This document shows positions 1 through 64,000 of a DNA stretch of 64,000 bases, one piece after another. Each line of letters begins with the position of its first letter. The stretch's first letter is position 1. The notes under the pieces were generated by a model. It made no database searches and was not told the origin of the DNA. It saw only the letters and a list, made by a program, of their open reading frames with translations. This DNA is from Streptomyces sp. NBC_01216 (lineage in GTDB: Bacteria > Actinomycetota > Actinomycetes > Streptomycetales > Streptomycetaceae): assembly GCF_035994945.1 (NCBI RefSeq), contig NZ_CP108677.1, forward strand, positions 6,820,001 through 6,884,000. The letters run 5' to 3'. A program made the position numbers and the translations under genes.

Positions 1-45
1 CAACGTCCAGGCGGCGTTGACTGGGCGGGTCACCGCATCCCGTAG
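1..45 (+). CDS. C-terminal end of an unidentified upstream gene (partial)
   Basis: The first frame is open from base 1 to a TAG at 43-45 and encodes 14 residues with normal Streptomyces codon use. A ribosome-binding site for the next gene follows after a short gap, which suits the end of a co-directional gene. Too little is visible to suggest a function. Confidence 0.3.
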   Translation, partial: QRPGGVDWAGHRIP

Positions 46-96
46 CTGTCCGGACCGCGCGCCGTGTGCCCCCTGACCGAGAGGAGGGGGCGCCTC

Positions 97-1206
97 GTGC
101 GAGTTCGCCGTGCCCTCGCCGCGTTACTGCTCGCCGTGACCACGCTCCTCACCGGCGCCGCCCCGGCCGAGGGGACACCCGGCCCCGCGCCGGCCGCGTT
201 CACCATCAGCGGTGTGGACCTGCACGACACCGTGATGCGCGAGTACGACGGGACCTACTACCTGTACGGCACGATGTACGGCTGCGGATTCCGCTGGGGC
301 ACCAGCGGCACGCCCTGGTGCGGCTTTGGAGTGTCCACCGCGCCCGCATCCACCGGCCCCTGGACGCAGCCACAGGTGCTGTTCGACCCCGCCAGCCTCG
401 ACCCGTGGGCGCAACGGTCCTGGCAGACCACCTGCGGCGGCACCGGCCAAGGCTGCTTCAACCCCCGCATGATCCGCCGCACCGGCTGGGGCGCCGACGA
501 CGGCGTGTACATCCTGTGGTTCAACGCACCGAGGCACTGGTCCGACTCCTACGCCAACGCCTACAACGTCATGGGCTGCGCAGGCCCGTCCGGACCCTGC
601 GGGCAGGGTGCCGTCCCGAACGGCTCCTACAACAAACCCGCCCTGTCGATCTGCGGCGGGAACGGGGACTTCGGCCTCATCGACTCCGGCACCCCCGGCG
701 GCCGTCCCGCGATCGTCTGCACCCAGCCCGGCGCCACCGAGCTCCGCATTGAGCAGCTGAACCACTGGGGCAGTGGGGGCACCGGCGTCGGCGTCCGCCG
801 AGTCGCCGGACTCGGCGGACACGTCGAAGGGCCCGGCGGCTGGTGGGACCCCGAGCAGCAGCAGTACGTGCTCACCTACTCCGATCAGGGCTGCGGCTAC
901 TGCGCCGGCACCCCGATCGGCTACGCCACATCCCCCAGCCTCTACAGCGGCTGGACCGCCCCCGGCAACGTCGGCTGGGGCGCACCCGCCTACGCCCGGC
1001 GTACGTTCAGCACCGCGTCCTGCGGCGGCCAGCCGCGCACCGTCACCGTCCTCGACGGACAGCCCTGGCAGATCATCGACCTGTGGCTCGGCACCGAGAA
1101 CGAGACCGCGGCCCCGACCCACCTCGTGCCCCTGCACTACACCCCGACCCCCGGCACCCCCGGCGACGGCCAGGTATGGCGGCCCCCGCTCACCCTCGAC
1201 TGCTGA
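97..1206 (+). CDS. Secreted GH43-like beta-propeller glycosidase carried by the prophage
   Basis: This encodes 369 residues from GTG 97; GAGAGGAGG at about 79-88 makes this start better than GTG 64. Residues 1-27 form a typical signal peptide (VRVRR, then a hydrophobic stretch and AxA), so the product should leave the cell. The rest looks like a five-bladed propeller of the GH43/GH62 type: an early aspartate in GVDLHD, a YDGTYYLYGT blade, a glutamate in HVEGPG (about residue 244) where these families carry the general acid, and a late TYSDQGCGYC strand. Many paired cysteines suit an extracellular enzyme. Substrate is unknown; arabinan- or galactan-type polymers are usual for the fold. It precedes the tailspike gene and may help strip surface polysaccharide or benefit the lysogen. 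The fold is fairly clear, the catalytic assignment is inferred. Confidence 0.65.
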   Translation: MRVRRALAALLLAVTTLLTGAAPAEGTPGPAPAAFTISGVDLHDTVMREYDGTYYLYGTMYGCGFRWGTSGTPWCGFGVSTAPASTGPWTQPQVLFDPASLDPWAQRSWQTTCGGTGQGCFNPRMIRRTGWGADDGVYILWFNAPRHWSDSYANAYNVMGCAGPSGPCGQGAVPNGSYNKPALSICGGNGDFGLIDSGTPGGRPAIVCTQPGATELRIEQLNHWGSGGTGVGVRRVAGLGGHVEGPGGWWDPEQQQYVLTYSDQGCGYCAGTPIGYATSPSLYSGWTAPGNVGWGAPAYARRTFSTASCGGQPRTVTVLDGQPWQIIDLWLGTENETAAPTHLVPLHYTPTPGTPGDGQVWRPPLTLDC

Positions 1207-1297
1207 CCAGCGACTCCGCCGTCCGGCGAAGGGGCACACGCCCCGGCCCCTCGAAGGCCCGCGACCCGGACGGCGGCCACACCCCCAGGAGGTGCCC

Positions 1298-3553
1298 ATG
1301 CCGTTCCCCTCCGGCACCCCCACCGTCACGCTCGAGGGCACCCTGCCGTCCGCCGTCGCCGGGACCGCCTACACCGGCCGGATCGTCCTCACCCCGTCCG
1401 CCACCCTCGTCGACGCCGACAACAACGCGATCTACCCCGGCGGCGGCCCCGTCGCCCTCGACACCAACGGCCAGTTCAGCGTCGAGATCCTGCCCTGCGA
1501 CGCCGCAGGCATCGAACCGGCCGGATGGCTGTGGCGCGTCGACCTCCAGCCCACCGGCGGGCGCCGCCAGACATACTGGGCCAACATCATCGGAACCGGC
1601 ACAGTGCAGCTCGCCGACTTCACGCCCGTGGACGCCCCCGACGGCACCCCGGGCGGCGGCACAGATGCGGCACTTGCCGCGCACATCGCCGCCACGACCA
1701 GCGTCCACGGCATCGCAGACACCAGCGCCCTCGAGACCCAGACCGGGGCACAGACCAAGGCCGACGGAGCCCAGACCGCAGCGACTACGGCGGCGTCCAC
1801 AGACACCACGAACAAGATCACCGCACACGCAGGGGCGACCGACCCGCACGGCGACCGGGCATGGGCCACCGGCCAGTTCCTCGCACAGGCCAGCAACCTG
1901 ACCGACCTGGACGACGCTGCCACGGCGCGCACCGCACTCGGCCTCGGCGGCTACGCCACGGCCACCCCGCCAGACCACGTCTTCGACATCACCGACCACG
2001 GCGCCGTCGGCGACGGCCAGGCCGCCGCCGACGGCGCCATGAGCAGCGCCTCCACCACCCTCACCTGCGCCAGCGGACCGTTCCAGCCCGCAGACGTCGG
2101 CAAGGCCATCCTCGTCAAAGGCGCGGCCGTCACCGGCGTCACCTCGCTCATCACCACCATCACCGCCTACACCTCGGCCACCGAGGTCACCCTGGCCGAC
2201 GCCGCAGCACTCACGGTGTCCGGCGCCTCGGTCATCTGGGGCACCGACGACACCGCCGCCATCCAGGCCGCCGTCGACGCCGCCGAGAACTACCTGACCG
2301 CCGGTGCCACACACGCCCAGGTGTACTTCCCGCCCCGGCCCTACATCGTCGCCGGGCCCCTCGACAACACGCGGTCCGGGAACGGCCAGCTCGTGTTCGG
2401 GTCCATCGCCACCTCCGGTGTGAAGAAAATCCTCGAGTTCCGAGGCGCCACCGACGGCGCCGCAGCCGTCCGGCACTGGCAGCAGACCGTGCCCCAGTTC
2501 GCCGGATCGTGCCTGATCAGCCTCGGCGTATTCGCCTCCACCAGCGCCCAGACCACGAACCTGAACTCCGACGGCAACCCCGGCGTCATCAGCGGCCCCC
2601 AGGAAGGCTCCGGCTACGGCCAGGCCGCGAACTTCGCCAACATCATGGCCGTCATCCGCAACCTGGCCATCCTCACCACCCACAGCGCCTACGGCCTCAC
2701 CTACGGCGCCTTCAACCTCTACGGCTGCGCCAACGCCCACATCGAGAACGTCGGAATCGGCACCGCAGGCACCGTCGCCGCCCCGAGCAGCGACTACACC
2801 AGCCCCAACGTCTTCGGCACCGGACTGTCCGTCGGCGCGCTGCTCCCCGCCCCGGGCAACAACGACCACGTCATGGTCAACAACCTGTCCGTCGGCGGCG
2901 GCTACACCTACGCCCTGTTCCTCACCGAGCACGCCCTCGTCACCCGCTACATGGCCCTGTACTGCTGGGCCGGGCTCGTCGCCGTCGGCACCTACGCCGG
3001 CAGCGTCGGCTCCGTACACGCCATGAAGGTTCTCTCGGCGAGCATCGAGGCGTGCACCAACCAGATCTACGTCATGGGCGCGGGCTCCGGCGGCGTCGGC
3101 CCCACCCTCGACATCGACCAGCTGTCCACCGAGTCCGGAACACCCACCTTCTCCGGCAACTCGTCAGCGGCCATGGCCGCGGCGAAGGGCATCATCCGCC
3201 TCACCGGCCTGTTCACCGAGTCCGGCGTGACCGTGTCCAACCCGACCGGCCTCAGGCTCGTCAACGGCCAGGTCGCCTACCCGGTGCGCACCGTGACCGG
3301 CGACACCACCGTCCGCGTCATCGACGAAGTCCTACTCGTCGACGCGTCCGGCGGGCCCGTCACCATCACGCTGATCAGCGCCGTCGCGACCCCGAACCGG
3401 TACCTCGTCAAGAAGACCGACAGCTCGGGCAACGCGGTCACCGTCGCCACCACCGGCGGCGAGACCATCGACGGCGCCGCCACCAAGGTGCTGTCCGCTC
3501 AGTGGGAGACCACGACCGTCATCCCGTCAGGGAGCAGCTGGTACGCCGTCTAG
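1298..3553 (+). CDS. Phage tailspike / tail fibre with pectate-lyase-like beta-helix
   Basis: The product has 751 residues, from an ATG preceded by AGGAGG at 1287-1292. An N-terminal domain (about 1-115) resembles a virion-attachment module. A shaft follows (about 120-225) with repeats typical of tail fibres, including HIAATTSVHGIAD and NLTDLDDAATARTALGL. FDITDHGAVGDG at about residue 228 is the usual beginning of a right-handed pectate-lyase-type beta-helix, which runs to about 660. The last 85 residues form a small beta-rich tip. Such proteins bind and often cleave host surface polysaccharide. Its place before the HNH and terminase genes, rather than after the distal tail genes, is unusual. 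It meets the reverse-strand gene downstream at a shared CTAG stop. Confidence 0.8.
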   Translation: MPFPSGTPTVTLEGTLPSAVAGTAYTGRIVLTPSATLVDADNNAIYPGGGPVALDTNGQFSVEILPCDAAGIEPAGWLWRVDLQPTGGRRQTYWANIIGTGTVQLADFTPVDAPDGTPGGGTDAALAAHIAATTSVHGIADTSALETQTGAQTKADGAQTAATTAASTDTTNKITAHAGATDPHGDRAWATGQFLAQASNLTDLDDAATARTALGLGGYATATPPDHVFDITDHGAVGDGQAAADGAMSSASTTLTCASGPFQPADVGKAILVKGAAVTGVTSLITTITAYTSATEVTLADAAALTVSGASVIWGTDDTAAIQAAVDAAENYLTAGATHAQVYFPPRPYIVAGPLDNTRSGNGQLVFGSIATSGVKKILEFRGATDGAAAVRHWQQTVPQFAGSCLISLGVFASTSAQTTNLNSDGNPGVISGPQEGSGYGQAANFANIMAVIRNLAILTTHSAYGLTYGAFNLYGCANAHIENVGIGTAGTVAAPSSDYTSPNVFGTGLSVGALLPAPGNNDHVMVNNLSVGGGYTYALFLTEHALVTRYMALYCWAGLVAVGTYAGSVGSVHAMKVLSASIEACTNQIYVMGAGSGGVGPTLDIDQLSTESGTPTFSGNSSAAMAAAKGIIRLTGLFTESGVTVSNPTGLRLVNGQVAYPVRTVTGDTTVRVIDEVLLVDASGGPVTITLISAVATPNRYLVKKTDSSGNAVTVATTGGETIDGAATKVLSAQWETTTVIPSGSSWYAV

Positions 3554-3780
3554 TCGTCCTCGCTACGCCACGGCCGGTTCTCGCCGCCCGGGCGCAGCGT
3601 TACATCGGGCGCCGGGCCCGTCCGCCGCTGACGGGCAGTCGCCGCGACCGCCCCGATCATCAGCAGACCGGCCACCACGAAAACCCAAACCGTATAGCCC
3701 GTCAGAATCCCGACGAACACCAGCGCCACACCCACCGCGACCACGCCCACCGCCGCGTCAGGCCCTGCCTTCTCCGCCAT
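3550..3780 (-). CDS. Small two-helix membrane protein
   Basis: This 76-residue protein has two hydrophobic segments (about residues 9-26 and 29-47) and a charged, proline-rich tail ending in acidic residues. It is the only reverse-strand gene within the late block and its stop codon overlaps that of the tailspike gene. It is not recognised. A superinfection-exclusion or accessory lysis protein would fit its size and position, but nothing in the sequence shows that. An upstream in-frame start at 3885 would remove the HNH gene's leader, so the ATG at 3780 is preferred. Confidence 0.45.
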   Translation of the reverse strand: MAEKAGPDAAVGVVAVGVALVFVGILTGYTVWVFVVAGLLMIGAVAATARQRRTGPAPDVTLRPGGENRPWRSEDD

Positions 3781-3829
3781 CGCACACCCCCAGGTTCGAG
3801 GGCCACACCATAGCGACAGGGGGTTGCAG

Positions 3830-4189
3830 ATGCCCAGACGTGCAGGCTGGCGGGTGTGCTCCACCCCCGGCTGCCCCGAGTACACCGACCAGGGCGGCCG
3901 CTGCGTCGACCACCGGGCCGAGGCAGAGCAGCGCCGCGGCAGCGCCCGGCAACGTGGCTACGGCCGCGGGCACGAGAGCCGCTTCCGCCCCAGCGTCCTG
4001 GCCCGCCACCCCGTCTGCGTCATCTGCCGCACCGCCCGCAGCGTCCACGCCGACCACCACCCCCTCAGCCGGCGCGAGCTCGTCGCCAAGGGCCTCGACC
4101 CAGATGACCCCCAGTACGGGCGCGGGCTCTGCGGCCCCTGCCACTCCAGCGAGACCGCGCACCACCAGCCCGGAGGATGGAACCGATGA
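3830..4189 (+). CDS. HNH endonuclease
   Basis: The 119-residue product carries cysteine pairs CSTPGC and CVIC, then ADHHP as the first part of the HNH motif, and LCGPCHSS as the zinc- and DNA-binding end. In many cos phages an HNH protein beside the terminase assists cleavage of concatemeric DNA during packaging. The position just ahead of the terminase genes supports that role here. ATG 3830 is preferred over TTG 3824 because of the G-rich stretch just upstream. The stop overlaps the next start as ATGA. Confidence 0.85.
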   Translation: MPRRAGWRVCSTPGCPEYTDQGGRCVDHRAEAEQRRGSARQRGYGRGHESRFRPSVLARHPVCVICRTARSVHADHHPLSRRELVAKGLDPDDPQYGRGLCGPCHSSETAHHQPGGWNR

Positions 4190-4383
4190 GCGACACACGC
4201 GTCGTCCTGCTCAAGCCCGGCGACCTCCTGCTCATCGGTAACGTCGGCAGCCTCGGCGATGACGACGCCATCCTCGAGGCCGCGAAGATATCCCAGGCGC
4301 TCAAGGAGAAGCTGGGGCTCGGCGGCCTGGTCATGTTCGAAGGCGACATCAACCTCGACGCCGCCAAGGGCCCGCGAGCATGA
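4186..4383 (+). CDS. Conserved small phage protein, unknown function
   Basis: The gene encodes 65 residues and overlaps both neighbours by 4 bases (ATGA each side), so it is a real member of the coupled late operon. The N-terminal half is hydrophobic and beta-like (VVLLKPGDLLLIGNVG), followed by a helix rich in alanine and lysine. There is no signal peptide or recognised motif. Confidence 0.65.
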   Translation: MSDTRVVLLKPGDLLLIGNVGSLGDDDAILEAAKISQALKEKLGLGGLVMFEGDINLDAAKGPRA

Positions 4384-4643
4384 GCGGCTGGGACGAGAAC
4401 GCTGACACCCCGCTGCGGAAGATCGGCGACGTCATCGACGGCCTCGGCATCGAAGCCACCGTCCGAGACGGCGAACTCGTCTCCGCCGCCCTCGTACTCC
4501 TCAAGGTCATCGACACCGACGGCGACACCCGCCTCAGCCTCGCCTACAGCGACGGCCTCGGCTGGATCGAGCGAGCCGGCATGCTCCGCATCGCCGAGAC
4601 CATCGAGAACGCATCGAACTACCAGCCCCCGGAGGACCAGTGA
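4380..4643 (+). CDS. Conserved small phage protein, unknown function
   Basis: This encodes 87 residues, with ATGA overlap at the start and GTGA overlap at the end. The sequence is acidic, with alternating beta and helix character (VIDTDGDTRLSLAYSDGLGWIERAGMLRIAE). It looks cytoplasmic and folded, and no known family was recognised. Its place between HNH and terminase suggests a packaging or DNA-related accessory. Confidence 0.6.
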   Translation: MSGWDENADTPLRKIGDVIDGLGIEATVRDGELVSAALVLLKVIDTDGDTRLSLAYSDGLGWIERAGMLRIAETIENASNYQPPEDQ

Positions 4644-4930
4644 CCCAGCCGCTCACCATCCCTCCGGAGGTCGTCGAGGCCCACCGGGCAGAGCTCGCCG
4701 CCTGGGTCCAGGCCAACGGCATCGCCCCCTGCGACATCGCAATGGGCCACCCCCTCCACCTCTACCCCGGGGATGGGCACGGCGTCATCGTCTACCAGGC
4801 GTTCACACGCGACGCCCACGGACACAAGCAGCTCAGCCCCGACCGCACGGACGTCCTCACCGACACCCGCACCGCCCCCTGCCTGGTCCCGCTCCCGCCC
4901 CTCGCCCTCCTGCCCCACCCCAAGGGGTAG
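4640..4930 (+). CDS. Small phage protein, unknown function
   Basis: This encodes 96 residues from a GTG that overlaps the previous stop (GTGA). It begins with a helical segment rich in alanine and glutamate, then a beta-rich region (GDGHGVIVYQAF) and a proline-rich tail. It is the last gene before a 450-base gap that separates it from the terminase genes. No family was recognised. Confidence 0.55.
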   Translation: MTQPLTIPPEVVEAHRAELAAWVQANGIAPCDIAMGHPLHLYPGDGHGVIVYQAFTRDAHGHKQLSPDRTDVLTDTRTAPCLVPLPPLALLPHPKG

Positions 4931-5386
4931 CAGGCAGCACACCCCACCCCACCCGCCGCCTCGGCCGCGCACCGACCGCACGCCGCCCCACACCACCACC
5001 CGCAACCAGCCACCCCAGAACAGCCACACACCACACCACAGTCGGCACCCACACCCCACGCTGCGCCACACCACAACAGCAGCAGCAGCGCAGCCGACCG
5101 CCGAGCTTGCCGACGAAGCACTCAACGCGCCGCTTCAGCGCGCCCTCAGCAGCGTCACGAGCCGGCCTCGACGCCGACGAGATCCACACGGCCGTCACCC
5201 TGAGTGACCTGGGCCTGGGGGGAGGCCCCCGACCATGATCGTCTGGCGGACCGCCGGGGAGGGCGATTCCTCCGTGTACGGGTCTGGGAGACCTGGGAAA
5301 CCGGCGACCGGTGACCCTCCGCAACACCTGGCACCGCCGCGATGGCGGGGCCGAGACGTGCCGCGACGGCACAAGGAAGGTGAACC
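4931..5386. other. Non-coding gap before terminase with a C/A-rich tract; candidate cos region
   Basis: No convincing gene was found in these 456 bases. From about 4,935 to 5,090 the plus strand consists almost wholly of C and A, with very few G or T, unlike any other part of the window. A GGGCCT-N6-AGGCCC hairpin lies at 5,211-5,228. A 36-codon frame ending in ...WETWETGDR (about 5,203-5,313) is open but has no clear ribosome-binding site. Cohesive-end sites often lie just upstream of the small terminase gene, so this is the best place in the window for cos; that is inference from position. Confidence 0.4.
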
Positions 5387-5995
5387 ATGGCTGGAATGGG
5401 TCCGCCGCCGAAGAAGAACGCGCAGCGGCGCAACGCAGGTGTGGCCATGACCCGCTTGCCGGCCGAGGGACGGAAGGGCAAGGCTCCGGCGTGGCCGCTG
5501 ACCGCGGACATCGTGACCGAGGCCAGATTCGAGGCGGCGGAGGCCGCGGTCGCCCGGCTGACTGACGAGCTAGCCGACGGACGGCTGACCGGAGCCCGTA
5601 AGGGCGCCGCGCAGCGCAAGTTGGAGGGCGCCCAGCTCGAGGCCGCCGTCCTGGCGAAGCGAATCGAGGGTCAGCGGGCCCTGGAGCTGAAGCTGTGGCG
5701 CGAGCTGTGGAGGACGCCCCAGTCCGTGGCGTGGGAGCGAATGAGCTGGACCCGGGACGTCGCCCAGTACGTGCGGTGGAAGGTTCTGGCCGAGATGGGC
5801 GATCTGGACGCGGCCAAGGAAGCTCGACAGCTGTCCGACCGTCTCGGCCTGACTCCGCTCGCGCTGCTCCGGCTCCGCTGGGAGATCGCCGACAGCGAAG
5901 CGGACGACCGGACGACGACCGGGCGCCGGAAGTTCACCCCGTCCACGGCGGCCGGTGACCTGGAGGACCCGCGGTCCCTGTTCCGCGTGGTGTAG
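5387..5995 (+). CDS. terS: Phage terminase small subunit
   Basis: This 202-residue protein starts at an ATG preceded by AAGGAAGGTG. It begins MAGMGPPPKKNAQRRN, a start common in actinophage small terminases of the P27 type, and continues into long helices (about 45-110). A region rich in tryptophan and arginine follows (about 95-135), where these proteins contact DNA and the large subunit. It sits 3 bases before the large-subunit gene. The small subunit recognises the packaging site and recruits the motor. The call rests mainly on position and overall pattern. Confidence 0.75.
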   Translation: MAGMGPPPKKNAQRRNAGVAMTRLPAEGRKGKAPAWPLTADIVTEARFEAAEAAVARLTDELADGRLTGARKGAAQRKLEGAQLEAAVLAKRIEGQRALELKLWRELWRTPQSVAWERMSWTRDVAQYVRWKVLAEMGDLDAAKEARQLSDRLGLTPLALLRLRWEIADSEADDRTTTGRRKFTPSTAAGDLEDPRSLFRVV

Positions 5996-5998
5996 GCG

Positions 5999-7636
5999 AT
6001 GGGCGTACTCATCGTCCCCGGGGCAGATGAGGAGCCGTGGCCCACCCTCGGGAAGCAGGTGTGCGACCTCCTCGAGGTGCACTGCGTGCACGGCCCCGGT
6101 GACCTGCGGGGCCAGCCGTACCGCCTCGACGCGGAGAAGCGGGCGCTGATCTACGCCTGGTACGAGGTCTACCCGCAGGATCACCCGCGGGCCGGGCGGC
6201 GCCGCTACAAGCGGGTCGGCCTGTCCGTGCGGAAGGGCACCGCGAAGACCGAGCTGGCCGCCGCGGTCGCGTTCGCCGAGCTGCACCCCGAGGGTCCGGT
6301 GCGCTGCGACGGATACGACGCGCACGGGCAGCCCGTCGGCAGGCCGGTGACCGACCCCTACATTCCGATGGTCGCCTACACCGAGGAGCAGACCGAGGAA
6401 CTGGCCTACGGCGCGCTGCGGGTGATGTGCAGTGAGGGCCCGGACGCCGATCTTTTCGACGCCGGCCTGGAGCGCATCACCCGGATCATCGGTGACGGGA
6501 AGGCGGTCGCCCTGGCGGCGGCGCCCGACTCCCGTGACGGGGCGCGCACGACGTTCCAGCATTTCGACGAGACGCACCGCTTCGTTCTGCCGCGGTTGAA
6601 GGCGGCGCATCAGACGATGCTGGCGAACATCCCGAAGCGCATGCTGGCTGACCCGTGGTCGCTGGAGACGACGACCACGTACACCCCTGGTGAGGGGTCG
6701 GTGGCCGAGGGGACGCACGAGTACGCCGAGCTCGTCGCCCAGGAGAAGACCAACGACCGGACCCTGTTCTTCTTCCACCGCGAGGCCACGCCGCGCGACG
6801 ACGAGGACCTCACCGACGACGAGCAGCTGCGCGCCGCGATCCGCGAGGCGTCCGGGCCGGCGATCGCGATGTGGCCGGACTTCGAGGGCCAGGTCGACTA
6901 CGTCGCCTCGCTGTACAACCAGCCGGACACGGACCGGTCGTACTACGAGCGGGTGTGGCTGAACCGCCGGGTGCAGGCCGGGCGGCAGGCGTTCGACGTC
7001 CTGCGGTGGCGCGAGGGCCTCGCGGCGCCGGACCTGGTCGTCCCGGACGGCGACGCCATCGCGGTCGGTTTCGACGGCGCCCAGTTCCACGACGCCACCG
7101 CGTTGGTCGCCACCCACCTTGAGACCGGGCACCAGTGGCCGCTCGGGATCTGGGAGTGCCCTGCGGACGCCAAGGAGTGGGAGTGCCCGGAGGACGAGGT
7201 CGACAGCACCCTGGTCGCCGCCTTCGACCGGTGGCGTGTGGTGCGCGTGTACGCCGACCCGCCGTACTGGGACGGCATGATCGTCCGCTGGAAGGGCCGG
7301 TGGGGCGAGAAGGTCGTCACGGAGTGGTGGACGAACCGGCTGAAGGCCATGGCGTACAGCCTGCGGGCCTACCAGCGGGCGATGAAGGCCGGGGACGTCT
7401 CGCACGACGGCAGCGCGGACCTGGCCCGGCACATCGCGAACGCCCGCAAGAAGAAGCTGAAGATGCTCGACGAGGACGGGCAGCCGCTGTGGGTCATCGA
7501 GAAGGAACGCCACGACTCCCCGTTCAAAATCGACGGCGCGATGGCCGGATGCCTGTCCTGGGAAGCGCGCTCCGACGCCCTGAAGGCCGGTCAGGGCCGC
7601 CCGAAGAAGAAGTCCAAGATGATCGTCCTGCGGTGA
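5999..7636 (+). CDS. terL: Phage terminase large subunit
   Basis: The 545-residue protein has the two domains expected of a packaging motor. The ATPase half has a variant Walker A (about residues 75-85, SVRKGTAKTE) and a Walker B with catalytic glutamate, FDETH, at about 184. The nuclease half begins with the acidic strand VGFDGAQFHD at about 355, and further acidic residues follow near VYADPPYWD (about 417) and HDGSADLARH (about 475). It drives DNA into the procapsid and cuts it. It lies between the small subunit and portal genes, as usual. The conserved acidic and phosphate-binding residues look intact. Confidence 0.92.
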   Translation: MGVLIVPGADEEPWPTLGKQVCDLLEVHCVHGPGDLRGQPYRLDAEKRALIYAWYEVYPQDHPRAGRRRYKRVGLSVRKGTAKTELAAAVAFAELHPEGPVRCDGYDAHGQPVGRPVTDPYIPMVAYTEEQTEELAYGALRVMCSEGPDADLFDAGLERITRIIGDGKAVALAAAPDSRDGARTTFQHFDETHRFVLPRLKAAHQTMLANIPKRMLADPWSLETTTTYTPGEGSVAEGTHEYAELVAQEKTNDRTLFFFHREATPRDDEDLTDDEQLRAAIREASGPAIAMWPDFEGQVDYVASLYNQPDTDRSYYERVWLNRRVQAGRQAFDVLRWREGLAAPDLVVPDGDAIAVGFDGAQFHDATALVATHLETGHQWPLGIWECPADAKEWECPEDEVDSTLVAAFDRWRVVRVYADPPYWDGMIVRWKGRWGEKVVTEWWTNRLKAMAYSLRAYQRAMKAGDVSHDGSADLARHIANARKKKLKMLDEDGQPLWVIEKERHDSPFKIDGAMAGCLSWEARSDALKAGQGRPKKKSKMIVLR

Positions 7637-7650
7637 GAGCGAGGTGAGCC

Positions 7651-9099
7651 ATGGAGCGCACCGAGCAGCAGTGGCTGACGCACCTGATGCAGTGCCACGA
7701 CCGGGAGAAGCCCCAGCTGAGGCTGATGGACTCCTACTACGAGGGCGAGCAGCCGCTGTCGTACCTGGCGCCGGAGCTCCAGGCAGAGATGGACGACCGG
7801 GTCCGCCAGGTCGTCGTGAACTGGCCGATGCTCGTCGTCGACGCCATCGAGGAGCGCCTGGACGTCGAGGGTTTCCGCTTCCCCGATGAGGCGGAGGCCG
7901 ACACGGAGCTGTGGCGGATCTGGCAGGCCAACCGGCTCGACGCCCAGTCCCACCAGGGGCACCTGGACGCTTTCATCCAGCGCCGCTCCTACGTGATCGT
8001 CGGCGCCCGGGAGGACGACCCGGCGACGCCGCTGATCACGGTGGAGTCCGCAATGGACGTGTACGCGGAGCACGACCCGCGGACCGGCGCTGTGGTGGCC
8101 GGGGTGAAGCGCTGGTGCGAGGAGCCGGAGGGGGCTTCGCCGGTTGATCACGCCACGCTGTACCTTCCGGGCGTCACGTCGTGGTGGCTGAAGGGCGAGG
8201 ACGGGGTGTGGCGGGAGGACCCCGGCTTCGAGCGGGACGAGCATGAGCTCGGTGAGGTGCCGATCGTGCCGTTGGCGAACCGGGCCCGTCTGAAGAAGCC
8301 CGGCGGCGTGTCCGAGCTGAAGTCGGTGATTTCGCTGTCGGACGCCGCCTGCAAGATCGCCACCGACATGATGGTGTCCGCCGAGTACCACGCCACCCCG
8401 CGCCGGGTGGCGTTCGGGTTTGGCGAGGAGGACTTCCAGGACCAGAGCGGCCGGCCCGTCTCGGCGTTCTCGCGGATCATCGGGCGGGTCTGGGCGACCG
8501 AACGGCGCCGCGGCTCCGGCGAAGACGGCGGCGCCGACGTCTTGCAGTTCCCCGAGGCGCAGCTGAAGAACTTCCACGACACGATCAACCAGCTGGCCCG
8601 GCTGGTCGCCTCGCTCGCCGGCCTGCCGCCGCACTTCCTGGGCTATTCCACGGAGAACCCTGCCTCCGCCGACGCGATCCGCTCCTCGGAGTCCCGCCTC
8701 GTCAAGCGGGCCGAGCGTCGGCAGCGGGAGTGGGGCGAGGCGTGGGAGCAGGTGATGCGCCTGGCGCTGCGGATCCGGGACGGCCAGTGGGACCCGCGGG
8801 TGCTGTCGCTGGAGACGATCTGGCGGGACGCCTCCACGCCGACGGTCGCGCAGAAGGCCGACGCCGCGGTGAAGAAGTTCTCGGCGAAGATCGTGCCGCT
8901 GCGGCAGACCCGCGAGGACCTGGGCTACACGCAGGCGCAGATCGAGCGGATGGAGGAGGCCGACGAGCAGGCCGCCGCGAGCGCCATGCAGCGCATCCTC
9001 GCCGGGGACATGGCCGCCCTGGAGGCCGGGACGAAGCCGGCCGACGACGACCCGGCCGACGACCCGCTGCCTGAGCCCGAGCCGGCTGGTGCGGCATGA
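7651..9099 (+). CDS. Phage portal protein (SPP1 gp6-like)
   Basis: The product has 482 residues, from an ATG with GAGGTGAG upstream. It has the pattern of SPP1-type portals: an N-terminal helix, a mixed wing region (about 40-250), a long helical stem and crown (about 300-430) with ENPASADAIRSSESRLVKRAERRQ, and an acidic, proline-rich end. Twelve copies form the DNA entry channel and terminase docking site. It follows the large terminase gene and overlaps the MuF-type gene by ATGA. Confidence 0.9.
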   Translation: MERTEQQWLTHLMQCHDREKPQLRLMDSYYEGEQPLSYLAPELQAEMDDRVRQVVVNWPMLVVDAIEERLDVEGFRFPDEAEADTELWRIWQANRLDAQSHQGHLDAFIQRRSYVIVGAREDDPATPLITVESAMDVYAEHDPRTGAVVAGVKRWCEEPEGASPVDHATLYLPGVTSWWLKGEDGVWREDPGFERDEHELGEVPIVPLANRARLKKPGGVSELKSVISLSDAACKIATDMMVSAEYHATPRRVAFGFGEEDFQDQSGRPVSAFSRIIGRVWATERRRGSGEDGGADVLQFPEAQLKNFHDTINQLARLVASLAGLPPHFLGYSTENPASADAIRSSESRLVKRAERRQREWGEAWEQVMRLALRIRDGQWDPRVLSLETIWRDASTPTVAQKADAAVKKFSAKIVPLRQTREDLGYTQAQIERMEEADEQAAASAMQRILAGDMAALEAGTKPADDDPADDPLPEPEPAGAA

Positions 9100-10175
9100 G
9101 CGTGAGCTCGCCCGAGTCGCTGACCACGACGCAGCTGGCCGAGGCGTACTACGCGGCGCTCGCCGGGGTATCGCGGCGGGCCGCGGACCGGGTCCAGGCC
9201 CTGTGGCGCGAGCTCGACCGCCGGAACCTGACCGGCTCCTGGGACCAGCTCGTCGGACCGCGCGTGCTCGAGACCGTGACGGCCGGGCAGGCCGCAGCCG
9301 CCGCACTCGCCGACCCCTACCTGGACGCGGCCGTCGCCGCCGGCGGCGGCCCGGCGGCGGAGGCCGCCCCCCGGGTCCGCCCGGGCGGGTACGCCGGATA
9401 CGCGGCGGACGGCCGGGCGCTCGACTCCCTCCTATACCTGCCGGTCATCACCACCAAGCAGGCGGTGGCAGCCGGGGCCGACGACGTCGAGGCGATGATG
9501 CGCGGCCTCAACCAGCTGCTCCGCATCGCCGCCTCGGAGGTGACGAACGCCGGCCGGACGGCGGCCGGCGCCGGGATCGCCGGGCGGCGCACCATCTCCG
9601 GCTACATCCGCGTCGCGACCGCCCCGTGCTGCGCCCGCTGCGCGATCCTGTCTGGGAAGGAGTTCGGCTGGAACGCCGGATTCCAGCGGCATCCGCGGTG
9701 CGACTGCATCCACGTGCCCGCAACGCTGATCGCCCGCTCCAGCCTGCGCCGGGGCTCCCTCGACCGCTCCGAGTTCGCGCCGACCGTCGGCCGGGGCGGG
9801 CCGCGCGGCTTCGTCGACCCCGACGTCTACTTCCGGTCGCTGTCCCGCCGGGAGCAGGACCGGATCTTCACCGCCGCCGGCGCCCGGGCGATCCGGGACG
9901 GCGCCGCCATCACCTCGGTCGTCAACGCCCGACGCGGCATGACCACCGCTACGGCGTACCGGCGACAACTGCGCGCCACCCGCGAGGGCGTCACCCGCCG
10001 CGGCGCCTACTACCGGTCGGAGCGCGCCCGGGCCATCGCCCGCGGCCAGGTCCCCGCCAGCGGCCGGGGCTTCCAACTCCGCTCCCCCCGTCTCCTGCCT
10101 GAGGAGATCTACAAGCTCGCCGAGTCCCGCGATGAGGCCATCGCGATGCTCCGGCGATTCGGCTACCTCGACTGA
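9096..10175 (+). CDS. Minor head protein, MuF / VG15 type
   Basis: This encodes 359 residues and is coupled to the portal gene by an ATGA overlap. The N-terminal half is helical. A cysteine and histidine cluster at about residues 171-205 (CCARCAILSGKEFGWN, then CDCIHVP) matches the metal-binding core typical of MuF-type proteins. The C-terminal half is basic. These proteins sit inside the head near the portal and can be ejected with the DNA. Annotation pipelines sometimes call them capsid maturation proteases; no protease signature is visible here. Confidence 0.8.
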   Translation: MSVSSPESLTTTQLAEAYYAALAGVSRRAADRVQALWRELDRRNLTGSWDQLVGPRVLETVTAGQAAAAALADPYLDAAVAAGGGPAAEAAPRVRPGGYAGYAADGRALDSLLYLPVITTKQAVAAGADDVEAMMRGLNQLLRIAASEVTNAGRTAAGAGIAGRRTISGYIRVATAPCCARCAILSGKEFGWNAGFQRHPRCDCIHVPATLIARSSLRRGSLDRSEFAPTVGRGGPRGFVDPDVYFRSLSRREQDRIFTAAGARAIRDGAAITSVVNARRGMTTATAYRRQLRATREGVTRRGAYYRSERARAIARGQVPASGRGFQLRSPRLLPEEIYKLAESRDEAIAMLRRFGYLD

Positions 10176-10245
10176 GGCAGCCGCCGTTCACCGGCCGTGC
10201 GCGACGCCCGGCCGTTCCCTGATCCCGCGACGGGAGACACACCGC

Positions 10246-10938
10246 ATGAAGCTCCACAACCGCTGGCTGTCCGCTGCCCGGGGCACGGACTGGTTCAGCC
10301 TGTCCCGCCACGACGACCCCGATCCGGCCGCCCCGCCTGGCGGCGGAGACCCCGACCCGGCGCCGGATCCGTCCGGCGGCGGAGACCCGGACCCGGACCC
10401 TTCCGGAGACGACCCGCTCGGCGACGCCGGGAAGCGCGCGCTCCAGAAGGAGCGTGAGGCGAAGGCCGCAGCGAAGAAGCTGGCCCAGGCCGAGAAGAAG
10501 CGCGCGGACGACCTCGCCCGCAAGGTGGCCGAGTTCGAGGACCGCGACAAGTCCGAGCTGGAGAAGGCGACGACCGCCGCCGAAGCCGCCGCGAAGCGCG
10601 CCGAGGCCGCCACGAAGCGCGCCGTGCGCGCCGAGGTGAAGGCCGCCGCGGCCGAGTTCGCCGACCCGGACGACGCCGTCGCCTTCCTCGACCTGTCCGC
10701 CTACACCGACACGGACGGCGAGATCGACACCGAGCAGATCACCGCCGACCTGGCCGACCTCCTCGAGCGCAAGCCCCACCTGAAGAGGCAGGCCCCGGCA
10801 CCGCAGCAGCCGAAGCAGCCGAAGCCCGACCCGTCGCAGGGGCCGCGCACCGACCCGCCGCCGGTCGACTACCGCACGGCGTCCCGCGAGGACTTCACGA
10901 AGGAGCTCGCGAAGTACGGGGTCAGGCTCCGCTCGTGA
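10246..10938 (+). CDS. Capsid scaffolding protein
   Basis: The protein is 230 residues from ATG 10246, with CGGGAG upstream. It has a low-complexity segment rich in Asp, Pro and Gly (about 24-65), a long charged coiled coil rich in Ala, Lys and Glu (about 65-135) and a proline-rich end, the usual build of a scaffold located just before the capsid gene. Its first 23 residues form a separate basic-hydrophobic leader ending WFSLSRHD (16-23). The capsid protein has the same pattern, WFQLGRHD, at 14-21. That shared leader is a candidate processing signal. The gene overlaps the Prp-like gene by GTGA. Confidence 0.8.
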   Translation: MKLHNRWLSAARGTDWFSLSRHDDPDPAAPPGGGDPDPAPDPSGGGDPDPDPSGDDPLGDAGKRALQKEREAKAAAKKLAQAEKKRADDLARKVAEFEDRDKSELEKATTAAEAAAKRAEAATKRAVRAEVKAAAAEFADPDDAVAFLDLSAYTDTDGEIDTEQITADLADLLERKPHLKRQAPAPQQPKQPKPDPSQGPRTDPPPVDYRTASREDFTKELAKYGVRLRS

Positions 10939-11123
10939 TCCGAGTCCGCGCCCGCCTGGGCGACGGCCGCACCTCGATCGAGGTGCACGGCCACGAGGAG
11001 CACGCCGAGCAGGGGCGGGTCTGCGCGGCGGTGACCGCCATCACCCACACCGCGCTGCTGGGCCTGGAGCAGATCGCCCTTCAGCACCCGGACCTCGTGT
11101 CCGTCGAGATCACACAGGAGTAG
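10935..11123 (+). CDS. Minimal Prp-like cysteine protease, candidate prohead protease
   Basis: The 62-residue product shows the core of the Prp family, the cysteine proteases that trim ribosomal protein L27 in Firmicutes. After a beta strand it has GHEEHAEQG with the catalytic-type histidine at 20. This is followed by VCAAV with the nucleophile-type cysteine at 30, a helix, and a last beta strand (VSVEIT). Typical Prp proteins have about 105-110 residues, so this one lacks the final helices and has two residues fewer between His and Cys. Its place between scaffold and capsid, coupled to scaffold by GTGA, suggests it cleaves those two proteins. In phage 80alpha a host Prp does this job. The family call is fairly good; activity is inference. 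Confidence 0.6.
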   Translation: MIRVRARLGDGRTSIEVHGHEEHAEQGRVCAAVTAITHTALLGLEQIALQHPDLVSVEITQE

Positions 11124-11125
11124 AA

Positions 11126-12457
11126 ATGATCACCAAGACCGTCGCCCGCGCCCGCGCGCGGGCTTGGTTCCAGCTCGGCCGTCACGACGTCCGGTCGACC
11201 CTCCCCGCCGCCATCCAGGCGATCATGCAGGACGGCATGCTGGAGCGGATGTTCCACGAGTCGCTGCTGCCCGAGCTGCTCTTCCCGCAGATCGCGGAGG
11301 TCGAGGCGTGGCAGGCCGGCCTGGGCGACACGCGCATCATGACCCGCAACGGGCTCATGACCCCCGACCCGACGCCGACGACCGGCTCGGACCCGTCCAC
11401 CGGCTCCTACGACGTCGAGCAGTGGACCGTGACGATGGACCAGTACGGCAAGTCCGTCGACACGAACATGCTCCAGTCGCGCATGACGCTGGCGTCGAAG
11501 TACCTCAACGACATCTCGCGCCTGGGCATCCAGGCCGGTCAGACGCTGAACCGGCTGGCCCGCAACAAGCTCTACGCCGGGTACGCCGGCGGGCGGACGT
11601 GGTGCACCACCACCGCCACTTCCGACTCCACGATCATCGTCGCGTCCACGGACGGGTTCACCCACGTCCTCGTCGACGGCGTGCCGACCGCGGTCTCCGC
11701 GTCGAACCCGCTGACCGTCACCATCGACGGCGTCGCCAACACCGTGACCGGCGTCGACACGGGCACCAACACCCTCACCCTGGGCACCGGCCGCGCCGAC
11801 ACCGCCGGTGACGCGGTCGTCTCCGCGCAGGCCCCGTATTCGGTGCGCGCCGGCACCTCCAACGACACGGCGTTCGACCTCGCGGGGGGCGACATCATCA
11901 CCTTCGCCGACTTCCGGGCCGCGGTCACACGCCTGCGCCGCATGAACGTGCCGGCGGCCGAGGGCGGCAACTTCATCGCCCACATCGACCCGGTCACCGA
12001 GTCGCAGCTGTTCGACGACACCGAGTTCCAGGCCCTCTACCGCGGCCGCGCCGACTCGCCCACCTACCAGGACCTGGCGCTCGGCACGTTCGGCGGCCTG
12101 ACCTGGGTCCGCAACAACGAGGTCCCGGAGCTCGCCTCCGGGGTCGACGGCCTGAGCACGACCGTGCACCGGCCGGTCGTCGTCGGCGCCGGTGCGCTCG
12201 TCGCGGCGCCTTTCGCGGACATCGGCGGATTCCTGCGGGAGACCGGCGTGGCCGACGTCCCGGACATCTCCATGGTCAACGTCGCCCCGGGTGCGGACGT
12301 CGCGCTCATCGTCCGCCCGCCGCAGGACCGGCTGCAGCAGGTCGTCTCCACGACCTGGTCGTGGGTCGGCGACTACGGCGTGCCGTCCGACAGCCTGGCG
12401 AACGGCGACCCGGCCATGTTCAAGCGCGCGGTCGTGCTGGAGCACTCCGCCAGCTGA
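11126..12457 (+). CDS. Major capsid protein, HK97 fold with inserted domain
   Basis: The product has 443 residues, starting 2 bases after the Prp-like gene with AGGAG just upstream. A basic N-terminal leader (1-21) ends WFQLGRHD. A long helix and the extended-loop region follow (about 25-140). An inserted Ig-like or I-domain-like segment rich in Thr, Ser, Val and Gly lies at about 165-240. The peripheral and axial domains follow (about 245-443), with EGGNFIAHIDP and TFGGLTWVRNNEV being typical HK97-type segments. It builds the icosahedral shell. Confidence 0.88.
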   Translation: MITKTVARARARAWFQLGRHDVRSTLPAAIQAIMQDGMLERMFHESLLPELLFPQIAEVEAWQAGLGDTRIMTRNGLMTPDPTPTTGSDPSTGSYDVEQWTVTMDQYGKSVDTNMLQSRMTLASKYLNDISRLGIQAGQTLNRLARNKLYAGYAGGRTWCTTTATSDSTIIVASTDGFTHVLVDGVPTAVSASNPLTVTIDGVANTVTGVDTGTNTLTLGTGRADTAGDAVVSAQAPYSVRAGTSNDTAFDLAGGDIITFADFRAAVTRLRRMNVPAAEGGNFIAHIDPVTESQLFDDTEFQALYRGRADSPTYQDLALGTFGGLTWVRNNEVPELASGVDGLSTTVHRPVVVGAGALVAAPFADIGGFLRETGVADVPDISMVNVAPGADVALIVRPPQDRLQQVVSTTWSWVGDYGVPSDSLANGDPAMFKRAVVLEHSAS

Positions 12458-12510
12458 CCGCACGCCCCGCCCGGGCCCGACCCGGGCGGGGCCACAGGAA
12501 GGAGGGTCTC

Positions 12511-12861
12511 GTGCGCGTCCGCGTCAGCGAGAACATCAAGATCTTTCATGGCCACCGGTCCGTGCGGCTCGCCGCCGGCCAGGAGGTCACCGGCGAACTT
12601 GCCGCGCTGCTCCTCGAGCGCGCCCCCGGCAAGGTCACCGACCTCACCCCCGCTCACGGCCCGGCGGAGGGGACCGGACCGGACGGCGGCGGCCCGGAAG
12701 GGCCGGAGGGCCTGGACATCGAGGCGTCCGTGGCCGCGGTCGTCGGCTGGGTCGGCGACGACCCGGAGCGCGCCGCCGAGGCCCTGGCGGCCGAGCAGGC
12801 CAAGGACTCGCCGCGCTCCACGCTCGTCAAGCAGCTCACGGCCGTCGTGGGCGAGGCGTGA
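12511..12861 (+). CDS. Small phage head or connector-region protein, unknown function
   Basis: This encodes 116 residues from GTG 12511, with GGAAGGAGG at 12497-12505. The first 40 residues are beta-like and resemble a small barrel (VRVSENIKIFHGHRSVRLAAG). A linker rich in Gly, Pro and Glu follows, then a helical C-terminal half with WVGDDPERAAEALAAEQ. It lies between capsid and head-tail connector genes, where capsid-accessory or neck proteins are usual. The family is not recognised. Confidence 0.6.
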   Translation: MRVRVSENIKIFHGHRSVRLAAGQEVTGELAALLLERAPGKVTDLTPAHGPAEGTGPDGGGPEGPEGLDIEASVAAVVGWVGDDPERAAEALAAEQAKDSPRSTLVKQLTAVVGEA

Positions 12862-12873
12862 GGGGAGGCCGCC

Positions 12874-13509
12874 GTGGCTGATCTTCCCCCGCTGGCGACG
12901 GCGGCCGACCTTGAGACCGCCATGCAGCGTGAGTCGGGCAGCATCTCCACTGCGGCCCTGGACCTCGCGCTGCGGCGGGCCTCGGCCCGCGTCCGCTCCT
13001 TCACCCGCCAGGACCTCACCCTCGTCGAGCACGAGACCGTGGTCCTCGGCGGTGGCGGCCGGGTGCTGGCCCTGCCGCAGCGGCCCCTGGTCGTCGACGA
13101 CGACCACCCACTGACCGTCGTCGAGCTCGCCGACCCGGGCGGCGTCGAGGTCACCGCGGTGGAGGACGTCGACTACACGCGGCTCGGCAGCGAACTGACC
13201 CGCGCCTACCCCTACTACGCGCCCACTCGGACGATGGGCTGGCCCTGGACGCGGCGAGGGGTGTGGGCGCCGCGCGTGCGGGTCACCTACTCGCACGGCG
13301 AGGCGGACGTCCCGGACGACATCGTCGACATCGTCCTGGAGCTGGCGTCCATGAACCTGGCCAACCCGGAGAACCTGCGCTCCGTCAGCATCGACGACTA
13401 TGCGCGGACGTTCGCATCGGAGACCATCGGCAACGCCCGCCTCACCCCCGGGCACCGGGCCGACCTGCGCCCCTACCGGCGCACCGCGTTCTCGGTGGTC
13501 CTGTCGTGA
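12874..13509 (+). CDS. Head-tail connector (adaptor) protein
   Basis: The 211-residue protein starts LPPLATAADLETAM with a helical bundle (about 1-60), has a beta hairpin region in the middle (HETVVLGGGGRVLALPQRPL) and ends with another helical segment (DIVDIVLELASMNLANPENLRS). This is the build of gp6/gp15-type adaptors that sit under the portal ring. It is followed by the head-closure gene with a GTGA overlap. Confidence 0.7.
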   Translation: MADLPPLATAADLETAMQRESGSISTAALDLALRRASARVRSFTRQDLTLVEHETVVLGGGGRVLALPQRPLVVDDDHPLTVVELADPGGVEVTAVEDVDYTRLGSELTRAYPYYAPTRTMGWPWTRRGVWAPRVRVTYSHGEADVPDDIVDIVLELASMNLANPENLRSVSIDDYARTFASETIGNARLTPGHRADLRPYRRTAFSVVLS

Positions 13510-13922
13510 CCGCGCTGGACGAGGCGCTCGCGGCGGGCCGCCGGGAGGCAGAGGCCCTGATGCGGGAGACGATCACGATCTTCCGGCCGGGCCCCGACAT
13601 CTTCGACCGGACGACGGGACTGAGCGTCCCCGGCCCGCCGGTCGTCGTCTTCTACACCGGCGCGGCCCGGGTGAAGCCGGCGCAGCTCGCCGACAGCGAG
13701 GTCCAGGCCGGGGAGCGGGAGGTCGTGCTCCGCCAGTACCGGGTCACCCTGCCTTTCGCGACCGAGCTGCCCGCGTCGGGGGAGCGGCCGAGGGCAGGCG
13801 ATGTCGTCGACGTGGCCGCTTCGCCGGACCCGCGGCTTGCCGGGCTGCGGCTGTGGGTGACCGGCGTCCACTACGGCAGCACCGCCACGGCGTGGCGGAT
13901 CATCACGGAGGAACGCTCGTGA
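13506..13922 (+). CDS. Head-closure protein, DUF6093-like
   Basis: The gene gives 138 residues and overlaps both neighbours by GTGA. After an N-terminal helix it has a beta barrel: ETITIFRPG, VVVFYTGAARVKP, REVVLRQYRVTLPF, GDVVDVAASPDPRLAGLRLWVTGVHYG. This pattern is common in actinophage head-closure or stopper proteins that plug the neck after packaging. The family name is from memory of similar proteins in this position. Confidence 0.65.
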   Translation: MTALDEALAAGRREAEALMRETITIFRPGPDIFDRTTGLSVPGPPVVVFYTGAARVKPAQLADSEVQAGEREVVLRQYRVTLPFATELPASGERPRAGDVVDVAASPDPRLAGLRLWVTGVHYGSTATAWRIITEERS

Positions 13923-14308
13923 TCAACGCGAACACGCGTCAGCTCGACGCCCTCGCGGGGGTGCTCCGCGGCAACGCCGTCCGGGCGCAGGCGCAGGTGC
14001 AGGCGGTGGTCGAGCGGGGCGCGCTGAACGTCAAGAACGGCTGGCGCGGGAACGCGTGGGCCTCGGCCGGACGGCATGCGCGGCTGTACCCGTCGAGCAT
14101 CAGCTACGACATGCGTCCGCACCCGGGCGGCGCGGCGGCGGAGATCGGGCCGGACAAGTCCCGCCCTCAGGGCCCGCTGGGCAACCTGCTGGAATTCGGG
14201 TCGTCGAAGAATCCGCCGCACAACGATGGCGGCCGGGCTTTGGCGGCGGAGGCCGCAGCTTTCACGGCCCATGTGGCGGCCATCGCGGCGCAGATGGGCC
14301 GCGGATGA
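13919..14308 (+). CDS. Tail-completion / neck protein, HK97 gp10-like
   Basis: This encodes 129 residues from GTG 13919 in a GTGA overlap. It is a small basic protein with an N-terminal helix (AVRAQAQVQAVVERGALNVKNGW), a central beta region (SSISYDMRP) and a late LLEFGSSKNPPHN segment. A glycine- and proline-rich loop of that kind near EFG is typical of gp10-like tail-completion proteins. These join the neck to the tail tube. Confidence 0.65.
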   Translation: MINANTRQLDALAGVLRGNAVRAQAQVQAVVERGALNVKNGWRGNAWASAGRHARLYPSSISYDMRPHPGGAAAEIGPDKSRPQGPLGNLLEFGSSKNPPHNDGGRALAAEAAAFTAHVAAIAAQMGRG

Positions 14309-14706
14309 GTGCCCCGAGCGTGCTGGACCACCGGGACGCGATCGTGGCGGCGCTGGAGGCCGTGGACTTGACGGTCGGTACCGGCGGCGCGCCCGATCCT
14401 CTGCCCGCTACCGGGATGTACGCGGTGGTGTACATGTCGCCGGGCCGGTCGGTGTCGGAGTCTCTCGCCGACCAGCGCACGTCCTTCGACGGGCTGTTTC
14501 AGGTGACGGCGGTCGGCCCGAGGGAGGAGCAGTGCCTGTGGGTGGCCGACAAGGTCCGCTCGGCGCTGCACGGCGGCGTGACGGTCGCCGGACGCAGCGC
14601 GTGGCGGCCCGAGGAGATCGGCGGGCCGCCCGTCATCCGCGACGACGACGTCACCCCGCCCGTCTTCTTCGCCCCCATCCAGTACATGATCCGCTCCCTC
14701 GCGTAG
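14305..14706 (+). CDS. Tail terminator-type protein
   Basis: The product has 133 residues and an ATGA overlap with the gene before it. It begins with a helix (VLDHRDAIVAALEA) and has alternating beta strands afterwards (YAVVYMSPG, DGLFQVTAVG, IQYMIRSLA), as in tail terminator proteins that stop tail-tube growth. Position between neck and tail-tube genes supports the role. Sequence alone would not be decisive. Confidence 0.6.
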   Translation: MSAPSVLDHRDAIVAALEAVDLTVGTGGAPDPLPATGMYAVVYMSPGRSVSESLADQRTSFDGLFQVTAVGPREEQCLWVADKVRSALHGGVTVAGRSAWRPEEIGGPPVIRDDDVTPPVFFAPIQYMIRSLA

Positions 14707-14717
14707 GAGGTCCCACT

Positions 14718-15047
14718 GTGGCCACCCTGACTGTCCAGACCATCCCCGCCGGCGGGCTCAGCCCCGTCTACAGTGCCGCGGCCGGCGGCGGCGACCAGCT
14801 CAAGCCCGGCAAGACCACGTTCCTGCACGTCGTCAACGGTGACGCGTCGCCGATCACAGTGACGGTCGCGACGCCCGGCACCGTCGGTGGTCTCGCCATC
14901 GCCGACCGGGCGGTGCCCGTCGGTGCGTCCGACGAGCAGATGATCCCGATCCCCGCCGACCTGTACGGCGACCCTGCGGACTCGGGTCTCGCGTCGGTGT
15001 CGTACTCGGCTGTCACCAGCGTGACCGTCGCCGCCCTGCGTATCTGA
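14718..15047 (+). CDS. Small beta-rich structural protein, unknown
   Basis: The product has 109 residues from GTG 14718, with GGAGG just upstream. It is almost entirely beta-prone and rich in Thr, Val, Gly and Ser (LTVQTIPAGG, TFLHVVNGD, ITVTVATPG, SVTVAALRI), like a jelly-roll or Ig-type decoration domain. It is the last gene before an internal terminator, separate from the tail-tube unit. It may decorate the head or tail. Confidence 0.6.
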   Translation: MATLTVQTIPAGGLSPVYSAAAGGGDQLKPGKTTFLHVVNGDASPITVTVATPGTVGGLAIADRAVPVGASDEQMIPIPADLYGDPADSGLASVSYSAVTSVTVAALRI

Positions 15048-15075
15048 CCCAGCCCGCTCCACCCCTTGTTGCCCG

Positions 15076-15100
15076 GCCCCGCCCTTGACGGGGCTTTTTT
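15076..15100 (+). terminator. Rho-independent terminator inside the late operon
   Basis: GCCCCG at 15,076-15,081 pairs with CGGGGC at 15,089-15,094 across a 7-base loop, and six T residues follow directly. Perfect T-runs are rare in this GC-rich DNA, so the signal is strong. It lies between the decoration-like gene and the major tail protein gene and could attenuate transcription into the tail genes. Confidence 0.8.
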
Positions 15101-15123
15101 CATGCCCCGAAGGAGGCACTGCC

Positions 15124-15606
15124 GTGTCTGATGTGATCAACGACGGCAAGACCCGGGTCGCCTGGGTCACCAGCATCGCCGACATCTCCGCGCCGACCGT
15201 TGCCGAGCTGAACGCGGGCGACGATTTCACCGAGCGCATCACCCCCGACGGCCTGAACATCCCCGCCGAGACCGCCAATGTCGACAACTCCAGCCTGGCG
15301 TCGACGTTCACGACCAACCGCGTCGGCCGACGCGGTTTCTCCCCCGAGGTGACGTTCAAGCGGGGCGACAACCCGACCGACGACCTGCCGTGGACGACGC
15401 TCACCTACCAGACCGTCGGCTACCTCGTCGTGCGCCGCATCCTGCCCTACACCACCGCCTGGGCCGCGGACCAGGACGTCGAGGTCTACCCGGTGGAGGC
15501 CGGCGAGCGGAACACGATCCCCCCGGCGCCGAACGAAGTCGCGAAGTTCACATCGATGCTGATGCTGCGTGAGGAGCCGGACACCTCCGCGGTGGTGGCC
15601 GCCTGA
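15124..15606 (+). CDS. Major tail (tube) protein
   Basis: The gene encodes 160 residues from GTG 15124, with AAGGAGG upstream. The sequence is beta-rich, with TRVAWVTSIADIS, VDNSSLASTFTTNRVGRRG and WTTLTYQTVGYLVVRR, and ends in a Thr/Pro-rich segment. Its place between the terminator gene and the chaperone pair is the standard place for the tail-tube subunit, which stacks in hexamers to form the siphovirus tail. It overlaps the next gene by one base. Confidence 0.78.
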   Translation: MSDVINDGKTRVAWVTSIADISAPTVAELNAGDDFTERITPDGLNIPAETANVDNSSLASTFTTNRVGRRGFSPEVTFKRGDNPTDDLPWTTLTYQTVGYLVVRRILPYTTAWAADQDVEVYPVEAGERNTIPPAPNEVAKFTSMLMLREEPDTSAVVAA

Positions 15607-16121
15607 TGCCCGACATCGAGGACATCCTCAAGCGGGCACGGCCGCGCGAGCACACGGTGCGCGTCTGCATCGCCGGGGACGTGGCGGCCGAGGTCGACCG
15701 CCTGGAGGCCGAGCTCGCCTCGCTGTCCGACTGGAAGCCGGGCAGCATGGCCGATCAGCACCCGGGGATCGAGCTGGCCGAGCGGATCTCGGCGGCCCGG
15801 GAGCAGATGCGGGCCGCCGAGGTTTCGTTCACTTTCCGCGCCCTGGGGCGCCTGGAATGGTCCGATCTGGTCGCCCAGCACCCGGGGCAGACGGCTGATG
15901 AGGCGTGGGACTCGAAGACGCTGCCGCTGGCCCTCGTCTCAGCCTGCGCCATCGACCCCGTCATGACACCGGAGCAGGTCGACGACCTGTTCGAGACGCT
16001 CAACGAGGCGCAGCGTCAGCAGCTCATCGAGGCCGCGTGGCAGGTCAACGGGGAGGGCACCTCTATCCCTTTCTCGCTGCACGCCTCCGCGATCCTCGCC
16101 TCCCGCACCGACGGGAAGTAG
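15606..16121 (+). CDS. Tail assembly chaperone, short (G-type) product
   Basis: This encodes 171 residues and is mostly helical and acidic (VAAEVDRLEAELASL, AERISAAREQMRAAEVSFTFRALGRLEW, EQVDDLFETLNEAQRQQLIEAAW). It precedes the tape measure gene, as tail assembly chaperones do. Near its end the bases 16,067-16,073 read C CCT TTC in frame, a canonical X XXY YYZ slippery heptamer. A -1 slip there would enter the frame of the next feature and make a longer G-T fusion, the known arrangement in lambda-like phages. Confidence 0.8.
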   Translation: MPDIEDILKRARPREHTVRVCIAGDVAAEVDRLEAELASLSDWKPGSMADQHPGIELAERISAAREQMRAAEVSFTFRALGRLEWSDLVAQHPGQTADEAWDSKTLPLALVSACAIDPVMTPEQVDDLFETLNEAQRQQLIEAAWQVNGEGTSIPFSLHASAILASRTDGK

Positions 16122-16426
16122 AGACCGCGCGGGCGTGGGGAGTCCCGCGTTCGATTTTCCTGGGTCGCCCGTGGCCGCAGCCGGGTGAGCCGCTATGGCT
16201 CGACGACGACCGGGGCTGGGCCCTCGCGCTCCAGCAGGTCGAGACAGAGCGGTGCCCGGACTGCGGCCAGGACTGGGCCGCGGCCACCGACCCACAGAGC
16301 GAGGGCGCCTGGCGCGGCCAGGTGATCAGGTGCCACGCCTGTGCAGCCGCGTCCACGGCCATCGGCAGCTTCGAGAAAGCGGGCGGCGACACCCGCGGTC
16401 TCCACGTCCACGTCACCAGGGGGTGA
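16073..16426 (+). CDS. Tail assembly chaperone, frameshift (T-type) extension
   Basis: The -1 frame relative to the upstream gene is open to 16,426 and codes for 117 residues after the slip. It contains SIFLGRPWPQPGEPLWLDDDR and a zinc-type cysteine set (CPDCG...CHAC). No start codon with a ribosome-binding site lies near the beginning of this region; the fusion would have about 273 residues. This segment resembles the C-terminal extensions of actinophage tail assembly chaperones. The frame is certainly coding; the exact slip point is inferred from the CCCTTTC heptamer. Confidence 0.72.
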   Translation, partial: LAARLRDPRLPHRREVETARAWGVPRSIFLGRPWPQPGEPLWLDDDRGWALALQQVETERCPDCGQDWAAATDPQSEGAWRGQVIRCHACAAASTAIGSFEKAGGDTRGLHVHVTRG

Positions 16427-16429
16427 GTC

Positions 16430-19402
16430 ATGGCCGTCCGTACCGTCTCTGTGGCACTGACCGCAAATGTTGCGGCATTCCAGGCTCGGATGCGCGATGC
16501 CGCGCGTGTGGCCGGGCAGACGTCGAACCGCATCCGGGCCAGCATGCGTGATGCGGGCCGGTCGATGACGGCGATGGGTACCAACCAGCGCAGGTCGCTG
16601 GAGGCCGCCCGCACCGGGTCGCTCGCCCTCGTCGCCGCTTTCGGATTCGCCGTCTTCACCGCGGCAAAGTTCGAGAAGGCCATGAGTAACGTCGCTGCTG
16701 TCACGCAGGCGTCGGCCGGGGAGATGGCCCGGCTGCGGTCCGCAGCGCTGGAGGCTGGGCGCACGACCGCGTACAGCGCCAGCCAGGCCGCTGAGGCGGA
16801 ATTCGAGCTGGCCAAGGCCGGTATCTCGGTCGCGGACATCGCGGGCGGCGCCCTGAAGGGCTCCCTGTCGCTGGCCGCTGCCGCGCAGATTGACCTGTCC
16901 GAGGCGGCGGAGATCAGCGCGACGACGATGACGGTGTTCGGTCTGAAGGGCAAGGACGTCGGCCACGTCGCCGACGTCCTGGCCGCCGCGGCCAACAAGA
17001 GCGCCACGGACGTCCACCAGCTCGGCCTGTCGTTCAAGATGGCCGGTCTCGTCGCCGCTCAGACCGGCCTGTCGCTGGAGGACACGACCGGCACTCTCGC
17101 GCTCTTCGCCGCGCAGGGCATGAAGGGGTCCGATGCCGGTACCAGCCTGAAGGTGATGCTCCAGCGCCTCACCCCGAACTCCAAGGAGGCCCAGGCGACG
17201 ATGGACCAGCTGGGTCTGTCGGCCTACGACGCGACCGGCCAGTTCGTCGGCCTGCACGAGCTCGCCGGCCGGATGAAGGAAGCGTTCGCCGGCCTGACCC
17301 CCGAGGCCCGCAACTCGGCGATGGGCGTGATCTTCGGCAGTGACGCGGTGCGCGCCGCATCCATCCTCTACAAGTATGGCGAGGAGGGTGTGCGCCAGTA
17401 CACGGACGCCGTCAACGACCAGGGCTACGCCGCGGCCGTCGCTGCTGTGAAGATGGACAACTTGATCGGTGACCTCCAGCTGCTGAAATCGGCGCTGGAG
17501 TCCGCGCTGATCGAGTCCGGGTCGGCTGCGAACGCGGCGCTGCGCGACATGGTGCAGTGGGTCACCCGCCTGGTCAACATCTACAACGGCCTGCCGCCCG
17601 GCGTGCAGCGGGTCATCGGCGGTCTGACAGGTGTCGTCGGTGTCGTCGGTCTCGTCGGCGCATCCATGCTCCTGCTCCTGCCCCGGATCATGCTCGTGCG
17701 CCGCGAGATGACCGCCCTCGGGGTGACGGCCGCCTCCACCCGAGCCGCCCTGATGACGCTGGGCCGCCTCGGTCTGGTCGTCGGCTCGATCATGGCCGTC
17801 GGCTGGGCCATCGACACAGTCGCCGACCGGTTCCGGGCCGCGCCGGCGGACGTCACGAAGATGACCAACGCCGTCGTCGACTTCGCGCAGAAAGGCAAGG
17901 TGGCGGGGGAGCTGACCCGGAACTTCGGCCAGGATCTCGACGGATTCGGCGACGCTGTCGCGCGCATTGCGCATCCCGGAGTCCTGGACCGTATCGAGGA
18001 TTTCTTCGGCACATTCGACCCCGGCACGGATGTCGGCGGCCCCGGCCTGGACAAGGCCGTCGAGAAAGTGAAGGCGGTCGACGAGGCGCTTGCGCGGCTC
18101 GTGCAGTCCGGCAACGGAGAGCTGGCCGCCAACAGTTTCAAGAAGTTCGCGGCGGAGGCGGAGCGCGGCGGGACCTCGGCTGACAAGCTGCGCACGCTGA
18201 TGCCCCAGTACACCGAGGCTCTCGTCGGTGTCGACACCGAGGCGAAGTTGGCGGCCGGTTCCCAGGGCGACCTGGCCGATGCTGCTGCTGTGACCGCTGA
18301 TGAGATGGCCGATCAGCGCACGATGGCGGAGAAGCTGTCCGACGCCCTCGACTCGCTCAACGGTTCCTCGATCTCTGCGACGGAGGGTCAGATCGCTTTT
18401 GAGGCGAGCCTTGATGACCTGACGAAGACCGTGAAGGAGAACGGCCGGTCGCTGGACGTGTCCAAAGAGAAGGGGCGCGACGTTATGAGCGCGTTCCTCG
18501 ACGCCGCGAAGGCCGCCCAGAAGCACGCCGCGGCGGTCGCGGAGCAGAAGGGCTCCGTAGAGGCCGGCAGCAAGGCCCTCGGGGAGCACATCGCCGCGCT
18601 TCGCAAGACGATGAAGGCGGCGGGCTTCACCGACAAGCAGATCGACGAGCTGATCGGTACCTACGCCCGGCTCCCGGAGTCGAAAGCAACGGGCGTGGAT
18701 GCCCCGGGGGCGGTGGAGGCGCGTCGGCAGATCGACCACCTGCACAAGGCCGTGGCGGGTCTCCAGCCGGGCAAAACAATCACGATCAAGGCGCCGACCG
18801 GCGAGGCGATCCGGGCGTTGAAGGCCGCCGGTTACGCGGTGAAGACCATCCCGGGCAGCAAGGACGTGCGCATCACCGCCCCGACCGGGTCCGCTGTGGC
18901 GAACGCGCAGGCGCTGAAGCGGGAATTGGACCGCTTGAAGAGCAAAACGGTAACCGTCCACACCAGGTTCATCAGCAGTACGGGCGAGGTCCGGCAGCTC
19001 GGCAAGATGGGTCATTTGGCCGGGGGCGGCCAGGTGCGCCGGTACGCGGCGGGCGGCGGTGTCCGCGGATTCCCGTCCGGGGGCATGGTCCAGGGGCCGG
19101 GCTCCTCGACGAGTGACAGCATCCCGGCGATGCTCTCCAACGGCGAGTACGTGATCCGTGCCGCCGCTGTCCGAAAGTACGGCCTGGGGCTCCTCGACGG
19201 CCTCAACGCCATGAGCGCACCGTTGTCCGGCACCCGCTACACCCGGCCCACTCCGGCCCCTGCCGCACAGACGGGTCCGACGGAGGTGCGGGTGTTCGTC
19301 GGCGACCGGGAGATCCGCGACATCGTCCGCGTCGAGACCCGACCCCTGATCCGCGAGTCCGAGCAGCGGCAGGCGTACCGGGCGAAAGCGGGGCGACGGT
19401 GA
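16430..19402 (+). CDS. Tail tape measure protein
   Basis: The 990-residue protein is the longest phage gene here. Its N-terminal 350 residues resemble the TP901 tape-measure core, with KFEKAMSNVAAVTQAS and GLTPEARNSAMGVIFGSDAVRA. Hydrophobic segments lie at about 395-465 (GVVGVVGLVGASMLLLLP and GLVVGSIMAVGWA), as is usual for proteins ejected into the membrane. Long helices follow. The end has Gly-rich segments and SNGEYVIRAAAVRKYG, a motif common near tape-measure C-termini. It sets tail length and assists DNA passage. It overlaps the next gene by GTGA. Confidence 0.93.
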   Translation: MAVRTVSVALTANVAAFQARMRDAARVAGQTSNRIRASMRDAGRSMTAMGTNQRRSLEAARTGSLALVAAFGFAVFTAAKFEKAMSNVAAVTQASAGEMARLRSAALEAGRTTAYSASQAAEAEFELAKAGISVADIAGGALKGSLSLAAAAQIDLSEAAEISATTMTVFGLKGKDVGHVADVLAAAANKSATDVHQLGLSFKMAGLVAAQTGLSLEDTTGTLALFAAQGMKGSDAGTSLKVMLQRLTPNSKEAQATMDQLGLSAYDATGQFVGLHELAGRMKEAFAGLTPEARNSAMGVIFGSDAVRAASILYKYGEEGVRQYTDAVNDQGYAAAVAAVKMDNLIGDLQLLKSALESALIESGSAANAALRDMVQWVTRLVNIYNGLPPGVQRVIGGLTGVVGVVGLVGASMLLLLPRIMLVRREMTALGVTAASTRAALMTLGRLGLVVGSIMAVGWAIDTVADRFRAAPADVTKMTNAVVDFAQKGKVAGELTRNFGQDLDGFGDAVARIAHPGVLDRIEDFFGTFDPGTDVGGPGLDKAVEKVKAVDEALARLVQSGNGELAANSFKKFAAEAERGGTSADKLRTLMPQYTEALVGVDTEAKLAAGSQGDLADAAAVTADEMADQRTMAEKLSDALDSLNGSSISATEGQIAFEASLDDLTKTVKENGRSLDVSKEKGRDVMSAFLDAAKAAQKHAAAVAEQKGSVEAGSKALGEHIAALRKTMKAAGFTDKQIDELIGTYARLPESKATGVDAPGAVEARRQIDHLHKAVAGLQPGKTITIKAPTGEAIRALKAAGYAVKTIPGSKDVRITAPTGSAVANAQALKRELDRLKSKTVTVHTRFISSTGEVRQLGKMGHLAGGGQVRRYAAGGGVRGFPSGGMVQGPGSSTSDSIPAMLSNGEYVIRAAAVRKYGLGLLDGLNAMSAPLSGTRYTRPTPAPAAQTGPTEVRVFVGDREIRDIVRVETRPLIRESEQRQAYRAKAGRR

Positions 19403-20871
19403 CAATCTCCTACAGCGGCATCGGCGCAGTCGCGGAGGCGACGTCGTCGATCACGCCCGCACTGCCCGGCAGCGCGGCGGCCGGTGAGCTCGCCGTACTC
19501 CAGGTCGTCTCCGCGCACACGGACGCCTCCATTCCGTCCGCACCGTCGGGGTGGACGCTGGCCGGGACGCTCTCGGGCGGCGGCGGTACCTACGGCGCGG
19601 GGACCGGGCCGCGCCGGCTGACCTGGTACACCCGCGTACTGCTGGGCGGGGAGGCCGACCCCACTACCGCGCTGCCCGCCGGGGACGGTGACAGTGTGCT
19701 TGCGGGCCGGGTCGTCACGCTGGCCCGCAGTGCGGGCACGGGCTGGCGATGGGCGGTCACGTCCGGCGAGGACACGTCCTCGGGCACTGGATTCTCCGCC
19801 ACGGCAGCAACGGCGCTGACCTGGGCGCCCGGCGACTACGCGGTGGTGGGCTACGCCCTGCCGGTGTCGACCGCGGCCCTGTCCGCGGAGGCGGTGACAG
19901 CAGCGGGCGTCACGTTCGGCACGATCACCGAGCGGGCGGACGACGCTGTCACCACCGGCCACGATGCCCGCCTGGGCATCGCGACCGGCAGCGTGTCCTC
20001 GGGCACCGCGACCACCGCGCCGACCGTGGCCGCGACACTCAGCACCGCCGCGACCGGCACGGCGGGCGTGCTGCGTGTCCGCGAGGCATCCGCCGACCTC
20101 CAGGCCGCCGCACAGAGTGTTTTCCCGCCCCGGAATCTGGTGTCTGCTACCGGACTGGCGGCAGAGGACATCACCACCGTCACCATGTACCGGCAGGTCG
20201 GCTCCGCCCGCGACGCGGTACGCGCCACCTCAGACATCGACGTGACCGGCAGCGACGTCCTCCTGCGTGTCGACGGCGAGCAGCCGTTCGGAGTGCCCGT
20301 CACCTACGTGGCCGTCCTGACCGACGTCACCGGCGCCCGCTGGGAGGTGACATCGGACCCGCTGACGTCGACAGTGTCCAGCGACGTCCTCAGCGACGCC
20401 ATCACCGGCACCGGCGCGGCCGTGCGGATCCTCGCCGGCCTCGCCAGGAAACGTGACCGCGCCGCGGCCGTCCTCAACGCCGGCGGGCGGCTCGTCGTCG
20501 TCTCCAAGGCCCGGTCGACGGCCACCTCCACCATCACCGTGGAGACCGCCACCGACGGGGCTGGTGACGACCTCGACGCCGTCCTCCAGGGCGCTACCGA
20601 GGGTGTGCTGCTCCTGCGTCACCGCACCCAGCTCACCCGCCTGGACGGCCACTACGCCATTCCGGCCGACGAGGAAGACCCCGACTGGTACGGCCCACAC
20701 CGCCGCTGGACGCTCGACGCCATCGAAACCGAGCCCTGGCCTGACGTCCTGGAGGCCGCGGGCTACACGCTTCAGGACATCGCCGACAACTTCACCTCGC
20801 TTCAGGATGTGGCCGACGCATTCAGCCCCGGCACGCTCCTCGACATCGCCCTCCACGATTTCGGGGAGTGA
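19399..20871 (+). CDS. Minor tail / distal tail-type protein
   Basis: The gene encodes 490 residues from a GTG overlapping the tape-measure stop. The first 235 residues are beta-rich and full of Thr, Ala, Gly and Ser, like a jelly-roll or receptor-region domain. The middle (about 245-350) has fibronectin-like strands (GVPVTYVAVLTD). The C-terminal 130 residues are mixed, with RRWTLDAIETEPWPDVL, a segment seen in actinophage proteins next to tape measure genes. The assignment as distal tail or baseplate part rests on position. Confidence 0.65.
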   Translation: MTISYSGIGAVAEATSSITPALPGSAAAGELAVLQVVSAHTDASIPSAPSGWTLAGTLSGGGGTYGAGTGPRRLTWYTRVLLGGEADPTTALPAGDGDSVLAGRVVTLARSAGTGWRWAVTSGEDTSSGTGFSATAATALTWAPGDYAVVGYALPVSTAALSAEAVTAAGVTFGTITERADDAVTTGHDARLGIATGSVSSGTATTAPTVAATLSTAATGTAGVLRVREASADLQAAAQSVFPPRNLVSATGLAAEDITTVTMYRQVGSARDAVRATSDIDVTGSDVLLRVDGEQPFGVPVTYVAVLTDVTGARWEVTSDPLTSTVSSDVLSDAITGTGAAVRILAGLARKRDRAAAVLNAGGRLVVVSKARSTATSTITVETATDGAGDDLDAVLQGATEGVLLLRHRTQLTRLDGHYAIPADEEDPDWYGPHRRWTLDAIETEPWPDVLEAAGYTLQDIADNFTSLQDVADAFSPGTLLDIALHDFGE

Positions 20872-20874
20872 CCC

Positions 20875-21954
20875 ATGCTCGACATGTCCGACCGCGCCCA
20901 GGCGGTCGTCCAGCGCTCCCACACGATGCACATCCGCGCGGAGGCGTGGCTCGGCGGCCGGCTCCTGGCCGACTCCATCCCCATCGCCGACGGCACCGAG
21001 ACCCGCGACCGGTCCCTCGCCGTGCCCGAGCGGATCACGCTCACCGTGCCGCGCACCGACCGCGGCACCCGCTGGGACCCCATCGAGCCAGACGCGCCGC
21101 TCGCCGCCTACGGGCAGCAGCTGCGCATCGACTACGGCGTCGACACCGGCGGCCACACCGAGTGGATCAATCGCGGCTGGTTCCTGGTCAGCGAGGCAGA
21201 GACCGACGAGGAGACCGTCACCGTCACCGCCCTCGGCCTCCTCGCCCTCATCGACGAGGCGAAATTCACCGCCCCGTTCCAGCCCGCCTCCGGCGACACC
21301 CTCGCCAGCACGGTCCGCGCGCTCGTCGAACCCGCGCTGACCGTCCTCGTCGACAGCTCCCTCACCGACCGCGCCGTCCCCCTGGGCATGCAGTGGGACG
21401 ACGACCGCATCGCCGCCCTCCACGAAGTCCTCGGCGCTTGGCCCGCCGACGCCCGCGTCACCGAGGACGGCTACCTCCAGATCGAGCCCCTCACCGACAC
21501 CGGCACACCGCTCCTCGACCTCACCGACGGCGTCGGCGGCACCGTCGTCCACTGGCAGGGCACCGCCTCACGCGACGGCGCCTACAACGCCGTGGTCGCC
21601 GCCGGCGAGGACGCGGCCGGCAACCAAGTCCAAGGCGTCGCCTACGACCAGACAACCGGCAGCCCCCTGCGCTACGGCGGGCCTTTCAGCCCGCTGCCCG
21701 TCCCGTACCACATGTACTCGCCGCTGCTGCGCACCATCTCCCAATGCCGCACGGCCGCGGCCACCACCCTCACCCGCCTGCGCCGCACCGCGTCCCGCAG
21801 GCTCACCATCACGTGCGTCCCCCACCCCGGGCTCATGACCGGCGACGTCGTCACCGTCACCGGCGCGGGCCTCGTCAGCCAGCCGTGCGTCATCGAGTCC
21901 CTGTCCCTGCCGTACTCGCCCGGCGCGATGACCCTGACCGTGAGAGTGATCTGA
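20875..21954 (+). CDS. Minor tail protein, DUF5047-like baseplate hub
   Basis: This encodes 359 residues. It begins with a helix and HIRAEAWLGGRL, then alternates beta strands around GWFLVSEAETDEETVTVTALG. A helical insertion (TVRALVEPAL) and a C-terminal LMTGDVVTVTGAG barrel follow. This order is typical of tail-hub proteins of the gp27/DUF5047 sort in Streptomyces phages. It shares the TGATG junction with the next gene. The family name is an inference from overall pattern. Confidence 0.6.
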   Translation: MLDMSDRAQAVVQRSHTMHIRAEAWLGGRLLADSIPIADGTETRDRSLAVPERITLTVPRTDRGTRWDPIEPDAPLAAYGQQLRIDYGVDTGGHTEWINRGWFLVSEAETDEETVTVTALGLLALIDEAKFTAPFQPASGDTLASTVRALVEPALTVLVDSSLTDRAVPLGMQWDDDRIAALHEVLGAWPADARVTEDGYLQIEPLTDTGTPLLDLTDGVGGTVVHWQGTASRDGAYNAVVAAGEDAAGNQVQGVAYDQTTGSPLRYGGPFSPLPVPYHMYSPLLRTISQCRTAAATTLTRLRRTASRRLTITCVPHPGLMTGDVVTVTGAGLVSQPCVIESLSLPYSPGAMTLTVRVI

Positions 21955-22760
21955 TGGCCGACCTCGCCGACACCCGCGTCTCCCTTGCCGGCCTCGGAGC
22001 CCTCCAGGGCGTCGCCCTCACCGCCTCCGCGTCCGGCGCCTGCATCGCCCGCGTCGGCGGCATCGAAATCACCGCCCGCGTCGTCACCGGCCTGACCGTC
22101 GCGGCATCCGACCAGCTGCTCCTGCTGCGTCGTGGCCCCACCTACTGGGCCATCGCCAAGGCCCCGGCAGCACCGTCCAGCGCGCCGACACCACCTGCGG
22201 CCGGGTCCGGCCCGGACGGCGGCGATACCTCACCCGACCCCAAGCCGACCATCACGACCGGCAAACTTGTCTGTGCGCCGGTTGCGACCGCCACCTACCG
22301 AGACGGCGTCTGGCGCACCGACATCGGGCCCGTCAACAGCGCGGACACCTACCAGGGCCGCTACAGCGGCTCCAGTTACGGCCGGATGACGGGGTGCGCG
22401 TTCTACGGCTCCGCGCCGCGCACCCTGGCCGGCGCGACCGTCACCGGCGCCACCCTCCAGGTCCGCCGCCTGACAGCCGGCGACTACGCGGCCCGCACCG
22501 CCACCCTCCGCCTGGTCTCCCAGTCCACCCGCCCCTCCGGCGCCCCCACCCTCAACGAGACCACCAGCGGCCCCTCGCTCGCCGTCGGCGCCACGAACAA
22601 CAGCTTCGCGATCCCCACCTCCTGGGCGCAGGCAATGGTCGACAGCACCCGCGGGGGACTGGCCATCAGCATCTCCACCGACTCCCCGTACATCCGTCTC
22701 GCCGGCCGCGCCTCCTGGTCCGCCGCATGGACGCTCACGATCGCCTGGAGGCGAGGATGA
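21954..22760 (+). CDS. Minor tail protein, possible carbohydrate-binding domain
   Basis: The product has 268 residues, with its start overlapping the previous stop as TGATG. The first 65 residues form a small beta barrel (IEITARVVTGLTVAASDQLLLLRRG). A Pro/Gly/Ser linker follows (about 70-95). The remaining domain (about 100-268) has strands such as ATLQVRRLTAGDY and LRLVSQSTRP and ends in WSAAWTLTIAWRRG, resembling beta-sandwich binding modules on tail tips. The specific ligand is unknown. Confidence 0.55.
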   Translation: MADLADTRVSLAGLGALQGVALTASASGACIARVGGIEITARVVTGLTVAASDQLLLLRRGPTYWAIAKAPAAPSSAPTPPAAGSGPDGGDTSPDPKPTITTGKLVCAPVATATYRDGVWRTDIGPVNSADTYQGRYSGSSYGRMTGCAFYGSAPRTLAGATVTGATLQVRRLTAGDYAARTATLRLVSQSTRPSGAPTLNETTSGPSLAVGATNNSFAIPTSWAQAMVDSTRGGLAISISTDSPYIRLAGRASWSAAWTLTIAWRRG

Positions 22761-23257
22761 CTCAGCAGACCGCCAAGGGGATCACCTATCCCGAGTCCAC
22801 CGACCACGTGCGGACCTGGGAGCACTGGCAGCAGATGGCCGAGGACATCGACGGCCTCATCACCGTTGCCACGGGCGAGGCCGAGGACGCCACGACGACC
22901 ACCGTGACGAGCACCAGCTTCACCGACTCCTCCGGAGGCCCGTTCGCGGCGACGATCGTGGTACCCCCGTCAGGCACGGTGATCGTCAACATTCGCTCCA
23001 CACAGCGCAACAGCACCACCAACAACACCATCACGCACTTCTCCGCGTCCGGGTCCGTGTCCGGTTCGGTGTACGGCGCGTCCACCGTGGCCGCGCTCAT
23101 CGTGCGAGGCACCGACAACCTGTCCTTCAGCCTCTGCAAACGGCTCACCGGCCTGTCACCAGGCGAGACGCTGACCGTGACGATGCTCCACCGCGTCAAC
23201 ACCACGTCCACCGGCACGATGGACTACCGCCACATCCTCCTCGAAGGCACCCTCTGA
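22757..23257 (+). CDS. Minor tail protein, small beta-sandwich
   Basis: The gene yields 166 residues and overlaps the previous gene by ATGA. A helical N-terminus (ITYPESTDHVRTWEHWQQMAEDIDGLI) of the kind that anchors tail-tip proteins is followed by about 115 residues of beta-rich sequence (FAATIVVPPSGTVIVNIRS, LSFSLCKRLTGLSPGETLTVTML). It closes the tail module; the lysis genes follow after a small hairpin. Confidence 0.6.
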   Translation: MTQQTAKGITYPESTDHVRTWEHWQQMAEDIDGLITVATGEAEDATTTTVTSTSFTDSSGGPFAATIVVPPSGTVIVNIRSTQRNSTTNNTITHFSASGSVSGSVYGASTVAALIVRGTDNLSFSLCKRLTGLSPGETLTVTMLHRVNTTSTGTMDYRHILLEGTL

Positions 23258-23278
23258 CTGCTGCCACCCCACCCGTTC

Positions 23279-23303
23279 GCCCCGTGCCGCTCCGGTCCGG
23301 GGC
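23279..23303 (+). terminator. Weak hairpin between tail and lysis modules
   Basis: GCCCCG at 23,279-23,284 pairs with CGGGGC at 23,298-23,303 across a 13-base loop, using the same 6-base arms as the terminator at 15,076. Only CTGTCTC follows, with no T-run, so it would at most attenuate transcription or protect an mRNA end. Confidence 0.35.
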
Positions 23304-23325
23304 TGTCTCATGTCTGGAGCACCGC

Positions 23326-24290
<965 letters not shown>

Positions 24291-24294
<4 letters not shown>

Positions 24295-24518
24295 CCGATG
24301 CCACCAAGCGCACCGTACGCACCGTCGTGCAGACCGCCGTCGGCATCGCCGTGGTGCTGCCTGCGATCGTCGACGCCTCGGGCATCCCCGCGTCCCTGCC
24401 ATGGGTCGCCGGAGCGCTCGCCGTCGCTGGCGCCCTGACACGGGTCATGGCTGTGCCCGCCGTGCAGCGGCTCCTGCCCGGCTGGCTGCTCACTGAGGGT
24501 GCGCAGGACCGCGAGTGA
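24291..24518 (+). CDS. Holin-type small membrane protein
   Basis: This encodes 75 residues and is coupled to the endolysin gene by ATGA. There are two hydrophobic stretches (about 12-30 and 34-52), a basic N-terminus and a charged C-terminal end, the usual build of actinophage holins. It would form the membrane lesions that free the endolysin. The call depends on size, topology and position. Confidence 0.78.
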
Positions 24519-24823
24519 GTACGCCGCCGTCGGACCCGGGCGTCTATATCAGCCCGGCGCAGACCTACCAGGAGGTGAGGGGCCTGTCGCAGGCCGTCGG
24601 TCGTATCGAGGGCAAGTTGGACCAGGCCCTCAGGGAGAACGCCGACCTGCGCGGCGATGTCCAGGACCACGAGGACAGACTCCGCACGCTCGAGGCCGCT
24701 CCCAAGACGACGGATCTCGCGCCCCGGGTCCAGGAAGTGGAGAGACTGGTCTGGCGGGCTGCCGGTGCTGCCGGGGTGGTAGGCGCCGCGGCTGGCATCT
24801 TCGTGCCGCTCCTGTTCCGCTGA
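24515..24823 (+). CDS. Second lysis-module membrane protein with coiled coil
   Basis: The 102-residue protein overlaps the holin gene by GTGA. A helical coiled coil lies at about 20-70 (VGRIEGKLDQALRENADLRGDVQDHEDRLRTL, read in part), followed by one transmembrane helix at the very C-terminus (AAGAAGVVGAAAGIFVPLLF). Proteins of this type often follow holins in Streptomyces phages and may be a second holin or an antiholin. Which of these it is cannot be read from sequence. Confidence 0.65.
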   Translation: MSTPPSDPGVYISPAQTYQEVRGLSQAVGRIEGKLDQALRENADLRGDVQDHEDRLRTLEAAPKTTDLAPRVQEVERLVWRAAGAAGVVGAAAGIFVPLLFR

Positions 24824-24830
24824 GCTGCTG

Positions 24831-24861
24831 CGCCCCCTCTCGCCTGCGGGCGGAGGGGGCG
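24831..24861. terminator. Strong hairpin terminator between converging operons
   Basis: CGCCCCCTC at 24,831-24,839 and GAGGGGGCG at 24,853-24,861 form a perfect 9-base stem with a 13-base loop. It lies between the end of the late operon and the end of the reverse-strand regulatory operon, so it can serve both directions. Confidence 0.8.
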
Positions 24862-24872
24862 GTTTCGTTGTG

Positions 24873-25601
24873 TCAGGTGTTGGGCAGGATGCGGTTGATC
24901 GTGCTGCGAGACGCACCCGTCGTCTGTTGCACCTCGGTGCGGGTCAGCTCGGCCTCCCCGACCGCCCACGTGATCAGCGGGTCCCGCAGGTCCCGAACCG
25001 ATGCCCACCCGGCCAGCAGATCCCGAGCCACCGCCCGCGCCAGGCTCTCACCCGGCATCCCGCCCAGGCCCGGCAGCTCCCACGCGGGATGGATCGGCCG
25101 CGCGGCCGGGGCCGGAGCGAACGCAAGGGACTTCCGCAGGCCCTCACCGATCTGCCGCTCATGCCGGGCGACGACGAGCCGGGCGAGGGGCGCCATGCCG
25201 TAGTCGCTGCCTGGGTCAGCCTGGTCGCACTCCTGCGAGGTAGCCATGGCGCGCAGGGTCGGCGCGTCGACCTCCCCCAGCGGGGCGCCATGGCGCTCGG
25301 CGTCGTCCGCCTCGGCGAGCAGGCGCCCGGCGGTGTCGAGGTGGCCGCGCAGCCGCCGCACCACGGCGAGGTACCGCAGCGTCCTCGTCCACGGCTCGAT
25401 CGCCTCGGCCTCCGCAGCGCCCCGCTCCTCGGCCGCCAGCGTCCCGCCGACTTCGAGCGTGCACACGGCGACCGGCTGGAGACCGTCCATCAGGTCCAGG
25501 CGGACGCCGTGCGCCTGCCAGGAGTCCTCCGGCCAGGTCTGGGTGCCGACGGTGCGGATGACGTACACGCCCGTGTCGCGCGCTTCGGTCGTGATCTCCA
25601 C
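24873..25601 (-). CDS. Unknown phage protein with C-terminal helix-turn-helix
   Basis: The 242-residue product starts at GTG 25601, with AAGGAGA upstream. The first 70 residues are beta-rich. Long charged helices follow (about 70-190). The last 35 residues, with ELTRTEVQQTTGASRSTINRIL, read as a helix-turn-helix that could bind DNA. It is second in a two-gene operon behind an excisionase-like gene and may act with it in lysogeny control. No known family was recognised. Confidence 0.55.
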   Translation of the reverse strand: MEITTEARDTGVYVIRTVGTQTWPEDSWQAHGVRLDLMDGLQPVAVCTLEVGGTLAAEERGAAEAEAIEPWTRTLRYLAVVRRLRGHLDTAGRLLAEADDAERHGAPLGEVDAPTLRAMATSQECDQADPGSDYGMAPLARLVVARHERQIGEGLRKSLAFAPAPAARPIHPAWELPGLGGMPGESLARAVARDLLAGWASVRDLRDPLITWAVGEAELTRTEVQQTTGASRSTINRILPNT

Positions 25602-25633
25602 GGTGGGGTCTCCTTGCTGGGTGTGGGCGGCGG

Positions 25634-26188
25634 TCAGGCGGCGAGCTGGGTGCGGATCTGGGCGGCGAGGTCGAGGACGTCGTCGACCGAGACGAGCGGG
25701 TGCCCGCCGTGGTAGCTGGTGCGCAGCCGGCCGCCCTCGCGGGCCTGCGGGTCGCCGTCCCAGTCGGCGTCATACTGGTCGCAGATGACGATGGTGGTGG
25801 TGAGGAAGACGTTGACGGCGTGCGCGCGGTCCCCTGCGTCGGGGATGGTCGCGAGCTTGTTCGCGAGGAGCGCGACCCAGTAGTCGATGCTGATGATGCG
25901 GGCGCCGGTGCGGCGGTCGGTGCGGGTCTTGATCCTCGGTGTGATGGTCCGCGGCTCGCCGTAGCCGGGGGTGGTGATGGTGGCGGTGAGGTCGAGGCCC
26001 TGGCCGGCCAGTGCCTTCCGGGACGTGGCGGTCCGCATGGCGCCGATGGCGATGCGGCGGGCGAGGGAGGCGGTGTCGATGATCCACCGGCCGGCGGTCT
26101 TGGTGGCGGAGATGACGCCGCGTCGACACCAGGCGCGGATGGTGTCGACGGTGACGCGGGCCTGGGTGGCTGCGGTAGCGGTGTTCAT
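25634..26188 (-). CDS. Excisionase/MerR-type HTH DNA-binding protein
   Basis: The product has 184 residues. The N-terminus (about 8-45) has the winged-helix pattern of excisionase-like HTH_17 proteins: ARVTVDTIRAWCRRGVIS, then KTAGRWIID. The other 140 residues are mixed and not recognised, with ISIDYWVALLANKLATIPDAGDRAHAVNVFL in the middle. GAGGGGGAT lies upstream of the ATG. Its promoter carries two GTATC-N4-GATAC repeats, one filling the whole -35/-10 spacer, so control by a dedicated repressor, perhaps itself, is likely. It probably governs prophage transcription. Confidence 0.6.
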   Translation of the reverse strand: MNTATAATQARVTVDTIRAWCRRGVISATKTAGRWIIDTASLARRIAIGAMRTATSRKALAGQGLDLTATITTPGYGEPRTITPRIKTRTDRRTGARIISIDYWVALLANKLATIPDAGDRAHAVNVFLTTTIVICDQYDADWDGDPQAREGGRLRTSYHGGHPLVSVDDVLDLAAQIRTQLAA

Positions 26189-26203
26189 CAGATCCCCCTC
26201 GCT

Positions 26204-26248
26204 GTATCGAGTGATACGACTCTAATGTATCGATCGATACATTCGCAA
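26204..26248 (-). promoter_or_regulatory. Promoter with palindromic operator in the spacer
   Basis: Read on the minus strand, TTGCGA (26,243-26,248) is a -35 box and TAGAGT (26,219-26,224) a good Streptomyces -10 box. The 18 bases between them (26,225-26,242) are a perfect palindrome, ATGTATCGATCGATACAT. A second, shorter copy of the same pattern, GTATC-N4-GATAC, lies at 26,204-26,217 just downstream. A dimer bound in the spacer would block RNA polymerase. The boxes and repeats are seen; the role is inferred. Confidence 0.75.
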
Positions 26249-26399
26249 GGGTGGAGTTCAGCCCTACCCAGGGCCTTGCCCGCCGAACGCCATATGTCTA
26301 CGGCTCATTCGCACACCCCTGGCGCCACACCGCACGACAGGTGCACGCTGTTGGGAGGGCCAAGGCGCGCCCGCGACTCGCGCACCCTGCATAGGCCCT

Positions 26400-26405
26400 T
26401 AGGCT
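26400..26405 (+). promoter_or_regulatory. Possible -10 box for a leaderless transcript
   Basis: TAGGCT ends 6 bases before the ATG at 26,412 and no ribosome-binding site is present, a layout typical of leaderless Streptomyces messages. No good -35 box was seen. Confidence 0.4.
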
Positions 26406-26411
26406 CAACGG

Positions 26412-27062
26412 ATGATCGAGACCATCGCTTTCGACATCGGCGAGACCCTCGTCCGCGACGACCGCTACTGGGCATCGTGGGCCGACTGGCTTGATACACC
26501 CCGCCACACCGTGTCCGCGCTCGTCGGCGCAGTCGTTGCCCAGGGCCGCGACAACGCCGACGCCCTCCGCCTTATCCGCCCCGGCCTCGACGTCCGCGCC
26601 GAGTACGCAGCCCGCGAGGCCGCCGGACGCGGCGAGCACCTCGACGAGACCGACCTGTACGACGACGTACGCCCAGCGCTCGCCGAACTGCGCAGCCTCG
26701 GCGTCCGTGTCGTCATCGCCGGCAACCAGACCGTGAAGGCCGCGCAACTGCTGCGGGCCCTCGACCTCCCGGCCGACCTCATTGCCACGTCGGGGGAGTG
26801 GGGCTGCGCGAAACCGTCCTACGAGTTCTTCGCCCGGGTCCTGGCAGCGAGCAGCAGCGCCCCGTACGCCACGCTCTACGTCGGTGACCACCCGATCAAC
26901 GATGTCTACCCGGCGCGCGCGGCGGGGCTGCTGACGGCGCATCTGCGGCGCGGCCCGTGGGGCTGCCTGTGGGCGGACGACCCCGAGGTCGTGGCGGCGG
27001 CCGACTGGAGAGCTGGCTCCCTCGGCGACCTGATCGCGATCGTCCGTGAGCAGAACGGATAG
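26412..27062 (+). CDS. HAD-superfamily hydrolase
   Basis: The product has 216 residues with HAD motifs in order: FDIGETLV (residues 7-14) with the nucleophile aspartate, VIAGNQ at about 102 as motif II, CAKPSYEFF at about 137 with the motif III lysine, and VGDHPINDV at about 160 as motif IV. In motif I the second aspartate is replaced by glycine, and motif II lacks the usual Ser or Thr; both are seen in a common actinobacterial HAD group, so activity may differ from classical phosphatases. A hairpin follows. It sits in the accessory part of the prophage between the lysis genes and attachment site; its substrate is unknown. Confidence 0.8.
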   Translation: MIETIAFDIGETLVRDDRYWASWADWLDTPRHTVSALVGAVVAQGRDNADALRLIRPGLDVRAEYAAREAAGRGEHLDETDLYDDVRPALAELRSLGVRVVIAGNQTVKAAQLLRALDLPADLIATSGEWGCAKPSYEFFARVLAASSSAPYATLYVGDHPINDVYPARAAGLLTAHLRRGPWGCLWADDPEVVAAADWRAGSLGDLIAIVREQNG

Positions 27063-27069
27063 TCGGCTG

Positions 27070-27099
27070 GGCCCTGTTCGGCATATGCCGGGCAGGGCC
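27070..27099 (+). terminator. Hairpin terminator after the HAD gene
   Basis: GGCCCTG at 27,070-27,076 pairs with CAGGGCC at 27,093-27,099. The loop itself holds a perfect 12-base palindrome, CGGCATATGCCG (27,079-27,090). GATTTCGTTTG follows, giving a modest T-rich end. Confidence 0.65.
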
Positions 27100-27160
27100 G
27101 ATTTCGTTTGCTGAGGGTCGGCAGGCGGTACCGTTCGCGTGACGCCCGAATGGAGCCGGT

Positions 27161-28333
27161 ATGCCCACCGACACCCCTGACGAGGTAGGCAAGCGGATCG
27201 CCGCCACCCGCCAGTCCCGCCGCATGACCCAGAGTGCCCTCGCGCGCGCCTCGTACCTGTCGCTCGCCATGGTCAAATCGATCGAGGGGGGACGGCGGTC
27301 GCCATCCGACGCCACCCTCGAATCGATCGCCGCGGCGCTCGGTGTCGACGCCTCCAGGCTGGTCATCGGCCACAGCGGTACGGAACGCCGTGTGCACGCC
27401 GCTCTTCCCGAGCTGTCCGCAGTGCTCGCCGCGTACGACATCCCTCTCGGTCCTCCCCGCCGGACCGGCCTCGAGCTCGAGGCCGCCGTCGAGGAAGCCG
27501 CCGGCTGGCGCCTGGCCGCGCAGTACGGACGGATCGCCAGCGGGATCCCTGCGCTCCTCCAGGACACCCTCAGTCAGCTGCACGCGACGGGCCGGCCCGA
27601 AGCCGCGCGGCTTGTCGTCTCTGCCGCCCGGACAGCGGACGCTGTCGCCTACAAGCACGGTGCGCACGATCTGTCGGCCCGCCTGATCGACCTCATGCGC
27701 TGGGCGGCAGCGCGAGCGGACGACCCGCTGCTCACAGCGACCTGCGCCTATGTGCGCACCGAGACGTTCTTCGCGGCCAGCGCCTATCAGGCCGGGCTGC
27801 ACGCCCTGGAGATGGCCGTCGACGCGGCGCCGCCGCCGGACTCTTCCCGTACGGCCGCGGCGTCCGGCGCCCTGCACATGCGTGCCGCCGTCATCGCGGG
27901 ACGTGCTGGAGACGCGTCCACGGCCGGTGCTCACCTGGCCACCGCCCGACAGCTCGGGCAACGGGCGCCGGAGGGCGTGTATCAGGGGACGGCGTTCGGC
28001 CCGGACTCCGTGCGTATCCACGAGGTCTCCGTGGCCGTGAGCCTCGGAGGAGACCACGTGGGCCGGGCGTTGGACGTCGCAGAGGAATGGAAGCCGCCGG
28101 AGAACCTGCCTGATGAGCGCCGCAGCGGGTTCTACATCGAGCTCGCGCGCGCTCAGCTGTGGTCAGGGCTGCCTGGTGACGCCTTCGAGTCGCTGAAGGT
28201 CGCGCGGGCCATTGCGCCACAGCACACCCGGGAGCACCCGTGGGCGCGTGCCGACGCGACGACGCTGCGCCGCCTGAAGCGCGCGGACGCTGAGAGTCTC
28301 ACCAGCTTCGCCGAGTGGATCGGAGCGGTCTGA
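27161..28333 (+). CDS. XRE-family regulator with helical C-terminal sensor region
   Basis: The 390-residue product has an N-terminal helix-turn-helix (about 10-65) of the XRE type, with RMTQSALARASYLSLAMVKSIEGGRR and ESIAAALGVDASRL. The remaining 320 residues are almost wholly helical, rich in Ala, Arg and Leu, with spacing like tetratricopeptide repeats (about 110-380). This large group is widespread in Streptomyces and often controls a small gene next to it. Three tandem 9-base repeats lie between this gene and the next small zinc-type gene and are candidate binding sites. Confidence 0.85.
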   Translation: MPTDTPDEVGKRIAATRQSRRMTQSALARASYLSLAMVKSIEGGRRSPSDATLESIAAALGVDASRLVIGHSGTERRVHAALPELSAVLAAYDIPLGPPRRTGLELEAAVEEAAGWRLAAQYGRIASGIPALLQDTLSQLHATGRPEAARLVVSAARTADAVAYKHGAHDLSARLIDLMRWAAARADDPLLTATCAYVRTETFFAASAYQAGLHALEMAVDAAPPPDSSRTAAASGALHMRAAVIAGRAGDASTAGAHLATARQLGQRAPEGVYQGTAFGPDSVRIHEVSVAVSLGGDHVGRALDVAEEWKPPENLPDERRSGFYIELARAQLWSGLPGDAFESLKVARAIAPQHTREHPWARADATTLRRLKRADAESLTSFAEWIGAV

Positions 28334-28360
28334 CCTGCTCGGTCAAGGGATACAGGGGTG

Positions 28361-28387
28361 ACACCTTGTACACCTTGTGACCCTTGT
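28361..28387 (+). repeat. Three tandem 9-bp repeats, candidate operator
   Basis: ACACCTTGT occurs twice in tandem at 28,361-28,369 and 28,370-28,378, followed by GACCCTTGT at 28,379-28,387. The array lies 54 bases before the start of the small cysteine-rich gene. It may bind the XRE regulator encoded just upstream; this is inference. Confidence 0.6.
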
Positions 28388-28440
28388 CTGCACGCATCAT
28401 CGGTTCGTCGCAAGAGGAACGGACCGATGGGAGCGTTGCC

Positions 28441-28698
28441 ATGTCGGAAGCCGCACCGCCCCGTCAGGTCACCGGGCGTGTGAGTATCGCGCGTCTGCAC
28501 GGCAAGGCGTGTTTCTGCTGCGGGGCTGTAACCCGCGAGCTCGCGCCGGCGGGCGCCGTCGTCCTGCCTGGACGCAAGCGCGCATGGCCGATCGTCACCT
28601 GCGGGTGTTGTGACCGTCCCCTGATCTGCGACTCCCGTACGGCCCCTCACGAGACCCCGGCGACCGCGCACACGGCCCCGGGGCATGGCCAACGCTGA
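28441..28698 (+). CDS. Small cysteine-rich, probably zinc-binding protein
   Basis: The product has 85 residues from ATG 28441, with GGGAG upstream; a longer form from 28,384 would run through the repeat array. Two cysteine groups, CFCCG (about 23-27) and CGCC (about 53-56), are placed like a zinc ribbon. The rest is basic and short. Genes of this type commonly follow XRE regulators in Streptomyces. The biochemical role is unknown. Confidence 0.6.
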   Translation: MSEAAPPRQVTGRVSIARLHGKACFCCGAVTRELAPAGAVVLPGRKRAWPIVTCGCCDRPLICDSRTAPHETPATAHTAPGHGQR

Positions 28699-28713
28699 CA
28701 AGGAGCGTTCGAC

Positions 28714-29100
28714 GTGAAGCAAAGTACCGCCACTGAGGCCGAGTTCGCAGGCGAGTGCGACGTGCGCCCCCTCGACATCACCATCATGCGGAGCACGGCG
28801 CAGCGGACTCTCGCGCTGGGCGAGGCCCCGCCCCTGGCCGAAGACCTTGAGACGCTGACCAGCAGGCTGCGAGGCCACATCCAGCTGCTCCTGCCTGAGG
28901 TCCGCGGACTCATCAGCGCCCAGCCCGCGACCGACCAGCCCGCCATGGCCGCGCGGGTCGGCGTTGAGGAGGCGCACCGGCGGCTGACGACGACGAAGGG
29001 GTTCGGCCCGGACGCTGCGTACCGGCACGCTGCTCGCCTGGCCCGCTCGGTACACGCCCTGTGTGACCACTACGAGACGCTGAACCCGCCGATTCGCTGA
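28714..29100 (+). CDS. DUF6415-like small helical protein
   Basis: The protein is 128 residues and nearly all helical: LRGHIQLLLPEVRGL at about 55, GVEEAHRRL at about 85, HAARLARSVHALCDHYETL at the end. This pattern is typical of DUF6415, a Streptomyces family of unknown role found near XRE regulators. It follows the zinc-type gene by 15 bases, with AAGGAGCG upstream, so the two are likely co-transcribed. Confidence 0.55.
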   Translation: MKQSTATEAEFAGECDVRPLDITIMRSTAQRTLALGEAPPLAEDLETLTSRLRGHIQLLLPEVRGLISAQPATDQPAMAARVGVEEAHRRLTTTKGFGPDAAYRHAARLARSVHALCDHYETLNPPIR

Positions 29101-29201
29101 CCGGCACGACACCCAGGCGACCGCATTCGGGTCAAAGGTCGCACCCCATGAACGCTCGCCCCGGCCGGTGGACCGGAAGCCCCAGTCGGGGCGAGCTCGA
29201 A

Positions 29202-29233
29202 CGCCCCCGCCCCGGTACGCCGTGGCGGGGGCG
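29202..29233 (+). terminator. Perfect 10-bp hairpin in a non-coding gap
   Basis: CGCCCCCGCC at 29,202-29,211 pairs with GGCGGGGGCG at 29,224-29,233 across a 12-base loop. It lies in the 240-base gap between 29,100 and 29,341, which has no other convincing feature. No T-run follows. Confidence 0.55.
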
Positions 29234-29340
29234 TGCCGTCCGCAGTGCGCCACGGCACGTAGGACACCGCCCGGCCGAGCACCTCGCCAGGAATCCGGCC
29301 GGGCGGCCACCACCCATCGGACAGCAACAGGAGGCAGCGC

Positions 29341-29829
29341 TTGAGTACCACAACGACAGCTACCGCCAGGGACCCCCGGACACTCATCACCGCGGACGAG
29401 TTCTCCGGCGTCGCGGCCACGGTCTTGGACAACAACCCGGGGATGGATCCCGGCGACGCCGACCGCATCGTCGAAGAGGCCCTGAAGTTCGTGGCCGCCG
29501 CCGTCATGTTCCCCGGCGGCATGCGCCCGTCCCGCACTGTGGACGAGGGATGGCACGCGCTGATCCTCCACACCCTCGTCTACGCGCGGCTGTGCAAGGA
29601 CCTTGGCCTGTTCGTGCACCACGTGCCCGAGCGCCCCGACAGGAGCAGGCACAACCCCGGCGCCCTGGAGGAGACACAGTCGCGGATCGTGGCCGCCGGA
29701 TTCGCGGTGGACCGCACGCTGTGGCTGGGCCCGTCGAACGGCAGTGTCCCGGTCGCTGCCGAGTGCGAGCACACGAGCTGCGGTGACGCCAACTGCGAGC
29801 TGAACTGCTCGACCAGCCACCCCAACTGA
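29341..29829 (+). CDS. Glycine-rich-domain-like protein with cysteine tail
   Basis: The product has 162 residues from a TTG start, with AGGAGGC at about 29,328-29,334. The core TVDEGWHALILHTLVYARLC and FVHHVPE (about 65-105) resembles a Streptomyces group often named glycine-rich domain proteins, with a fixed W-H and H-H pattern that could hold a metal. The C-terminal 25 residues have four cysteines (CEHTSCGDANCELNC). The function is unknown. Confidence 0.6.
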   Translation: MSTTTTATARDPRTLITADEFSGVAATVLDNNPGMDPGDADRIVEEALKFVAAAVMFPGGMRPSRTVDEGWHALILHTLVYARLCKDLGLFVHHVPERPDRSRHNPGALEETQSRIVAAGFAVDRTLWLGPSNGSVPVAAECEHTSCGDANCELNCSTSHPN

Positions 29830-29853
29830 CCACAGCTGACTACGCTGACAGCC

Positions 29854-30084
29854 GTGAGCACCCAGTGGCAGAGCCCCGAATACGGCAACCTGATCGGTCA
29901 CCTGGCCGGCCTCCGGCGTCAGCGCCGGTTCCTGTCCACTCGCAGAGGGCCGGGCCGGTGCCGTAGCTGTCACGGCACGCAGCGGGTCGTGATCGTGGAC
30001 GGAGGGCGCAACGTGACCTACAGCGAGCCGTGCCTCGCCTGCCGCGGTGAGGGGCGTCCGGAGACTGCGCGCCGCACAACGTGA
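29854..30084 (+). CDS. Small zinc-finger protein, DnaJ-CXXC-like
   Basis: The gene encodes 76 residues from a GTG. CRSCHG at about 36 and CLACRGEG at about 62 form two CxxCxG elements, as in the central zinc domain of DnaJ. The N-terminus is basic. TACGCT lies 7 bases before the start and could be a -10 box for a leaderless message. It may bind RNA, DNA or a partner protein. Confidence 0.5.
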   Translation: MSTQWQSPEYGNLIGHLAGLRRQRRFLSTRRGPGRCRSCHGTQRVVIVDGGRNVTYSEPCLACRGEGRPETARRTT

Positions 30085-30099
30085 CCGCACCCTTGTGTG

Positions 30100-30134
30100 G
30101 CGGCCCTGCCGGGTTCTGACTCAGGCAGGGCCGC
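30100..30134. terminator. Bidirectional 11-bp hairpin terminator
   Basis: GCGGCCCTGCC at 30,100-30,110 and GGCAGGGCCGC at 30,124-30,134 form a perfect stem. It lies between the converging zinc-finger gene and the GntR gene. Confidence 0.8.
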
Positions 30135-30146
30135 TCCTCGTTTCGG

Positions 30147-30416
30147 TCAGCTCTCCGCAGCCTCCGTAGGCTCCGGCTCGGGTGGCCGCAGGACGAACGT
30201 GCCCTTGCTCGGCAGTGTGACCACCAGGCCGCGTTCGCGGAGGGCCTGGACCGCCCGGCGCGCCGTGCCCGGGGCGACACCGTAGGCCGTGGCCATAGCC
30301 CGCTCGTTCGGCAGGCGTGCCCCGTAGGGAAGCTGGCCCGACCGGATCTCTGCCTCGACCTGGTCGGCCACGCGCATGTAGACGTACTGGAACTCGGCGC
30401 CCGGAAGATCGCTCAT
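30147..30416 (-). CDS. Small GntR-type regulator lacking an effector domain
   Basis: The 89-residue product is essentially a single winged helix: YVYMRVADQVEAEIRSGQL, LPNERAMATAYGVAPGTARRAVQALRERGLV, then SKGTFVL (about 10-75). Typical GntR proteins have a second ligand domain of 150 or more residues, which is missing. Short versions are common in Streptomyces mobile elements. Upstream, two CCTAT copies (30,425-30,429 and 30,436-30,440) are spaced one helical turn apart and could be its own operator. It is the last gene before the right attachment site. Confidence 0.8.
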   Translation of the reverse strand: MSDLPGAEFQYVYMRVADQVEAEIRSGQLPYGARLPNERAMATAYGVAPGTARRAVQALRERGLVVTLPSKGTFVLRPPEPEPTEAAES

Positions 30417-30539
30417 GGGCGGAACCTATGGCTCTCCTATACCCCCGGCGTCGGTAGGTGGCGACCTGGGGCGGCATGGAGCGGCCTGTAGCGGATGTTA
30501 GGGTTCCGCCGTGCGACGGCGCAGGTCGCACCCACAATC

Positions 30540-30580
30540 GCCCGTCCCGGGGCAGCTCCGGAAGACTCCCCGGGACGGGC
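30540..30580. terminator. Perfect 13-bp hairpin near the prophage end
   Basis: GCCCGTCCCGGGG at 30,540-30,552 pairs with CCCCGGGACGGGC at 30,568-30,580, with a 15-base loop. It is the first of two hairpins that insulate the prophage from host transcription. Confidence 0.82.
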
Positions 30581-30617
30581 TTCCATGTTCCCCCGGCCGG
30601 GTGCCCGCCGGGGAAGC

Positions 30618-30662
30618 GAAGAGCCCCGCTCGGCCGGATGTCTCCGGCCGGCGGGGCTCTTC
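30618..30662. terminator. Perfect 12-bp hairpin near the prophage end
   Basis: GAAGAGCCCCGC at 30,618-30,629 pairs with GCGGGGCTCTTC at 30,651-30,662. An inner GCCGGA/TCCGGC stem extends the structure. It lies just inside the attachment site. Confidence 0.82.
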
Positions 30663-30725
30663 GCGGTTCCGCACCCGATCCCGCGATGTACGTACCCTCT
30701 TACATTTCTCATCCCAGACGTGCAG
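30663..30725. other. Right prophage-host junction (attachment site) inside paaK
   Basis: Homology to phenylacetate-CoA ligase on the minus strand is good up to the codons for HVWDE (30,708-30,722) and then stops abruptly, replaced by phage-side sequence. A short inverted pattern, ATGTA...TACAT around a GTACGTAC core, lies at about 30,686-30,705. The shared core must lie near 30,700-30,715; its exact limits need the left junction, which is outside the window. Two hairpins lie on the phage side. Confidence 0.7.
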
Positions 30726-31712
30726 ACCTTCCTTGGTCTCCACGCACTCCTGGGCGACGCCTGGTCCCATCACCTCGGACAGTCCGTAGATGTCGACCGC
30801 GTCGATGGCGAACCGCTCCTCGATCTCGTGCCGCATCCGTTCCGTCCAGGGCTCGGCTCCGAAGATGCCGGTCCGCAAGGAGGTCGACCGAGGATCGACA
30901 CCCTGGCGTTCGAATTCGTCGAGCAGCGTGAGCATGTACGAGGGCGTGACCATGATGATCTCGGGCCGGAAGTCCTGGATCAGCCGGACCTGGCGGGAGG
31001 TCATGCCGCCGGAGGCCGGGACGACGGTGCAGCCGAGCCGCTCCGCGCCGTAGTGCGCGCCGAGACCGCCCGTGAAGAGGCCGTAGCCGTAGGCCACGTG
31101 GACCATCTGGCCGGGCCGGCCGCCCGCCGCGCGGAGGGACCGTGCCACCACGTCGGCCCAGACGTCCAGATCGTGGGCGGTGTAGCCGACGACGGTCGGC
31201 CGTCCGGTGGTACCGCTGGACGCGTGGACGCGCCGGACCCGCGACCGGTCGACGGCGAACATGCCGAACGGGTACTGCTCGCGCAGGTCCGCCTTGGTGG
31301 TGAAGGGGAAACGTGCGAGGTCGGCCAGGGAGCGGCAGTCGGAGGGGTGGAGTCCCGCCTTGTCGAAGGACCTCCGGTAGAAGTCCACGTTCTCGTACGC
31401 GTGGTGCAGCGTCGCTCGCAGCCGTTCCAGCTGGAGGGCCTCCAGCTCCGCGCGTCCGAGCCGCTCGCCACTGTCCAGCAGGTCCGTCATGGGCCGTGTG
31501 CTCCCGTCCTGTCGCCCCGGAACAGGCGACCGATCATTCGGTGGAGGTCTTCGGGGCCAGTACATCCACTCCGACCCGGTTCCTGGCAAGAGGCGGGCCC
31601 GGAATTTCCCGTCCACCCGGTACGGCCGTCACGTCCCGCCCGCCGGCCCGGTGTCCGCCGCGCCCGCGGAAAGTCGCTTGCGCGAGCCTGAACCCGGTGC
31701 TGCGGTCCTCGC

Positions 31713-33593
31713 ATGGATCTCCGCGCGACGCTCGCCGCACACGACCGCCGGCTACGTCGGGGGGCGCGCCCCGACGGGCCCGGCAGCCGCATCGAGCGCG
31801 ACGGGTCCGTCGTGCGTCAGACCGGGCCCGCACACGCCTGGAACGGCGTTCTCTGGTCCCGCGTCGACGAGACCGACGCGGACCGGGTCATCGCCGAACA
31901 GATCCGCCACTACGACGCCCTCGGACTCGCCTTCGAGTGGAAGGCGTACGGGCACGACGGCCCCGCCGATCTCGCCCGGCGCCTGCTCGCGGCCGGCTTC
32001 ACCGCCGGGGAGGAGGAGACCCTGATGGTCGCCGAGACCGCTCGGCTGACCCGGTCCGCCGTACTGCCCGAAGGCGTCGCACTGGTCCCGGTCACCGACG
32101 CGGCCGGCGTCGACCTGGTCGCCGAGGTCCACGAACGCGCCTTCGGCACGGACCGTTCGCACCTCGGCCGCCGCCTCCGCGAGCAGCTCGCGAGCGCGCC
32201 CGGCGAGGTCGCGGCGGTGCTCGCCACGGCCTACGGCGAGCCGGTCGCCGCCGCCCGCCTGGAGCTGTACCCCGGCACGGACTTCGCCGGTCTGTGGGGC
32301 GGCGGCACCGTGGACTCCTGGCGGAGCCGGGGGGTGTTCCGTGCCCTGGTCGCCTATCGCGCCCGCATCGCCGCCGCGCGCGGCCACCGCTACGTCCACG
32401 TCGACGCGGTGGACACCAGCCGGCCGATCCTCCTGCGCCTCGGCTTCGTCCCGCTCACGACCACGACGCCCTACGCGCACGCCCCCGTCCGTCCCGAGGG
32501 CCCCGGGCATCCGCCGGCATGCCGGAGGAGTTCGCCGGACCTCCTCGGCCGGTCCGGTTCAGGCGTGCGCGTTCCAGTGCGCGGGACGCTCGAGCCCCTG
32601 GGGCAGCCGGGTCGCCCGGTCGCCGCGCGCCGCGTTCAGCTGGGGCTGGGTGAGGAAGAGCGCGCCGGTCAGGTCCGCCCCCGACAGGTCGGCGTCCCTC
32701 AGGTCCGCGCCGATCAGGTCGGCCAGGGAGAGGTCCGCGCCGGAGAGGTCGGCCGCGATCAGCAGCGCGCCGCGCAGGTCGGCGCCGCGGAGCTTCGCCC
32801 CGCGCAGCCGGGCGCCCATCAGATCGGCGTTCCGGCGGTCCTTGGGCCTGCCGCCCGCCGCCGCCCGTGCCAGCGCGCTCGACCGGGCCAGCAGCGGATG
32901 GACCTCGGCCCGGACGTCCGTCAGGTCGAGTTTCTCGAGCAGGTCGGCGGAGCCCTGCGTGAGCCGCTCGACCCGGCTCAGGGCCCGGCGCAGCTCGTCG
33001 TGTACCGGACGGGCCGCGGGCAGGGCGAGCGCCTCGCCGAGATGGCGTGCGGTCTCCTGGAGGCGGAGCATCACCAGGAACACGCCGAACATCTGTTCCG
33101 AGGTCTCGGGCGCCTCGCGCCAGGAGACGCCGCCGAAGGTGACCTGCGAGACCTTCTGCCCCGCGCCGAAGCAGTCGAACACGGTGCACCCGGAGAAGCC
33201 ACTCGGGCGCAGTTTCGTGTGGATGCCGCAGCGGAAGTCCGTCCGGAGGTTGCCGCACGGCTCGCCGGGGGACTTGTCCCTCGCGAAGTCCGCGGACCTG
33301 GCGAAGGGGAGCGCCACACAGCAGAGCCCGAAGCAGTTCGCGCAGTCTCCGCGCAGGGGGTCGGACATGGCGGTGGGGTTCCTTCGCGGGTCGGGGATGG
33401 ATCTCCACCGTATCGCGCCGGTAGCCGCCGGTCCCGGGACCGTCTACGCCCCGGCGCCCTTCTCGGCCGCCACCGAGCGGGCCCAGCGGTAGTCGGCCTT
33501 GCCGCTGGGGGAGCGCTGGATCCGGTCCGCGAGCACCAGTCTGCGCGGGACCTTGTAGCCGGCGAGGCGGGCCCGGCAGTGCTCCTGCACTGA
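31713..33593 (+). CDS. GNAT acetyltransferase without a normal stop codon
   Basis: Residues 1-265 (to about 32,510) form an acetyltransferase with an N-terminal helper region and a GNAT core: EPVAAARLELYPG, then GGTVDSWRSRGVFRALVAYRARIAAARG as the acetyl-CoA loop, and ILLRLGFVPL near the end. Related proteins end about there. Here no in-frame stop occurs until 33,593, so the frame continues antisense through the whole pentapeptide gene with an arginine- and serine-rich sequence of no apparent merit. The supported coding part is therefore 31,713 to about 32,510. A lost stop or small indel is likely. Confidence 0.65.
   Translation: MDLRATLAAHDRRLRRGARPDGPGSRIERDGSVVRQTGPAHAWNGVLWSRVDETDADRVIAEQIRHYDALGLAFEWKAYGHDGPADLARRLLAAGFTAGEEETLMVAETARLTRSAVLPEGVALVPVTDAAGVDLVAEVHERAFGTDRSHLGRRLREQLASAPGEVAAVLATAYGEPVAAARLELYPGTDFAGLWGGGTVDSWRSRGVFRALVAYRARIAAARGHRYVHVDAVDTSRPILLRLGFVPLTTTTPYAHAPVRPEGPGHPPACRRSSPDLLGRSGSGVRVPVRGTLEPLGQPGRPVAARRVQLGLGEEERAGQVRPRQVGVPQVRADQVGQGEVRAGEVGRDQQRAAQVGAAELRPAQPGAHQIGVPAVLGPAARRRPCQRARPGQQRMDLGPDVRQVEFLEQVGGALREPLDPAQGPAQLVVYRTGRGQGERLAEMACGLLEAEHHQEHAEHLFRGLGRLAPGDAAEGDLRDLLPRAEAVEHGAPGEATRAQFRVDAAAEVRPEVAARLAGGLVPREVRGPGEGERHTAEPEAVRAVSAQGVGHGGGVPSRVGDGSPPYRAGSRRSRDRLRPGALLGRHRAGPAVVGLAAGGALDPVREHQSARDLVAGEAGPAVLLH
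32559..33368 (-). CDS. Pentapeptide-repeat protein with N-terminal cysteine cluster
   Basis: The 269-residue product begins with a cysteine-rich segment (residues 8-70: CANCFGLCC, GEPCGN, CGIHTKL, CTVFDCFG), which looks like a metal or iron-sulfur site. A helical part follows (about 75-170). The end holds about twelve A(D/N)LXX units (about 180-245), such as ADLRGALLIAADLSGADLSLADL, which fold as a right-handed quadrilateral helix. The whole architecture is common in Streptomyces, but its role is unknown. Some pentapeptide proteins mimic DNA. Confidence 0.8.
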   Translation of the reverse strand: MSDPLRGDCANCFGLCCVALPFARSADFARDKSPGEPCGNLRTDFRCGIHTKLRPSGFSGCTVFDCFGAGQKVSQVTFGGVSWREAPETSEQMFGVFLVMLRLQETARHLGEALALPAARPVHDELRRALSRVERLTQGSADLLEKLDLTDVRAEVHPLLARSSALARAAAGGRPKDRRNADLMGARLRGAKLRGADLRGALLIAADLSGADLSLADLIGADLRDADLSGADLTGALFLTQPQLNAARGDRATRLPQGLERPAHWNAHA

Positions 33594-35069
33594 CTCCAGG
33601 TCCAGGGCCGGCGCTCCCTCGCGCAACTGGACCACGGCCGCTACGCGGTTGCCCCACCTCAGGTCCGGGACTCCGGCGACCAGCGCGTCGTACACGTCCG
33701 GATGGGATTTGAGCGCCTGCTCGACCTCCTCCGGATAGACCTTCTCGCCACCGGTGTTGATGCACTGCGAACCGCGGCCGAGCACGGTGACGATGCCCTC
33801 CTCGTCGACCGTCGCCATGTCGCCGAGCAGGACCCAGCGCTCGCCGTCCTTGCGGAAGAAGGTCTCCGCGGTCTTCGCCGGGTCGTTGTAGTAGCCGAGC
33901 GGGACGTGGCCGCACTGGGCCAGACGGCCCGGTTCGCCCACGCGCACGGGTTCGCGGGTGGTCGGATCGACCACCCGTGTACGGGCGTTGACCTCCAGCC
34001 GGAATCCCCGCTCGGGGCCGGAGTCGTCCGTCGCCCTGCCGTTGGAACCGGACTCGGACGAACCGAAGTTGTTCAGCAGGAGCACGTTCGGCGCGAGTGC
34101 CTGGAACTGGGCGCGGACCGTCTCCGACATGATCGCGCCGGAGGAGGAGAGGCTGAACAGTGAGGAGAGGTCGGTCCCCCGCAGTGGACCGCGCAGCGCG
34201 TCCACCAGCGGCCGGAGCATGGCGTCGCCCACCAGGGACACGCTGGAGACCTTCTCCCTCTCGATGGTACGGAGCACCTCCTCGGGCACGTACTTGCGGT
34301 GGACGACCACGCGTTGCCCGTAGTGGAAGGCGATGAACGACGTGAGGGTGGACGTGCCGTGCATCAGTGGGGGAGTCGGGAAGAAGGTGATGCCCGCGCC
34401 GCCCGCGGCGACGCGCTCGGCCAGTTCCTCGGGCCGCGCCACCGGGTCGCCCGCCGGGTCGCCGCCGAAGAGACCCGCGAAGAACAGGTCCTCCTGGCGC
34501 CACATGACGCCCTTCGGCATGCCGGTGGTGCCGCCGGTGTAGATGACGAAGAGGTCGTCCGGGCTCCGCCCCGGGAAACCGCGCGCCGCGGAGCCCGCTG
34601 TCTCGGCGTCCGTGAACGCGACGCAGCCGAGGTCCGGCGCGTCCTCGGGCGGGGTCCCCACCCGCACGAGGTGCCGCAGCTTCTCCGTCCGCGGCAGCGC
34701 GGCCGCGACCCTCTCGGTGAACTCGGCGTCGAAGACGAGTGCCGTCAGGTCGGCGTCCCGATAGAGGTAGACCAACTCCTCCGCCACGTAGCGGTAGTTC
34801 ACGTTCACCGGCACGATGCGGGCCTTGAGGCAGGCGAGGACGGTCTGGAGGTACTCGATGCCGTTGTACAGGTGGAGCCCCAGGTGTTCGCCGGGACGGA
34901 CGCCGGAGTCGAGCAGGTGGTGGGCGAGCCGGTTGGCGGCGGCGTCGAGCTGCGCGTAGGTCAGCCGTCGTTCGGCTCCCGTGCCAGGGTGGTCGACGTA
35001 CACGAGGGCCTCGCGGTCCGGGACCACGTCGACGACCGACTCGAACAGGTCGGCAAGGTTGTACTCCAC
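33444..35069 (-). CDS. Acyl-CoA synthetase (FadD-type AMP-dependent ligase)
   Basis: The product has 541 residues from GTG 35069, with GGAGGAAC at 35,072-35,079; longer frames are out of register with codon use. Motifs in order: VIYTGGTTGMPKGVMW (about 165-180) as the phosphate loop, NNFGSSESG (about 330), VLLGDMATVDEEG with the ATP ribose-binding aspartate (about 415), and the C-terminal catalytic lysine in RSPSGKADYRW. This activates carboxylic acids to acyl-CoA. It is divergent from the hydratase-DUF35-thiolase operon and shares the intergenic operator with it, so it probably feeds that pathway. Confidence 0.9.
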   Translation of the reverse strand: MEYNLADLFESVVDVVPDREALVYVDHPGTGAERRLTYAQLDAAANRLAHHLLDSGVRPGEHLGLHLYNGIEYLQTVLACLKARIVPVNVNYRYVAEELVYLYRDADLTALVFDAEFTERVAAALPRTEKLRHLVRVGTPPEDAPDLGCVAFTDAETAGSAARGFPGRSPDDLFVIYTGGTTGMPKGVMWRQEDLFFAGLFGGDPAGDPVARPEELAERVAAGGAGITFFPTPPLMHGTSTLTSFIAFHYGQRVVVHRKYVPEEVLRTIEREKVSSVSLVGDAMLRPLVDALRGPLRGTDLSSLFSLSSSGAIMSETVRAQFQALAPNVLLLNNFGSSESGSNGRATDDSGPERGFRLEVNARTRVVDPTTREPVRVGEPGRLAQCGHVPLGYYNDPAKTAETFFRKDGERWVLLGDMATVDEEGIVTVLGRGSQCINTGGEKVYPEEVEQALKSHPDVYDALVAGVPDLRWGNRVAAVVQLREGAPALDLESVQEHCRARLAGYKVPRRLVLADRIQRSPSGKADYRWARSVAAEKGAGA

Positions 35070-35164
35070 CGTTCCTCCTGACCTCGTGATCGACGTGGCC
35101 CGAACGGGCCCGGCGGTCATTAGAGCGCCGACCGGCGGAGGGCGGAAGGGGAGACGCGAAAGAA

Positions 35165-35181
35165 TCTGACTAAGTGTCAGA
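35165..35181. promoter_or_regulatory. Inverted repeat operator between fadD-like and hydratase genes
   Basis: TCTGAC (35,165-35,170) and GTCAGA (35,176-35,181) are perfect arms with a 5-base spacer, TAAGT. They lie midway in the 175-base divergent intergenic space, within a local AT-rich patch. A TetR-like repressor is usual for such clusters, but no regulator gene lies next to it. Confidence 0.6.
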
Positions 35182-35244
35182 AAACTATTGAACTGGGCCC
35201 GCGCCTCCTGCAACCTGTTCCCGTCCGGAGACGGGAGGACGTCC

Positions 35245-36045
35245 ATGGGTGACACCGAACACCTGACCGTGCGGCGCGAGGGCGCCACGCTGGTGCTCAC
35301 ACTCGACCGGCCGGAGGCCAGGAACGCGCTCTCCCTGCCCATGCTGGTGGGGCTGTACGACGGCTGGCTGGAGGCCGATGCCGACGACGCGATCCGCTCC
35401 GTCGTCCTGACCGGCGCGGGCGGGGCCTTCTGCGCCGGCATGGACCTCAAGGCGCTGGCGGGCAAGGGGATGGAGGGCGAGCGGTACCGCGACCGGATGA
35501 AGGCCGACCCCGACCTGCACTGGAAGGCGATGCTGCGCCACCATCGCCCCCGAAAGCCCGTCATCGCCGCCGTCGAGGGACCCTGCGTCGCGGGCGGCAC
35601 CGAGATCCTCCAGGGCACCGACATCCGTGTCGCGGGAGCCTCCGCCACCTTCGGGCTCTTCGAGGTCGCACGGGGACTCTTCCCGATCGGCGGCTCGACG
35701 GTCAGGCTGCCCCGCCAGATCGCCCGCACCCACGCCCTGGAGATGCTGCTCACCGGCCGCCCCTACGACGCGGACGAGGCGGCCCGGATCGGGCTCGTCG
35801 GACGGGTCGTCCCCGACGGCGCCGCGCTGGACACCGCCCTCGCGATCGCCGAGCGGATCAACGCCTGCGGACCCCTCGCCGTCGAAGCGGTGAAGGCGTC
35901 CGTCTACGAGACCGCCGACCTGGCCGAGACCGACGGACTCGAGGCCGAACTCCGGCGCGGATGGCCGGTCTTCGAGACCGCCGACGCGAAGGAGGGCGCC
36001 CGTGCCTTCACCGAGAAGCGCCCACCGGTGTACCGCCGGGAATGA
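35245..36045 (+). CDS. Enoyl-CoA hydratase / crotonase-family protein
   Basis: The product has 266 residues from ATG 35245, with GGGAGGAC at 35,233-35,240. Crotonase features are present: LTLDRPEARNALS at about 20, an oxyanion-hole segment GAGGAFCAGMDLKAL at about 62, and AAVEGPCVAGGTEILQGTDIRVA at about 112. FGLFEVARGLFPIGGST at about 135 follows, where classical hydratases carry the second catalytic glutamate. It probably hydrates a 2-enoyl-CoA. It heads the operon with DUF35 and thiolase-like genes. Confidence 0.88.
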   Translation: MGDTEHLTVRREGATLVLTLDRPEARNALSLPMLVGLYDGWLEADADDAIRSVVLTGAGGAFCAGMDLKALAGKGMEGERYRDRMKADPDLHWKAMLRHHRPRKPVIAAVEGPCVAGGTEILQGTDIRVAGASATFGLFEVARGLFPIGGSTVRLPRQIARTHALEMLLTGRPYDADEAARIGLVGRVVPDGAALDTALAIAERINACGPLAVEAVKASVYETADLAETDGLEAELRRGWPVFETADAKEGARAFTEKRPPVYRRE

Positions 36046-36106
36046 CCGGCCCCGCCGACGGGGCCGCCACCCGACCGCACACCGACCTCCGAGGAGGAGC
36101 CCGCCC

Positions 36107-37063
36107 ATGACAGCCCACCCCGAGACCCTGCGCGCCCCGCTCGTCGTCGAGTTCCCGTTCACCCGGTCCCTCGGCCCCGTCCAGTCCGCCTTCCTGACCG
36201 GTCTGCGCGAGCGGACGGTCCTCGGCGTGCGGACCGGTGACGGCCGCGTGCTCGTCCCACCCGTCGAGTACGACCCCCGGACCGCCGAGGAACTGGGAGA
36301 TCTCGTCGAGGTCGCCGCCACCGGAACCGTCACCACCTGGGCCTGGACGCCCGAACCCCGTGCCGGCCAACCCCTGACGACGCCCTTCGCCTGGGTCCTC
36401 GTCCGGCTCGACGGTGCCGACACCGCACTCCTGCACGCGCTCGACGCCCCCGGTCCCGAGGCCGTGCGCACCGGCATGCGGGTCCGGATCCGCTGGGCGG
36501 CCGAACGCACTGGCGCCATCACCGACATCGCCTGCTTCGAACCGGCGGGGAGCGAGCCCGCGGCGCCGGCGGCGCGCGACCACGACGGAGTGTTCGCCGA
36601 CCCCGTCACCCGCATCGTCGCGCCCGCCCGCCTCGACTACGTCCACAGCACCGGCCGCGCCCAGTCCGCCTACCTGCGCGCGCTCGCCGAGCGCCGGACC
36701 GTCGGCGAGCGCTGCCCCCTCTGCGCCAAGGTGTACGTCCCGCCCCGCGGCGCCTGTCCCACCTGCGGCGTCGCCACCACCGACCGGGTCGAGGTCGGCC
36801 CGCGCGGCACCGTCACCACCTTCTGCATCGTCAACATCAAGGCACGGCAACTCGACATCGAGGTGCCGTACGTCTACGCCCACATCGCCCTCGACGGCGC
36901 CGGGCTCGCGCTCCACGGCCGGATCGCCGGCATCCCCTACGACCAGGTCCGGATGGGCCTGCGGGTCGAACCCGTGTGGACCCGGAACGCCCGCTACCCC
37001 GACCACTACCGGCCCTGCGGCGAACCCGACGCCGCCTACGACACGTACCGGGAGCTGCTGTGA
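36107..37063 (+). CDS. Tandem OB-fold DUF35 protein with zinc ribbon
   Basis: The 318-residue protein comes after GAGGAGGAG and ATG 36107. Two similar halves each have an OB fold: residues 1-150 without cysteines and 165-318 with a zinc ribbon (CPLC...CPTC, about 202-222). DUF35 proteins pair with thiolase-like enzymes; in mycobacterial sterol side-chain breakdown the DUF35 part of ChsH2 binds the aldolase Ltp2. The next gene, which overlaps by GTGA, is such a thiolase-like protein, so a complex is likely. Confidence 0.85.
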   Translation: MTAHPETLRAPLVVEFPFTRSLGPVQSAFLTGLRERTVLGVRTGDGRVLVPPVEYDPRTAEELGDLVEVAATGTVTTWAWTPEPRAGQPLTTPFAWVLVRLDGADTALLHALDAPGPEAVRTGMRVRIRWAAERTGAITDIACFEPAGSEPAAPAARDHDGVFADPVTRIVAPARLDYVHSTGRAQSAYLRALAERRTVGERCPLCAKVYVPPRGACPTCGVATTDRVEVGPRGTVTTFCIVNIKARQLDIEVPYVYAHIALDGAGLALHGRIAGIPYDQVRMGLRVEPVWTRNARYPDHYRPCGEPDAAYDTYRELL

Positions 37064-38118
37064 CGCCGGACCGAGAGGTGGCGGTCGTCGCCTTCGCCCA
37101 GACCGTCCACCGGCGTCGCGCGGACGACATCTCCGAGGTCGAGATGGTCATGCCGGTGCTCCACGACGTGCTGCGGCGGACCGGCCTCAAGACCTCCGAC
37201 ATCGGCTTCACCTGCTCCGGGTCCTCCGACTACCTGGCCGGGCGGGCCTTCTCGTTCACCATGACCCTCGACGGGGTGGGGGCCTGGCCGCCGATCTCCG
37301 AGTCCCACGTCGAGACGGACGGCGCCTGGGCCCTGTACGAGGCATGGGTCAAGCTGCTGACCGGCGAGACCGACACCGCACTCGTCTACGCCTACGGCTC
37401 GTCCTCGCCCGGCTCCATCCGTGACGTGCTCACCCGGCAGCTCGACCCCTACTACCTGGCGCCGCTGTGGCCCGACCCCGTCGCCCTCGCCGCACTCCAG
37501 GCGCAGGCCCTCGTCGACGCGGGCGACACCGACGAACCGGCCCTCGCGGACATCGCCGCCCGCAGCCGCCGGGACGCCGCCGCGAACCCGCACGCCCAGG
37601 TGGCCGGTGCCCGTCCGCAGGGTGAGTACCTGGTCCGGCCGCTGCGCACCGGCGACTGCCCACCGGTCGGGGACGGCGCCGCGGCCGTGATCCTGGCCGC
37701 CGGGGACAAGGCCCGCGAACTGTGCGCGCGCCCCGCCTGGATCCGCGGCATGGACCATCGCGTCGAGGCCCACTCCCTTGGGGTGCGCGACCTCACCGAC
37801 TCGCCCTCCACCCGCCTCGCCGCCGAGCGCGCGGGCGCCTTCGAACGGCCGGTCGACACCGCCGAACTCCACGCGCCGTACACCGCGCAGGAGGTCGTGC
37901 TCCGCAAGGCACTCGGCCTCGACGCCAGAGTGCGGGTCAATCCCTCCGGCGGCGCACTCGCCGCCAATCCGATCATGGCCGCCGGGCTGATCCGGATCGG
38001 CGAGGCCGCCGCCCGCATCCACCGGGGTGTCTCGCGCCGCACCCTCGCCCACGCCACCTCCGGGCCCTGTCTGCAGCAGAACCTGGTCGCCGTCCTGGAA
38101 GGAGACCCCGTCCCGTGA
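37060..38118 (+). CDS. Thiolase-fold protein, SCP-x / Ltp type, degenerate active site
   Basis: The 352-residue product begins at GTG 37060 inside the DUF35 stop. It has thiolase-fold sequence: REVAVVAFAQTVHRR, GDGAAAVILA at about 205 and VNPSGGALAANPIMAAG at about 295. The cysteine nucleophile region is absent (SHVETDGAWALYEAW instead), and the late GHP motif reads ANP. TSGPCLQQN keeps a late cysteine. Such proteins, for example Ltp2, act as retro-aldolases rather than thiolases. The operon context favours C-C cleavage of a branched acyl-CoA; this is inference. Confidence 0.8.
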   Translation: MTPDREVAVVAFAQTVHRRRADDISEVEMVMPVLHDVLRRTGLKTSDIGFTCSGSSDYLAGRAFSFTMTLDGVGAWPPISESHVETDGAWALYEAWVKLLTGETDTALVYAYGSSSPGSIRDVLTRQLDPYYLAPLWPDPVALAALQAQALVDAGDTDEPALADIAARSRRDAAANPHAQVAGARPQGEYLVRPLRTGDCPPVGDGAAAVILAAGDKARELCARPAWIRGMDHRVEAHSLGVRDLTDSPSTRLAAERAGAFERPVDTAELHAPYTAQEVVLRKALGLDARVRVNPSGGALAANPIMAAGLIRIGEAAARIHRGVSRRTLAHATSGPCLQQNLVAVLEGDPVP

Positions 38119-38239
38119 GCGGGGGGCCCGAGGCCCCGGGTCACGGCCGCCACCGAAACCGGCACCGTCGTGCCGCGCGCCCATGGACGGCGGAACCACC
38201 GGGGCGCCGGTTCGGGGGAAGCAACGAGAAGGAGGCAAG

Positions 38240-39406
38240 GTGTCCAAGGAACCCGTGGCCGTCGTCGGGATCGGCCAGACCAAGCACGTCGCCGCCCGGC
38301 AGGACGTCTCGATCGCCGGTCTCGTCCGCGAGGCCGCCTCGCGCGCTCTCGCCGACGCCGAGCTGACCTGGGCGGACGTGGACTCCGTCGTCATCGGCAA
38401 GGCCCCCGACTTCTTCGAGGGCGTGATGATGCCGGAGCTCTACCTCGCCGACGCCCTCGGCGCGGTCGGCAAACCGATGCTCCGCGTCCACACCGCCGGC
38501 TCCGTCGGCGGGTCGACCGCGCTGGTCGCCGCCCAACTGGTGGCTGCCCGCGTCCACCGCACCGTCCTCACCCTCGCCTTCGAGAAACAGTCCGAATCCA
38601 ACGCCATGTGGGGCCTCTCGCTGCCCGTCCCGTTCCAGCAGCCGCTGCTCGCCGGTGCCGGAGGGTTCTTCGCCCCGCACGTCCGGGCCTACATGCGCCG
38701 CACCGGCGCCCCCGGCACGGTCGGCTCCCTCGTCGCCTACAAGGACCGCCGCAACGCGCTCAGGAACCCCTACGCCCATCTCCACGAGCACGACATCACG
38801 CTGGAGAAGGTCCAGGCGTCCCCGATGCTCTGGGACCCGATCCGCTACTCCGAGACCTGCCCTTCCTCCGACGGGGCGTGCGCCATGGTCCTCACCGACC
38901 GGGCGGGCGCCGCGCGCGCGCCGAGCCCGGCCGCCTGGCTGCACGGCGGCGCCATGCGCAGCGAGCCCACCCTCTTCGCGGGCAAGGACTTCGTCTCGCC
39001 ACAGGCCGGCAAGGACTGCGCGGCCGACGTGTACCGGCAGGCCGGCATCACCGAGCCGCGGCGGCAGATCGACGCCGTGGAGATGTACGTGCCCTTCTCC
39101 TGGTACGAACCGATGTGGCTGGAGAACCTCGGGTTCGCCGAGGAGGGCGAGGGCTGGAAGCTCACCGAGGCCGGGGTGACCGCACTCGACGGCGACCTGC
39201 CGGTGAACCCTTCGGGCGGTGTGCTCTCCACCAACCCCATCGGCGCCTCCGGCATGCTCCGCTTCGCCGAGGCGGCGCTCCAGGTCAGGGGGCGGGCGGG
39301 GGAACACCAGGTGGACGGCGCACGAAAGGCACTCGGGCACGCGTACGGAGGGGGCGCGCAGTTCTTCTCCATGTGGCTCGTGGGCGACCGTCCGCCCGGC
39401 GCGTGA
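38240..39406 (+). CDS. Thiolase-fold (acetyl-CoA acetyltransferase-like) protein
   Basis: The product has 388 residues from GTG 38240, with AAGGAGG at 38,229-38,235. Thiolase pattern: EPVAVVGIGQTKH, HTAGSVGGSTALVAAQLVAA (about 78), SSDGACAMVLTD (about 213), VNPSGGVLSTNPIGASG (about 325). The nucleophilic cysteine position is SVGGS and the GHP histidine is replaced by asparagine, as in the preceding gene. The two may form a heteromeric complex with DUF35. It lies 121 bases after the previous gene and is likely in the same operon. Confidence 0.8.
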   Translation: MSKEPVAVVGIGQTKHVAARQDVSIAGLVREAASRALADAELTWADVDSVVIGKAPDFFEGVMMPELYLADALGAVGKPMLRVHTAGSVGGSTALVAAQLVAARVHRTVLTLAFEKQSESNAMWGLSLPVPFQQPLLAGAGGFFAPHVRAYMRRTGAPGTVGSLVAYKDRRNALRNPYAHLHEHDITLEKVQASPMLWDPIRYSETCPSSDGACAMVLTDRAGAARAPSPAAWLHGGAMRSEPTLFAGKDFVSPQAGKDCAADVYRQAGITEPRRQIDAVEMYVPFSWYEPMWLENLGFAEEGEGWKLTEAGVTALDGDLPVNPSGGVLSTNPIGASGMLRFAEAALQVRGRAGEHQVDGARKALGHAYGGGAQFFSMWLVGDRPPGA

Positions 39407-39483
39407 GGTCTGTCGGCGCCCGGAACCGCTCGCTACGCTGAGGTCCGGACGACGACCATGCGTGATGCGGGAGGAGCACGGAC

Positions 39484-39726
39484 GTGGCGGAGAGCACCAC
39501 CACCCAGCGGGCGTTCTCGGGCTGGGAGAAGCCGGAACTCGACCTCAGCGGGGCCGACTGGCGGTCGGGCACCCAGGGCGCGGGGGACGTCCAGATCGCC
39601 TTCGTGGAAGGCTTCGTCGCGATGCGCAACGGAGGCCGTCCCGAGACGCCTTCGTTGATCTTCGCCCCGGCCGAGTGGCGGGCGTTCGTCGTCGGCGCCC
39701 GCGAGGGCGAGTTCGACCCGACCTGA
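39484..39726 (+). CDS. DUF397 protein
   Basis: The 80-residue product from GTG 39484 has the DUF397 signature: the WEKPELDLSGADW start, VQIAFVEGFVAMRNGG in the middle and LIFAPAEWRAFVVGAREGEFD at the end. These small proteins usually follow an XRE-DUF5753 regulator and act with it. None is next to this one, so it is an orphan copy. Confidence 0.85.
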   Translation: MAESTTTQRAFSGWEKPELDLSGADWRSGTQGAGDVQIAFVEGFVAMRNGGRPETPSLIFAPAEWRAFVVGAREGEFDPT

Positions 39727-39788
39727 GTCTGACCGAGACGCCCCGAGCAGCCAGGCGACGGCGAAGCTCCCGGACGATCCGTACCAGC

Positions 39789-39809
39789 TAGACTTGCAGA
39801 GTTATGCAA
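39789..39809 (+). promoter_or_regulatory. Possible -10 box followed by a TTGCA-N6-TGCAA inverted repeat
   Basis: TAGACT (39,789-39,794) fits a Streptomyces -10 box. TTGCA (39,794-39,798) and TGCAA (39,805-39,809) form perfect arms directly after it, where transcription would begin. The surrounding 30 bases are unusually AT-rich. It would suit a repressor site for the small gene at 39,847. Confidence 0.5.
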
Positions 39810-39846
39810 TTTACGAGTTCTGGATACGGTGGACGGGGGTCGCGGT

Positions 39847-40023
39847 GTGGCCGGGTTCGAGGAAGCGGCACTGGAACGGGTCCGCGAGGCGCGGGCTCGT
39901 CTCCAGGCTGCACGGGAAGCCGATGACGTCTTCGAGGAGGCACAGGCCGCGGAGGAGCTGGACGACGCCGTGCGCGTGGCCCACGACCACGGCGTGGTCA
40001 CCGACGCCGACGAGAGCCGGTGA
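39847..40023 (+). CDS. Small helical Streptomyces protein, unknown
   Basis: The product has 58 residues from GTG 39847, with GGACGGGGG upstream; a GTG at 39,829 is possible but has no ribosome-binding site. It is a single charged helix (FEEAALERVREARARLQAAREADDVFEE, read in part) plus VRVAHDHGVVTDAD. Similar small proteins occur widely in Streptomyces. Function is unknown. Confidence 0.6.
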   Translation: MAGFEEAALERVREARARLQAAREADDVFEEAQAAEELDDAVRVAHDHGVVTDADESR

Positions 40024-40356
40024 ACCGGAAGGTGTCACCAGCCGGTCCGAGACTCAGTGGCGGCCCAACGGGCAGCGGGCCGTCGAGGCGCGCAAGCACG
40101 CCTCCGGACACGTGCTGGGCACGGTGGCTGACCTGGCGCGTGCGTTCGGCGGCGACCTCCGCCCTTCTCCCGTCGGGCCCGGCGACAGGTTGTCGTCCGC
40201 CTCGTCCCGCCGGAAGGTACCCCGCCGACCAGCAGGGACCACAGGGCCGTCCGGCCGTACGAGATCACCCGCCGCGGAAGCGGCTGGGCCGAGAGCCTGT
40301 CGGGTGGTCCGGCCGGCGTCCGGTCGAGGAGCCGGCACGAGGAAGGAAGACGCGTC
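40024..40356. other. Gap without convincing gene; holds one insertion-sequence-like end
   Basis: No frame here shows a start with ribosome-binding site and good codon use. GAGCCTGTCGGGTGG at 40,293-40,307 matches the outer half of the 22-bp repeats found at 40,601 and 41,265, so this gap may contain a decayed insertion-sequence end. Otherwise nothing was seen. Confidence 0.35.
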
Positions 40357-40515
40357 ATGACGGACGACCTGCCCGAGAAGGACACCGCTGCGGACCGTGA
40401 GAGGTGGAAGGAGAAGGGCGTCGCGATGCGGGCCTTCTTCTACATCTTCGGCACGCACGTGTTCGCCGGGTTCGTCTGGCTGTTGTTCTACGTGGGCCAG
40501 CACGCCCAGAAGTGA
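40357..40515 (+). CDS. DUF6126-like small membrane protein
   Basis: The 52-residue product has GGAAGGAAG upstream of ATG 40357. The first 24 residues are charged (MTDDLPEKDTAADRER and on), followed by one transmembrane helix (AFFYIFGTHVFAGFVWLLFYV) and a GQHAQK end. This matches a small Streptomyces membrane family, DUF6126, whose members usually sit next to an XRE regulator. Here that neighbour is absent. Confidence 0.72.
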   Translation: MTDDLPEKDTAADRERWKEKGVAMRAFFYIFGTHVFAGFVWLLFYVGQHAQK

Positions 40516-40600
40516 GACCCGCACGATCCCACAGATCACCGGTGTCGCGAGGACCGTGGGAACCCAAGCAGGAGACGGTACTGCCACGTCCGGGGGCTGA

Positions 40601-40622
40601 GAGCCTGTCGGGTGGCCTTCGA
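40601..40622 (+). repeat. Left 22-bp inverted repeat, insertion-sequence-like end
   Basis: The sequence begins GAGCCTGTCGGGTGGC and matches the reverse complement of 41,265-41,286 with one mismatch. GAGCCTGTCGGG ends are known from IS5-family elements in Streptomyces. It is preceded by TGA, and the right copy is followed by TAA, both compatible with a TNA target but not identical. Confidence 0.7.
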
Positions 40623-41190
40623 CCGGCAGGCTCCGAGGCGGCCTGCCTCGCCGTGCCGCAGCCGTTCGGGGCGGGCTGCTCCGGTTTCACGCACGTCACC
40701 TGTCCCGGGGCGCCGAGGAAGCTGACCGTCACCGAGGAGTCGGTGGAGGATGCCCTGATGTAGATCGGGTGGCCCGCAGTCGTTGCGCAAGCGCAGGTCG
40801 AGGCTCCCCCAGGCCAGGGTCGCCTCCCGGCCGGCCGGGTAGCGCTCGATGCAGGAGGAGTGGGCCCCGTGCTCGACCGGCTCGACGCCGGCGAAGACGA
40901 GCGCGTTGCAGACGGTGGTGGCGACCGCCGAGACACCGCCGCCCGAGGTCCTTCAGGTACTGGCCATCCATGATCATCGTGCCGTCGACGAAGCCGTTGT
41001 CCGGCGTGCGTTCGCCGACCGTGCGGTTGAAGCTCCACACCTCGCCCGGCTGGACCACCGATCCGTCGATCAGCTCGACGGCCCGCCCGATGTTGGTCGT
41101 ACGGTACGGGGCGGCCGGGAAGTTCACGGTGAACGTCGGCATCTGCTCGGTGATGCCTGCTGGCACGCACGCTGCCTGCGTTGCCGACAT
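40623..41190 (-). pseudogene. VanW-family protein fragment with two frameshifts
   Basis: Minus-strand reading gives TFTVNFPAAPYRTTNIGRAV, QPGEVWSFNRTVGERT and IMDGQYLKDLG, then by changing frame at about 40,950 GGGVSAVATTVCNALVFAGVEPVEHGA and ERYPAGREATLAWGSLDLRLRND. A second change at about 40,772 is followed by HPIYIRASSTDSSVTVSFLGAP. These are the VanW-domain core in order. Both ends of the usual protein are missing and the fragment lies exactly between the two 22-bp inverted repeats. It cannot encode a working protein. Confidence 0.8.
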
Positions 41191-41264
41191 GCCCCGGTAG
41201 CTCCGCTACAGCAGCCTCCCGGGCGCCTTGGAATCGCACGCACCAGGCCGCGCCCGCCTGTCGA

Positions 41265-41286
41265 TCGAAGGCCGCCCGACAGGCTC
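41265..41286 (-). repeat. Right 22-bp inverted repeat, insertion-sequence-like end
   Basis: This is the inverted partner of 40,601-40,622 (one mismatch). It ends 12 bases before the start codon of the IclR gene, leaving only the AAGGTGG ribosome-binding site between them. Confidence 0.7.
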
Positions 41287-41298
41287 TAAGGTGGCCGG

Positions 41299-42129
41299 GT
41301 GTCCTCGTCCTCGCCGGCCCCCCGGCCCTCCGGCCCCCGGTCCGTCGACCGTGCCCTCGCCGTCCTCGACGCCGTCGCCGACGCCGACCGGCCGGTCAGC
41401 GCCAAGGCCCTGGCCCGGACGCTCGGCTGCGCCCTGTCGACCGTCTACCACCTGACCGGTCCGCTGATCGCCCGCGGGCACCTGGTACGCACCCCCGACG
41501 GGTACGTCCCCGGCCCACGGGTCCCCGCCCTGCACCGCGCGTTCCTGCGGCACCACGGCCTCGGCTCCCCGGTCGCCGGACTGCTCGCCCGGCTGCGCCG
41601 CGCCTCCGGCGCCGAGGCGTACTTCACCGCGTACCGCGACGGCCGGATCGTCGTCGTCGACACCACGGCGCCGGTGACCGACACCACCCACCCCTTCAGC
41701 CCCGGCCCCGAGGTCCGTGCCCACGCCACCGCACACGGCAAGGCCCTGCTCGCCGGGCTGCCGCGGGCGCTGAGCCGGAGCTATCTCGACGCCCACGGGA
41801 TGGCACGCTTCACCGACCGTACGATCACCGGCCCCGAGCGCTTCGAGGCGGAGCTGGCCCGGGTCCGGGAACAGGGATGCGCCGTCTCCGTGGGAGAGGC
41901 GGACCCCGCGTACACCTGCTTCGCGGAGGCGCTTCCGAGGCCCGGTGACGGCAGTGCGTACGCCCTGTCCGTCTCGCTGCCCACCGCCGACTTCCGGCGT
42001 CGGCACGGAGAGGTCCGGGCGGCCCTGGCCCGGGCGGTTCCCCTGCTCGCCGAGGTCCTGCGGGGAGGTCCTTCCGAGGCCGCCCAGACATCCGTGGAAG
42101 CGCGTTTTCCGGCCCTGCCGGAATTCTGA
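41299..42129 (+). CDS. IclR-family transcriptional regulator
   Basis: The 276-residue protein starts at GTG 41299. The winged helix lies at about 12-68 (SVDRALAVLDAVADADRPVSAKALARTLGC, read in part, and STVYHLTGPLIARGHLVRT). The effector domain runs from about 85 to 250, with HATAHGKALLAGLP and RFTDRTITGPERFEAELARVREQGCAVSVGEADP as IclR-type landmarks. A Pro/Ser-rich head precedes the helix. Promoter DNA has been replaced by the insertion-like repeat, so its expression may be altered. Confidence 0.88.
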   Translation: MSSSSPAPRPSGPRSVDRALAVLDAVADADRPVSAKALARTLGCALSTVYHLTGPLIARGHLVRTPDGYVPGPRVPALHRAFLRHHGLGSPVAGLLARLRRASGAEAYFTAYRDGRIVVVDTTAPVTDTTHPFSPGPEVRAHATAHGKALLAGLPRALSRSYLDAHGMARFTDRTITGPERFEAELARVREQGCAVSVGEADPAYTCFAEALPRPGDGSAYALSVSLPTADFRRRHGEVRAALARAVPLLAEVLRGGPSEAAQTSVEARFPALPEF

Positions 42130-42174
42130 CCCGCCCGAATGGCCCGGGTGCCGCCCGTGCCGCACGCTCGTCCC

Positions 42175-42495
42175 ATGATCTTCATCGCCGTTCGTTTCAC
42201 CGCACGTCCCGAGTACGCCGACAGCTGGCTCGACCGCGTCGCCGACTTCACCCGCGCCACCCGCGAGGAGCCCGGCAACCTGTTCTTCGACTGGTCGCGC
42301 AGCGTGGACGACCCGAACCAGTTCGTTCTCCTGGAGGCATTCGCCGACGCCGAGGCCGGCGCGGCGCACGTCGCCTCCGCGCATTTCGAGGAGGGTCTCC
42401 GGACGATGGGCGAGGCGATCGCCGTCACTCCCGAGATCATCAACGCCGAGGTGCCCCAGCAGGGCTGGGGTCCGATGGGTGAACTCGCCCGCTGA
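42175..42495 (+). CDS. Antibiotic biosynthesis monooxygenase (ABM) domain protein
   Basis: The product has 106 residues: IFIAVRFTARPEYADSWLDRVADFTRATREEPGNLFFDWSRS (read in part), FVLLEAFADAEAGAAHVASAHFEEGL, a full ferredoxin-like ABM domain. Members are small dimeric quinone-forming oxygenases or heme-degrading relatives. It follows the IclR gene by 45 bases and is likely its target or operon partner. Confidence 0.85.
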   Translation: MIFIAVRFTARPEYADSWLDRVADFTRATREEPGNLFFDWSRSVDDPNQFVLLEAFADAEAGAAHVASAHFEEGLRTMGEAIAVTPEIINAEVPQQGWGPMGELAR

Positions 42496-42739
42496 CCGCT
42501 GACCGCTGACCGCTGGTCGCCCGGCGTCCGCCCCCGCGCCTTCGTCCGGCGCCGCGCGGGCCCCTCCGGCGCGGGCCCCTCCGGCGCGGGCGCCCGCGCC
42601 GTCCCCCGTCGCGTTCGCCGTTCGTGTGCGGGCTCTCACCGCCGGTGCGCGCGGGTGCGGCCCCCCGTCGCACCCGACAGACTGGACGGACACGAGACTG
42701 GACGAAACACGCCGCACGCGGGTTTGGGGGTGGTCGACG

Positions 42740-45700
42740 ATGCCGCTACGAGAGATGTCCGGCTCGCTGCGCCGCTGGACCCTCCTCTACGTACTGTTCG
42801 TGGCCGTCGTCACCATCGCGTATCTGACCGTCCCCGCCCGGCACACCGCGTTCTGGGCGCTCATCGGCCTCAGCGGCGTCGCCGCCATCCTCGCCGGCGT
42901 CCATCTGCACCGGCCCGCCCGCCGCTGGCCCTGGCTGGTGCTCGCGGCCGCCAACGTCACCTTCGTCGCCGGTGACACCACGTACAACGCACTGGAGGCG
43001 TTCTTCCACCAGAACCGCCCTTTCCCGTCGCTCGCCGATGCCTTCTACCTCGCCACCTACCCCCTCTTCGCGATCGGCCTCTACGGCTTCATCCACCGCC
43101 GGGCCGCCGGCCGCGACCTGGCGGTGGCGCTCGACGCCCTGATCCTCACCTCGGGCGTGGCACTGCTGTCCTGGGTGAACCTGATCAACCCGCTGGCCAC
43201 CTCCCCGGACATGACCTGGGTCGAGCGCGCCATCTCCGCCGCGTACCCCCTGGGCGACGTCCTGATGCTCGCGATGCTCGCCCGGCTGCTCGTCCCCGGC
43301 GGACTGCGTTCGCGGGCCGTGCAGCTGCTCACCCTCGGCACCTGCGGCATCCTCTTCTCCGACGTCGTCTACAGCGTGAAGCAGCTGGACGGGACCTGGC
43401 AGGTCGGCACCCCCTGGGACCTGGGCTGGGTGGTCTTCTTCACCGCCTGGGGCCTCGCCGCCCTCCACCCCTCGATGACCGGGCTCACCGCGCTCGCGCC
43501 GGAACCGACACCCGAGATCGCCGAGCGCCGGCTCTTCCTGCTCGCCCTCGCCTCCCTCATCGCTCCCGCCCTGCTGCTCTTCCAGTCGCTGCGCCAAGAA
43601 GCCGACCAGGACATCGGAGTCATCGCGATCTTCTCCGCGGTCATGTTCCTGCTGGTCCTGATCCGGCTGTGGGGCATGATGACCGACCACCGCAAGGCCG
43701 AGTCGCGTGAGCGGAGCCTGCGGGTCGCCGCCGCGTCGCTGGTGGCGGCGCTGAGCCCGCGCGAGGTCGCCGCCGCCGTCGAGACCGCCGCGGCCACGCT
43801 CTTCGGCGCCGGAACCCCGCACCACACCGTGCTGCTCACCCGGGACCGCCGTGGCGGGCTGACCGCCGTGTCGACCGGCCGTCGGCCGGAGAACCTGCGG
43901 GTCATGGAGATAGGAGGACCGGGCGGCGGCCCGTGGCGCGAACAGCTCGGCGACGGCAGCCTCCTCGTCCCCGTCGACGCGCTCGCCCCGGCCGTCGCCG
44001 CCGCGCTCGCCCCCGAGACCCACGCCCTGCTCTGCCCGCTCGCCCTCCAGACCCCCGCCGCCGGTGAGTCGTTGCTCGGCGCCGTGCTCCTCGCCGGGTC
44101 GGAGAAGAAGCTGTCCGAGATCGCCGGCTCCGCCCAGTCGCTCGCCTCCCAGGCCGCGCTCGCCCTGGAGCGCTTCGGGCTGAGCGAGGAGGTCAGCCGC
44201 CGTACGAGCGAGGCGTACTTCCGCACCCTGGTGCACAACACGTCCGACGTCATCCTCATCGTGGACGACGACGACACCATCCGGTACGCGAGCCCGTCCG
44301 CGGAGAGCATGTTCGGGCACTCCCTGCTGCCCGGCACCCCGCTGACCGGACTCCTCGCCCCCGGCGACTCCGGCAGTGCCCTGCGGATCCTCGCCGGCGT
44401 CCGTTCCCGGGGGAACGTGGACGCCCGTGACGACTGGAAACTGCTGCACGGCGGCTCCGCCGACCTGGAGGTCGAGGTCCGGTGCAGCAACCTGCGGGAC
44501 GACCAGACCGTGCACGGTCTGGTGCTTACCCTCCGGGACGTCACCGAACAGCGGAAGCTGGAACGCGAGCTCACCCACCGTGCCTTCCACGACTCGCTGA
44601 CCGGTCTGCCCAACCGGGTCCTGCTCCTGGAGCGCATCGAGCGGGCCCTGCTGCGCGGCCGACGCGAATCCACCCTGACCTGCATGCTCTTCGTCGACCT
44701 GGACGACTTCAAGGTCGTCAACGACACCATGGGGCACTCGGTCGGGGACGAACTCCTCGTCGCCGTGGCCCGCCGGCTCACCTCCGTGCTCCGGCTCACC
44801 GACACCGCCGCCCGGCTGGGCGGCGACGAGTTCGCCGTGCTGATCGAGGGCGCCCGCGAACCCGGCGACGCCGAGGTCCTCGCCGCCGAGATCGTCAGCA
44901 CCCTCAGCCAGCCCTTCCACCTCACCGACGGGGCCGTGTCCGTCTCGACCAGCGTCGGCGTCGCCACCGTCCTCGACAGCGCCCACGCCGAGGAACTCCT
45001 CGGCCACGCCGACCTCGCCCTGTACGCCGCCAAGGCCGCCGGGAAGAAGCGGTGGCGGCGGTTCCGGCCCGAGCTGCACTCCCGGCTCGTCGCCCGCCAC
45101 GAGCTGCAGGCAGGGATGGACAACGCGATCGCCCAGCACGCCTTCGCCCTGCGCTACCAGCCCATCGTCACGGTCGACGACGCGGACCTGGCGGGATTCG
45201 AGGCCCTCATCCGCTGGCCGCACGCACGACGCGGCATGGTCCCGCCCGAGCAGTTCATCACCCTCGCCGAGGAGAGCGGCCACATCATGCCGCTCGGCGC
45301 CTGGGTGCTCGACCACGCGGCCCACGACATCGCCCGCTGGCAGCGCGCGCACCGCCGGATGCCGGCGCTGTGCGCCAACGTGAACGTCTCCGCCCGCCAG
45401 TTCCGCGACCCCGGCCTGCTCGACGTGGTCCGGCGCACCCTGCGCTCCTCGGGGCTCGCCCCCGGCTCGCTGGTCCTGGAGCTCACCGAGTCCGTCCTCA
45501 TGCACCACGACGAACAGATCGGCACCACCATGCGGGCCCTGAAGGACCTCGGGGTGTCCATCGCCATCGACGACTTCGGTACCGGTTTCTCCTCGCTCAG
45601 CTACCTGCGCGAGTTCCCCATCGACGTGCTGAAGGTCGACAAGTCGTTCATCGACGACATCACCACCGACGGCCAGCAGGTCGCCCTCGTCGAGGGCATC

Positions 45701-47230
45701 GTGCGGATCGCCGACGTCCTCGGGCTCCAGGTCGTCGCCGAGGGGATCGAGAACGAGGACCAGCGCTCCCTGCTCGCCGACATGGGCTGCCGCTTCGGCC
45801 AGGGCTACCTCTTCGCCCGTCCGATGACCGCCCATCAGGCCGAGACCTTCCTGCACCGGCCGCCGACGGCGGGAGCGCCCGCCCGCCCGGCCCGCACCGC
45901 CCCGGCCGTACGGACCGCCCCCGCCGACGCGCCCGCCGACGGCGCCCCGGGCCCGGGCTCCCGAGCGGCCCGTCTCGACGCGCGCTGGCGGGACCTGGAG
46001 CGGCTCAAGCACACCAGCAAGATGTGCGACGCCGTCATCGACGAGATCGACGGGCGCAGGCTCCGCGTCGGCGACCACTGGCTGATCGACTTCGCCTCCT
46101 GCAACTATCTCGGCTTCGACCTCGACCCCGAGATCATGGCCGCCATCGACCCCCAGGTGCGCACCTGGGGCACCCACCCCAGCTGGTCCCGGCTCATCGG
46201 CAGTCCCCGGCTCTACCCGCGCATCGAGGAACGCCTCACCGACCTCCTCGGGGCACCCGACACCCTGCTCCTGCCGACCATCACCCTCATCCACCAGTCG
46301 GTCATCCCACTGCTCGCGGCCGGCGGCCAGGTGTTCGTCGAGGCCCAGGCCCACCGCACCATCTACGACGGCTGCGTCGTCGCCCGCGGGCAGGGCGCCG
46401 ATCTGCACCGCTTCCGGATCGACGAGCCGTGGGAGCTCGACGCGATGCTGCGCGACGCCCCCGGCGGCGCCCGCCTCGTCTGCATGGACGGCGTCAACAG
46501 CATGACCGGCAACTACCCCGACCTGCGGACCACCGCCCGGATCTGCCGTGAGCACGGCGCCCTGCTCTACGTGGACGACGCCCACGGATTCGGCGTCATC
46601 GGCGAACGCGGCCCGCAGGAGACCAGCCCCTACGGGGACCGTGGCAACAGCATCGTGCGCCACCTCGGCGAGACCTACGACGGCATCGTCCTCGTCGGCG
46701 GATTCTCCAAGGCGTACTCCTCGCTGCTCGCCTTCCTCGCTCTGCCCCGCCGCCTGAAGGACCACCTCAAGGTGGCCGCCGCCCCGTACCTCTACTCCGG
46801 CCCCTCGCCGACCGCGTCGCTCGCCACCGCCCTCGCCGGACTCGACGTCAACGAGGAGCGCGGCGACGCCATCCGGGCCGATCTGCACCGCAGGACCGCA
46901 CGGGTCCTCGACCACGTACGCGGCCTCGGCATCGCCACGCCCAACACCGACGGCCTGCCGATCATCGAGATCCCGCTCGGAGACCCCGCCGAACTGGAGT
47001 CCGTCGCCGCGTTCCTGTGGGACCGGGGCATCTACGTCACCCTCGCCAGCTACCCCCTCGTCCCGCGCGACCAGGTGGGTTTCCGGGTCCAGATCACCGC
47101 CGCCAACACCGACGAGGAGATCGAGGAGCTCAACGACGCCGTCACCGAGTTGTCAGCCCGCTTCGCCCTGCGACGCCTCCCTGGCGTCCGGCCCGGCACG
47201 ATCCCGGCCGGACGGGCCGATGAGACGTGA
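42740..47230 (+). CDS. Membrane PAS-GGDEF-EAL protein fused to an alpha-oxoamine synthase
   Basis: The protein has 1,496 residues from ATG 42740, with GGGGGTGG upstream. Order: multi-helix membrane sensor (about 12-325), GAF-like region (about 340-490), PAS (about 495-610), GGDEF (motif at 694-698, with inhibitory RLTD site at 685-688), EAL (EALIRW at 821; VAEGIE late), a Pro/Ala linker (about 1,045-1,080), then a complete PLP-dependent alpha-oxoamine synthase. That last domain shows NYLGF, an HRTIYDG histidine, the VDDAHGFGVIG aspartate and the PLP lysine 1,324 in GGFSKAYSS. Both c-di-GMP motifs look active. The last domain would join an acyl-CoA with an amino acid to an amino ketone, like CqsA, BioF or serine palmitoyltransferase. 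The frame is unbroken over the fusion. It is coupled to a methyltransferase gene. Product is unknown. Confidence 0.9.
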   Translation: MPLREMSGSLRRWTLLYVLFVAVVTIAYLTVPARHTAFWALIGLSGVAAILAGVHLHRPARRWPWLVLAAANVTFVAGDTTYNALEAFFHQNRPFPSLADAFYLATYPLFAIGLYGFIHRRAAGRDLAVALDALILTSGVALLSWVNLINPLATSPDMTWVERAISAAYPLGDVLMLAMLARLLVPGGLRSRAVQLLTLGTCGILFSDVVYSVKQLDGTWQVGTPWDLGWVVFFTAWGLAALHPSMTGLTALAPEPTPEIAERRLFLLALASLIAPALLLFQSLRQEADQDIGVIAIFSAVMFLLVLIRLWGMMTDHRKAESRERSLRVAAASLVAALSPREVAAAVETAAATLFGAGTPHHTVLLTRDRRGGLTAVSTGRRPENLRVMEIGGPGGGPWREQLGDGSLLVPVDALAPAVAAALAPETHALLCPLALQTPAAGESLLGAVLLAGSEKKLSEIAGSAQSLASQAALALERFGLSEEVSRRTSEAYFRTLVHNTSDVILIVDDDDTIRYASPSAESMFGHSLLPGTPLTGLLAPGDSGSALRILAGVRSRGNVDARDDWKLLHGGSADLEVEVRCSNLRDDQTVHGLVLTLRDVTEQRKLERELTHRAFHDSLTGLPNRVLLLERIERALLRGRRESTLTCMLFVDLDDFKVVNDTMGHSVGDELLVAVARRLTSVLRLTDTAARLGGDEFAVLIEGAREPGDAEVLAAEIVSTLSQPFHLTDGAVSVSTSVGVATVLDSAHAEELLGHADLALYAAKAAGKKRWRRFRPELHSRLVARHELQAGMDNAIAQHAFALRYQPIVTVDDADLAGFEALIRWPHARRGMVPPEQFITLAEESGHIMPLGAWVLDHAAHDIARWQRAHRRMPALCANVNVSARQFRDPGLLDVVRRTLRSSGLAPGSLVLELTESVLMHHDEQIGTTMRALKDLGVSIAIDDFGTGFSSLSYLREFPIDVLKVDKSFIDDITTDGQQVALVEGIVRIADVLGLQVVAEGIENEDQRSLLADMGCRFGQGYLFARPMTAHQAETFLHRPPTAGAPARPARTAPAVRTAPADAPADGAPGPGSRAARLDARWRDLERLKHTSKMCDAVIDEIDGRRLRVGDHWLIDFASCNYLGFDLDPEIMAAIDPQVRTWGTHPSWSRLIGSPRLYPRIEERLTDLLGAPDTLLLPTITLIHQSVIPLLAAGGQVFVEAQAHRTIYDGCVVARGQGADLHRFRIDEPWELDAMLRDAPGGARLVCMDGVNSMTGNYPDLRTTARICREHGALLYVDDAHGFGVIGERGPQETSPYGDRGNSIVRHLGETYDGIVLVGGFSKAYSSLLAFLALPRRLKDHLKVAAAPYLYSGPSPTASLATALAGLDVNEERGDAIRADLHRRTARVLDHVRGLGIATPNTDGLPIIEIPLGDPAELESVAAFLWDRGIYVTLASYPLVPRDQVGFRVQITAANTDEEIEELNDAVTELSARFALRRLPGVRPGTIPAGRADET

Positions 47231-47982
47231 TGGCGACGGCCGGGCGAGAGGTGCGCAGGAACCGCGACGCGGACTGGAACGCCTGGCCCGTCGCGGAGTA
47301 CCTGGCCGAGAACTACCGCCGGCTGCACCCCTGCGACCGGGACGTCATCCGCCACCACTCCGCCTTCTACCGCCAGTTCCCCCCCGACTCCCTCGCCCGT
47401 ACCCTCGAACTCGGCGCGGGCCCCAACCTCTACCCGCTGATGCCGGCCACCGCGGCCGGCCGCCGCGTCGAGGCCGTCGAACCGAGCGCCGCCGGCCGCG
47501 CCTACCTCCGGCGCCAGCTGACCCACGGCCCCGAGGACAGCTGGGAGCCGTTCTACGCGCTGGCCCGGGCGCTCGACCCCGCGCTGCCCCGCACCCTGGC
47601 CGAGGCCCTCACCCGTGTCCACGTGGTCCGCGGCGACGCCGGCACGCTGACCGAGGGCCGCTACGACACCGCGTCGATGAACTTCGTCGCCGAGAGCGTC
47701 ACCGAGGACTTCGGCGAGTTCACAGCGCTGTGTGAGGCATTCGTCCGCGCCGTGCGGCCCGGCGGCGGGCTCGTCGCCGCCTTCATGGCCGGCATGCCGA
47801 GCTACCGCATCGGCCAGGGGCCGCTCTGGCCGGCCTGCCCGGTGGACGAGCCCGCGCTGCGCGCCGTCTTCGGCCCCCACACCACCGCCCTGCGCGTCAC
47901 CCGGCTCGCGAAGGACCGCACCCTGCCCGAGTACGGGGACGACGGGGTGCTGCTGCTCACCGCCCGACGGACCACCCCTTGA
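47230..47982 (+). CDS. SAM-dependent methyltransferase
   Basis: The product has about 250 residues. ATG 47230 overlaps the upstream TGA (TGATG); GTG 47227 would give the equally common GTGA overlap. SAM motif I is TLELGAGPNLYPLM at about 57-70, followed by VEAVEPSAAGRAYL (motif II acidic residue), YDTASMNFVAESVTED and RPGGGLVAAFMAG. N-terminal helices suit a small-molecule methyltransferase of the NNMT-like sort. Coupling to the oxoamine synthase fusion suggests it methylates that enzyme's product. Its last 26 bases overlap the converging glycoside hydrolase gene. Confidence 0.8.
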   Translation: MATAGREVRRNRDADWNAWPVAEYLAENYRRLHPCDRDVIRHHSAFYRQFPPDSLARTLELGAGPNLYPLMPATAAGRRVEAVEPSAAGRAYLRRQLTHGPEDSWEPFYALARALDPALPRTLAEALTRVHVVRGDAGTLTEGRYDTASMNFVAESVTEDFGEFTALCEAFVRAVRPGGGLVAAFMAGMPSYRIGQGPLWPACPVDEPALRAVFGPHTTALRVTRLAKDRTLPEYGDDGVLLLTARRTTP

Positions 47983-49219
47983 TCAGCTCGGAGTACGTGT
48001 CGAGCGAGGAGCCGAGTGTGCCGTCGTACAGCTGCTGGTCGAACGCCCACATCAGGCCCTCGAGACCGCACGTGCCGAGCTGCCGGAAGGCCGCCGCCAT
48101 CACCCCCGGCCGGTACGCCGCCACCTGCGGCCCCGCACTCTCCCCGGACAGGTGCCGGAACCCCTCCGCCCGCGCCACCGCCACCACCCAGCGGGCCGAG
48201 GACCAGGTCCGCACGGTCGCGTCGGGAGCCGACCCCACCGCACCGGAGTCGCCCGGCGCGCAGCCATTGTCGGTGGGCCGGCCGGTGCCGTCCACCAGGG
48301 CGGTGGTGGTGATCTGCACCTGGTCGCGGTGCTCCACCAGGCCGAGTGTGGCGAAGAATCCCACGCCCTGGCCGATCAGACGCGCCCCGTCGCCGCGGCC
48401 GTCCAGGTAGGTGGCAACGGCGGCGTCCCGGTCGGCCGGGTAGAAACCCGCCCCTGGCACCAGCAGCTTCAGCGGCCCCCGGTGCCCGAGCCCGGTGTAG
48501 AGCTCGATCTGCCAGTTGACCGCGTCGGCGAGCGACCCCAGGTACCAGTCGTACCAGCGCCGCACCTGGCGTTCGGTGAACGACGCCCCCCGGTAGCTGT
48601 GCTCCCCGGGACGCCAGCCGGGGTACGGGCTCGCCGCCTGGGCCTGCTGGTCGTACGCCCAGAAGGCGCCACCGTCCCGCCCGTCCGGGAGCGGCCGTGG
48701 ATAGCCGAACTCACCGTTCTCGTCGGTCCCGAGCCGGAGCGCCCACACGTCGTCCAGACCGATCCGCTCGTCCACCTGCCGTACGTACGCGGCGACCTCC
48801 GCCCGCACCGGCGCGCTGAACACGAGGTTCGGGGTGTTCGTGGAACGCTCGCCGTACTGGTTCCGCCACACCGACTCCGGGTGGGCGTCCGCGAGCCAGG
48901 CCGGCGGGTGGTTGAGCCCCAGCCCCGCCTCCACCCGCAGGCCGGCGTCCCGGAACGACGCCAGCCGTTCCCGCACCTGCCGTGCGTACGCCTCGTCGTA
49001 CACGCCCCGCTCCGGTTCGAACCGGTCCCAGGCCACCTGGAGATGGGCGACCCGCAGCCCGTGCGCGTACTCCTCCGCCGCCCGCTCCGGATCGGTTTGC
49101 AGGGTCCCGAACAGCGGCACCGGCGGCTGCTCGTCCGGGCGCAACGGCCCGAACGCGGCCGCCGCCAGCACCAGTACGGTGAGCAGCGCCGCCCTCACAG
49201 GCGGACGCGCCGGGTTCAT
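47957..49219 (-). CDS. Secreted TIM-barrel glycoside hydrolase (beta-galactosidase-like)
   Basis: The 420-residue product has a signal-type N-terminus (AALLTVLVLAAAAFG, about 10-24). A GH42/GH5-like barrel follows: HLQVAWDRFEPERGVYDE at about 58, LRVEAGLGLNHPPAWL at about 90, a probable acid/base glutamate in LGTDENGEFGYP at about 165, and LMWAFDQQLYDG near the end. It is last in the glycan operon and overlaps the upstream GT4 by ATGA. It may trim or release the exported polymer. Sugar specificity is not known. Confidence 0.7.
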   Translation of the reverse strand: MNPARPPVRAALLTVLVLAAAAFGPLRPDEQPPVPLFGTLQTDPERAAEEYAHGLRVAHLQVAWDRFEPERGVYDEAYARQVRERLASFRDAGLRVEAGLGLNHPPAWLADAHPESVWRNQYGERSTNTPNLVFSAPVRAEVAAYVRQVDERIGLDDVWALRLGTDENGEFGYPRPLPDGRDGGAFWAYDQQAQAASPYPGWRPGEHSYRGASFTERQVRRWYDWYLGSLADAVNWQIELYTGLGHRGPLKLLVPGAGFYPADRDAAVATYLDGRGDGARLIGQGVGFFATLGLVEHRDQVQITTTALVDGTGRPTDNGCAPGDSGAVGSAPDATVRTWSSARWVVAVARAEGFRHLSGESAGPQVAAYRPGVMAAAFRQLGTCGLEGLMWAFDQQLYDGTLGSSLDTYSELIKGWSVGR

Positions 49220-50319
49220 GGCAGCAGCTCCCGGTACAGCGAGGCGTACTGCGCGGCGAACCGCTCCGGACCGAAGTGCTCCTCCACCGCGAGCCGGCCG
49301 CGCTCGGCGAGGACCTCCCAGGACCGCGGCTGGTCCAGCAGCCACACCAACTGGTGACCCGTACGGCGGGCCTCGCCACCGGGTGCCCGCAGCACCGCGT
49401 TGCCGAAGTCGGCGAACTGCGGCAGATCACTGAGGATCACCGGTCGCCCGGTGGCCAGCGCCTGGAGCACCGTCAACGGGATGTCGGCCTTGCCGCCGAT
49501 CACCGGCGGCGGGAACAGGAAGACGTGCGCCGAGGTGATCAGCGCCCGCATGTCGTCGACGTACCCCCGGACCTCGGTGTCGACCAGGCCCCGGGCCCCG
49601 GCCCGCTCCCGCAACGCCTCCTCCAGGGAGTGCAGATCCTGCCCGGGCCGCCCCCGCATCGCCAGCACCAGCCGGAAGCGGGCACCGGCCCGGACCGCCT
49701 CCGCCGCCGCGTCGATCGCCGTCTCCGCCCCGCCCTGCGGGTCGTGGTGCCCGGCGTACAGCACCAGGGGCAGGCCGGGCGGCCGGGGCCGGAACGGCCA
49801 GTCCTCGAGCGGGATCATCGGCGGGATCACCCGTACGTCGCCGAAGTGCGCGGCGCGCAGCCGTCTCGCCATCGACTCGGACAGGGCGACCGTCGTCCCC
49901 AGCGGCCGGGTCCGGGGCAGCAGCCGCGCGTCCATCACCCCGGGCACCGTGTGCACCACCGGGCGGGCCCCGAGGAGCAGCGGACGCAGCCAGGAGAACG
50001 CCGGGAAGATGCGCCCGATCGTCAGGAACGCGTGCACCAGGTCACAACGGCGCGCCTGCACCGTCGCCGCGACCGCCGACTGCGCCCGCTCCGACAGGTG
50101 CGGCACCCCGTCCCGGGACAGAATCCGCACCGCGTGCCCGCCAAGCGCCACCCGAGGTGGGTGGCCGCGCCGGTGCGGCCACTGCGAGAACCAGGTGAAC
50201 TCCACGTCCGGCAGGGTCCCGAGCACGTCGGAGGCGAGCCGGACGTCGGCCCCGTCGGCCCCGTCCAGCGGACTGCTGGTCAGCAGCAGGACGCGGGGCC
50301 GGCGCGGGGTGGTGCTCAT
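49216..50319 (-). CDS. Glycosyltransferase family 4
   Basis: The protein has 367 residues from ATG 50319 in an ATGA overlap with the gene before it. GT-B fold: RVLLLTSSPLDGADGADVRLASDVLG at the N-terminus (read in part), VVHTVPGVMDARLL in the middle, PLVLYAGHHDPQGGAETAIDAA at about 195 as the second Rossmann domain, and HVFLFPPPVIGGKADIPLTVLQALATGRPVI at about 285, where the sugar nucleotide is bound. Cytoplasmic, with no membrane segment. It adds one sugar in the glycan made by this operon. Confidence 0.85.
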   Translation of the reverse strand: MSTTPRRPRVLLLTSSPLDGADGADVRLASDVLGTLPDVEFTWFSQWPHRRGHPPRVALGGHAVRILSRDGVPHLSERAQSAVAATVQARRCDLVHAFLTIGRIFPAFSWLRPLLLGARPVVHTVPGVMDARLLPRTRPLGTTVALSESMARRLRAAHFGDVRVIPPMIPLEDWPFRPRPPGLPLVLYAGHHDPQGGAETAIDAAAEAVRAGARFRLVLAMRGRPGQDLHSLEEALRERAGARGLVDTEVRGYVDDMRALITSAHVFLFPPPVIGGKADIPLTVLQALATGRPVILSDLPQFADFGNAVLRAPGGEARRTGHQLVWLLDQPRSWEVLAERGRLAVEEHFGPERFAAQYASLYRELLP

Positions 50320-51881
50320 CGCGGACCTGCCGCGGCCGGGGCGGGCGGCAGTTCGTACAGCGCGAGCGTCCCGTAGGTGGGCCCGCGGAAGGCGTACAGC
50401 AGCCGGGCATCGCGGGTGAGCCCGCGCACCTCGGCGGGAGTGAAGCGGCCGTAGCCCTCGTCGATGACCTTCCACGGCACGATGACGTACCGGGCCCGGT
50501 GGGCCGCCTGTTCGCCGGGCGTGATCCAGGGGCCGATCCGGTACGTGTCGCCGAAGGTCCAGAAGGTGACGCCGTCCGTGCGCAGTCCGTCGACGGACAC
50601 GACGCCGCTGCCGGGCGGCACGTGCTGCCGCAGGTACGCCTGCATCCTGACGAGCCCGTCGTCCGGGGTTCCGCGATCGGCGGCGTAGACGACCGCGGGT
50701 GTCGCCAGGAGCGCCACGAGCCCGGCCACCGCCACCGCCCGCAGCGCGGGGCGGCGACGGGGCATCGGCACTGTCACGGCCAGCGCCACCAGGTTCGGCA
50801 CGAAGAGCAGGTACAGCGCCTGCTCCTCCAGCGTGCCGATGCCCAGCGCGTAGGCCAGTGTGACGATCGCACAGGCGTGGAAGAGGGCGAGCAGCCGGTA
50901 CACCGGATCCCGGCGGCGCAGCAGCAGGAACAGTGCCACCGGTGTCAGCGCGAGCAGCAGGTAGGTGACGGTGAACGCGGGCAGCTCACCGGCGAGCCGG
51001 CCGGCGAGCGACGGCGTGCCCGGGGCGTTGAACCCGGTCTCCTGCGTGAGGCCGAGCAGCCGGTCCAGACCCTGCGTCTTCTGCTCCCAGAACGGCGCCC
51101 AGTGGCCGAAGCGCACGACGAGCGACACGTACACCGTGTACGGGACCAGTGCGACGGCCAGGGCGAGACCGGTCAGCCGGCGCGGCGGCCCCCAGTTCAG
51201 CGCGAGTGCCAGGAGCAGGGGAAGTACCGTGATCAGTACCGAGTGGTCCTTCGTGAGCACCGCCAGGCCGAGGAGCAGTCCGCCGGCCGTCGCCCGCGCC
51301 CGGGGGCGCCGCGGCGGCTCCGCCCGGCACAGCGGCAGCAGCACCAGGAAGCCCGCGAGCACCCACGTCATGGTGGCGGTCTCCAGGAGCACCCAGTTGT
51401 TCTGCCGGATGCAGAACTGGTCGAGAGCGAAGAGCAGTCCGGCCACCAGACCGGCCGGCCGGGACCGTACCCGGGCGACGAGGAGGACGAGCAGCGCCGC
51501 GGACACACCGGCCAGCAGGGCGTTCAGCACGCGGAGCGAGTGGACCTGGGCGATGACGTCCTGGTGCTCGCCGAACAGGCGCATCCACCCGGCCTCCAGA
51601 TAGAAGAACCCGGGCGGATGGAGGAAGAACAGCCCGCCCGAGGTGTGCGGGAATCCGCCCTGCGCGGCGCTGCGGCCCAGGTCCTGGTAGATGAGCTCGT
51701 CCACGAACAGGTCGCTCGCCCGGTCCACCCGGATCAGCCGCACGACCACCGTCAGGACGGCCGCGAGCAGCGCGTACCCCGCCGTCGGCACCGAGCGGGC
51801 GGCCGTCATGCGGGGCGGTGGGCCCGGGCGCCGCCCCGGCCGCTCGGCGGGTGGCGCGACGGAGGACCGGGGGAGGGTCAT
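50316..51881 (-). CDS. GT39-type membrane glycosyltransferase (ArnT/PMT-like)
   Basis: The 521-residue protein has about eleven transmembrane helices. The first outside loop holds DLFVDELIYQDLG with the acidic pair that is the catalytic site in PMT- and ArnT-type enzymes, and FFLHPPGFFYLEAGWMRLFG after it. A last soluble part (about 430-521) lies outside. Such enzymes use lipid-linked sugars on the outer membrane face. ATGA overlaps on both sides put it firmly in the operon. Confidence 0.82.
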   Translation of the reverse strand: MTLPRSSVAPPAERPGRRPGPPPRMTAARSVPTAGYALLAAVLTVVVRLIRVDRASDLFVDELIYQDLGRSAAQGGFPHTSGGLFFLHPPGFFYLEAGWMRLFGEHQDVIAQVHSLRVLNALLAGVSAALLVLLVARVRSRPAGLVAGLLFALDQFCIRQNNWVLLETATMTWVLAGFLVLLPLCRAEPPRRPRARATAGGLLLGLAVLTKDHSVLITVLPLLLALALNWGPPRRLTGLALAVALVPYTVYVSLVVRFGHWAPFWEQKTQGLDRLLGLTQETGFNAPGTPSLAGRLAGELPAFTVTYLLLALTPVALFLLLRRRDPVYRLLALFHACAIVTLAYALGIGTLEEQALYLLFVPNLVALAVTVPMPRRRPALRAVAVAGLVALLATPAVVYAADRGTPDDGLVRMQAYLRQHVPPGSGVVSVDGLRTDGVTFWTFGDTYRIGPWITPGEQAAHRARYVIVPWKVIDEGYGRFTPAEVRGLTRDARLLYAFRGPTYGTLALYELPPAPAAAGPR

Positions 51882-52729
51882 GACACCCCTCCCGCCGGGT
51901 GGACAGGGGGAACAGCGGGAGCGGCAGGAGAGGCGGGGACGGCCTGAACGCCGCCGGGCAGCAGGTACACCTCGGGGACCCGCGGGATCGTGCCGTCGGG
52001 GAACAGGGCGTTCACCTGGGTGCGGTAGCCCCGGATCAGCTCGGCCTTCGCGCCGAGTCCCCGGTCCCAGGACGCCTCGGTGGCCGCGAGCCCGGAGACG
52101 AAGTCCGGGTCGGGCGCGGCGCGCAGATTGTAGGGGAAGTCGCTGTAGTAGACGACCGGCAGACCGCTCCGCTCGGCGGCCGTCCGCACCAGCAGGTGAT
52201 CGGCGTGCCCGCCGACACCGAGCGGCGCGAGCACCAGCCCGCGGCCTCCGGGCAGCAGTTCCCGCACGGTGTCGGTCACCTGCCGCACGGTCTTCGCGTC
52301 ACTGGGCGCGAGATACCCGCGCGACAGGTGCAGCCGGTGCGTCGGATACACGTGGCCGAGCTCGGGCAGCAGCCGGGCGGCCAGGCGGCGGCCCCGGTTC
52401 TGCGCGGCGACACGGCGGAAGAGACCGTCCACGAAACCACCGTGGAACCGGTCGACGCCGAGCTTCGCCAGTACCGCCCGGTCCTCGGCACGCCGCTCCA
52501 TGTACAGCTCCTCGGCGTTCGCCGCCCCGGTCTGCCGCAGGAACTGGCGGGCCGACAGCGTGTACGGCGGAGGGGCTCCCTCCGTGAAGACCGTCATCAC
52601 CGTCACGGAGGAGCGGTCCCGCAGCTCCCCGAGGAGCGCGCCGCAGGACAGCACGGCGTCGTCCGGGTGGGGCGAGAGCACCAGCAGGACTCCGCAACGG
52701 GACAGCGCGGTCAGCGCGTCGACTGCCAT
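51878..52729 (-). CDS. PIG-L-family deacetylase
   Basis: The product has 283 residues. The zinc site is evident: LSPHPDDAVLSCG at about 19-31 and GVGGHADHLLV at about 180, giving the two HPDD residues and the HxxH histidine. Members remove acetyl from N-acetyl-hexosamine lipids or related sugars (LmbE, MshB, GlcNAc-PI). In this operon it would free amino groups on a sugar or lipid-linked intermediate. It overlaps the next gene upstream by 19 bases. Confidence 0.88.
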   Translation of the reverse strand: MAVDALTALSRCGVLLVLSPHPDDAVLSCGALLGELRDRSSVTVMTVFTEGAPPPYTLSARQFLRQTGAANAEELYMERRAEDRAVLAKLGVDRFHGGFVDGLFRRVAAQNRGRRLAARLLPELGHVYPTHRLHLSRGYLAPSDAKTVRQVTDTVRELLPGGRGLVLAPLGVGGHADHLLVRTAAERSGLPVVYYSDFPYNLRAAPDPDFVSGLAATEASWDRGLGAKAELIRGYRTQVNALFPDGTIPRVPEVYLLPGGVQAVPASPAAPAVPPVHPAGGVS

Positions 52730-54615
52730 GACGTTCTCCGGTCCTTCCGCGGCCGCCGCCGCAGGGCGGGGCCGTCGACGAGCCGACGGGTGAGCGCGAG
52801 ATAGGCGCTCGTCATCTCGTCCCATGTGTAGTGCTGTGCGGCCAGACCCGCCTGCCGTCCCAGGCGTCCCCGCAGTACGGGGTCGGAGGCCAGCGCCGCC
52901 ATCCGTTCGCCGAACGCCGCCGTGTCGAAGGGGGGCACGGCCACGTCGCCGCCGCCTCGCATCCAGCGCAGCGCCGGCAGGTCGAAGTGGAGCACCGGTT
53001 TGCCGTACGCCATGCCCTCCAGCGCGACCAGGCCGAAGGACTCGTGGCGCGAGGGCATGACCAGGAAGGCACTGTCCCGCAGCAGCCGCCGCTTCAGTTC
53101 CTCGTCCGCGTACCCCACCCAGCGCACCCCGGGCCCCCGCGCCTGCAGGAGCTGCGAGAGCCGGCGTTCCTCGGCGGCGGTGCCCCGGCCGGCCAGCACG
53201 AGCTCCATCTGCGGCCGGCCGCTTCCGTAGGCGTCCAGCAGAAGGTCGAGCCCCTTGGTCCAGGTGTCGATCCGCCCCAGGAAGAGAATGGAGTCCCCGC
53301 TGCCGACCCCCGTGTCGTCCGGCCCGCGCTGCTCGACCCCGTTGGCGATCACATGCACGGAGGCGCGTGGGCTGAGCCGGCGCACCGCCGAGGCGTCGGC
53401 CTCGTTCAGTGCCACGATGTTCCGGTAGCAGCGCAGCCCGACCCGCTCCACCAGGAAGAACGGCAGATGGTAGCGGCGCCACAGGGCCTCGGCGCTGCGC
53501 CCCTGGTCGATGCCGACGACGGGCGACCGGGACACCAGCGGCAGGAAACTCGTCGAGAACGGCGGCGTGAAGCTCTCCAGCCACACGTCGTGCCGGATCC
53601 GCCGGGCCACCAGTGGCAGCAGGGCCAGGAACAGCAGCTGTCCGGCCCGCGGCCCGGCCCGGCACACGGGCAGCATCACGTAGCGGACGCCGTGGCGTTG
53701 TTCGGACCCGGCGTTGCGGCCCGCCGTCACCACGGTCACCTGGTAGTGCTCGGCGAGCCGCCGCGCCACCTTCTCCACCACGAGGGCGCCGCCACCGCGG
53801 TACGCGGAGTTCCCCGCGTCGTCGTAGACCGAGACGACGACCCGCTTGCGGCGTTCGGTGCCGGTGCCGGAGGGGAGACCGGACGCCCGTGCCGGGTGGC
53901 GCCCGGCACCGCGTGCCGCCGGGTCCGAGGATGGCGGCACGATGTCGAGGACGCTTTCCAGGGCGGCGGCCGCGACCGCGTCCGGCGGCCGCTCGCCGTC
54001 GAGCCCGGCCACCCGCGGCAGCCGGGCCGCCCACGTGCGATGTCGCGCCCACCAGGAGGCCGGTGAGCCCGCCGCCGCCTCCCAACCGCGGTGGGCCAGC
54101 GTGTCCGGCAGGGTCTCCGGGACAAGGGTCAGGTCGTAGCGGTCGGAGATCCGGAGGAAGCGCCCGCTCGCGGCGCCGCCGGCCGGCAGGTCGAACTTCA
54201 CCAGTCCGTCCAGTGGCCCCCGGTCGGTCACCACCACGGCGGGCCGGCCCCGGGCCACGACGGCGGCACCCAGCCGGGCCACGCGGATGCGCAGCGCGAG
54301 CTCGCCCGCGTCGACGAAGGCGTGGGCACGGCGGAGCCACGGTCCCCGGTGCGCGGGCCGCGGTGCCCACTCACCCACCCCCGTCCTGCCCGGCTCCCCC
54401 GCCACCCTCACCCGTGGGGGAACCGGGAACCAGCGGCAGAGCACACAGCCGTAGCAGTGCGCGGTCACCACCGCGTACCCGCGGCGGCGCAGCCCTCCGG
54501 CGAGGGCGCGCACCAGCGACGACTTCCCGGTGTGGTCCGGCCCGGACACCGCCACGAGCAGCGGCGCCCGTCGTACGTCCTCGCTGCCGCTCCGTCGATC
54601 CGTCATGGCGCTCAC
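52711..54615 (-). CDS. Thymidylate-kinase-like P-loop domain fused to a GT4 glycosyltransferase
   Basis: The 634-residue protein starts at GTG 54615 in a GTGA overlap. Residues 15-230 form a P-loop kinase: VAVSGPDHTGKSSLVRAL (Walker A), VVVTDRGPLDGLVKFDLP (DR motif) and a lid-like region. From about 258 a GT4 glycosyltransferase begins: VVVSVYDDAGNSAYRGGGALVVEKVARRL (read in part), SILFLGRIDTWTKGLDLLL at about 440 and VMPSRHESFGLVALEGMAYGKPVL at about 525 with the E-x7-E motif. Such a fusion is unusual; the kinase may phosphorylate a lipid, sugar or nucleoside precursor. Confidence 0.85.
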   Translation of the reverse strand: MSAMTDRRSGSEDVRRAPLLVAVSGPDHTGKSSLVRALAGGLRRRGYAVVTAHCYGCVLCRWFPVPPRVRVAGEPGRTGVGEWAPRPAHRGPWLRRAHAFVDAGELALRIRVARLGAAVVARGRPAVVVTDRGPLDGLVKFDLPAGGAASGRFLRISDRYDLTLVPETLPDTLAHRGWEAAAGSPASWWARHRTWAARLPRVAGLDGERPPDAVAAAALESVLDIVPPSSDPAARGAGRHPARASGLPSGTGTERRKRVVVSVYDDAGNSAYRGGGALVVEKVARRLAEHYQVTVVTAGRNAGSEQRHGVRYVMLPVCRAGPRAGQLLFLALLPLVARRIRHDVWLESFTPPFSTSFLPLVSRSPVVGIDQGRSAEALWRRYHLPFFLVERVGLRCYRNIVALNEADASAVRRLSPRASVHVIANGVEQRGPDDTGVGSGDSILFLGRIDTWTKGLDLLLDAYGSGRPQMELVLAGRGTAAEERRLSQLLQARGPGVRWVGYADEELKRRLLRDSAFLVMPSRHESFGLVALEGMAYGKPVLHFDLPALRWMRGGGDVAVPPFDTAAFGERMAALASDPVLRGRLGRQAGLAAQHYTWDEMTSAYLALTRRLVDGPALRRRPRKDRRTSWQSTR

Positions 54616-57056
54616 GACTCCCTCCTCCGGACCCGCTTGGCCACCACCAGCGGAACCCGGAGCGACGCCTCACGCGCCGCGACGCGCAGCCGGCCCTGGC
54701 CGAGGAGATGACCTGAATGTTCCGCCCCCACCCGCAGGGAGGTACCCACGGACAGCGGCAGCGGCAGCCGCACCGCCTCCCCGCGGTCCAGCCGCGCCAT
54801 CGCGTCCCGTGCCGCGCCCAGCGCCAGTCCGCCACCGGCCGACCAACCCTCACGAGCCGCCTCCCGGAGCGCCTCGGCGACCACGTCGGGGCGCAGCAGC
54901 GGCCGGAGGGCGAGCAGTTCGGACAGGTCCAGGGTGAGGTTCTGGAACAGCGCGTGTGCCAGCCAGATGCGCAGGCGGTCGGCCGGGCAGGGGATCAGCC
55001 AGTCGGGGCGGGGGTCCCGCGCACGCCCGGCGGCCACGTCGGGATCGCCGCTCCCGGCGGGCAGCGCCCGGGCGAACAGGCGGTCGGTCGGTACCACCGG
55101 AACCCCGAACCAGGAGACAGCGGTGTGCAGGTGCGCCGCGGGCCCGCTCGCCGGATCGAGCAGAACCTTGGAGGAACGCTCCAGCCAGTACCGCTCACGG
55201 CGCACGTACCAGCCCGCGAGGACCTCCTGCGCGTGCTGCCAGCGTCCGTACGGGACGACGAGGTCGAAGTTGCCGTACACGTAGTCGCCCGACAGGTCGG
55301 CCTTGATGAGGACCGTGGGGATGCCGGCGCTCCGCAGGCGGCCGGTCGACTCGAACAGATTGCGCCGGAACAGGCCGGTGGCGGCGGCCACCTCGGCCCG
55401 CGTGGTGGCCAGCCGTTCCGGGTAGGCGCGGGCGAGCACGCCTTCGACCTGGTTGCGCCGGGCCAGCGCGAGCGCGCCCAGCAGCTCGGCCTCCGTGGCG
55501 GGCCTGGGCCGGCCGTGCCAGACCGCGTCCACGAGCACCCGTACGGACCGTTCCCCGTCCGGCGGTTCGGGGGTGTGATGCCCGGCCGGGTGCGGTGCCG
55601 CCGGCGGGCCGGGCGAGGTGTCGCCCGGGGCGATCGGCGGCAGGTCGCCGGTGGGCTCACTGTGCCGTCCGAAGAACCACCGCAGGGCGAGTGCCGTGAC
55701 GACGGCTGCGACGCCGAACCACGCCACCGGGAAAGGCCGCAGCAGGACAAGTCCTCCCGCCAGGGCGAGCAGCCACAGCGGCCGGGGGCCCAGGAGGGCG
55801 CGCCGTGCCCGGAAACCGTGGACGCGCGCATGGCGGACCCCGAGTACGAGCAGCGCCAGCAGCGTGCCGGCCAGACCGCCCACCGCCATGCCGACGACAC
55901 CGTGCGCCGACCAGCCGTACCCGAGCCCCGTCACGTACACGGCGAGCCCGGCGAGCAGTGGCTTCAGGCAGGCGTAGTCGTTGACGGCCTGGCAGAACGT
56001 CACGAGCAGCGCGAGGGCGCCGAGTGCGAGGCCGGTCACGGCCGTGAGCGAGAGCAGGACGCCGACCTCCGTGTAGCCGGCGGGGAAGACGCGGGACAGG
56101 AGGGATCCGGGCGTGGTGGCGACGACCGCCGTCATCGGCACCGCCACCTTGAGATACATCCGCAGGGCGTCGCCGGTGAGCGGCGCGCCCGCCCGGCGTC
56201 GCGAGAGCGCCGGCAGGAAGGCGATCGAGACGGCGCTCGCGAGAAAGAGCGGCACCCGGCCCAGCATCACCGCGGCCTGGTAACTCGCCGCCTCGGAACG
56301 GTCGGTGGGGAGCGTCGCCACCAGGATCACGTCCACCGCGGCCATCAGGGCCACCACACCCTGCAGCGAGGCCACCCCGACCGCTCGGCGCCACAGCGCG
56401 CGGTTGGCCGTGGCCGCCAGCCACGGCCGTCCGTGGCCGCCGCGGAACCCGCGCGGCCGGACGAGCAGGAACGGCAGCACACCGACCCCGAACGCCGCGA
56501 GCGCCCCCGCCTCGCCGAGGCCCAGGGCGGCGACGAACACCAGCCCCACGGCCGTCTTCAGCACCGCCTCGGCGGTCGTGACCACGCCGAGGGTGCGCAG
56601 GCGCTCGGTGCCCTGCAGCCAGCCCGCGCTGACCCGGGTGACGTAGATGAGGAAGGTGGCGCCCGCGATGACCAGTGTGGTGGAGGTGCCGGCGAACTGC
56701 GCGGCCACGAGGGCGACCACGAGCGCCGCGAGGACGCCGCCGATCACGCCGGTGACCACCGCGAACCGGACCGCCTCGGACCGCGCCGCCTCCGACTGGG
56801 CCCGTGCGAGCGCCTGGGCGAGCATCCACGGCACGGTCACCACGGCGATCGCCGCCGTGCACACGACCAGGCCCTGCCCGGCCGCGAACACCGCGTAGTC
56901 CCCGACGTCCAGCAGACGGGTCAGCACCAGCGCGTACGCGTAGTTGAGCACGCCGACCGCCACGGCGGCGGTCGCGATCCACCGCGCACCGTGCACGGCC
57001 GTCACCGCGTCCGAGCGGGCGGGCGCACGCCGGGCCGTTGACTGGGCGGACTTCAC
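54612..57056 (-). CDS. Polysaccharide flippase fused to a nucleotidyltransferase-like domain
   Basis: The 814-residue product starts at GTG 57056 (GTGA overlap). Residues 25-465 have about fourteen membrane helices in a MOP/Wzx pattern (NYAYALVLTRLLDVGDYAVFAAGQGL at the start, read in part). A Pro-rich linker follows (about 470-510). The C-terminal 300 residues resemble NTP_transf_5-type proteins: GALALARRNQVEGVLARAYPE, then IPTVLIKADLSGDYVYGNFDLVVPYGRW (read in part). The usual DxD is reduced to NFD, so the domain may be inactive. It would flip a lipid-linked glycan. Confidence 0.85.
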   Translation of the reverse strand: MKSAQSTARRAPARSDAVTAVHGARWIATAAVAVGVLNYAYALVLTRLLDVGDYAVFAAGQGLVVCTAAIAVVTVPWMLAQALARAQSEAARSEAVRFAVVTGVIGGVLAALVVALVAAQFAGTSTTLVIAGATFLIYVTRVSAGWLQGTERLRTLGVVTTAEAVLKTAVGLVFVAALGLGEAGALAAFGVGVLPFLLVRPRGFRGGHGRPWLAATANRALWRRAVGVASLQGVVALMAAVDVILVATLPTDRSEAASYQAAVMLGRVPLFLASAVSIAFLPALSRRRAGAPLTGDALRMYLKVAVPMTAVVATTPGSLLSRVFPAGYTEVGVLLSLTAVTGLALGALALLVTFCQAVNDYACLKPLLAGLAVYVTGLGYGWSAHGVVGMAVGGLAGTLLALLVLGVRHARVHGFRARRALLGPRPLWLLALAGGLVLLRPFPVAWFGVAAVVTALALRWFFGRHSEPTGDLPPIAPGDTSPGPPAAPHPAGHHTPEPPDGERSVRVLVDAVWHGRPRPATEAELLGALALARRNQVEGVLARAYPERLATTRAEVAAATGLFRRNLFESTGRLRSAGIPTVLIKADLSGDYVYGNFDLVVPYGRWQHAQEVLAGWYVRRERYWLERSSKVLLDPASGPAAHLHTAVSWFGVPVVPTDRLFARALPAGSGDPDVAAGRARDPRPDWLIPCPADRLRIWLAHALFQNLTLDLSELLALRPLLRPDVVAEALREAAREGWSAGGGLALGAARDAMARLDRGEAVRLPLPLSVGTSLRVGAEHSGHLLGQGRLRVAAREASLRVPLVVAKRVRRRES

Positions 57057-58675
57057 GGCCCGGCCCCGGTCCTGGGGGCGGAGCGGGGCAGCGGGCCCCG
57101 CAGGGGACGGGCCGGGGGCGCCGGCGTCGGCCGCCCGGCGCCGGTTCCGGGCGTCCGCACGGGCGGCGTGGTGCCCTCACCGGGCCCGGACGGGGCCTCA
57201 GCGGTTCCGGGGGAGGGGGGCGGGGTCCCGAGGCGCCGGGAGGGCCCTCCCACCAGGACGTCCCGGACGCCGGCCAGGGTGACGGTCGCGTCGTCGATCC
57301 CGAGCCGGGCCAGCGCGCCGAGTGCCTGGACCTCGTCGCAGCCGTGCAGCAGCACCTGGAAGGTGTCGTCGTCCCGGCGCCAGACATCGGTCCGCCGCAG
57401 GGCCTCGCGGACGGCCCGCTCGGTCGCGGCGGTGTCGCCCGTGGTGAACCGGGTGACCACGGCGAGGTCGTTGGCACCGCGCCGGGACCTCCGGTGCCGG
57501 CGGACGCGGTGCATCTCCTCCAGCAGGACCTGGGCGAGCCGCTCTGCGCTCGCGTCCCAGGAGAACGCGGCCGCCCAGGCCCGGCAGCGGGCCGCGGTCC
57601 GCTCGCGGGCGGCCGGGTCGGCCAGTTCCTCCAGGGCCGCCGCGACGCCTTCGCCGAGATCGGCGGCGGGGTCGAGCAGGCGCCCGTTGACACCGGGCTG
57701 GACGGCGTCGCGCAGCCCGGGTACGTCGTAGGCGAGCGCCGGGGTGCCGACCGCGTTGGCCTCGATCACGGTGAGGCCCCAGCCTTCGGCGACCGACGGC
57801 ACCACTGTCAGCCACGCGTGATGGAACAGTTCCTCCCTGCGCGCGTCGCTGACGTGCCCGTGGAAGGTGACGGCGGACGTCACTCCGAGGGTCTGCGCGA
57901 GGGTGCGCAGCGCGGGCCGTTCGGGGCCGTCGCCGCAGATGTCGAGGTGCAGCGCGGGCGTGCGGCGCAGCAGCGCGGGCATGGCCTGTACCAGCAGGTC
58001 CACGCGCTTCTGCGGGACGAGCCGGCTGACCACGGTGAGCGCGGGGGTGGCACTGCGGGTGCCGCCGGGCGGGTCGGGCAGGTCGACGGGGCGCCCGTTG
58101 GGGACGATGTGCAAGGGGTTGCCGAAGCCGAGTTCGCGGCGGGCGCCCTCCCGGGTGGAGGGGGAGACCACGACGAGCGGCCGTCCCCGGTAGACCCGTC
58201 GGCTGACCTGCTTCTCCAGGAGCCGGCCGAGCGCGTTCAGCGGCCAGCGGAAGCGGACGTCGAACTGCTGCTGGTGGATGTGGTGGATGACGCACAGGTC
58301 GGCCGTCCAGTGCGGGGTGAGGAGGGGGGAGAAGAACGGGATGCCGTTCTGGAAGTCGATCACGGCGTCGTAGGCGTGCCGGTTGCGCAACAGGTGTGCG
58401 GCGGCCGCCGCGTAGACGCCGAAGGTTCCGCCGCCGCGCACGATCCGCATCCCGTCGCGGTGCTCGCGCGCCCGCGAGCCGGGATAGCGCGAGGAGACGA
58501 AGGTGACGTGCGCGCCGACGGCCGAGAAGCGGCGGGCGATCTCGTGCGCGTACGCCTCCGCACCACCGGCGTCGGGGTGCCAGGGGTCACGCCAGTTCAG
58601 GAAGGCGAGATCGAGGCGGTCCAGCCGGTCGAGGGCGGCTGCGGGGGTGGGGCTCGGTGCGGTCATCGTGGTCAC
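57053..58675 (-). CDS. Glycosyltransferase family 4 with C-terminal extension
   Basis: The protein has 540 residues from GTG 58675 (GTGA overlap); ATG 58666 is possible. The GT4 core runs from about 20 to 400: WRDPWHPDAGGAEAYAHEIARRF at the N-terminus, LTVVSRLVPQKRVDLLVQAMP at about 215, and VVPSVAEGWGLTVIEANAVGTPAL at about 305 with the E-x7-E pair. A C-terminal extension (about 430-540) has a small mixed domain and a Pro/Arg tail. It is probably an initiating or early transferase in the cluster. Confidence 0.87.
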   Translation of the reverse strand: MTTMTAPSPTPAAALDRLDRLDLAFLNWRDPWHPDAGGAEAYAHEIARRFSAVGAHVTFVSSRYPGSRAREHRDGMRIVRGGGTFGVYAAAAAHLLRNRHAYDAVIDFQNGIPFFSPLLTPHWTADLCVIHHIHQQQFDVRFRWPLNALGRLLEKQVSRRVYRGRPLVVVSPSTREGARRELGFGNPLHIVPNGRPVDLPDPPGGTRSATPALTVVSRLVPQKRVDLLVQAMPALLRRTPALHLDICGDGPERPALRTLAQTLGVTSAVTFHGHVSDARREELFHHAWLTVVPSVAEGWGLTVIEANAVGTPALAYDVPGLRDAVQPGVNGRLLDPAADLGEGVAAALEELADPAARERTAARCRAWAAAFSWDASAERLAQVLLEEMHRVRRHRRSRRGANDLAVVTRFTTGDTAATERAVREALRRTDVWRRDDDTFQVLLHGCDEVQALGALARLGIDDATVTLAGVRDVLVGGPSRRLGTPPPSPGTAEAPSGPGEGTTPPVRTPGTGAGRPTPAPPARPLRGPLPRSAPRTGAGP

Positions 58676-59433
58676 CTGGTCAGGGAGATGCGCAGCAGGT
58701 CCGTCATGGACCGCAGTCCGTCGCGCCGTGCGGAGAACGTCGACCCCTCCTGGTCGGTCCAGTCGACCGGCACCTCCACGACGTCGTGTCCGGCCTTGAC
58801 GACACGGGCGAGCAGTTCGACGTCGAAGGCGAAGCCGTCGACGTGGCAGTCGTGGACGATCTCCCGGCCGAGCGGGCCGGGGAAGAACTTGAAGCCGCAC
58901 TGGGTGTCGGCGACGTCCGGCAGCGTCAGCCGGGCGAGGGCGCGGAAGACCGCGCCGCCACCGCGGCGCAGCCTCGGCTGCTCGACGGTGAGGTGCGCGC
59001 CGGGCGCGTGCCGGGAGGCGATCACGGCTCCGTGGCCCGCGCGCAGCAGGGCCATGACGGGGTCGAGGGTCTCGATGGGGGTGGCGTTGTCGGCGTCTGC
59101 GTAGCCGACGTAGCGGGCGGCGGAGGTCTCGATGCCTCGCCGCACGGCGGCGCCCTTCCCCCGGTCTCCGCAGCCGATGACGTGGAGACCCACGGAGCGT
59201 CCCATGGCGGAGGCGGCGAACCGGTCGAGGCAGTCGGGGGTGCCGTCCACACTGTTGTTGTCGACCACGACCACGGCGGAGGACCAGGGGCGGCGGGCGA
59301 GGAACCGCAGGGCACCGGCGACGGTGGCGGGCAGCCGTTCGCGCTCGTTGAAGGCCGGGATGACCAGCTCGAGTTCGACCGGGGGCCGGGTGAGCGAGCG
59401 GGGGAGTGTGGCATGCGCGTCGACGTGCGTCAT
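58672..59433 (-). CDS. Glycosyltransferase family 2 (polyprenyl-phosphate sugar synthase-like)
   Basis: The product has 253 residues from ATG 59433, with GAGGAGGCG upstream. The GT-A fold shows LVIPAFNERERLPATV, VVVDNNSVDGTPD, GKGAAVRRGI and the metal site YVGYADADNATP, followed by DTQCGFKFFPG and VPVDWTDQEGSTFS. These are hallmarks of the Alg5/DPM-like group that loads a sugar on polyprenyl phosphate. It is the first gene of the eight-gene operon and would supply the donor for the GT39 enzyme. Confidence 0.88.
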   Translation of the reverse strand: MTHVDAHATLPRSLTRPPVELELVIPAFNERERLPATVAGALRFLARRPWSSAVVVVDNNSVDGTPDCLDRFAASAMGRSVGLHVIGCGDRGKGAAVRRGIETSAARYVGYADADNATPIETLDPVMALLRAGHGAVIASRHAPGAHLTVEQPRLRRGGGAVFRALARLTLPDVADTQCGFKFFPGPLGREIVHDCHVDGFAFDVELLARVVKAGHDVVEVPVDWTDQEGSTFSARRDGLRSMTDLLRISLTR

Positions 59434-60294
59434 CGCGCCTCGCCTCCTCGGGGGCGGGCGCGGCACACGGCTCGCGCGGGGGTACGGGGGATGCGGGGAA
59501 GCACGGCGGGCTCAGGTGTCCGCACCCGTGGTCCGGCCAGGACCGGGAGCCGGGTGGTGGCGGCGCTCGTCAGGTCCCTCCGGGGGCCGCGTGCGGTGGG
59601 GGTCCTCAGGGGCTCCGGGCAGCCGGGCGGCCGTCCGCCCCGACGGCACGGGCGGCCATGGCCGGGGTGGCCACGGTACGCGCGGGCACCGTCGGGGTGG
59701 CCACGGCCGAGGTCGGCACGTCCCGGGTGGTCGTGGCCGGGTGCGACAGGGCTCGGGTGGCCGGGGAGCGGGCGAGCCGCGCCGACGGGACACCGGACGG
59801 CATGCGACGGACCCCATGCGCGTGATCGGTCTCCCCACCCACCGGGGGAGTGCTCACCCTGGCCCGCCCCTGGCCGGTCTCCGCCGCCCCGCCCGGCGCT
59901 CGGACCTGGGCCCGACGGGCCCGCCGAACGCCGTCGGCCGCCCGCGGTCCGGGTCCGTACGGGACGGGAGCGCCTGCGGCGGGCGGCGCCCCGGGGCCGA
60001 CGGGACTCGGCCCGTCGGCGGCAGCGCCGGTCGGCCTCCCGCAGCCGGTCGGAGGCGCGCCGGGCCGGATGGGATGAGGTGCGGCGGGGACTCCCGCCCG
60101 GGGAACGGCGGCGCTCGGCGGCCGGCCAGTCGGTCACCCGTCGCAGCGGATGCGGTGCGGGTGGCACCGGCGCTCGGTCGATGGGGAGGAAGGTCATGAC
60201 GCGCCATTTCCGACAACCGACCCTGCCGAGGGTCTGGGACGCACTGCCGTGTGCAATGCCTGACTTCCAGCCCTATCACCCGTTTTCGACCCCG
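59434..60294. other. 861-base gap upstream of the glycan operon, no gene supported
   Basis: Long frames exist here but they are arginine- or proline-rich shadows. CGGGGTGGCCACGG occurs twice exactly 30 bases apart (59,663-59,676 and 59,693-59,706). The stretch 60,200-60,300 is less GC-rich and includes an ATG (60,196) with a good GGGAGGAAGG ahead of it, but that frame runs antisense into the GT2 gene. The promoter of the glycan operon should lie in this gap. Confidence 0.4.
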
Positions 60295-61062
60295 TCAACC
60301 GCTGCCTGCGGCAAAACGGTGCAGCGTGTTGCGCGGGCGCTCGGTGACCAGGGTCCGCAGCACCCGGCTGCCGTCACGGATCGTGCGGGAGTGCGACGGC
60401 CCGTGGCGGCGCGGGAGTTCCAGGCTCGGGACCTCCGCGATGCGCAGGCCGTAGTGCAGGGCGTGCGTGACGAGTTCGGCGCCGAGTTCCACGCCGTCCT
60501 CGCGCAGGCCGAGCAGGTCGAGGAACTCCCGGCGGAAGGCGCAGAACCCGTACCAGAGATCGGTCAGCCGCTGCCCGTACAGCTGTCGGGCGAGCCGCAG
60601 CAGCGCCTGGTGCCCGAGTCGCCGGACCAGCGGGTAGGACGCCGTGTCCCCGCCGGCGATGAAGCGCGACCCCTTGACGAAGTCGAATCCGCTGTCGAGG
60701 TAGTGCAGATAGTGCGGGATCTCGGCGGGCGACATGCTGCCGTCGCCGCCGATGAGGACGACGTGGTCGCCGGTCGCGGCCAGCAGCCCGCGGTGCGGGA
60801 CCTCGCCGGCCGCGCAGTCCCAGGGACCCAGCCGACGTACCGGGACCCCGCGCGGGGTGCGCTCGAGGCCGTCCGCACCGGCCCCGACCAGCACGACCTC
60901 GCCCACGGCGGGCGGCAGCCGGGCGAGCAGCCACTCCGCGTCGGGGTCGTCCGGCCGCACCGCCACCACCAGGCTCGCCGTTCGAGCGTTGCCCGGCGGG
61001 TCGTGGTCCGTGGCGCGGCGCATCGGGTGCGGTTCGCCGCTCGTGGGACTCGTGCCGCTCAT
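60295..61062 (-). CDS. Glycosyltransferase family 2
   Basis: The 255-residue product comes from ATG 61062, with GGAGGACGAG upstream. The N-terminal nucleotide-binding strand is reduced (LVVAVRPDDPDAEWLLARLP). The metal site is in VVLIGGDGSMSP, and FVKGSRFIAGGDTASYP and LTDLWYGFCAFRREFLDLLGL follow, typical of GT2 polyprenyl-phosphate sugar transferases. It is divergent from the GH15 gene and separate from the eight-gene operon. Confidence 0.82.
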   Translation of the reverse strand: MSGTSPTSGEPHPMRRATDHDPPGNARTASLVVAVRPDDPDAEWLLARLPPAVGEVVLVGAGADGLERTPRGVPVRRLGPWDCAAGEVPHRGLLAATGDHVVLIGGDGSMSPAEIPHYLHYLDSGFDFVKGSRFIAGGDTASYPLVRRLGHQALLRLARQLYGQRLTDLWYGFCAFRREFLDLLGLREDGVELGAELVTHALHYGLRIAEVPSLELPRRHGPSHSRTIRDGSRVLRTLVTERPRNTLHRFAAGSG

Positions 61063-61290
61063 CGCTCGTCCTCCGGGGTTCCGCGGACGCTTTTCATGAT
61101 CGGCCGGGTTCGCCGGCCGGTCAAGGGACGCCCGGAGGCCCGCGGCCGCGGGATCATACGGAGCGCCGTGAATCCATCGTCCCGCCACCCGGCCGTGCCA
61201 GCCAGGTGGCGGACCCCGCGCCGCGTGTGCCGCGCGGCGGTCTGCCCGCCCGCTTCTGCGGGCCCCGGCGTGCGGGAATACAATCCGTTC

Positions 61291-63117
61291 ATGGCAGGGC
61301 GAATTGAGGACTACGCCCTCATCGGCGACCTGGAGACTGCCGCCCTTGTCGGGCGGAACGGCTCGATCGACTGGTGGTGCGTACCGCGTTTCGACTCGCC
61401 CGCATGCTTCGCGTCCCTTCTCGGCGACGGCGGTCACGGCCACTGGGCACTCGCCCCGGACGGCAACCGGCGATGCAGCCGCCGCAGTTACTGCGGCGAC
61501 ACCCTCGTCCTCGACACCGTCTGGGAGTCCGTGACCGGTACGGTCCGGGTGACCGACTTCATGCCGCCGCGTCAGGGCGGCCCGCTGATCGTCCGGGTCG
61601 TCGAGGGAATCGCCGGACGCGTCGACATGCGGGGCGAGTTGACCGTGCGCTTCGACCACGGGCATGTCGTGCCCTGGACCCACCGGATCGACCGGCGCAC
61701 CGTGGCCTCGGTGGCCGGCCCGGACGCGACCCGCCTGCACTGCGGTCCCGGTGCGGGCGAGCCCGTCGTCACCGCCGACCGTACCGCCTTCGCCTTCCCC
61801 GTCACGGCGGGCGAGCGTGTCACCTTCGCCCTTGGCTGGCACCCCTCCCATCTGCCCGCGCCGCCCGCGCCCGACGCCCCCGCCGCTCTCGACCGGACAC
61901 TCGCCCACTGGAACGACTGGGCCGCGGGCCTGCGCTACGAGGGTCCCGCCCGCGAGGCCGTCATCCGCTCGCTCGTCGTGCTCAAGGCCCTCACCTACGA
62001 GCCGACCGGCGGTGTCATCGCCGCCGCCACCACCTCGCTGCCCGAGTGCCTCGGTGGCCGGCGCAACTGGGACTACCGCTTCTGCTGGCTGCGCGACTCC
62101 ACGTTCACCCTGTCCTGCCTGCTGCGCAGCGGATACCGTCGGGAGGCCCTCGCCTGGCACGACTGGCTGGTGCGTACCGTGGCCGGGGATCCGGCCGACC
62201 TCCAGCCCCTCTACGGTGTCGCCGGACAGCGCCGGCTGCCGGAGACCCACGCCGACTGGCTCCCGGGGTACGAGAACTCACAGCCCGTCAGGTTCGGAAA
62301 CGCGGCCGTGGGTCAGTTCCAGCTCGACATCTACGGCGAGGTCGTGAACACCCTCTACTCCGCCGTCCGGGCCGGCGTCGCCATCGACGGACAGGTCTGG
62401 AGTCTGATGGCCGCGCTTCTGGAGTACGTCGACAAACACTGGCGCGAACCCGACGAGGGCATCTGGGAAGTCCGGGGTCCGCGACGTCAGTTCGTCCACT
62501 CCAAGATCATGGCCTGGGTCGCCGCCGACCGTGCCCTGCGGCTCGCCAGGGTCGCGGGACTGCGCGGATCGGTCCGCCGTTGGCAGGCACTGCGCGCCGA
62601 ACTCCGCGCGGAAATATGCCAGTTCGGATGGAGCGAGGAGCGCGGATCCTTCACACAGTACTACGGCAGCCGTCGCGTCGACGCCACCGCCCTGCTGATT
62701 CCGCGCCTCGGCTTCCTGCCCCCTTCCGACCCCCGGGTGCTCGGCACGGTCCACGCCATGGCGGGACTGCGGGACCGCGGTTTCCTGCGGCGCTACGACG
62801 AGGTGTCCAACGGCGAGGTGCACGAGATCGACGGCCTGGGCGGAGCCGAAGGCGCCTTCCTCGCGTGCACCTTCTGGTACGCCGACGCCCTCGCCGTCAC
62901 CGGCCGGCCGGGCGAGGCCCGGACCGTCTTCGAGCGGGTCCTGGACGTACGCAACGACGTCGGCCTCCTCGCCGAGGAATGGGACCCGGCCGCCGGCCGC
63001 CAGCTGGGCAACATGCCGCAGGCGCTGAGCCACGTCGCCCTCGTCGACGCCGCCTTCGTCCTGGACGGGACACGGCGCCGCGAACGCACCCCCGCCCGCC
63101 GTGCCGCCCTCGCCTGA
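61291..63117 (+). CDS. Glycoside hydrolase family 15 (trehalase/glucoamylase-like)
   Basis: The protein has 608 residues. The start, RIEDYALIGDLETAALVGRNGSIDWWCVPRFDSPACFASLLG (read in part), is the common N-terminus of bacterial GH15. The (alpha/alpha)6 barrel has GGRRNWDYRFCWLRDSTFTL at about 258, the general acid in REPDEGIWEVRG at about 390 and the base in LLAEEWDP at about 566. Related actinobacterial enzymes split trehalose or alpha-glucans. There is no signal peptide, so it is cytoplasmic. Confidence 0.9.
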   Translation: MAGRIEDYALIGDLETAALVGRNGSIDWWCVPRFDSPACFASLLGDGGHGHWALAPDGNRRCSRRSYCGDTLVLDTVWESVTGTVRVTDFMPPRQGGPLIVRVVEGIAGRVDMRGELTVRFDHGHVVPWTHRIDRRTVASVAGPDATRLHCGPGAGEPVVTADRTAFAFPVTAGERVTFALGWHPSHLPAPPAPDAPAALDRTLAHWNDWAAGLRYEGPAREAVIRSLVVLKALTYEPTGGVIAAATTSLPECLGGRRNWDYRFCWLRDSTFTLSCLLRSGYRREALAWHDWLVRTVAGDPADLQPLYGVAGQRRLPETHADWLPGYENSQPVRFGNAAVGQFQLDIYGEVVNTLYSAVRAGVAIDGQVWSLMAALLEYVDKHWREPDEGIWEVRGPRRQFVHSKIMAWVAADRALRLARVAGLRGSVRRWQALRAELRAEICQFGWSEERGSFTQYYGSRRVDATALLIPRLGFLPPSDPRVLGTVHAMAGLRDRGFLRRYDEVSNGEVHEIDGLGGAEGAFLACTFWYADALAVTGRPGEARTVFERVLDVRNDVGLLAEEWDPAAGRQLGNMPQALSHVALVDAAFVLDGTRRRERTPARRAALA

Positions 63118-63138
63118 TCACCTCCCACCCCGGCGCGA

Positions 63139-63733
63139 GTGCCGCGTCAGGGAATGGCCGCCCTCGGCGTGGGCTACGGCATCGTGATCGCCCGCCGCTT
63201 CGGCGCAGCCCCCGTCGTCGAAGGGGACAAACGCCCGCCGGCGGTCGCGGCCGTCGTGGCGGTGCTGTTCGCCGTCGCCCTCGGGGCGGGCGCCGCGCTC
63301 GGGGTCGCCGCTCGACTGGACCGAGCCCTACCGGGTGCCGGAGCCGATCCTCATCCTGGTCCTGTACATCGTCATGGGAAAGCGCGACCGCATCAGAGGC
63401 AAGGCGATCGGTACCGCGGTCGGCATCGCAGCGGCCCTGCCGGTCGCGGTCCTCGCCCCCTCCGCCTGGGTCACCTCGGTCATCGCCACCGCCGCGTTCG
63501 TGGCGGCGCTCACCCAGGCTGACCGGTACTGGCTGATGTACGGCCTCCACACCTTCGCCCTCGTCCTCGCCGCCCCCGGCCAAGTCGCCACCGAGGCCGA
63601 GCACCGCGGCTTCGAGATCCTCGCCGACGGCGCCATCTTGGTCATCGGCCTCGCCGTCGTCCACGCGATCGGTGACCGCCTCCTCCAGCGGGCTCCCCAA
63701 TCTGAACCCGCATCTGACGGGCACAGCGGCTGA
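63139..63733 (+). pseudogene. FUSC-family membrane protein remnant with frameshift
   Basis: One frame gives VGYGIVIARRFGAAPVVEGD and a membrane helix to about 63,300; a second frame continues with LDWTEPYRVPEPILILVLYIVMGKRDRIRGK and three more helices to DRYWLMYGLHTFALVLAAPG and GFEILADGAILVIGLAVVHAIGDRLLQR. Joined, these match the C-terminal half of FUSC-type aromatic-acid exporter proteins. The usual N-terminal half is missing and the frame changes near 63,300. Confidence 0.65.
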
Positions 63734-63928
63734 CGGCCGCTCGAAGCTGGTTCACCCCTCGTCCGTGGCCCGCGGCCCACGCTGGGGCCGCAGGCCCCTG
63801 GCAGCTCCGGCAGCTGGAAGGAGTAGCGGCCCACCATGTTGAACCACCCGTCTCTCCGGTCTGGTACCAAGCCGGAGATCTTGTGACGGTGTCCTGTCAT
63901 CCTCGTCGACCGGGCGGGGACGACGGAT

Positions 63929-64000
63929 GTGACGGCTGAGCAGAGAGCCGGCTGGGACGGGGAACTGTCCGAGCCGACCGATGCGTGGGGGCGGTTGTTC
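63929..64000 (+). CDS. Start of an unidentified gene, truncated by the window edge
   Basis: From GTG 63929 the frame is open to the end (24 codons, beginning VTAEQRAGWDGELSEPTDAW). GGGGACGACGG lies upstream. This kind of start resembles Streptomyces XRE-DUF5753 regulators, but the visible part is too short to say. Confidence 0.35.
   Translation, partial: MTAEQRAGWDGELSEPTDAWGRLF

Follow-up and report, generated by a model that had tools for sequence, protein, structure and literature searches.

Background

What is a complete biosynthetic enzyme doing at the end of a membrane-bound protein of c-di-GMP turnover? The question is raised by one gene in a 64,000-nucleotide stretch of DNA from Streptomyces sp. 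NBC_01216 (hereafter the window), which encodes a membrane region, a PAS domain, GGDEF and EAL domains and an alpha-oxoamine synthase (AOS) in a single polypeptide. An earlier note on this sequence had proposed that c-di-GMP, or the membrane sensor, directly sets the output of the synthase. A synthase and a membrane sensor are also the components of amino- or hydroxyketone quorum sensing in the CqsA/CqsS and LqsA/LqsS systems. The fusion, together with the genes that persistently lie side by side in related actinobacteria, suggests an undescribed chemical signalling system, as far as can be judged from comparison of sequences.

Domain architecture of the fusion protein

The gene is a single frame that runs uninterrupted from ATG to TGA, as the earlier note had stated, and every part that it had listed, from the membrane part and PAS domain through GGDEF with its RxxD site and EAL to the linker, was recovered by Pfam searches, alignment and a ten-helix structure model (Table 1). 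A GTG codon at 42626 offers an alternative start (1,534 aa), and the homologues P0004 and P0072 start like the ATG at 42740. In the predicted structure the membrane part is modelled as ten helices with a mean pLDDT of 85.8, and the segment that follows it, up to residue ~492, is a possible further sensor region. The Pfam matches to PAS_8 (493-539), PAS, GGDEF (148 bits), EAL (243.7 bits) and Aminotran_1_2 (1152-1467, 92.3 bits) are all above cut-off, and in 51 fused relatives the end of the EAL match is separated from the start of the AOS match by 24-82 residues (median 49).

The A-site of the window GGDEF domain is intact, GGDE being kept in all 108 aligned rows, and its RxxD site, RLTD, lies five residues ahead of the GGDEF motif. 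Ten residues of the EAL domain (E821, R825, N882, E914, E917, D944, K965, E1001, E1004 and Q1021) are each invariant in the 108 rows, D945 is found in 107 and K968 in 100. The RxxD Arg is present in 87 of the rows and the Asp in 88; the Arg is missing from 21, mostly of Paractinoplanes/Actinoplanes. The window protein has both, and so combines an intact A-site, the EAL catalytic residues and RxxD, as a bifunctional GGDEF-EAL protein should.

Table 1. Features of the fusion gene and of the gene that follows it, in window coordinates
Feature	Position	Strand	Basis and remarks
Fusion gene	42740..47230	+	1,496 aa; in cdgF slot of the S. venezuelae-like genome G015
Ten-helix membrane region, putative sensor/receptor (residues 1-318)	42740..43693	+	Structure model; homologues lie next to AOS genes throughout the phylum
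Residues 319-492	43694..44215	+	Without Pfam match
PAS (residues 493-601)	44216..44542	+	Pfam
GGDEF domain (residues 615-771)	44582..45052	+	Pfam; GGDEF at 694-698, RxxD at 685-688
EAL domain (residues 794-1028)	45119..45823	+	Pfam, alignment; expected catalytic residues
Pro/Ala-rich linker (residues ~1041-1085)	45860..45994	+	Sequence
Alpha-oxoamine synthase domain (residues 1086-1496)	45995..47227	+	PLP Lys1324 at 46709-46711
SAM-dependent methyltransferase, SCO2525/NNMT kind	47230..47982	+	Domain matches below cut-off

The synthase domain

Alpha-oxoamine synthases depend on a PLP-binding lysine, a stacking His, the Asp and His of a DxAHG motif and a C-terminal Arg that binds a carboxylate. 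The window protein has these as K1324, H1205, D1279, H1282 and R1449, conserved in 113, 116, 116, 116 and 116 of 116 aligned rows, respectively, and its last domain exhibits the type I PLP fold of the alpha-oxoamine synthase superfamily. The His, Asp and Lys1324 on which the earlier note had based its claim of a full PLP enzyme are therefore all there, with His1282 in addition; by its fold and catalytic residues the domain is a complete alpha-oxoamine synthase, whose putative chemistry is the decarboxylating condensation of an acyl-CoA with an amino acid.

The comparison that the earlier note had advised, with BioF, KBL, serine palmitoyltransferase (SPT) and CqsA, places the domain far below the equivalog cut-offs of the first three. 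It scores 168.9 bits against an NCBIfam cut-off of 426.45 for BioF proper, 139.4 against 460 for KBL proper and 152.7 against 500 for SPT proper. For the CqsA/LqsA family (NF005526) the comparison was made through the separate AOS of locus L041, 70% identical to the window AOS, which scores 84.6 bits against a cut-off of 428; for the window protein NF005526 is not among the 25 matches listed out of 42. Identity of the window AOS to the group of SPT, BioF, KBL and ThAOS is 24-28% in two alignments, and the solved structures closest to it include lipid-base enzymes such as SPT. In three fused relatives (L087, L098 and L119) the position of the PLP lysine is taken by Gln, Arg or Asn; their AOS domain is open and otherwise conserved, and no methyltransferase gene lies directly downstream.

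Fused and separate forms

The GGDEF-EAL-AOS order, whose recurrence the earlier note had wished to see examined, is common. The 80 named loci that we collected ranked highest among 337 in similarity to a Dactylosporangium AOS and were thus selected by AOS similarity alone; their genes were called with our own script, by positional GC or, where GC was low, as the longest frames. All 80 have a GGDEF-EAL partner, fused to the AOS in 42 and separate, within four genes, in 38. Because selection was by AOS similarity alone, the 42 fusions rule out chance or an assembly error, the latter a case that the earlier note had itself allowed for. A further search, limited to proteins of 0.55-1.75 times the query length, to which separate genes are invisible, has 120 long relatives among the matches listed. 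In 37 of the 38 separate loci the GGDEF-EAL gene is immediately upstream on the same strand, with a median gap of 17 bp and ten overlaps; the exception is L099, where it lies four genes off on the opposite strand. The membrane region was detected near 36 of the 38, and in L056 and L071 just a piece of the GGDEF-EAL gene is visible.

Among 199 Streptomyces genomes, 28, including that of the window, have a full-length AOS match of at least 71% identity and three have fragments, after which the next matches listed are at most 34% identical. The two halves are separate neighbouring genes in seven of the 28 (L021-L027), while the other 21 have open frames of at least 1,451 aa, and for nine of these the fusion was confirmed. 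The Streptomyces loci L028, L029 and L030 have it in broken or fragmentary form, in L028 and L030 still followed by the methyltransferase gene.

In an AOS tree of 116 rows, built quickly with SH-aLRT support only and without the fragment loci L028-L030, the Streptomycetaceae make up one branch of 61 (support 99, starred), comprising 52 fused and nine separate forms; the 55 rows outside it comprise 53 separate forms and two fused to a ligase and a carrier. The tree fits what would be the simplest history, namely one fusion in the Streptomycetaceae followed by several splits. Relatives with separate halves, which the earlier note had named as the case against it, thus exist, both among the Streptomycetaceae (9 of 61 rows) and in all rows outside. 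Their occurrence indicates that control within one polypeptide is not essential; as the partners stay together, it argues against the need for a single chain and not against a common function. The conserved fusion and adjacency give good support to the view that the AOS and the membrane c-di-GMP protein are functionally coupled.

Correspondence with CdgF of S. venezuelae

The eight GGDEF places in genome G015 are linearly related (r = 0.9998) to the vnz tag numbers of cdgF, cdgA, cdgD, cdgB, cdgE, rmdB, cdgC and rmdA in Table 1 of PMC6205966, and over 914 residues the fusion of G015 shares 99.6% identity with P0072, a protein that bears the name S. venezuelae. This collinearity and identity, which depend on the G015 gene map and on the species label carried by P0072, make it very likely that the fusion is CdgF (vnz02140/sven0451). 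CdgF is printed there as 10TM-PAS-PAC-GGDEF-EAL, with the AOS domain absent, and shares with the window fusion ten membrane helices, a PAS domain and intact GGDEF and EAL domains (PMC6205966). The CdgF passages of that article make no mention of an AOS, its main text contains none of the words 'aminotransferase', 'pyridoxal', 'synthase' and 'transferase', and deletion of cdgF in S. venezuelae is described in it as giving no developmental phenotype. Among the papers listed in a search of the main texts of the open-licence literature, we found no description of an AOS combined with GGDEF/EAL or a diguanylate cyclase, nor, among those listed on AOS or CqsA/LqsA signalling in Actinobacteria/Streptomyces, of a GGDEF-EAL-AOS combination.

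The ten-helix region and its outputs

A sample of 396 genomes of the phylum, with AOS called at E<=1e-60 and the membrane region at E<=1e-25, contains 26 genomes with AOS and 90 with the membrane region. When the two lists were compared by eye, 25 of the 26 AOS genomes had a membrane region (>200 bits) in the same frame as the AOS or within ~5 kb of it; G325 has them on separate contigs. Neighbourhoods were examined for 20 of the 26, the other six, including the window and L035, being judged from match positions, and in all 20 a membrane-region protein is encoded within four genes of the AOS. The partner is kinase-only in three of them (a kinase-receiver protein in L154, a HisKA_3 kinase in L163 and a kinase-receiver-receiver-Hpt protein in L166), L149, L151 and L152 have both PAS-histidine kinase and GGDEF-EAL versions, and the remaining 14 have a GGDEF-EAL output; L150, whose GGDEF-EAL gene runs off the contig, and L164, in which that gene is broken, were not counted as kinase-only. 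Since the neighbour of the AOS in L154, L163 and L166 has just a kinase output, it is the ten-helix region, and not c-di-GMP turnover, that stays with the AOS; the constant unit, judged by gene neighbourhood, is the synthase and the membrane sensor.

A tree of 74 membrane regions, also a quick build with SH-aLRT support only, intermixes the kinase and GGDEF-EAL versions found beside AOS, the kinase group needing four changes. L168 and L187 were labelled in it as AOS-linked by judgement; in L168 the ligase-carrier part runs to the contig end, with no AOS. Alignment A2 was built partly from AOS-linked rows and its scores lean towards them, while the neighbourhood BLAST matches used the window sequence alone.

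In many genomes of the sample of 396 the membrane region occurs with no AOS linked to it. Of 14 genomes from which 20 stretches with the membrane region were taken, an AOS of the family was found at E<=1e-20 just in G344, besides an 88-residue fragment in G391, and the weaker AOS matches in G233, G283 and G368 we take to be other oxoamine synthases. The ten-helix region of L169, L170, L174 and L180, which has no linked AOS, lies ahead of GGDEF-EAL or kinase outputs, and these membrane proteins are possible orphan receptors; that of L169 (1,824 aa) combines the ten-helix region with several PAS repeats, two receivers and an Hpt domain. Three Streptomyces genomes without AOS (G013, G055 and G066) gave no membrane-region match >80 bits. 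The S. ureilyticus locus L108 has a second ten-helix GGDEF-EAL gene (gene 8), which is nearest to Dactylosporangium ones in the tree.

Neighbouring genes and the probable product

The stop codon of the fusion overlaps the start codon of the methyltransferase gene (TGATG). Within four genes of the AOS, a methyltransferase is encoded in 37 of the 80 named loci (best 80 of 337), 36 of them among 44 Streptomycetaceae, and an MFS_3 exporter in 31, including 23 of 29 Micromonosporaceae and 4 of 44 Streptomycetaceae; one or the other is found in 65. Over the same distance the 20 phylum loci have an exporter in eight and a methyltransferase in none, and in the window's genome a search for the MFS_3 family gave no match within ~100 kb of the fusion. 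A long-chain acyl-CoA ligase is encoded upstream of the fusion in S. nigrescens L066, acyl-CoA ligases being found in two of the 80 named loci (best 80 of 337). In L165 and L166 the AOS is preceded in one chain by an acyl-AMP ligase and a carrier protein, whereas that of the window is joined to GGDEF-EAL; it is 41-43% identical to the window AOS and lies beside proteins with the same membrane region. These gene families point to a fatty acyl substrate and a product that would be modified or exported.

A candidate signalling system and its alternatives

The best reading of these data, to which we assign a probability somewhat short of even, is a signal synthase and its receptor, similar to CqsA/CqsS but here with c-di-GMP as the output. 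The AOS would form an amino-ketone by condensing an amino acid with an activated fatty acid. This product would be modified by the methyltransferase of the next gene (most Streptomycetaceae loci) or exported by the adjacent MFS pump (most Micromonosporaceae loci) and would serve as a chemical signal. Its receptor would be the ten-helix membrane region of the partner, which would act through PAS on GGDEF/EAL, so that c-di-GMP follows the signal; a histidine kinase phosphorelay would follow it instead in some other genomes. In the Streptomycetaceae the synthase gene would have been fused once to the receptor gene, giving CdgF. Here we infer the signalling role of the product, its binding by the membrane region, the direction of control and the chemistry alike.

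As in CqsA/CqsS and LqsA/LqsS, an AOS-type synthase is encoded beside a membrane sensor, and the two would make up a candidate quorum-sensing pair, with putative ligand binding and density dependence; the kinase outputs of some loci, the exchangeable output and export are further likenesses. Unlike in those systems, the sensor has ten helices and mostly a GGDEF-EAL output, and the AOS is outside the CqsA/LqsA family. A wider and more hesitant proposal is that amino-ketone signalling may extend across Actinomycetota, from Acidimicrobiia to Streptomyces, with a signal made by the AOS and finished or released by methyltransferase or MFS proteins, a ten-helix receptor without clear known relative, exchangeable outputs and fusion as CdgF.

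The proposal of the earlier note runs in the opposite direction: the membrane sensor or bound c-di-GMP would directly control the AOS, letting an outside cue set the level of an amino-ketone signal or lipid, and the fusion would tether the enzyme to the membrane and the local c-di-GMP pool. The coupling that it implies is well supported, and the 42 fusions among the 80 named loci (best 80 of 337) with their intact GGDEF and EAL residues agree with it. Repeated splits inside the Streptomycetaceae (9 of 61 rows) and the absence of the RxxD Arg from 21 of 108 rows speak against it, however, as do the kinase-only partners in L154, L163 and L166, which make it easier to see the AOS product as read by the sensor than the AOS output as set by c-di-GMP; we consider it unlikely, and the direction from synthase through sensor to c-di-GMP appears more likely than that from c-di-GMP to synthase. 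A plain operon, whose AOS would supply a membrane lipid or natural product and be co-expressed with a sensor-regulator of some other ligand, would account for the lipid-base enzymes such as SPT among the closest solved relatives, for the acyl ligase, methyltransferase and exporter nearby, and for the lack of a known signalling phenotype. Yet the sensor region stays with the AOS despite changes in output, neighbours and gene order, a constancy not required by mere co-expression, and this account also seems to us improbable. Finally, the AOS may be a metabolic sensor (trigger enzyme), whose substrate occupancy adjusts GGDEF/EAL activity while its product is secondary. That the AOS domain of L087, L098 and L119 is otherwise conserved although it lacks the PLP lysine would be explained in this way, but 113 of 116 rows retain the lysine, the AOS is often a separate gene and the methyltransferase, ligase and exporter genes linked to it suggest that its product is of importance, which leaves this explanation very unlikely.

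Several observations weaken the preferred reading of a signal and its receptor. Signal synthase/receptor pairs usually diverge fast. Over 101 loci, a set without the fragment loci L028-L030 and four near-duplicates, the AOS co-diverges with the sensor hardly more closely than with GGDEF/EAL (partial r of 0.50 vs 0.48), so that the sensor does not stand out, and it has changed less than the sensor has (mean distance 0.42 vs 0.84); both results count against this reading. Membrane regions without linked AOS, the lysine-less L087, L098 and L119 and the 21 of 108 rows whose RxxD site has lost its Arg weaken it as well, as do the lack of an MFS_3 gene within ~100 kb of the fusion in the window's genome and, in the account of PMC6205966, of a developmental phenotype upon cdgF deletion.

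The attachment of a synthase to a sensor-bearing c-di-GMP enzyme names a candidate class of ligands for that sensor. It also gives the existing cdgF deletion mutant (as described in PMC6205966) a phenotype to look for, in that a metabolite should be missing and the response to it lost. If the reading is true, antibiotic-producing bacteria would possess a new family of signals and an unstudied receptor domain.

Other genes around the fusion

Adjoining the fusion is a run of glycan genes on the opposite strand (47957-59433), which encodes a GH42-like protein, several kinds of glycosyltransferases, a PMT-type membrane protein, a PIG-L deacetylase and a weak match to a polysaccharide transporter. 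In L040, genes for UDP-glucose dehydrogenase, epimerases and a beta-helix protein are found just upstream of the fusion and a GH15 gene downstream; c-di-GMP may be connected with an exopolysaccharide. Directly upstream of the window fusion, on the same strand (41299-42495), are genes for an IclR-type regulator and a small ABM monooxygenase. In L082 and L086 this position is occupied by a gene for 118 and 106 aa, respectively, and several relatives have there instead a gene for 344-359 aa, which in L068, the one tested, encodes a LacI regulator.
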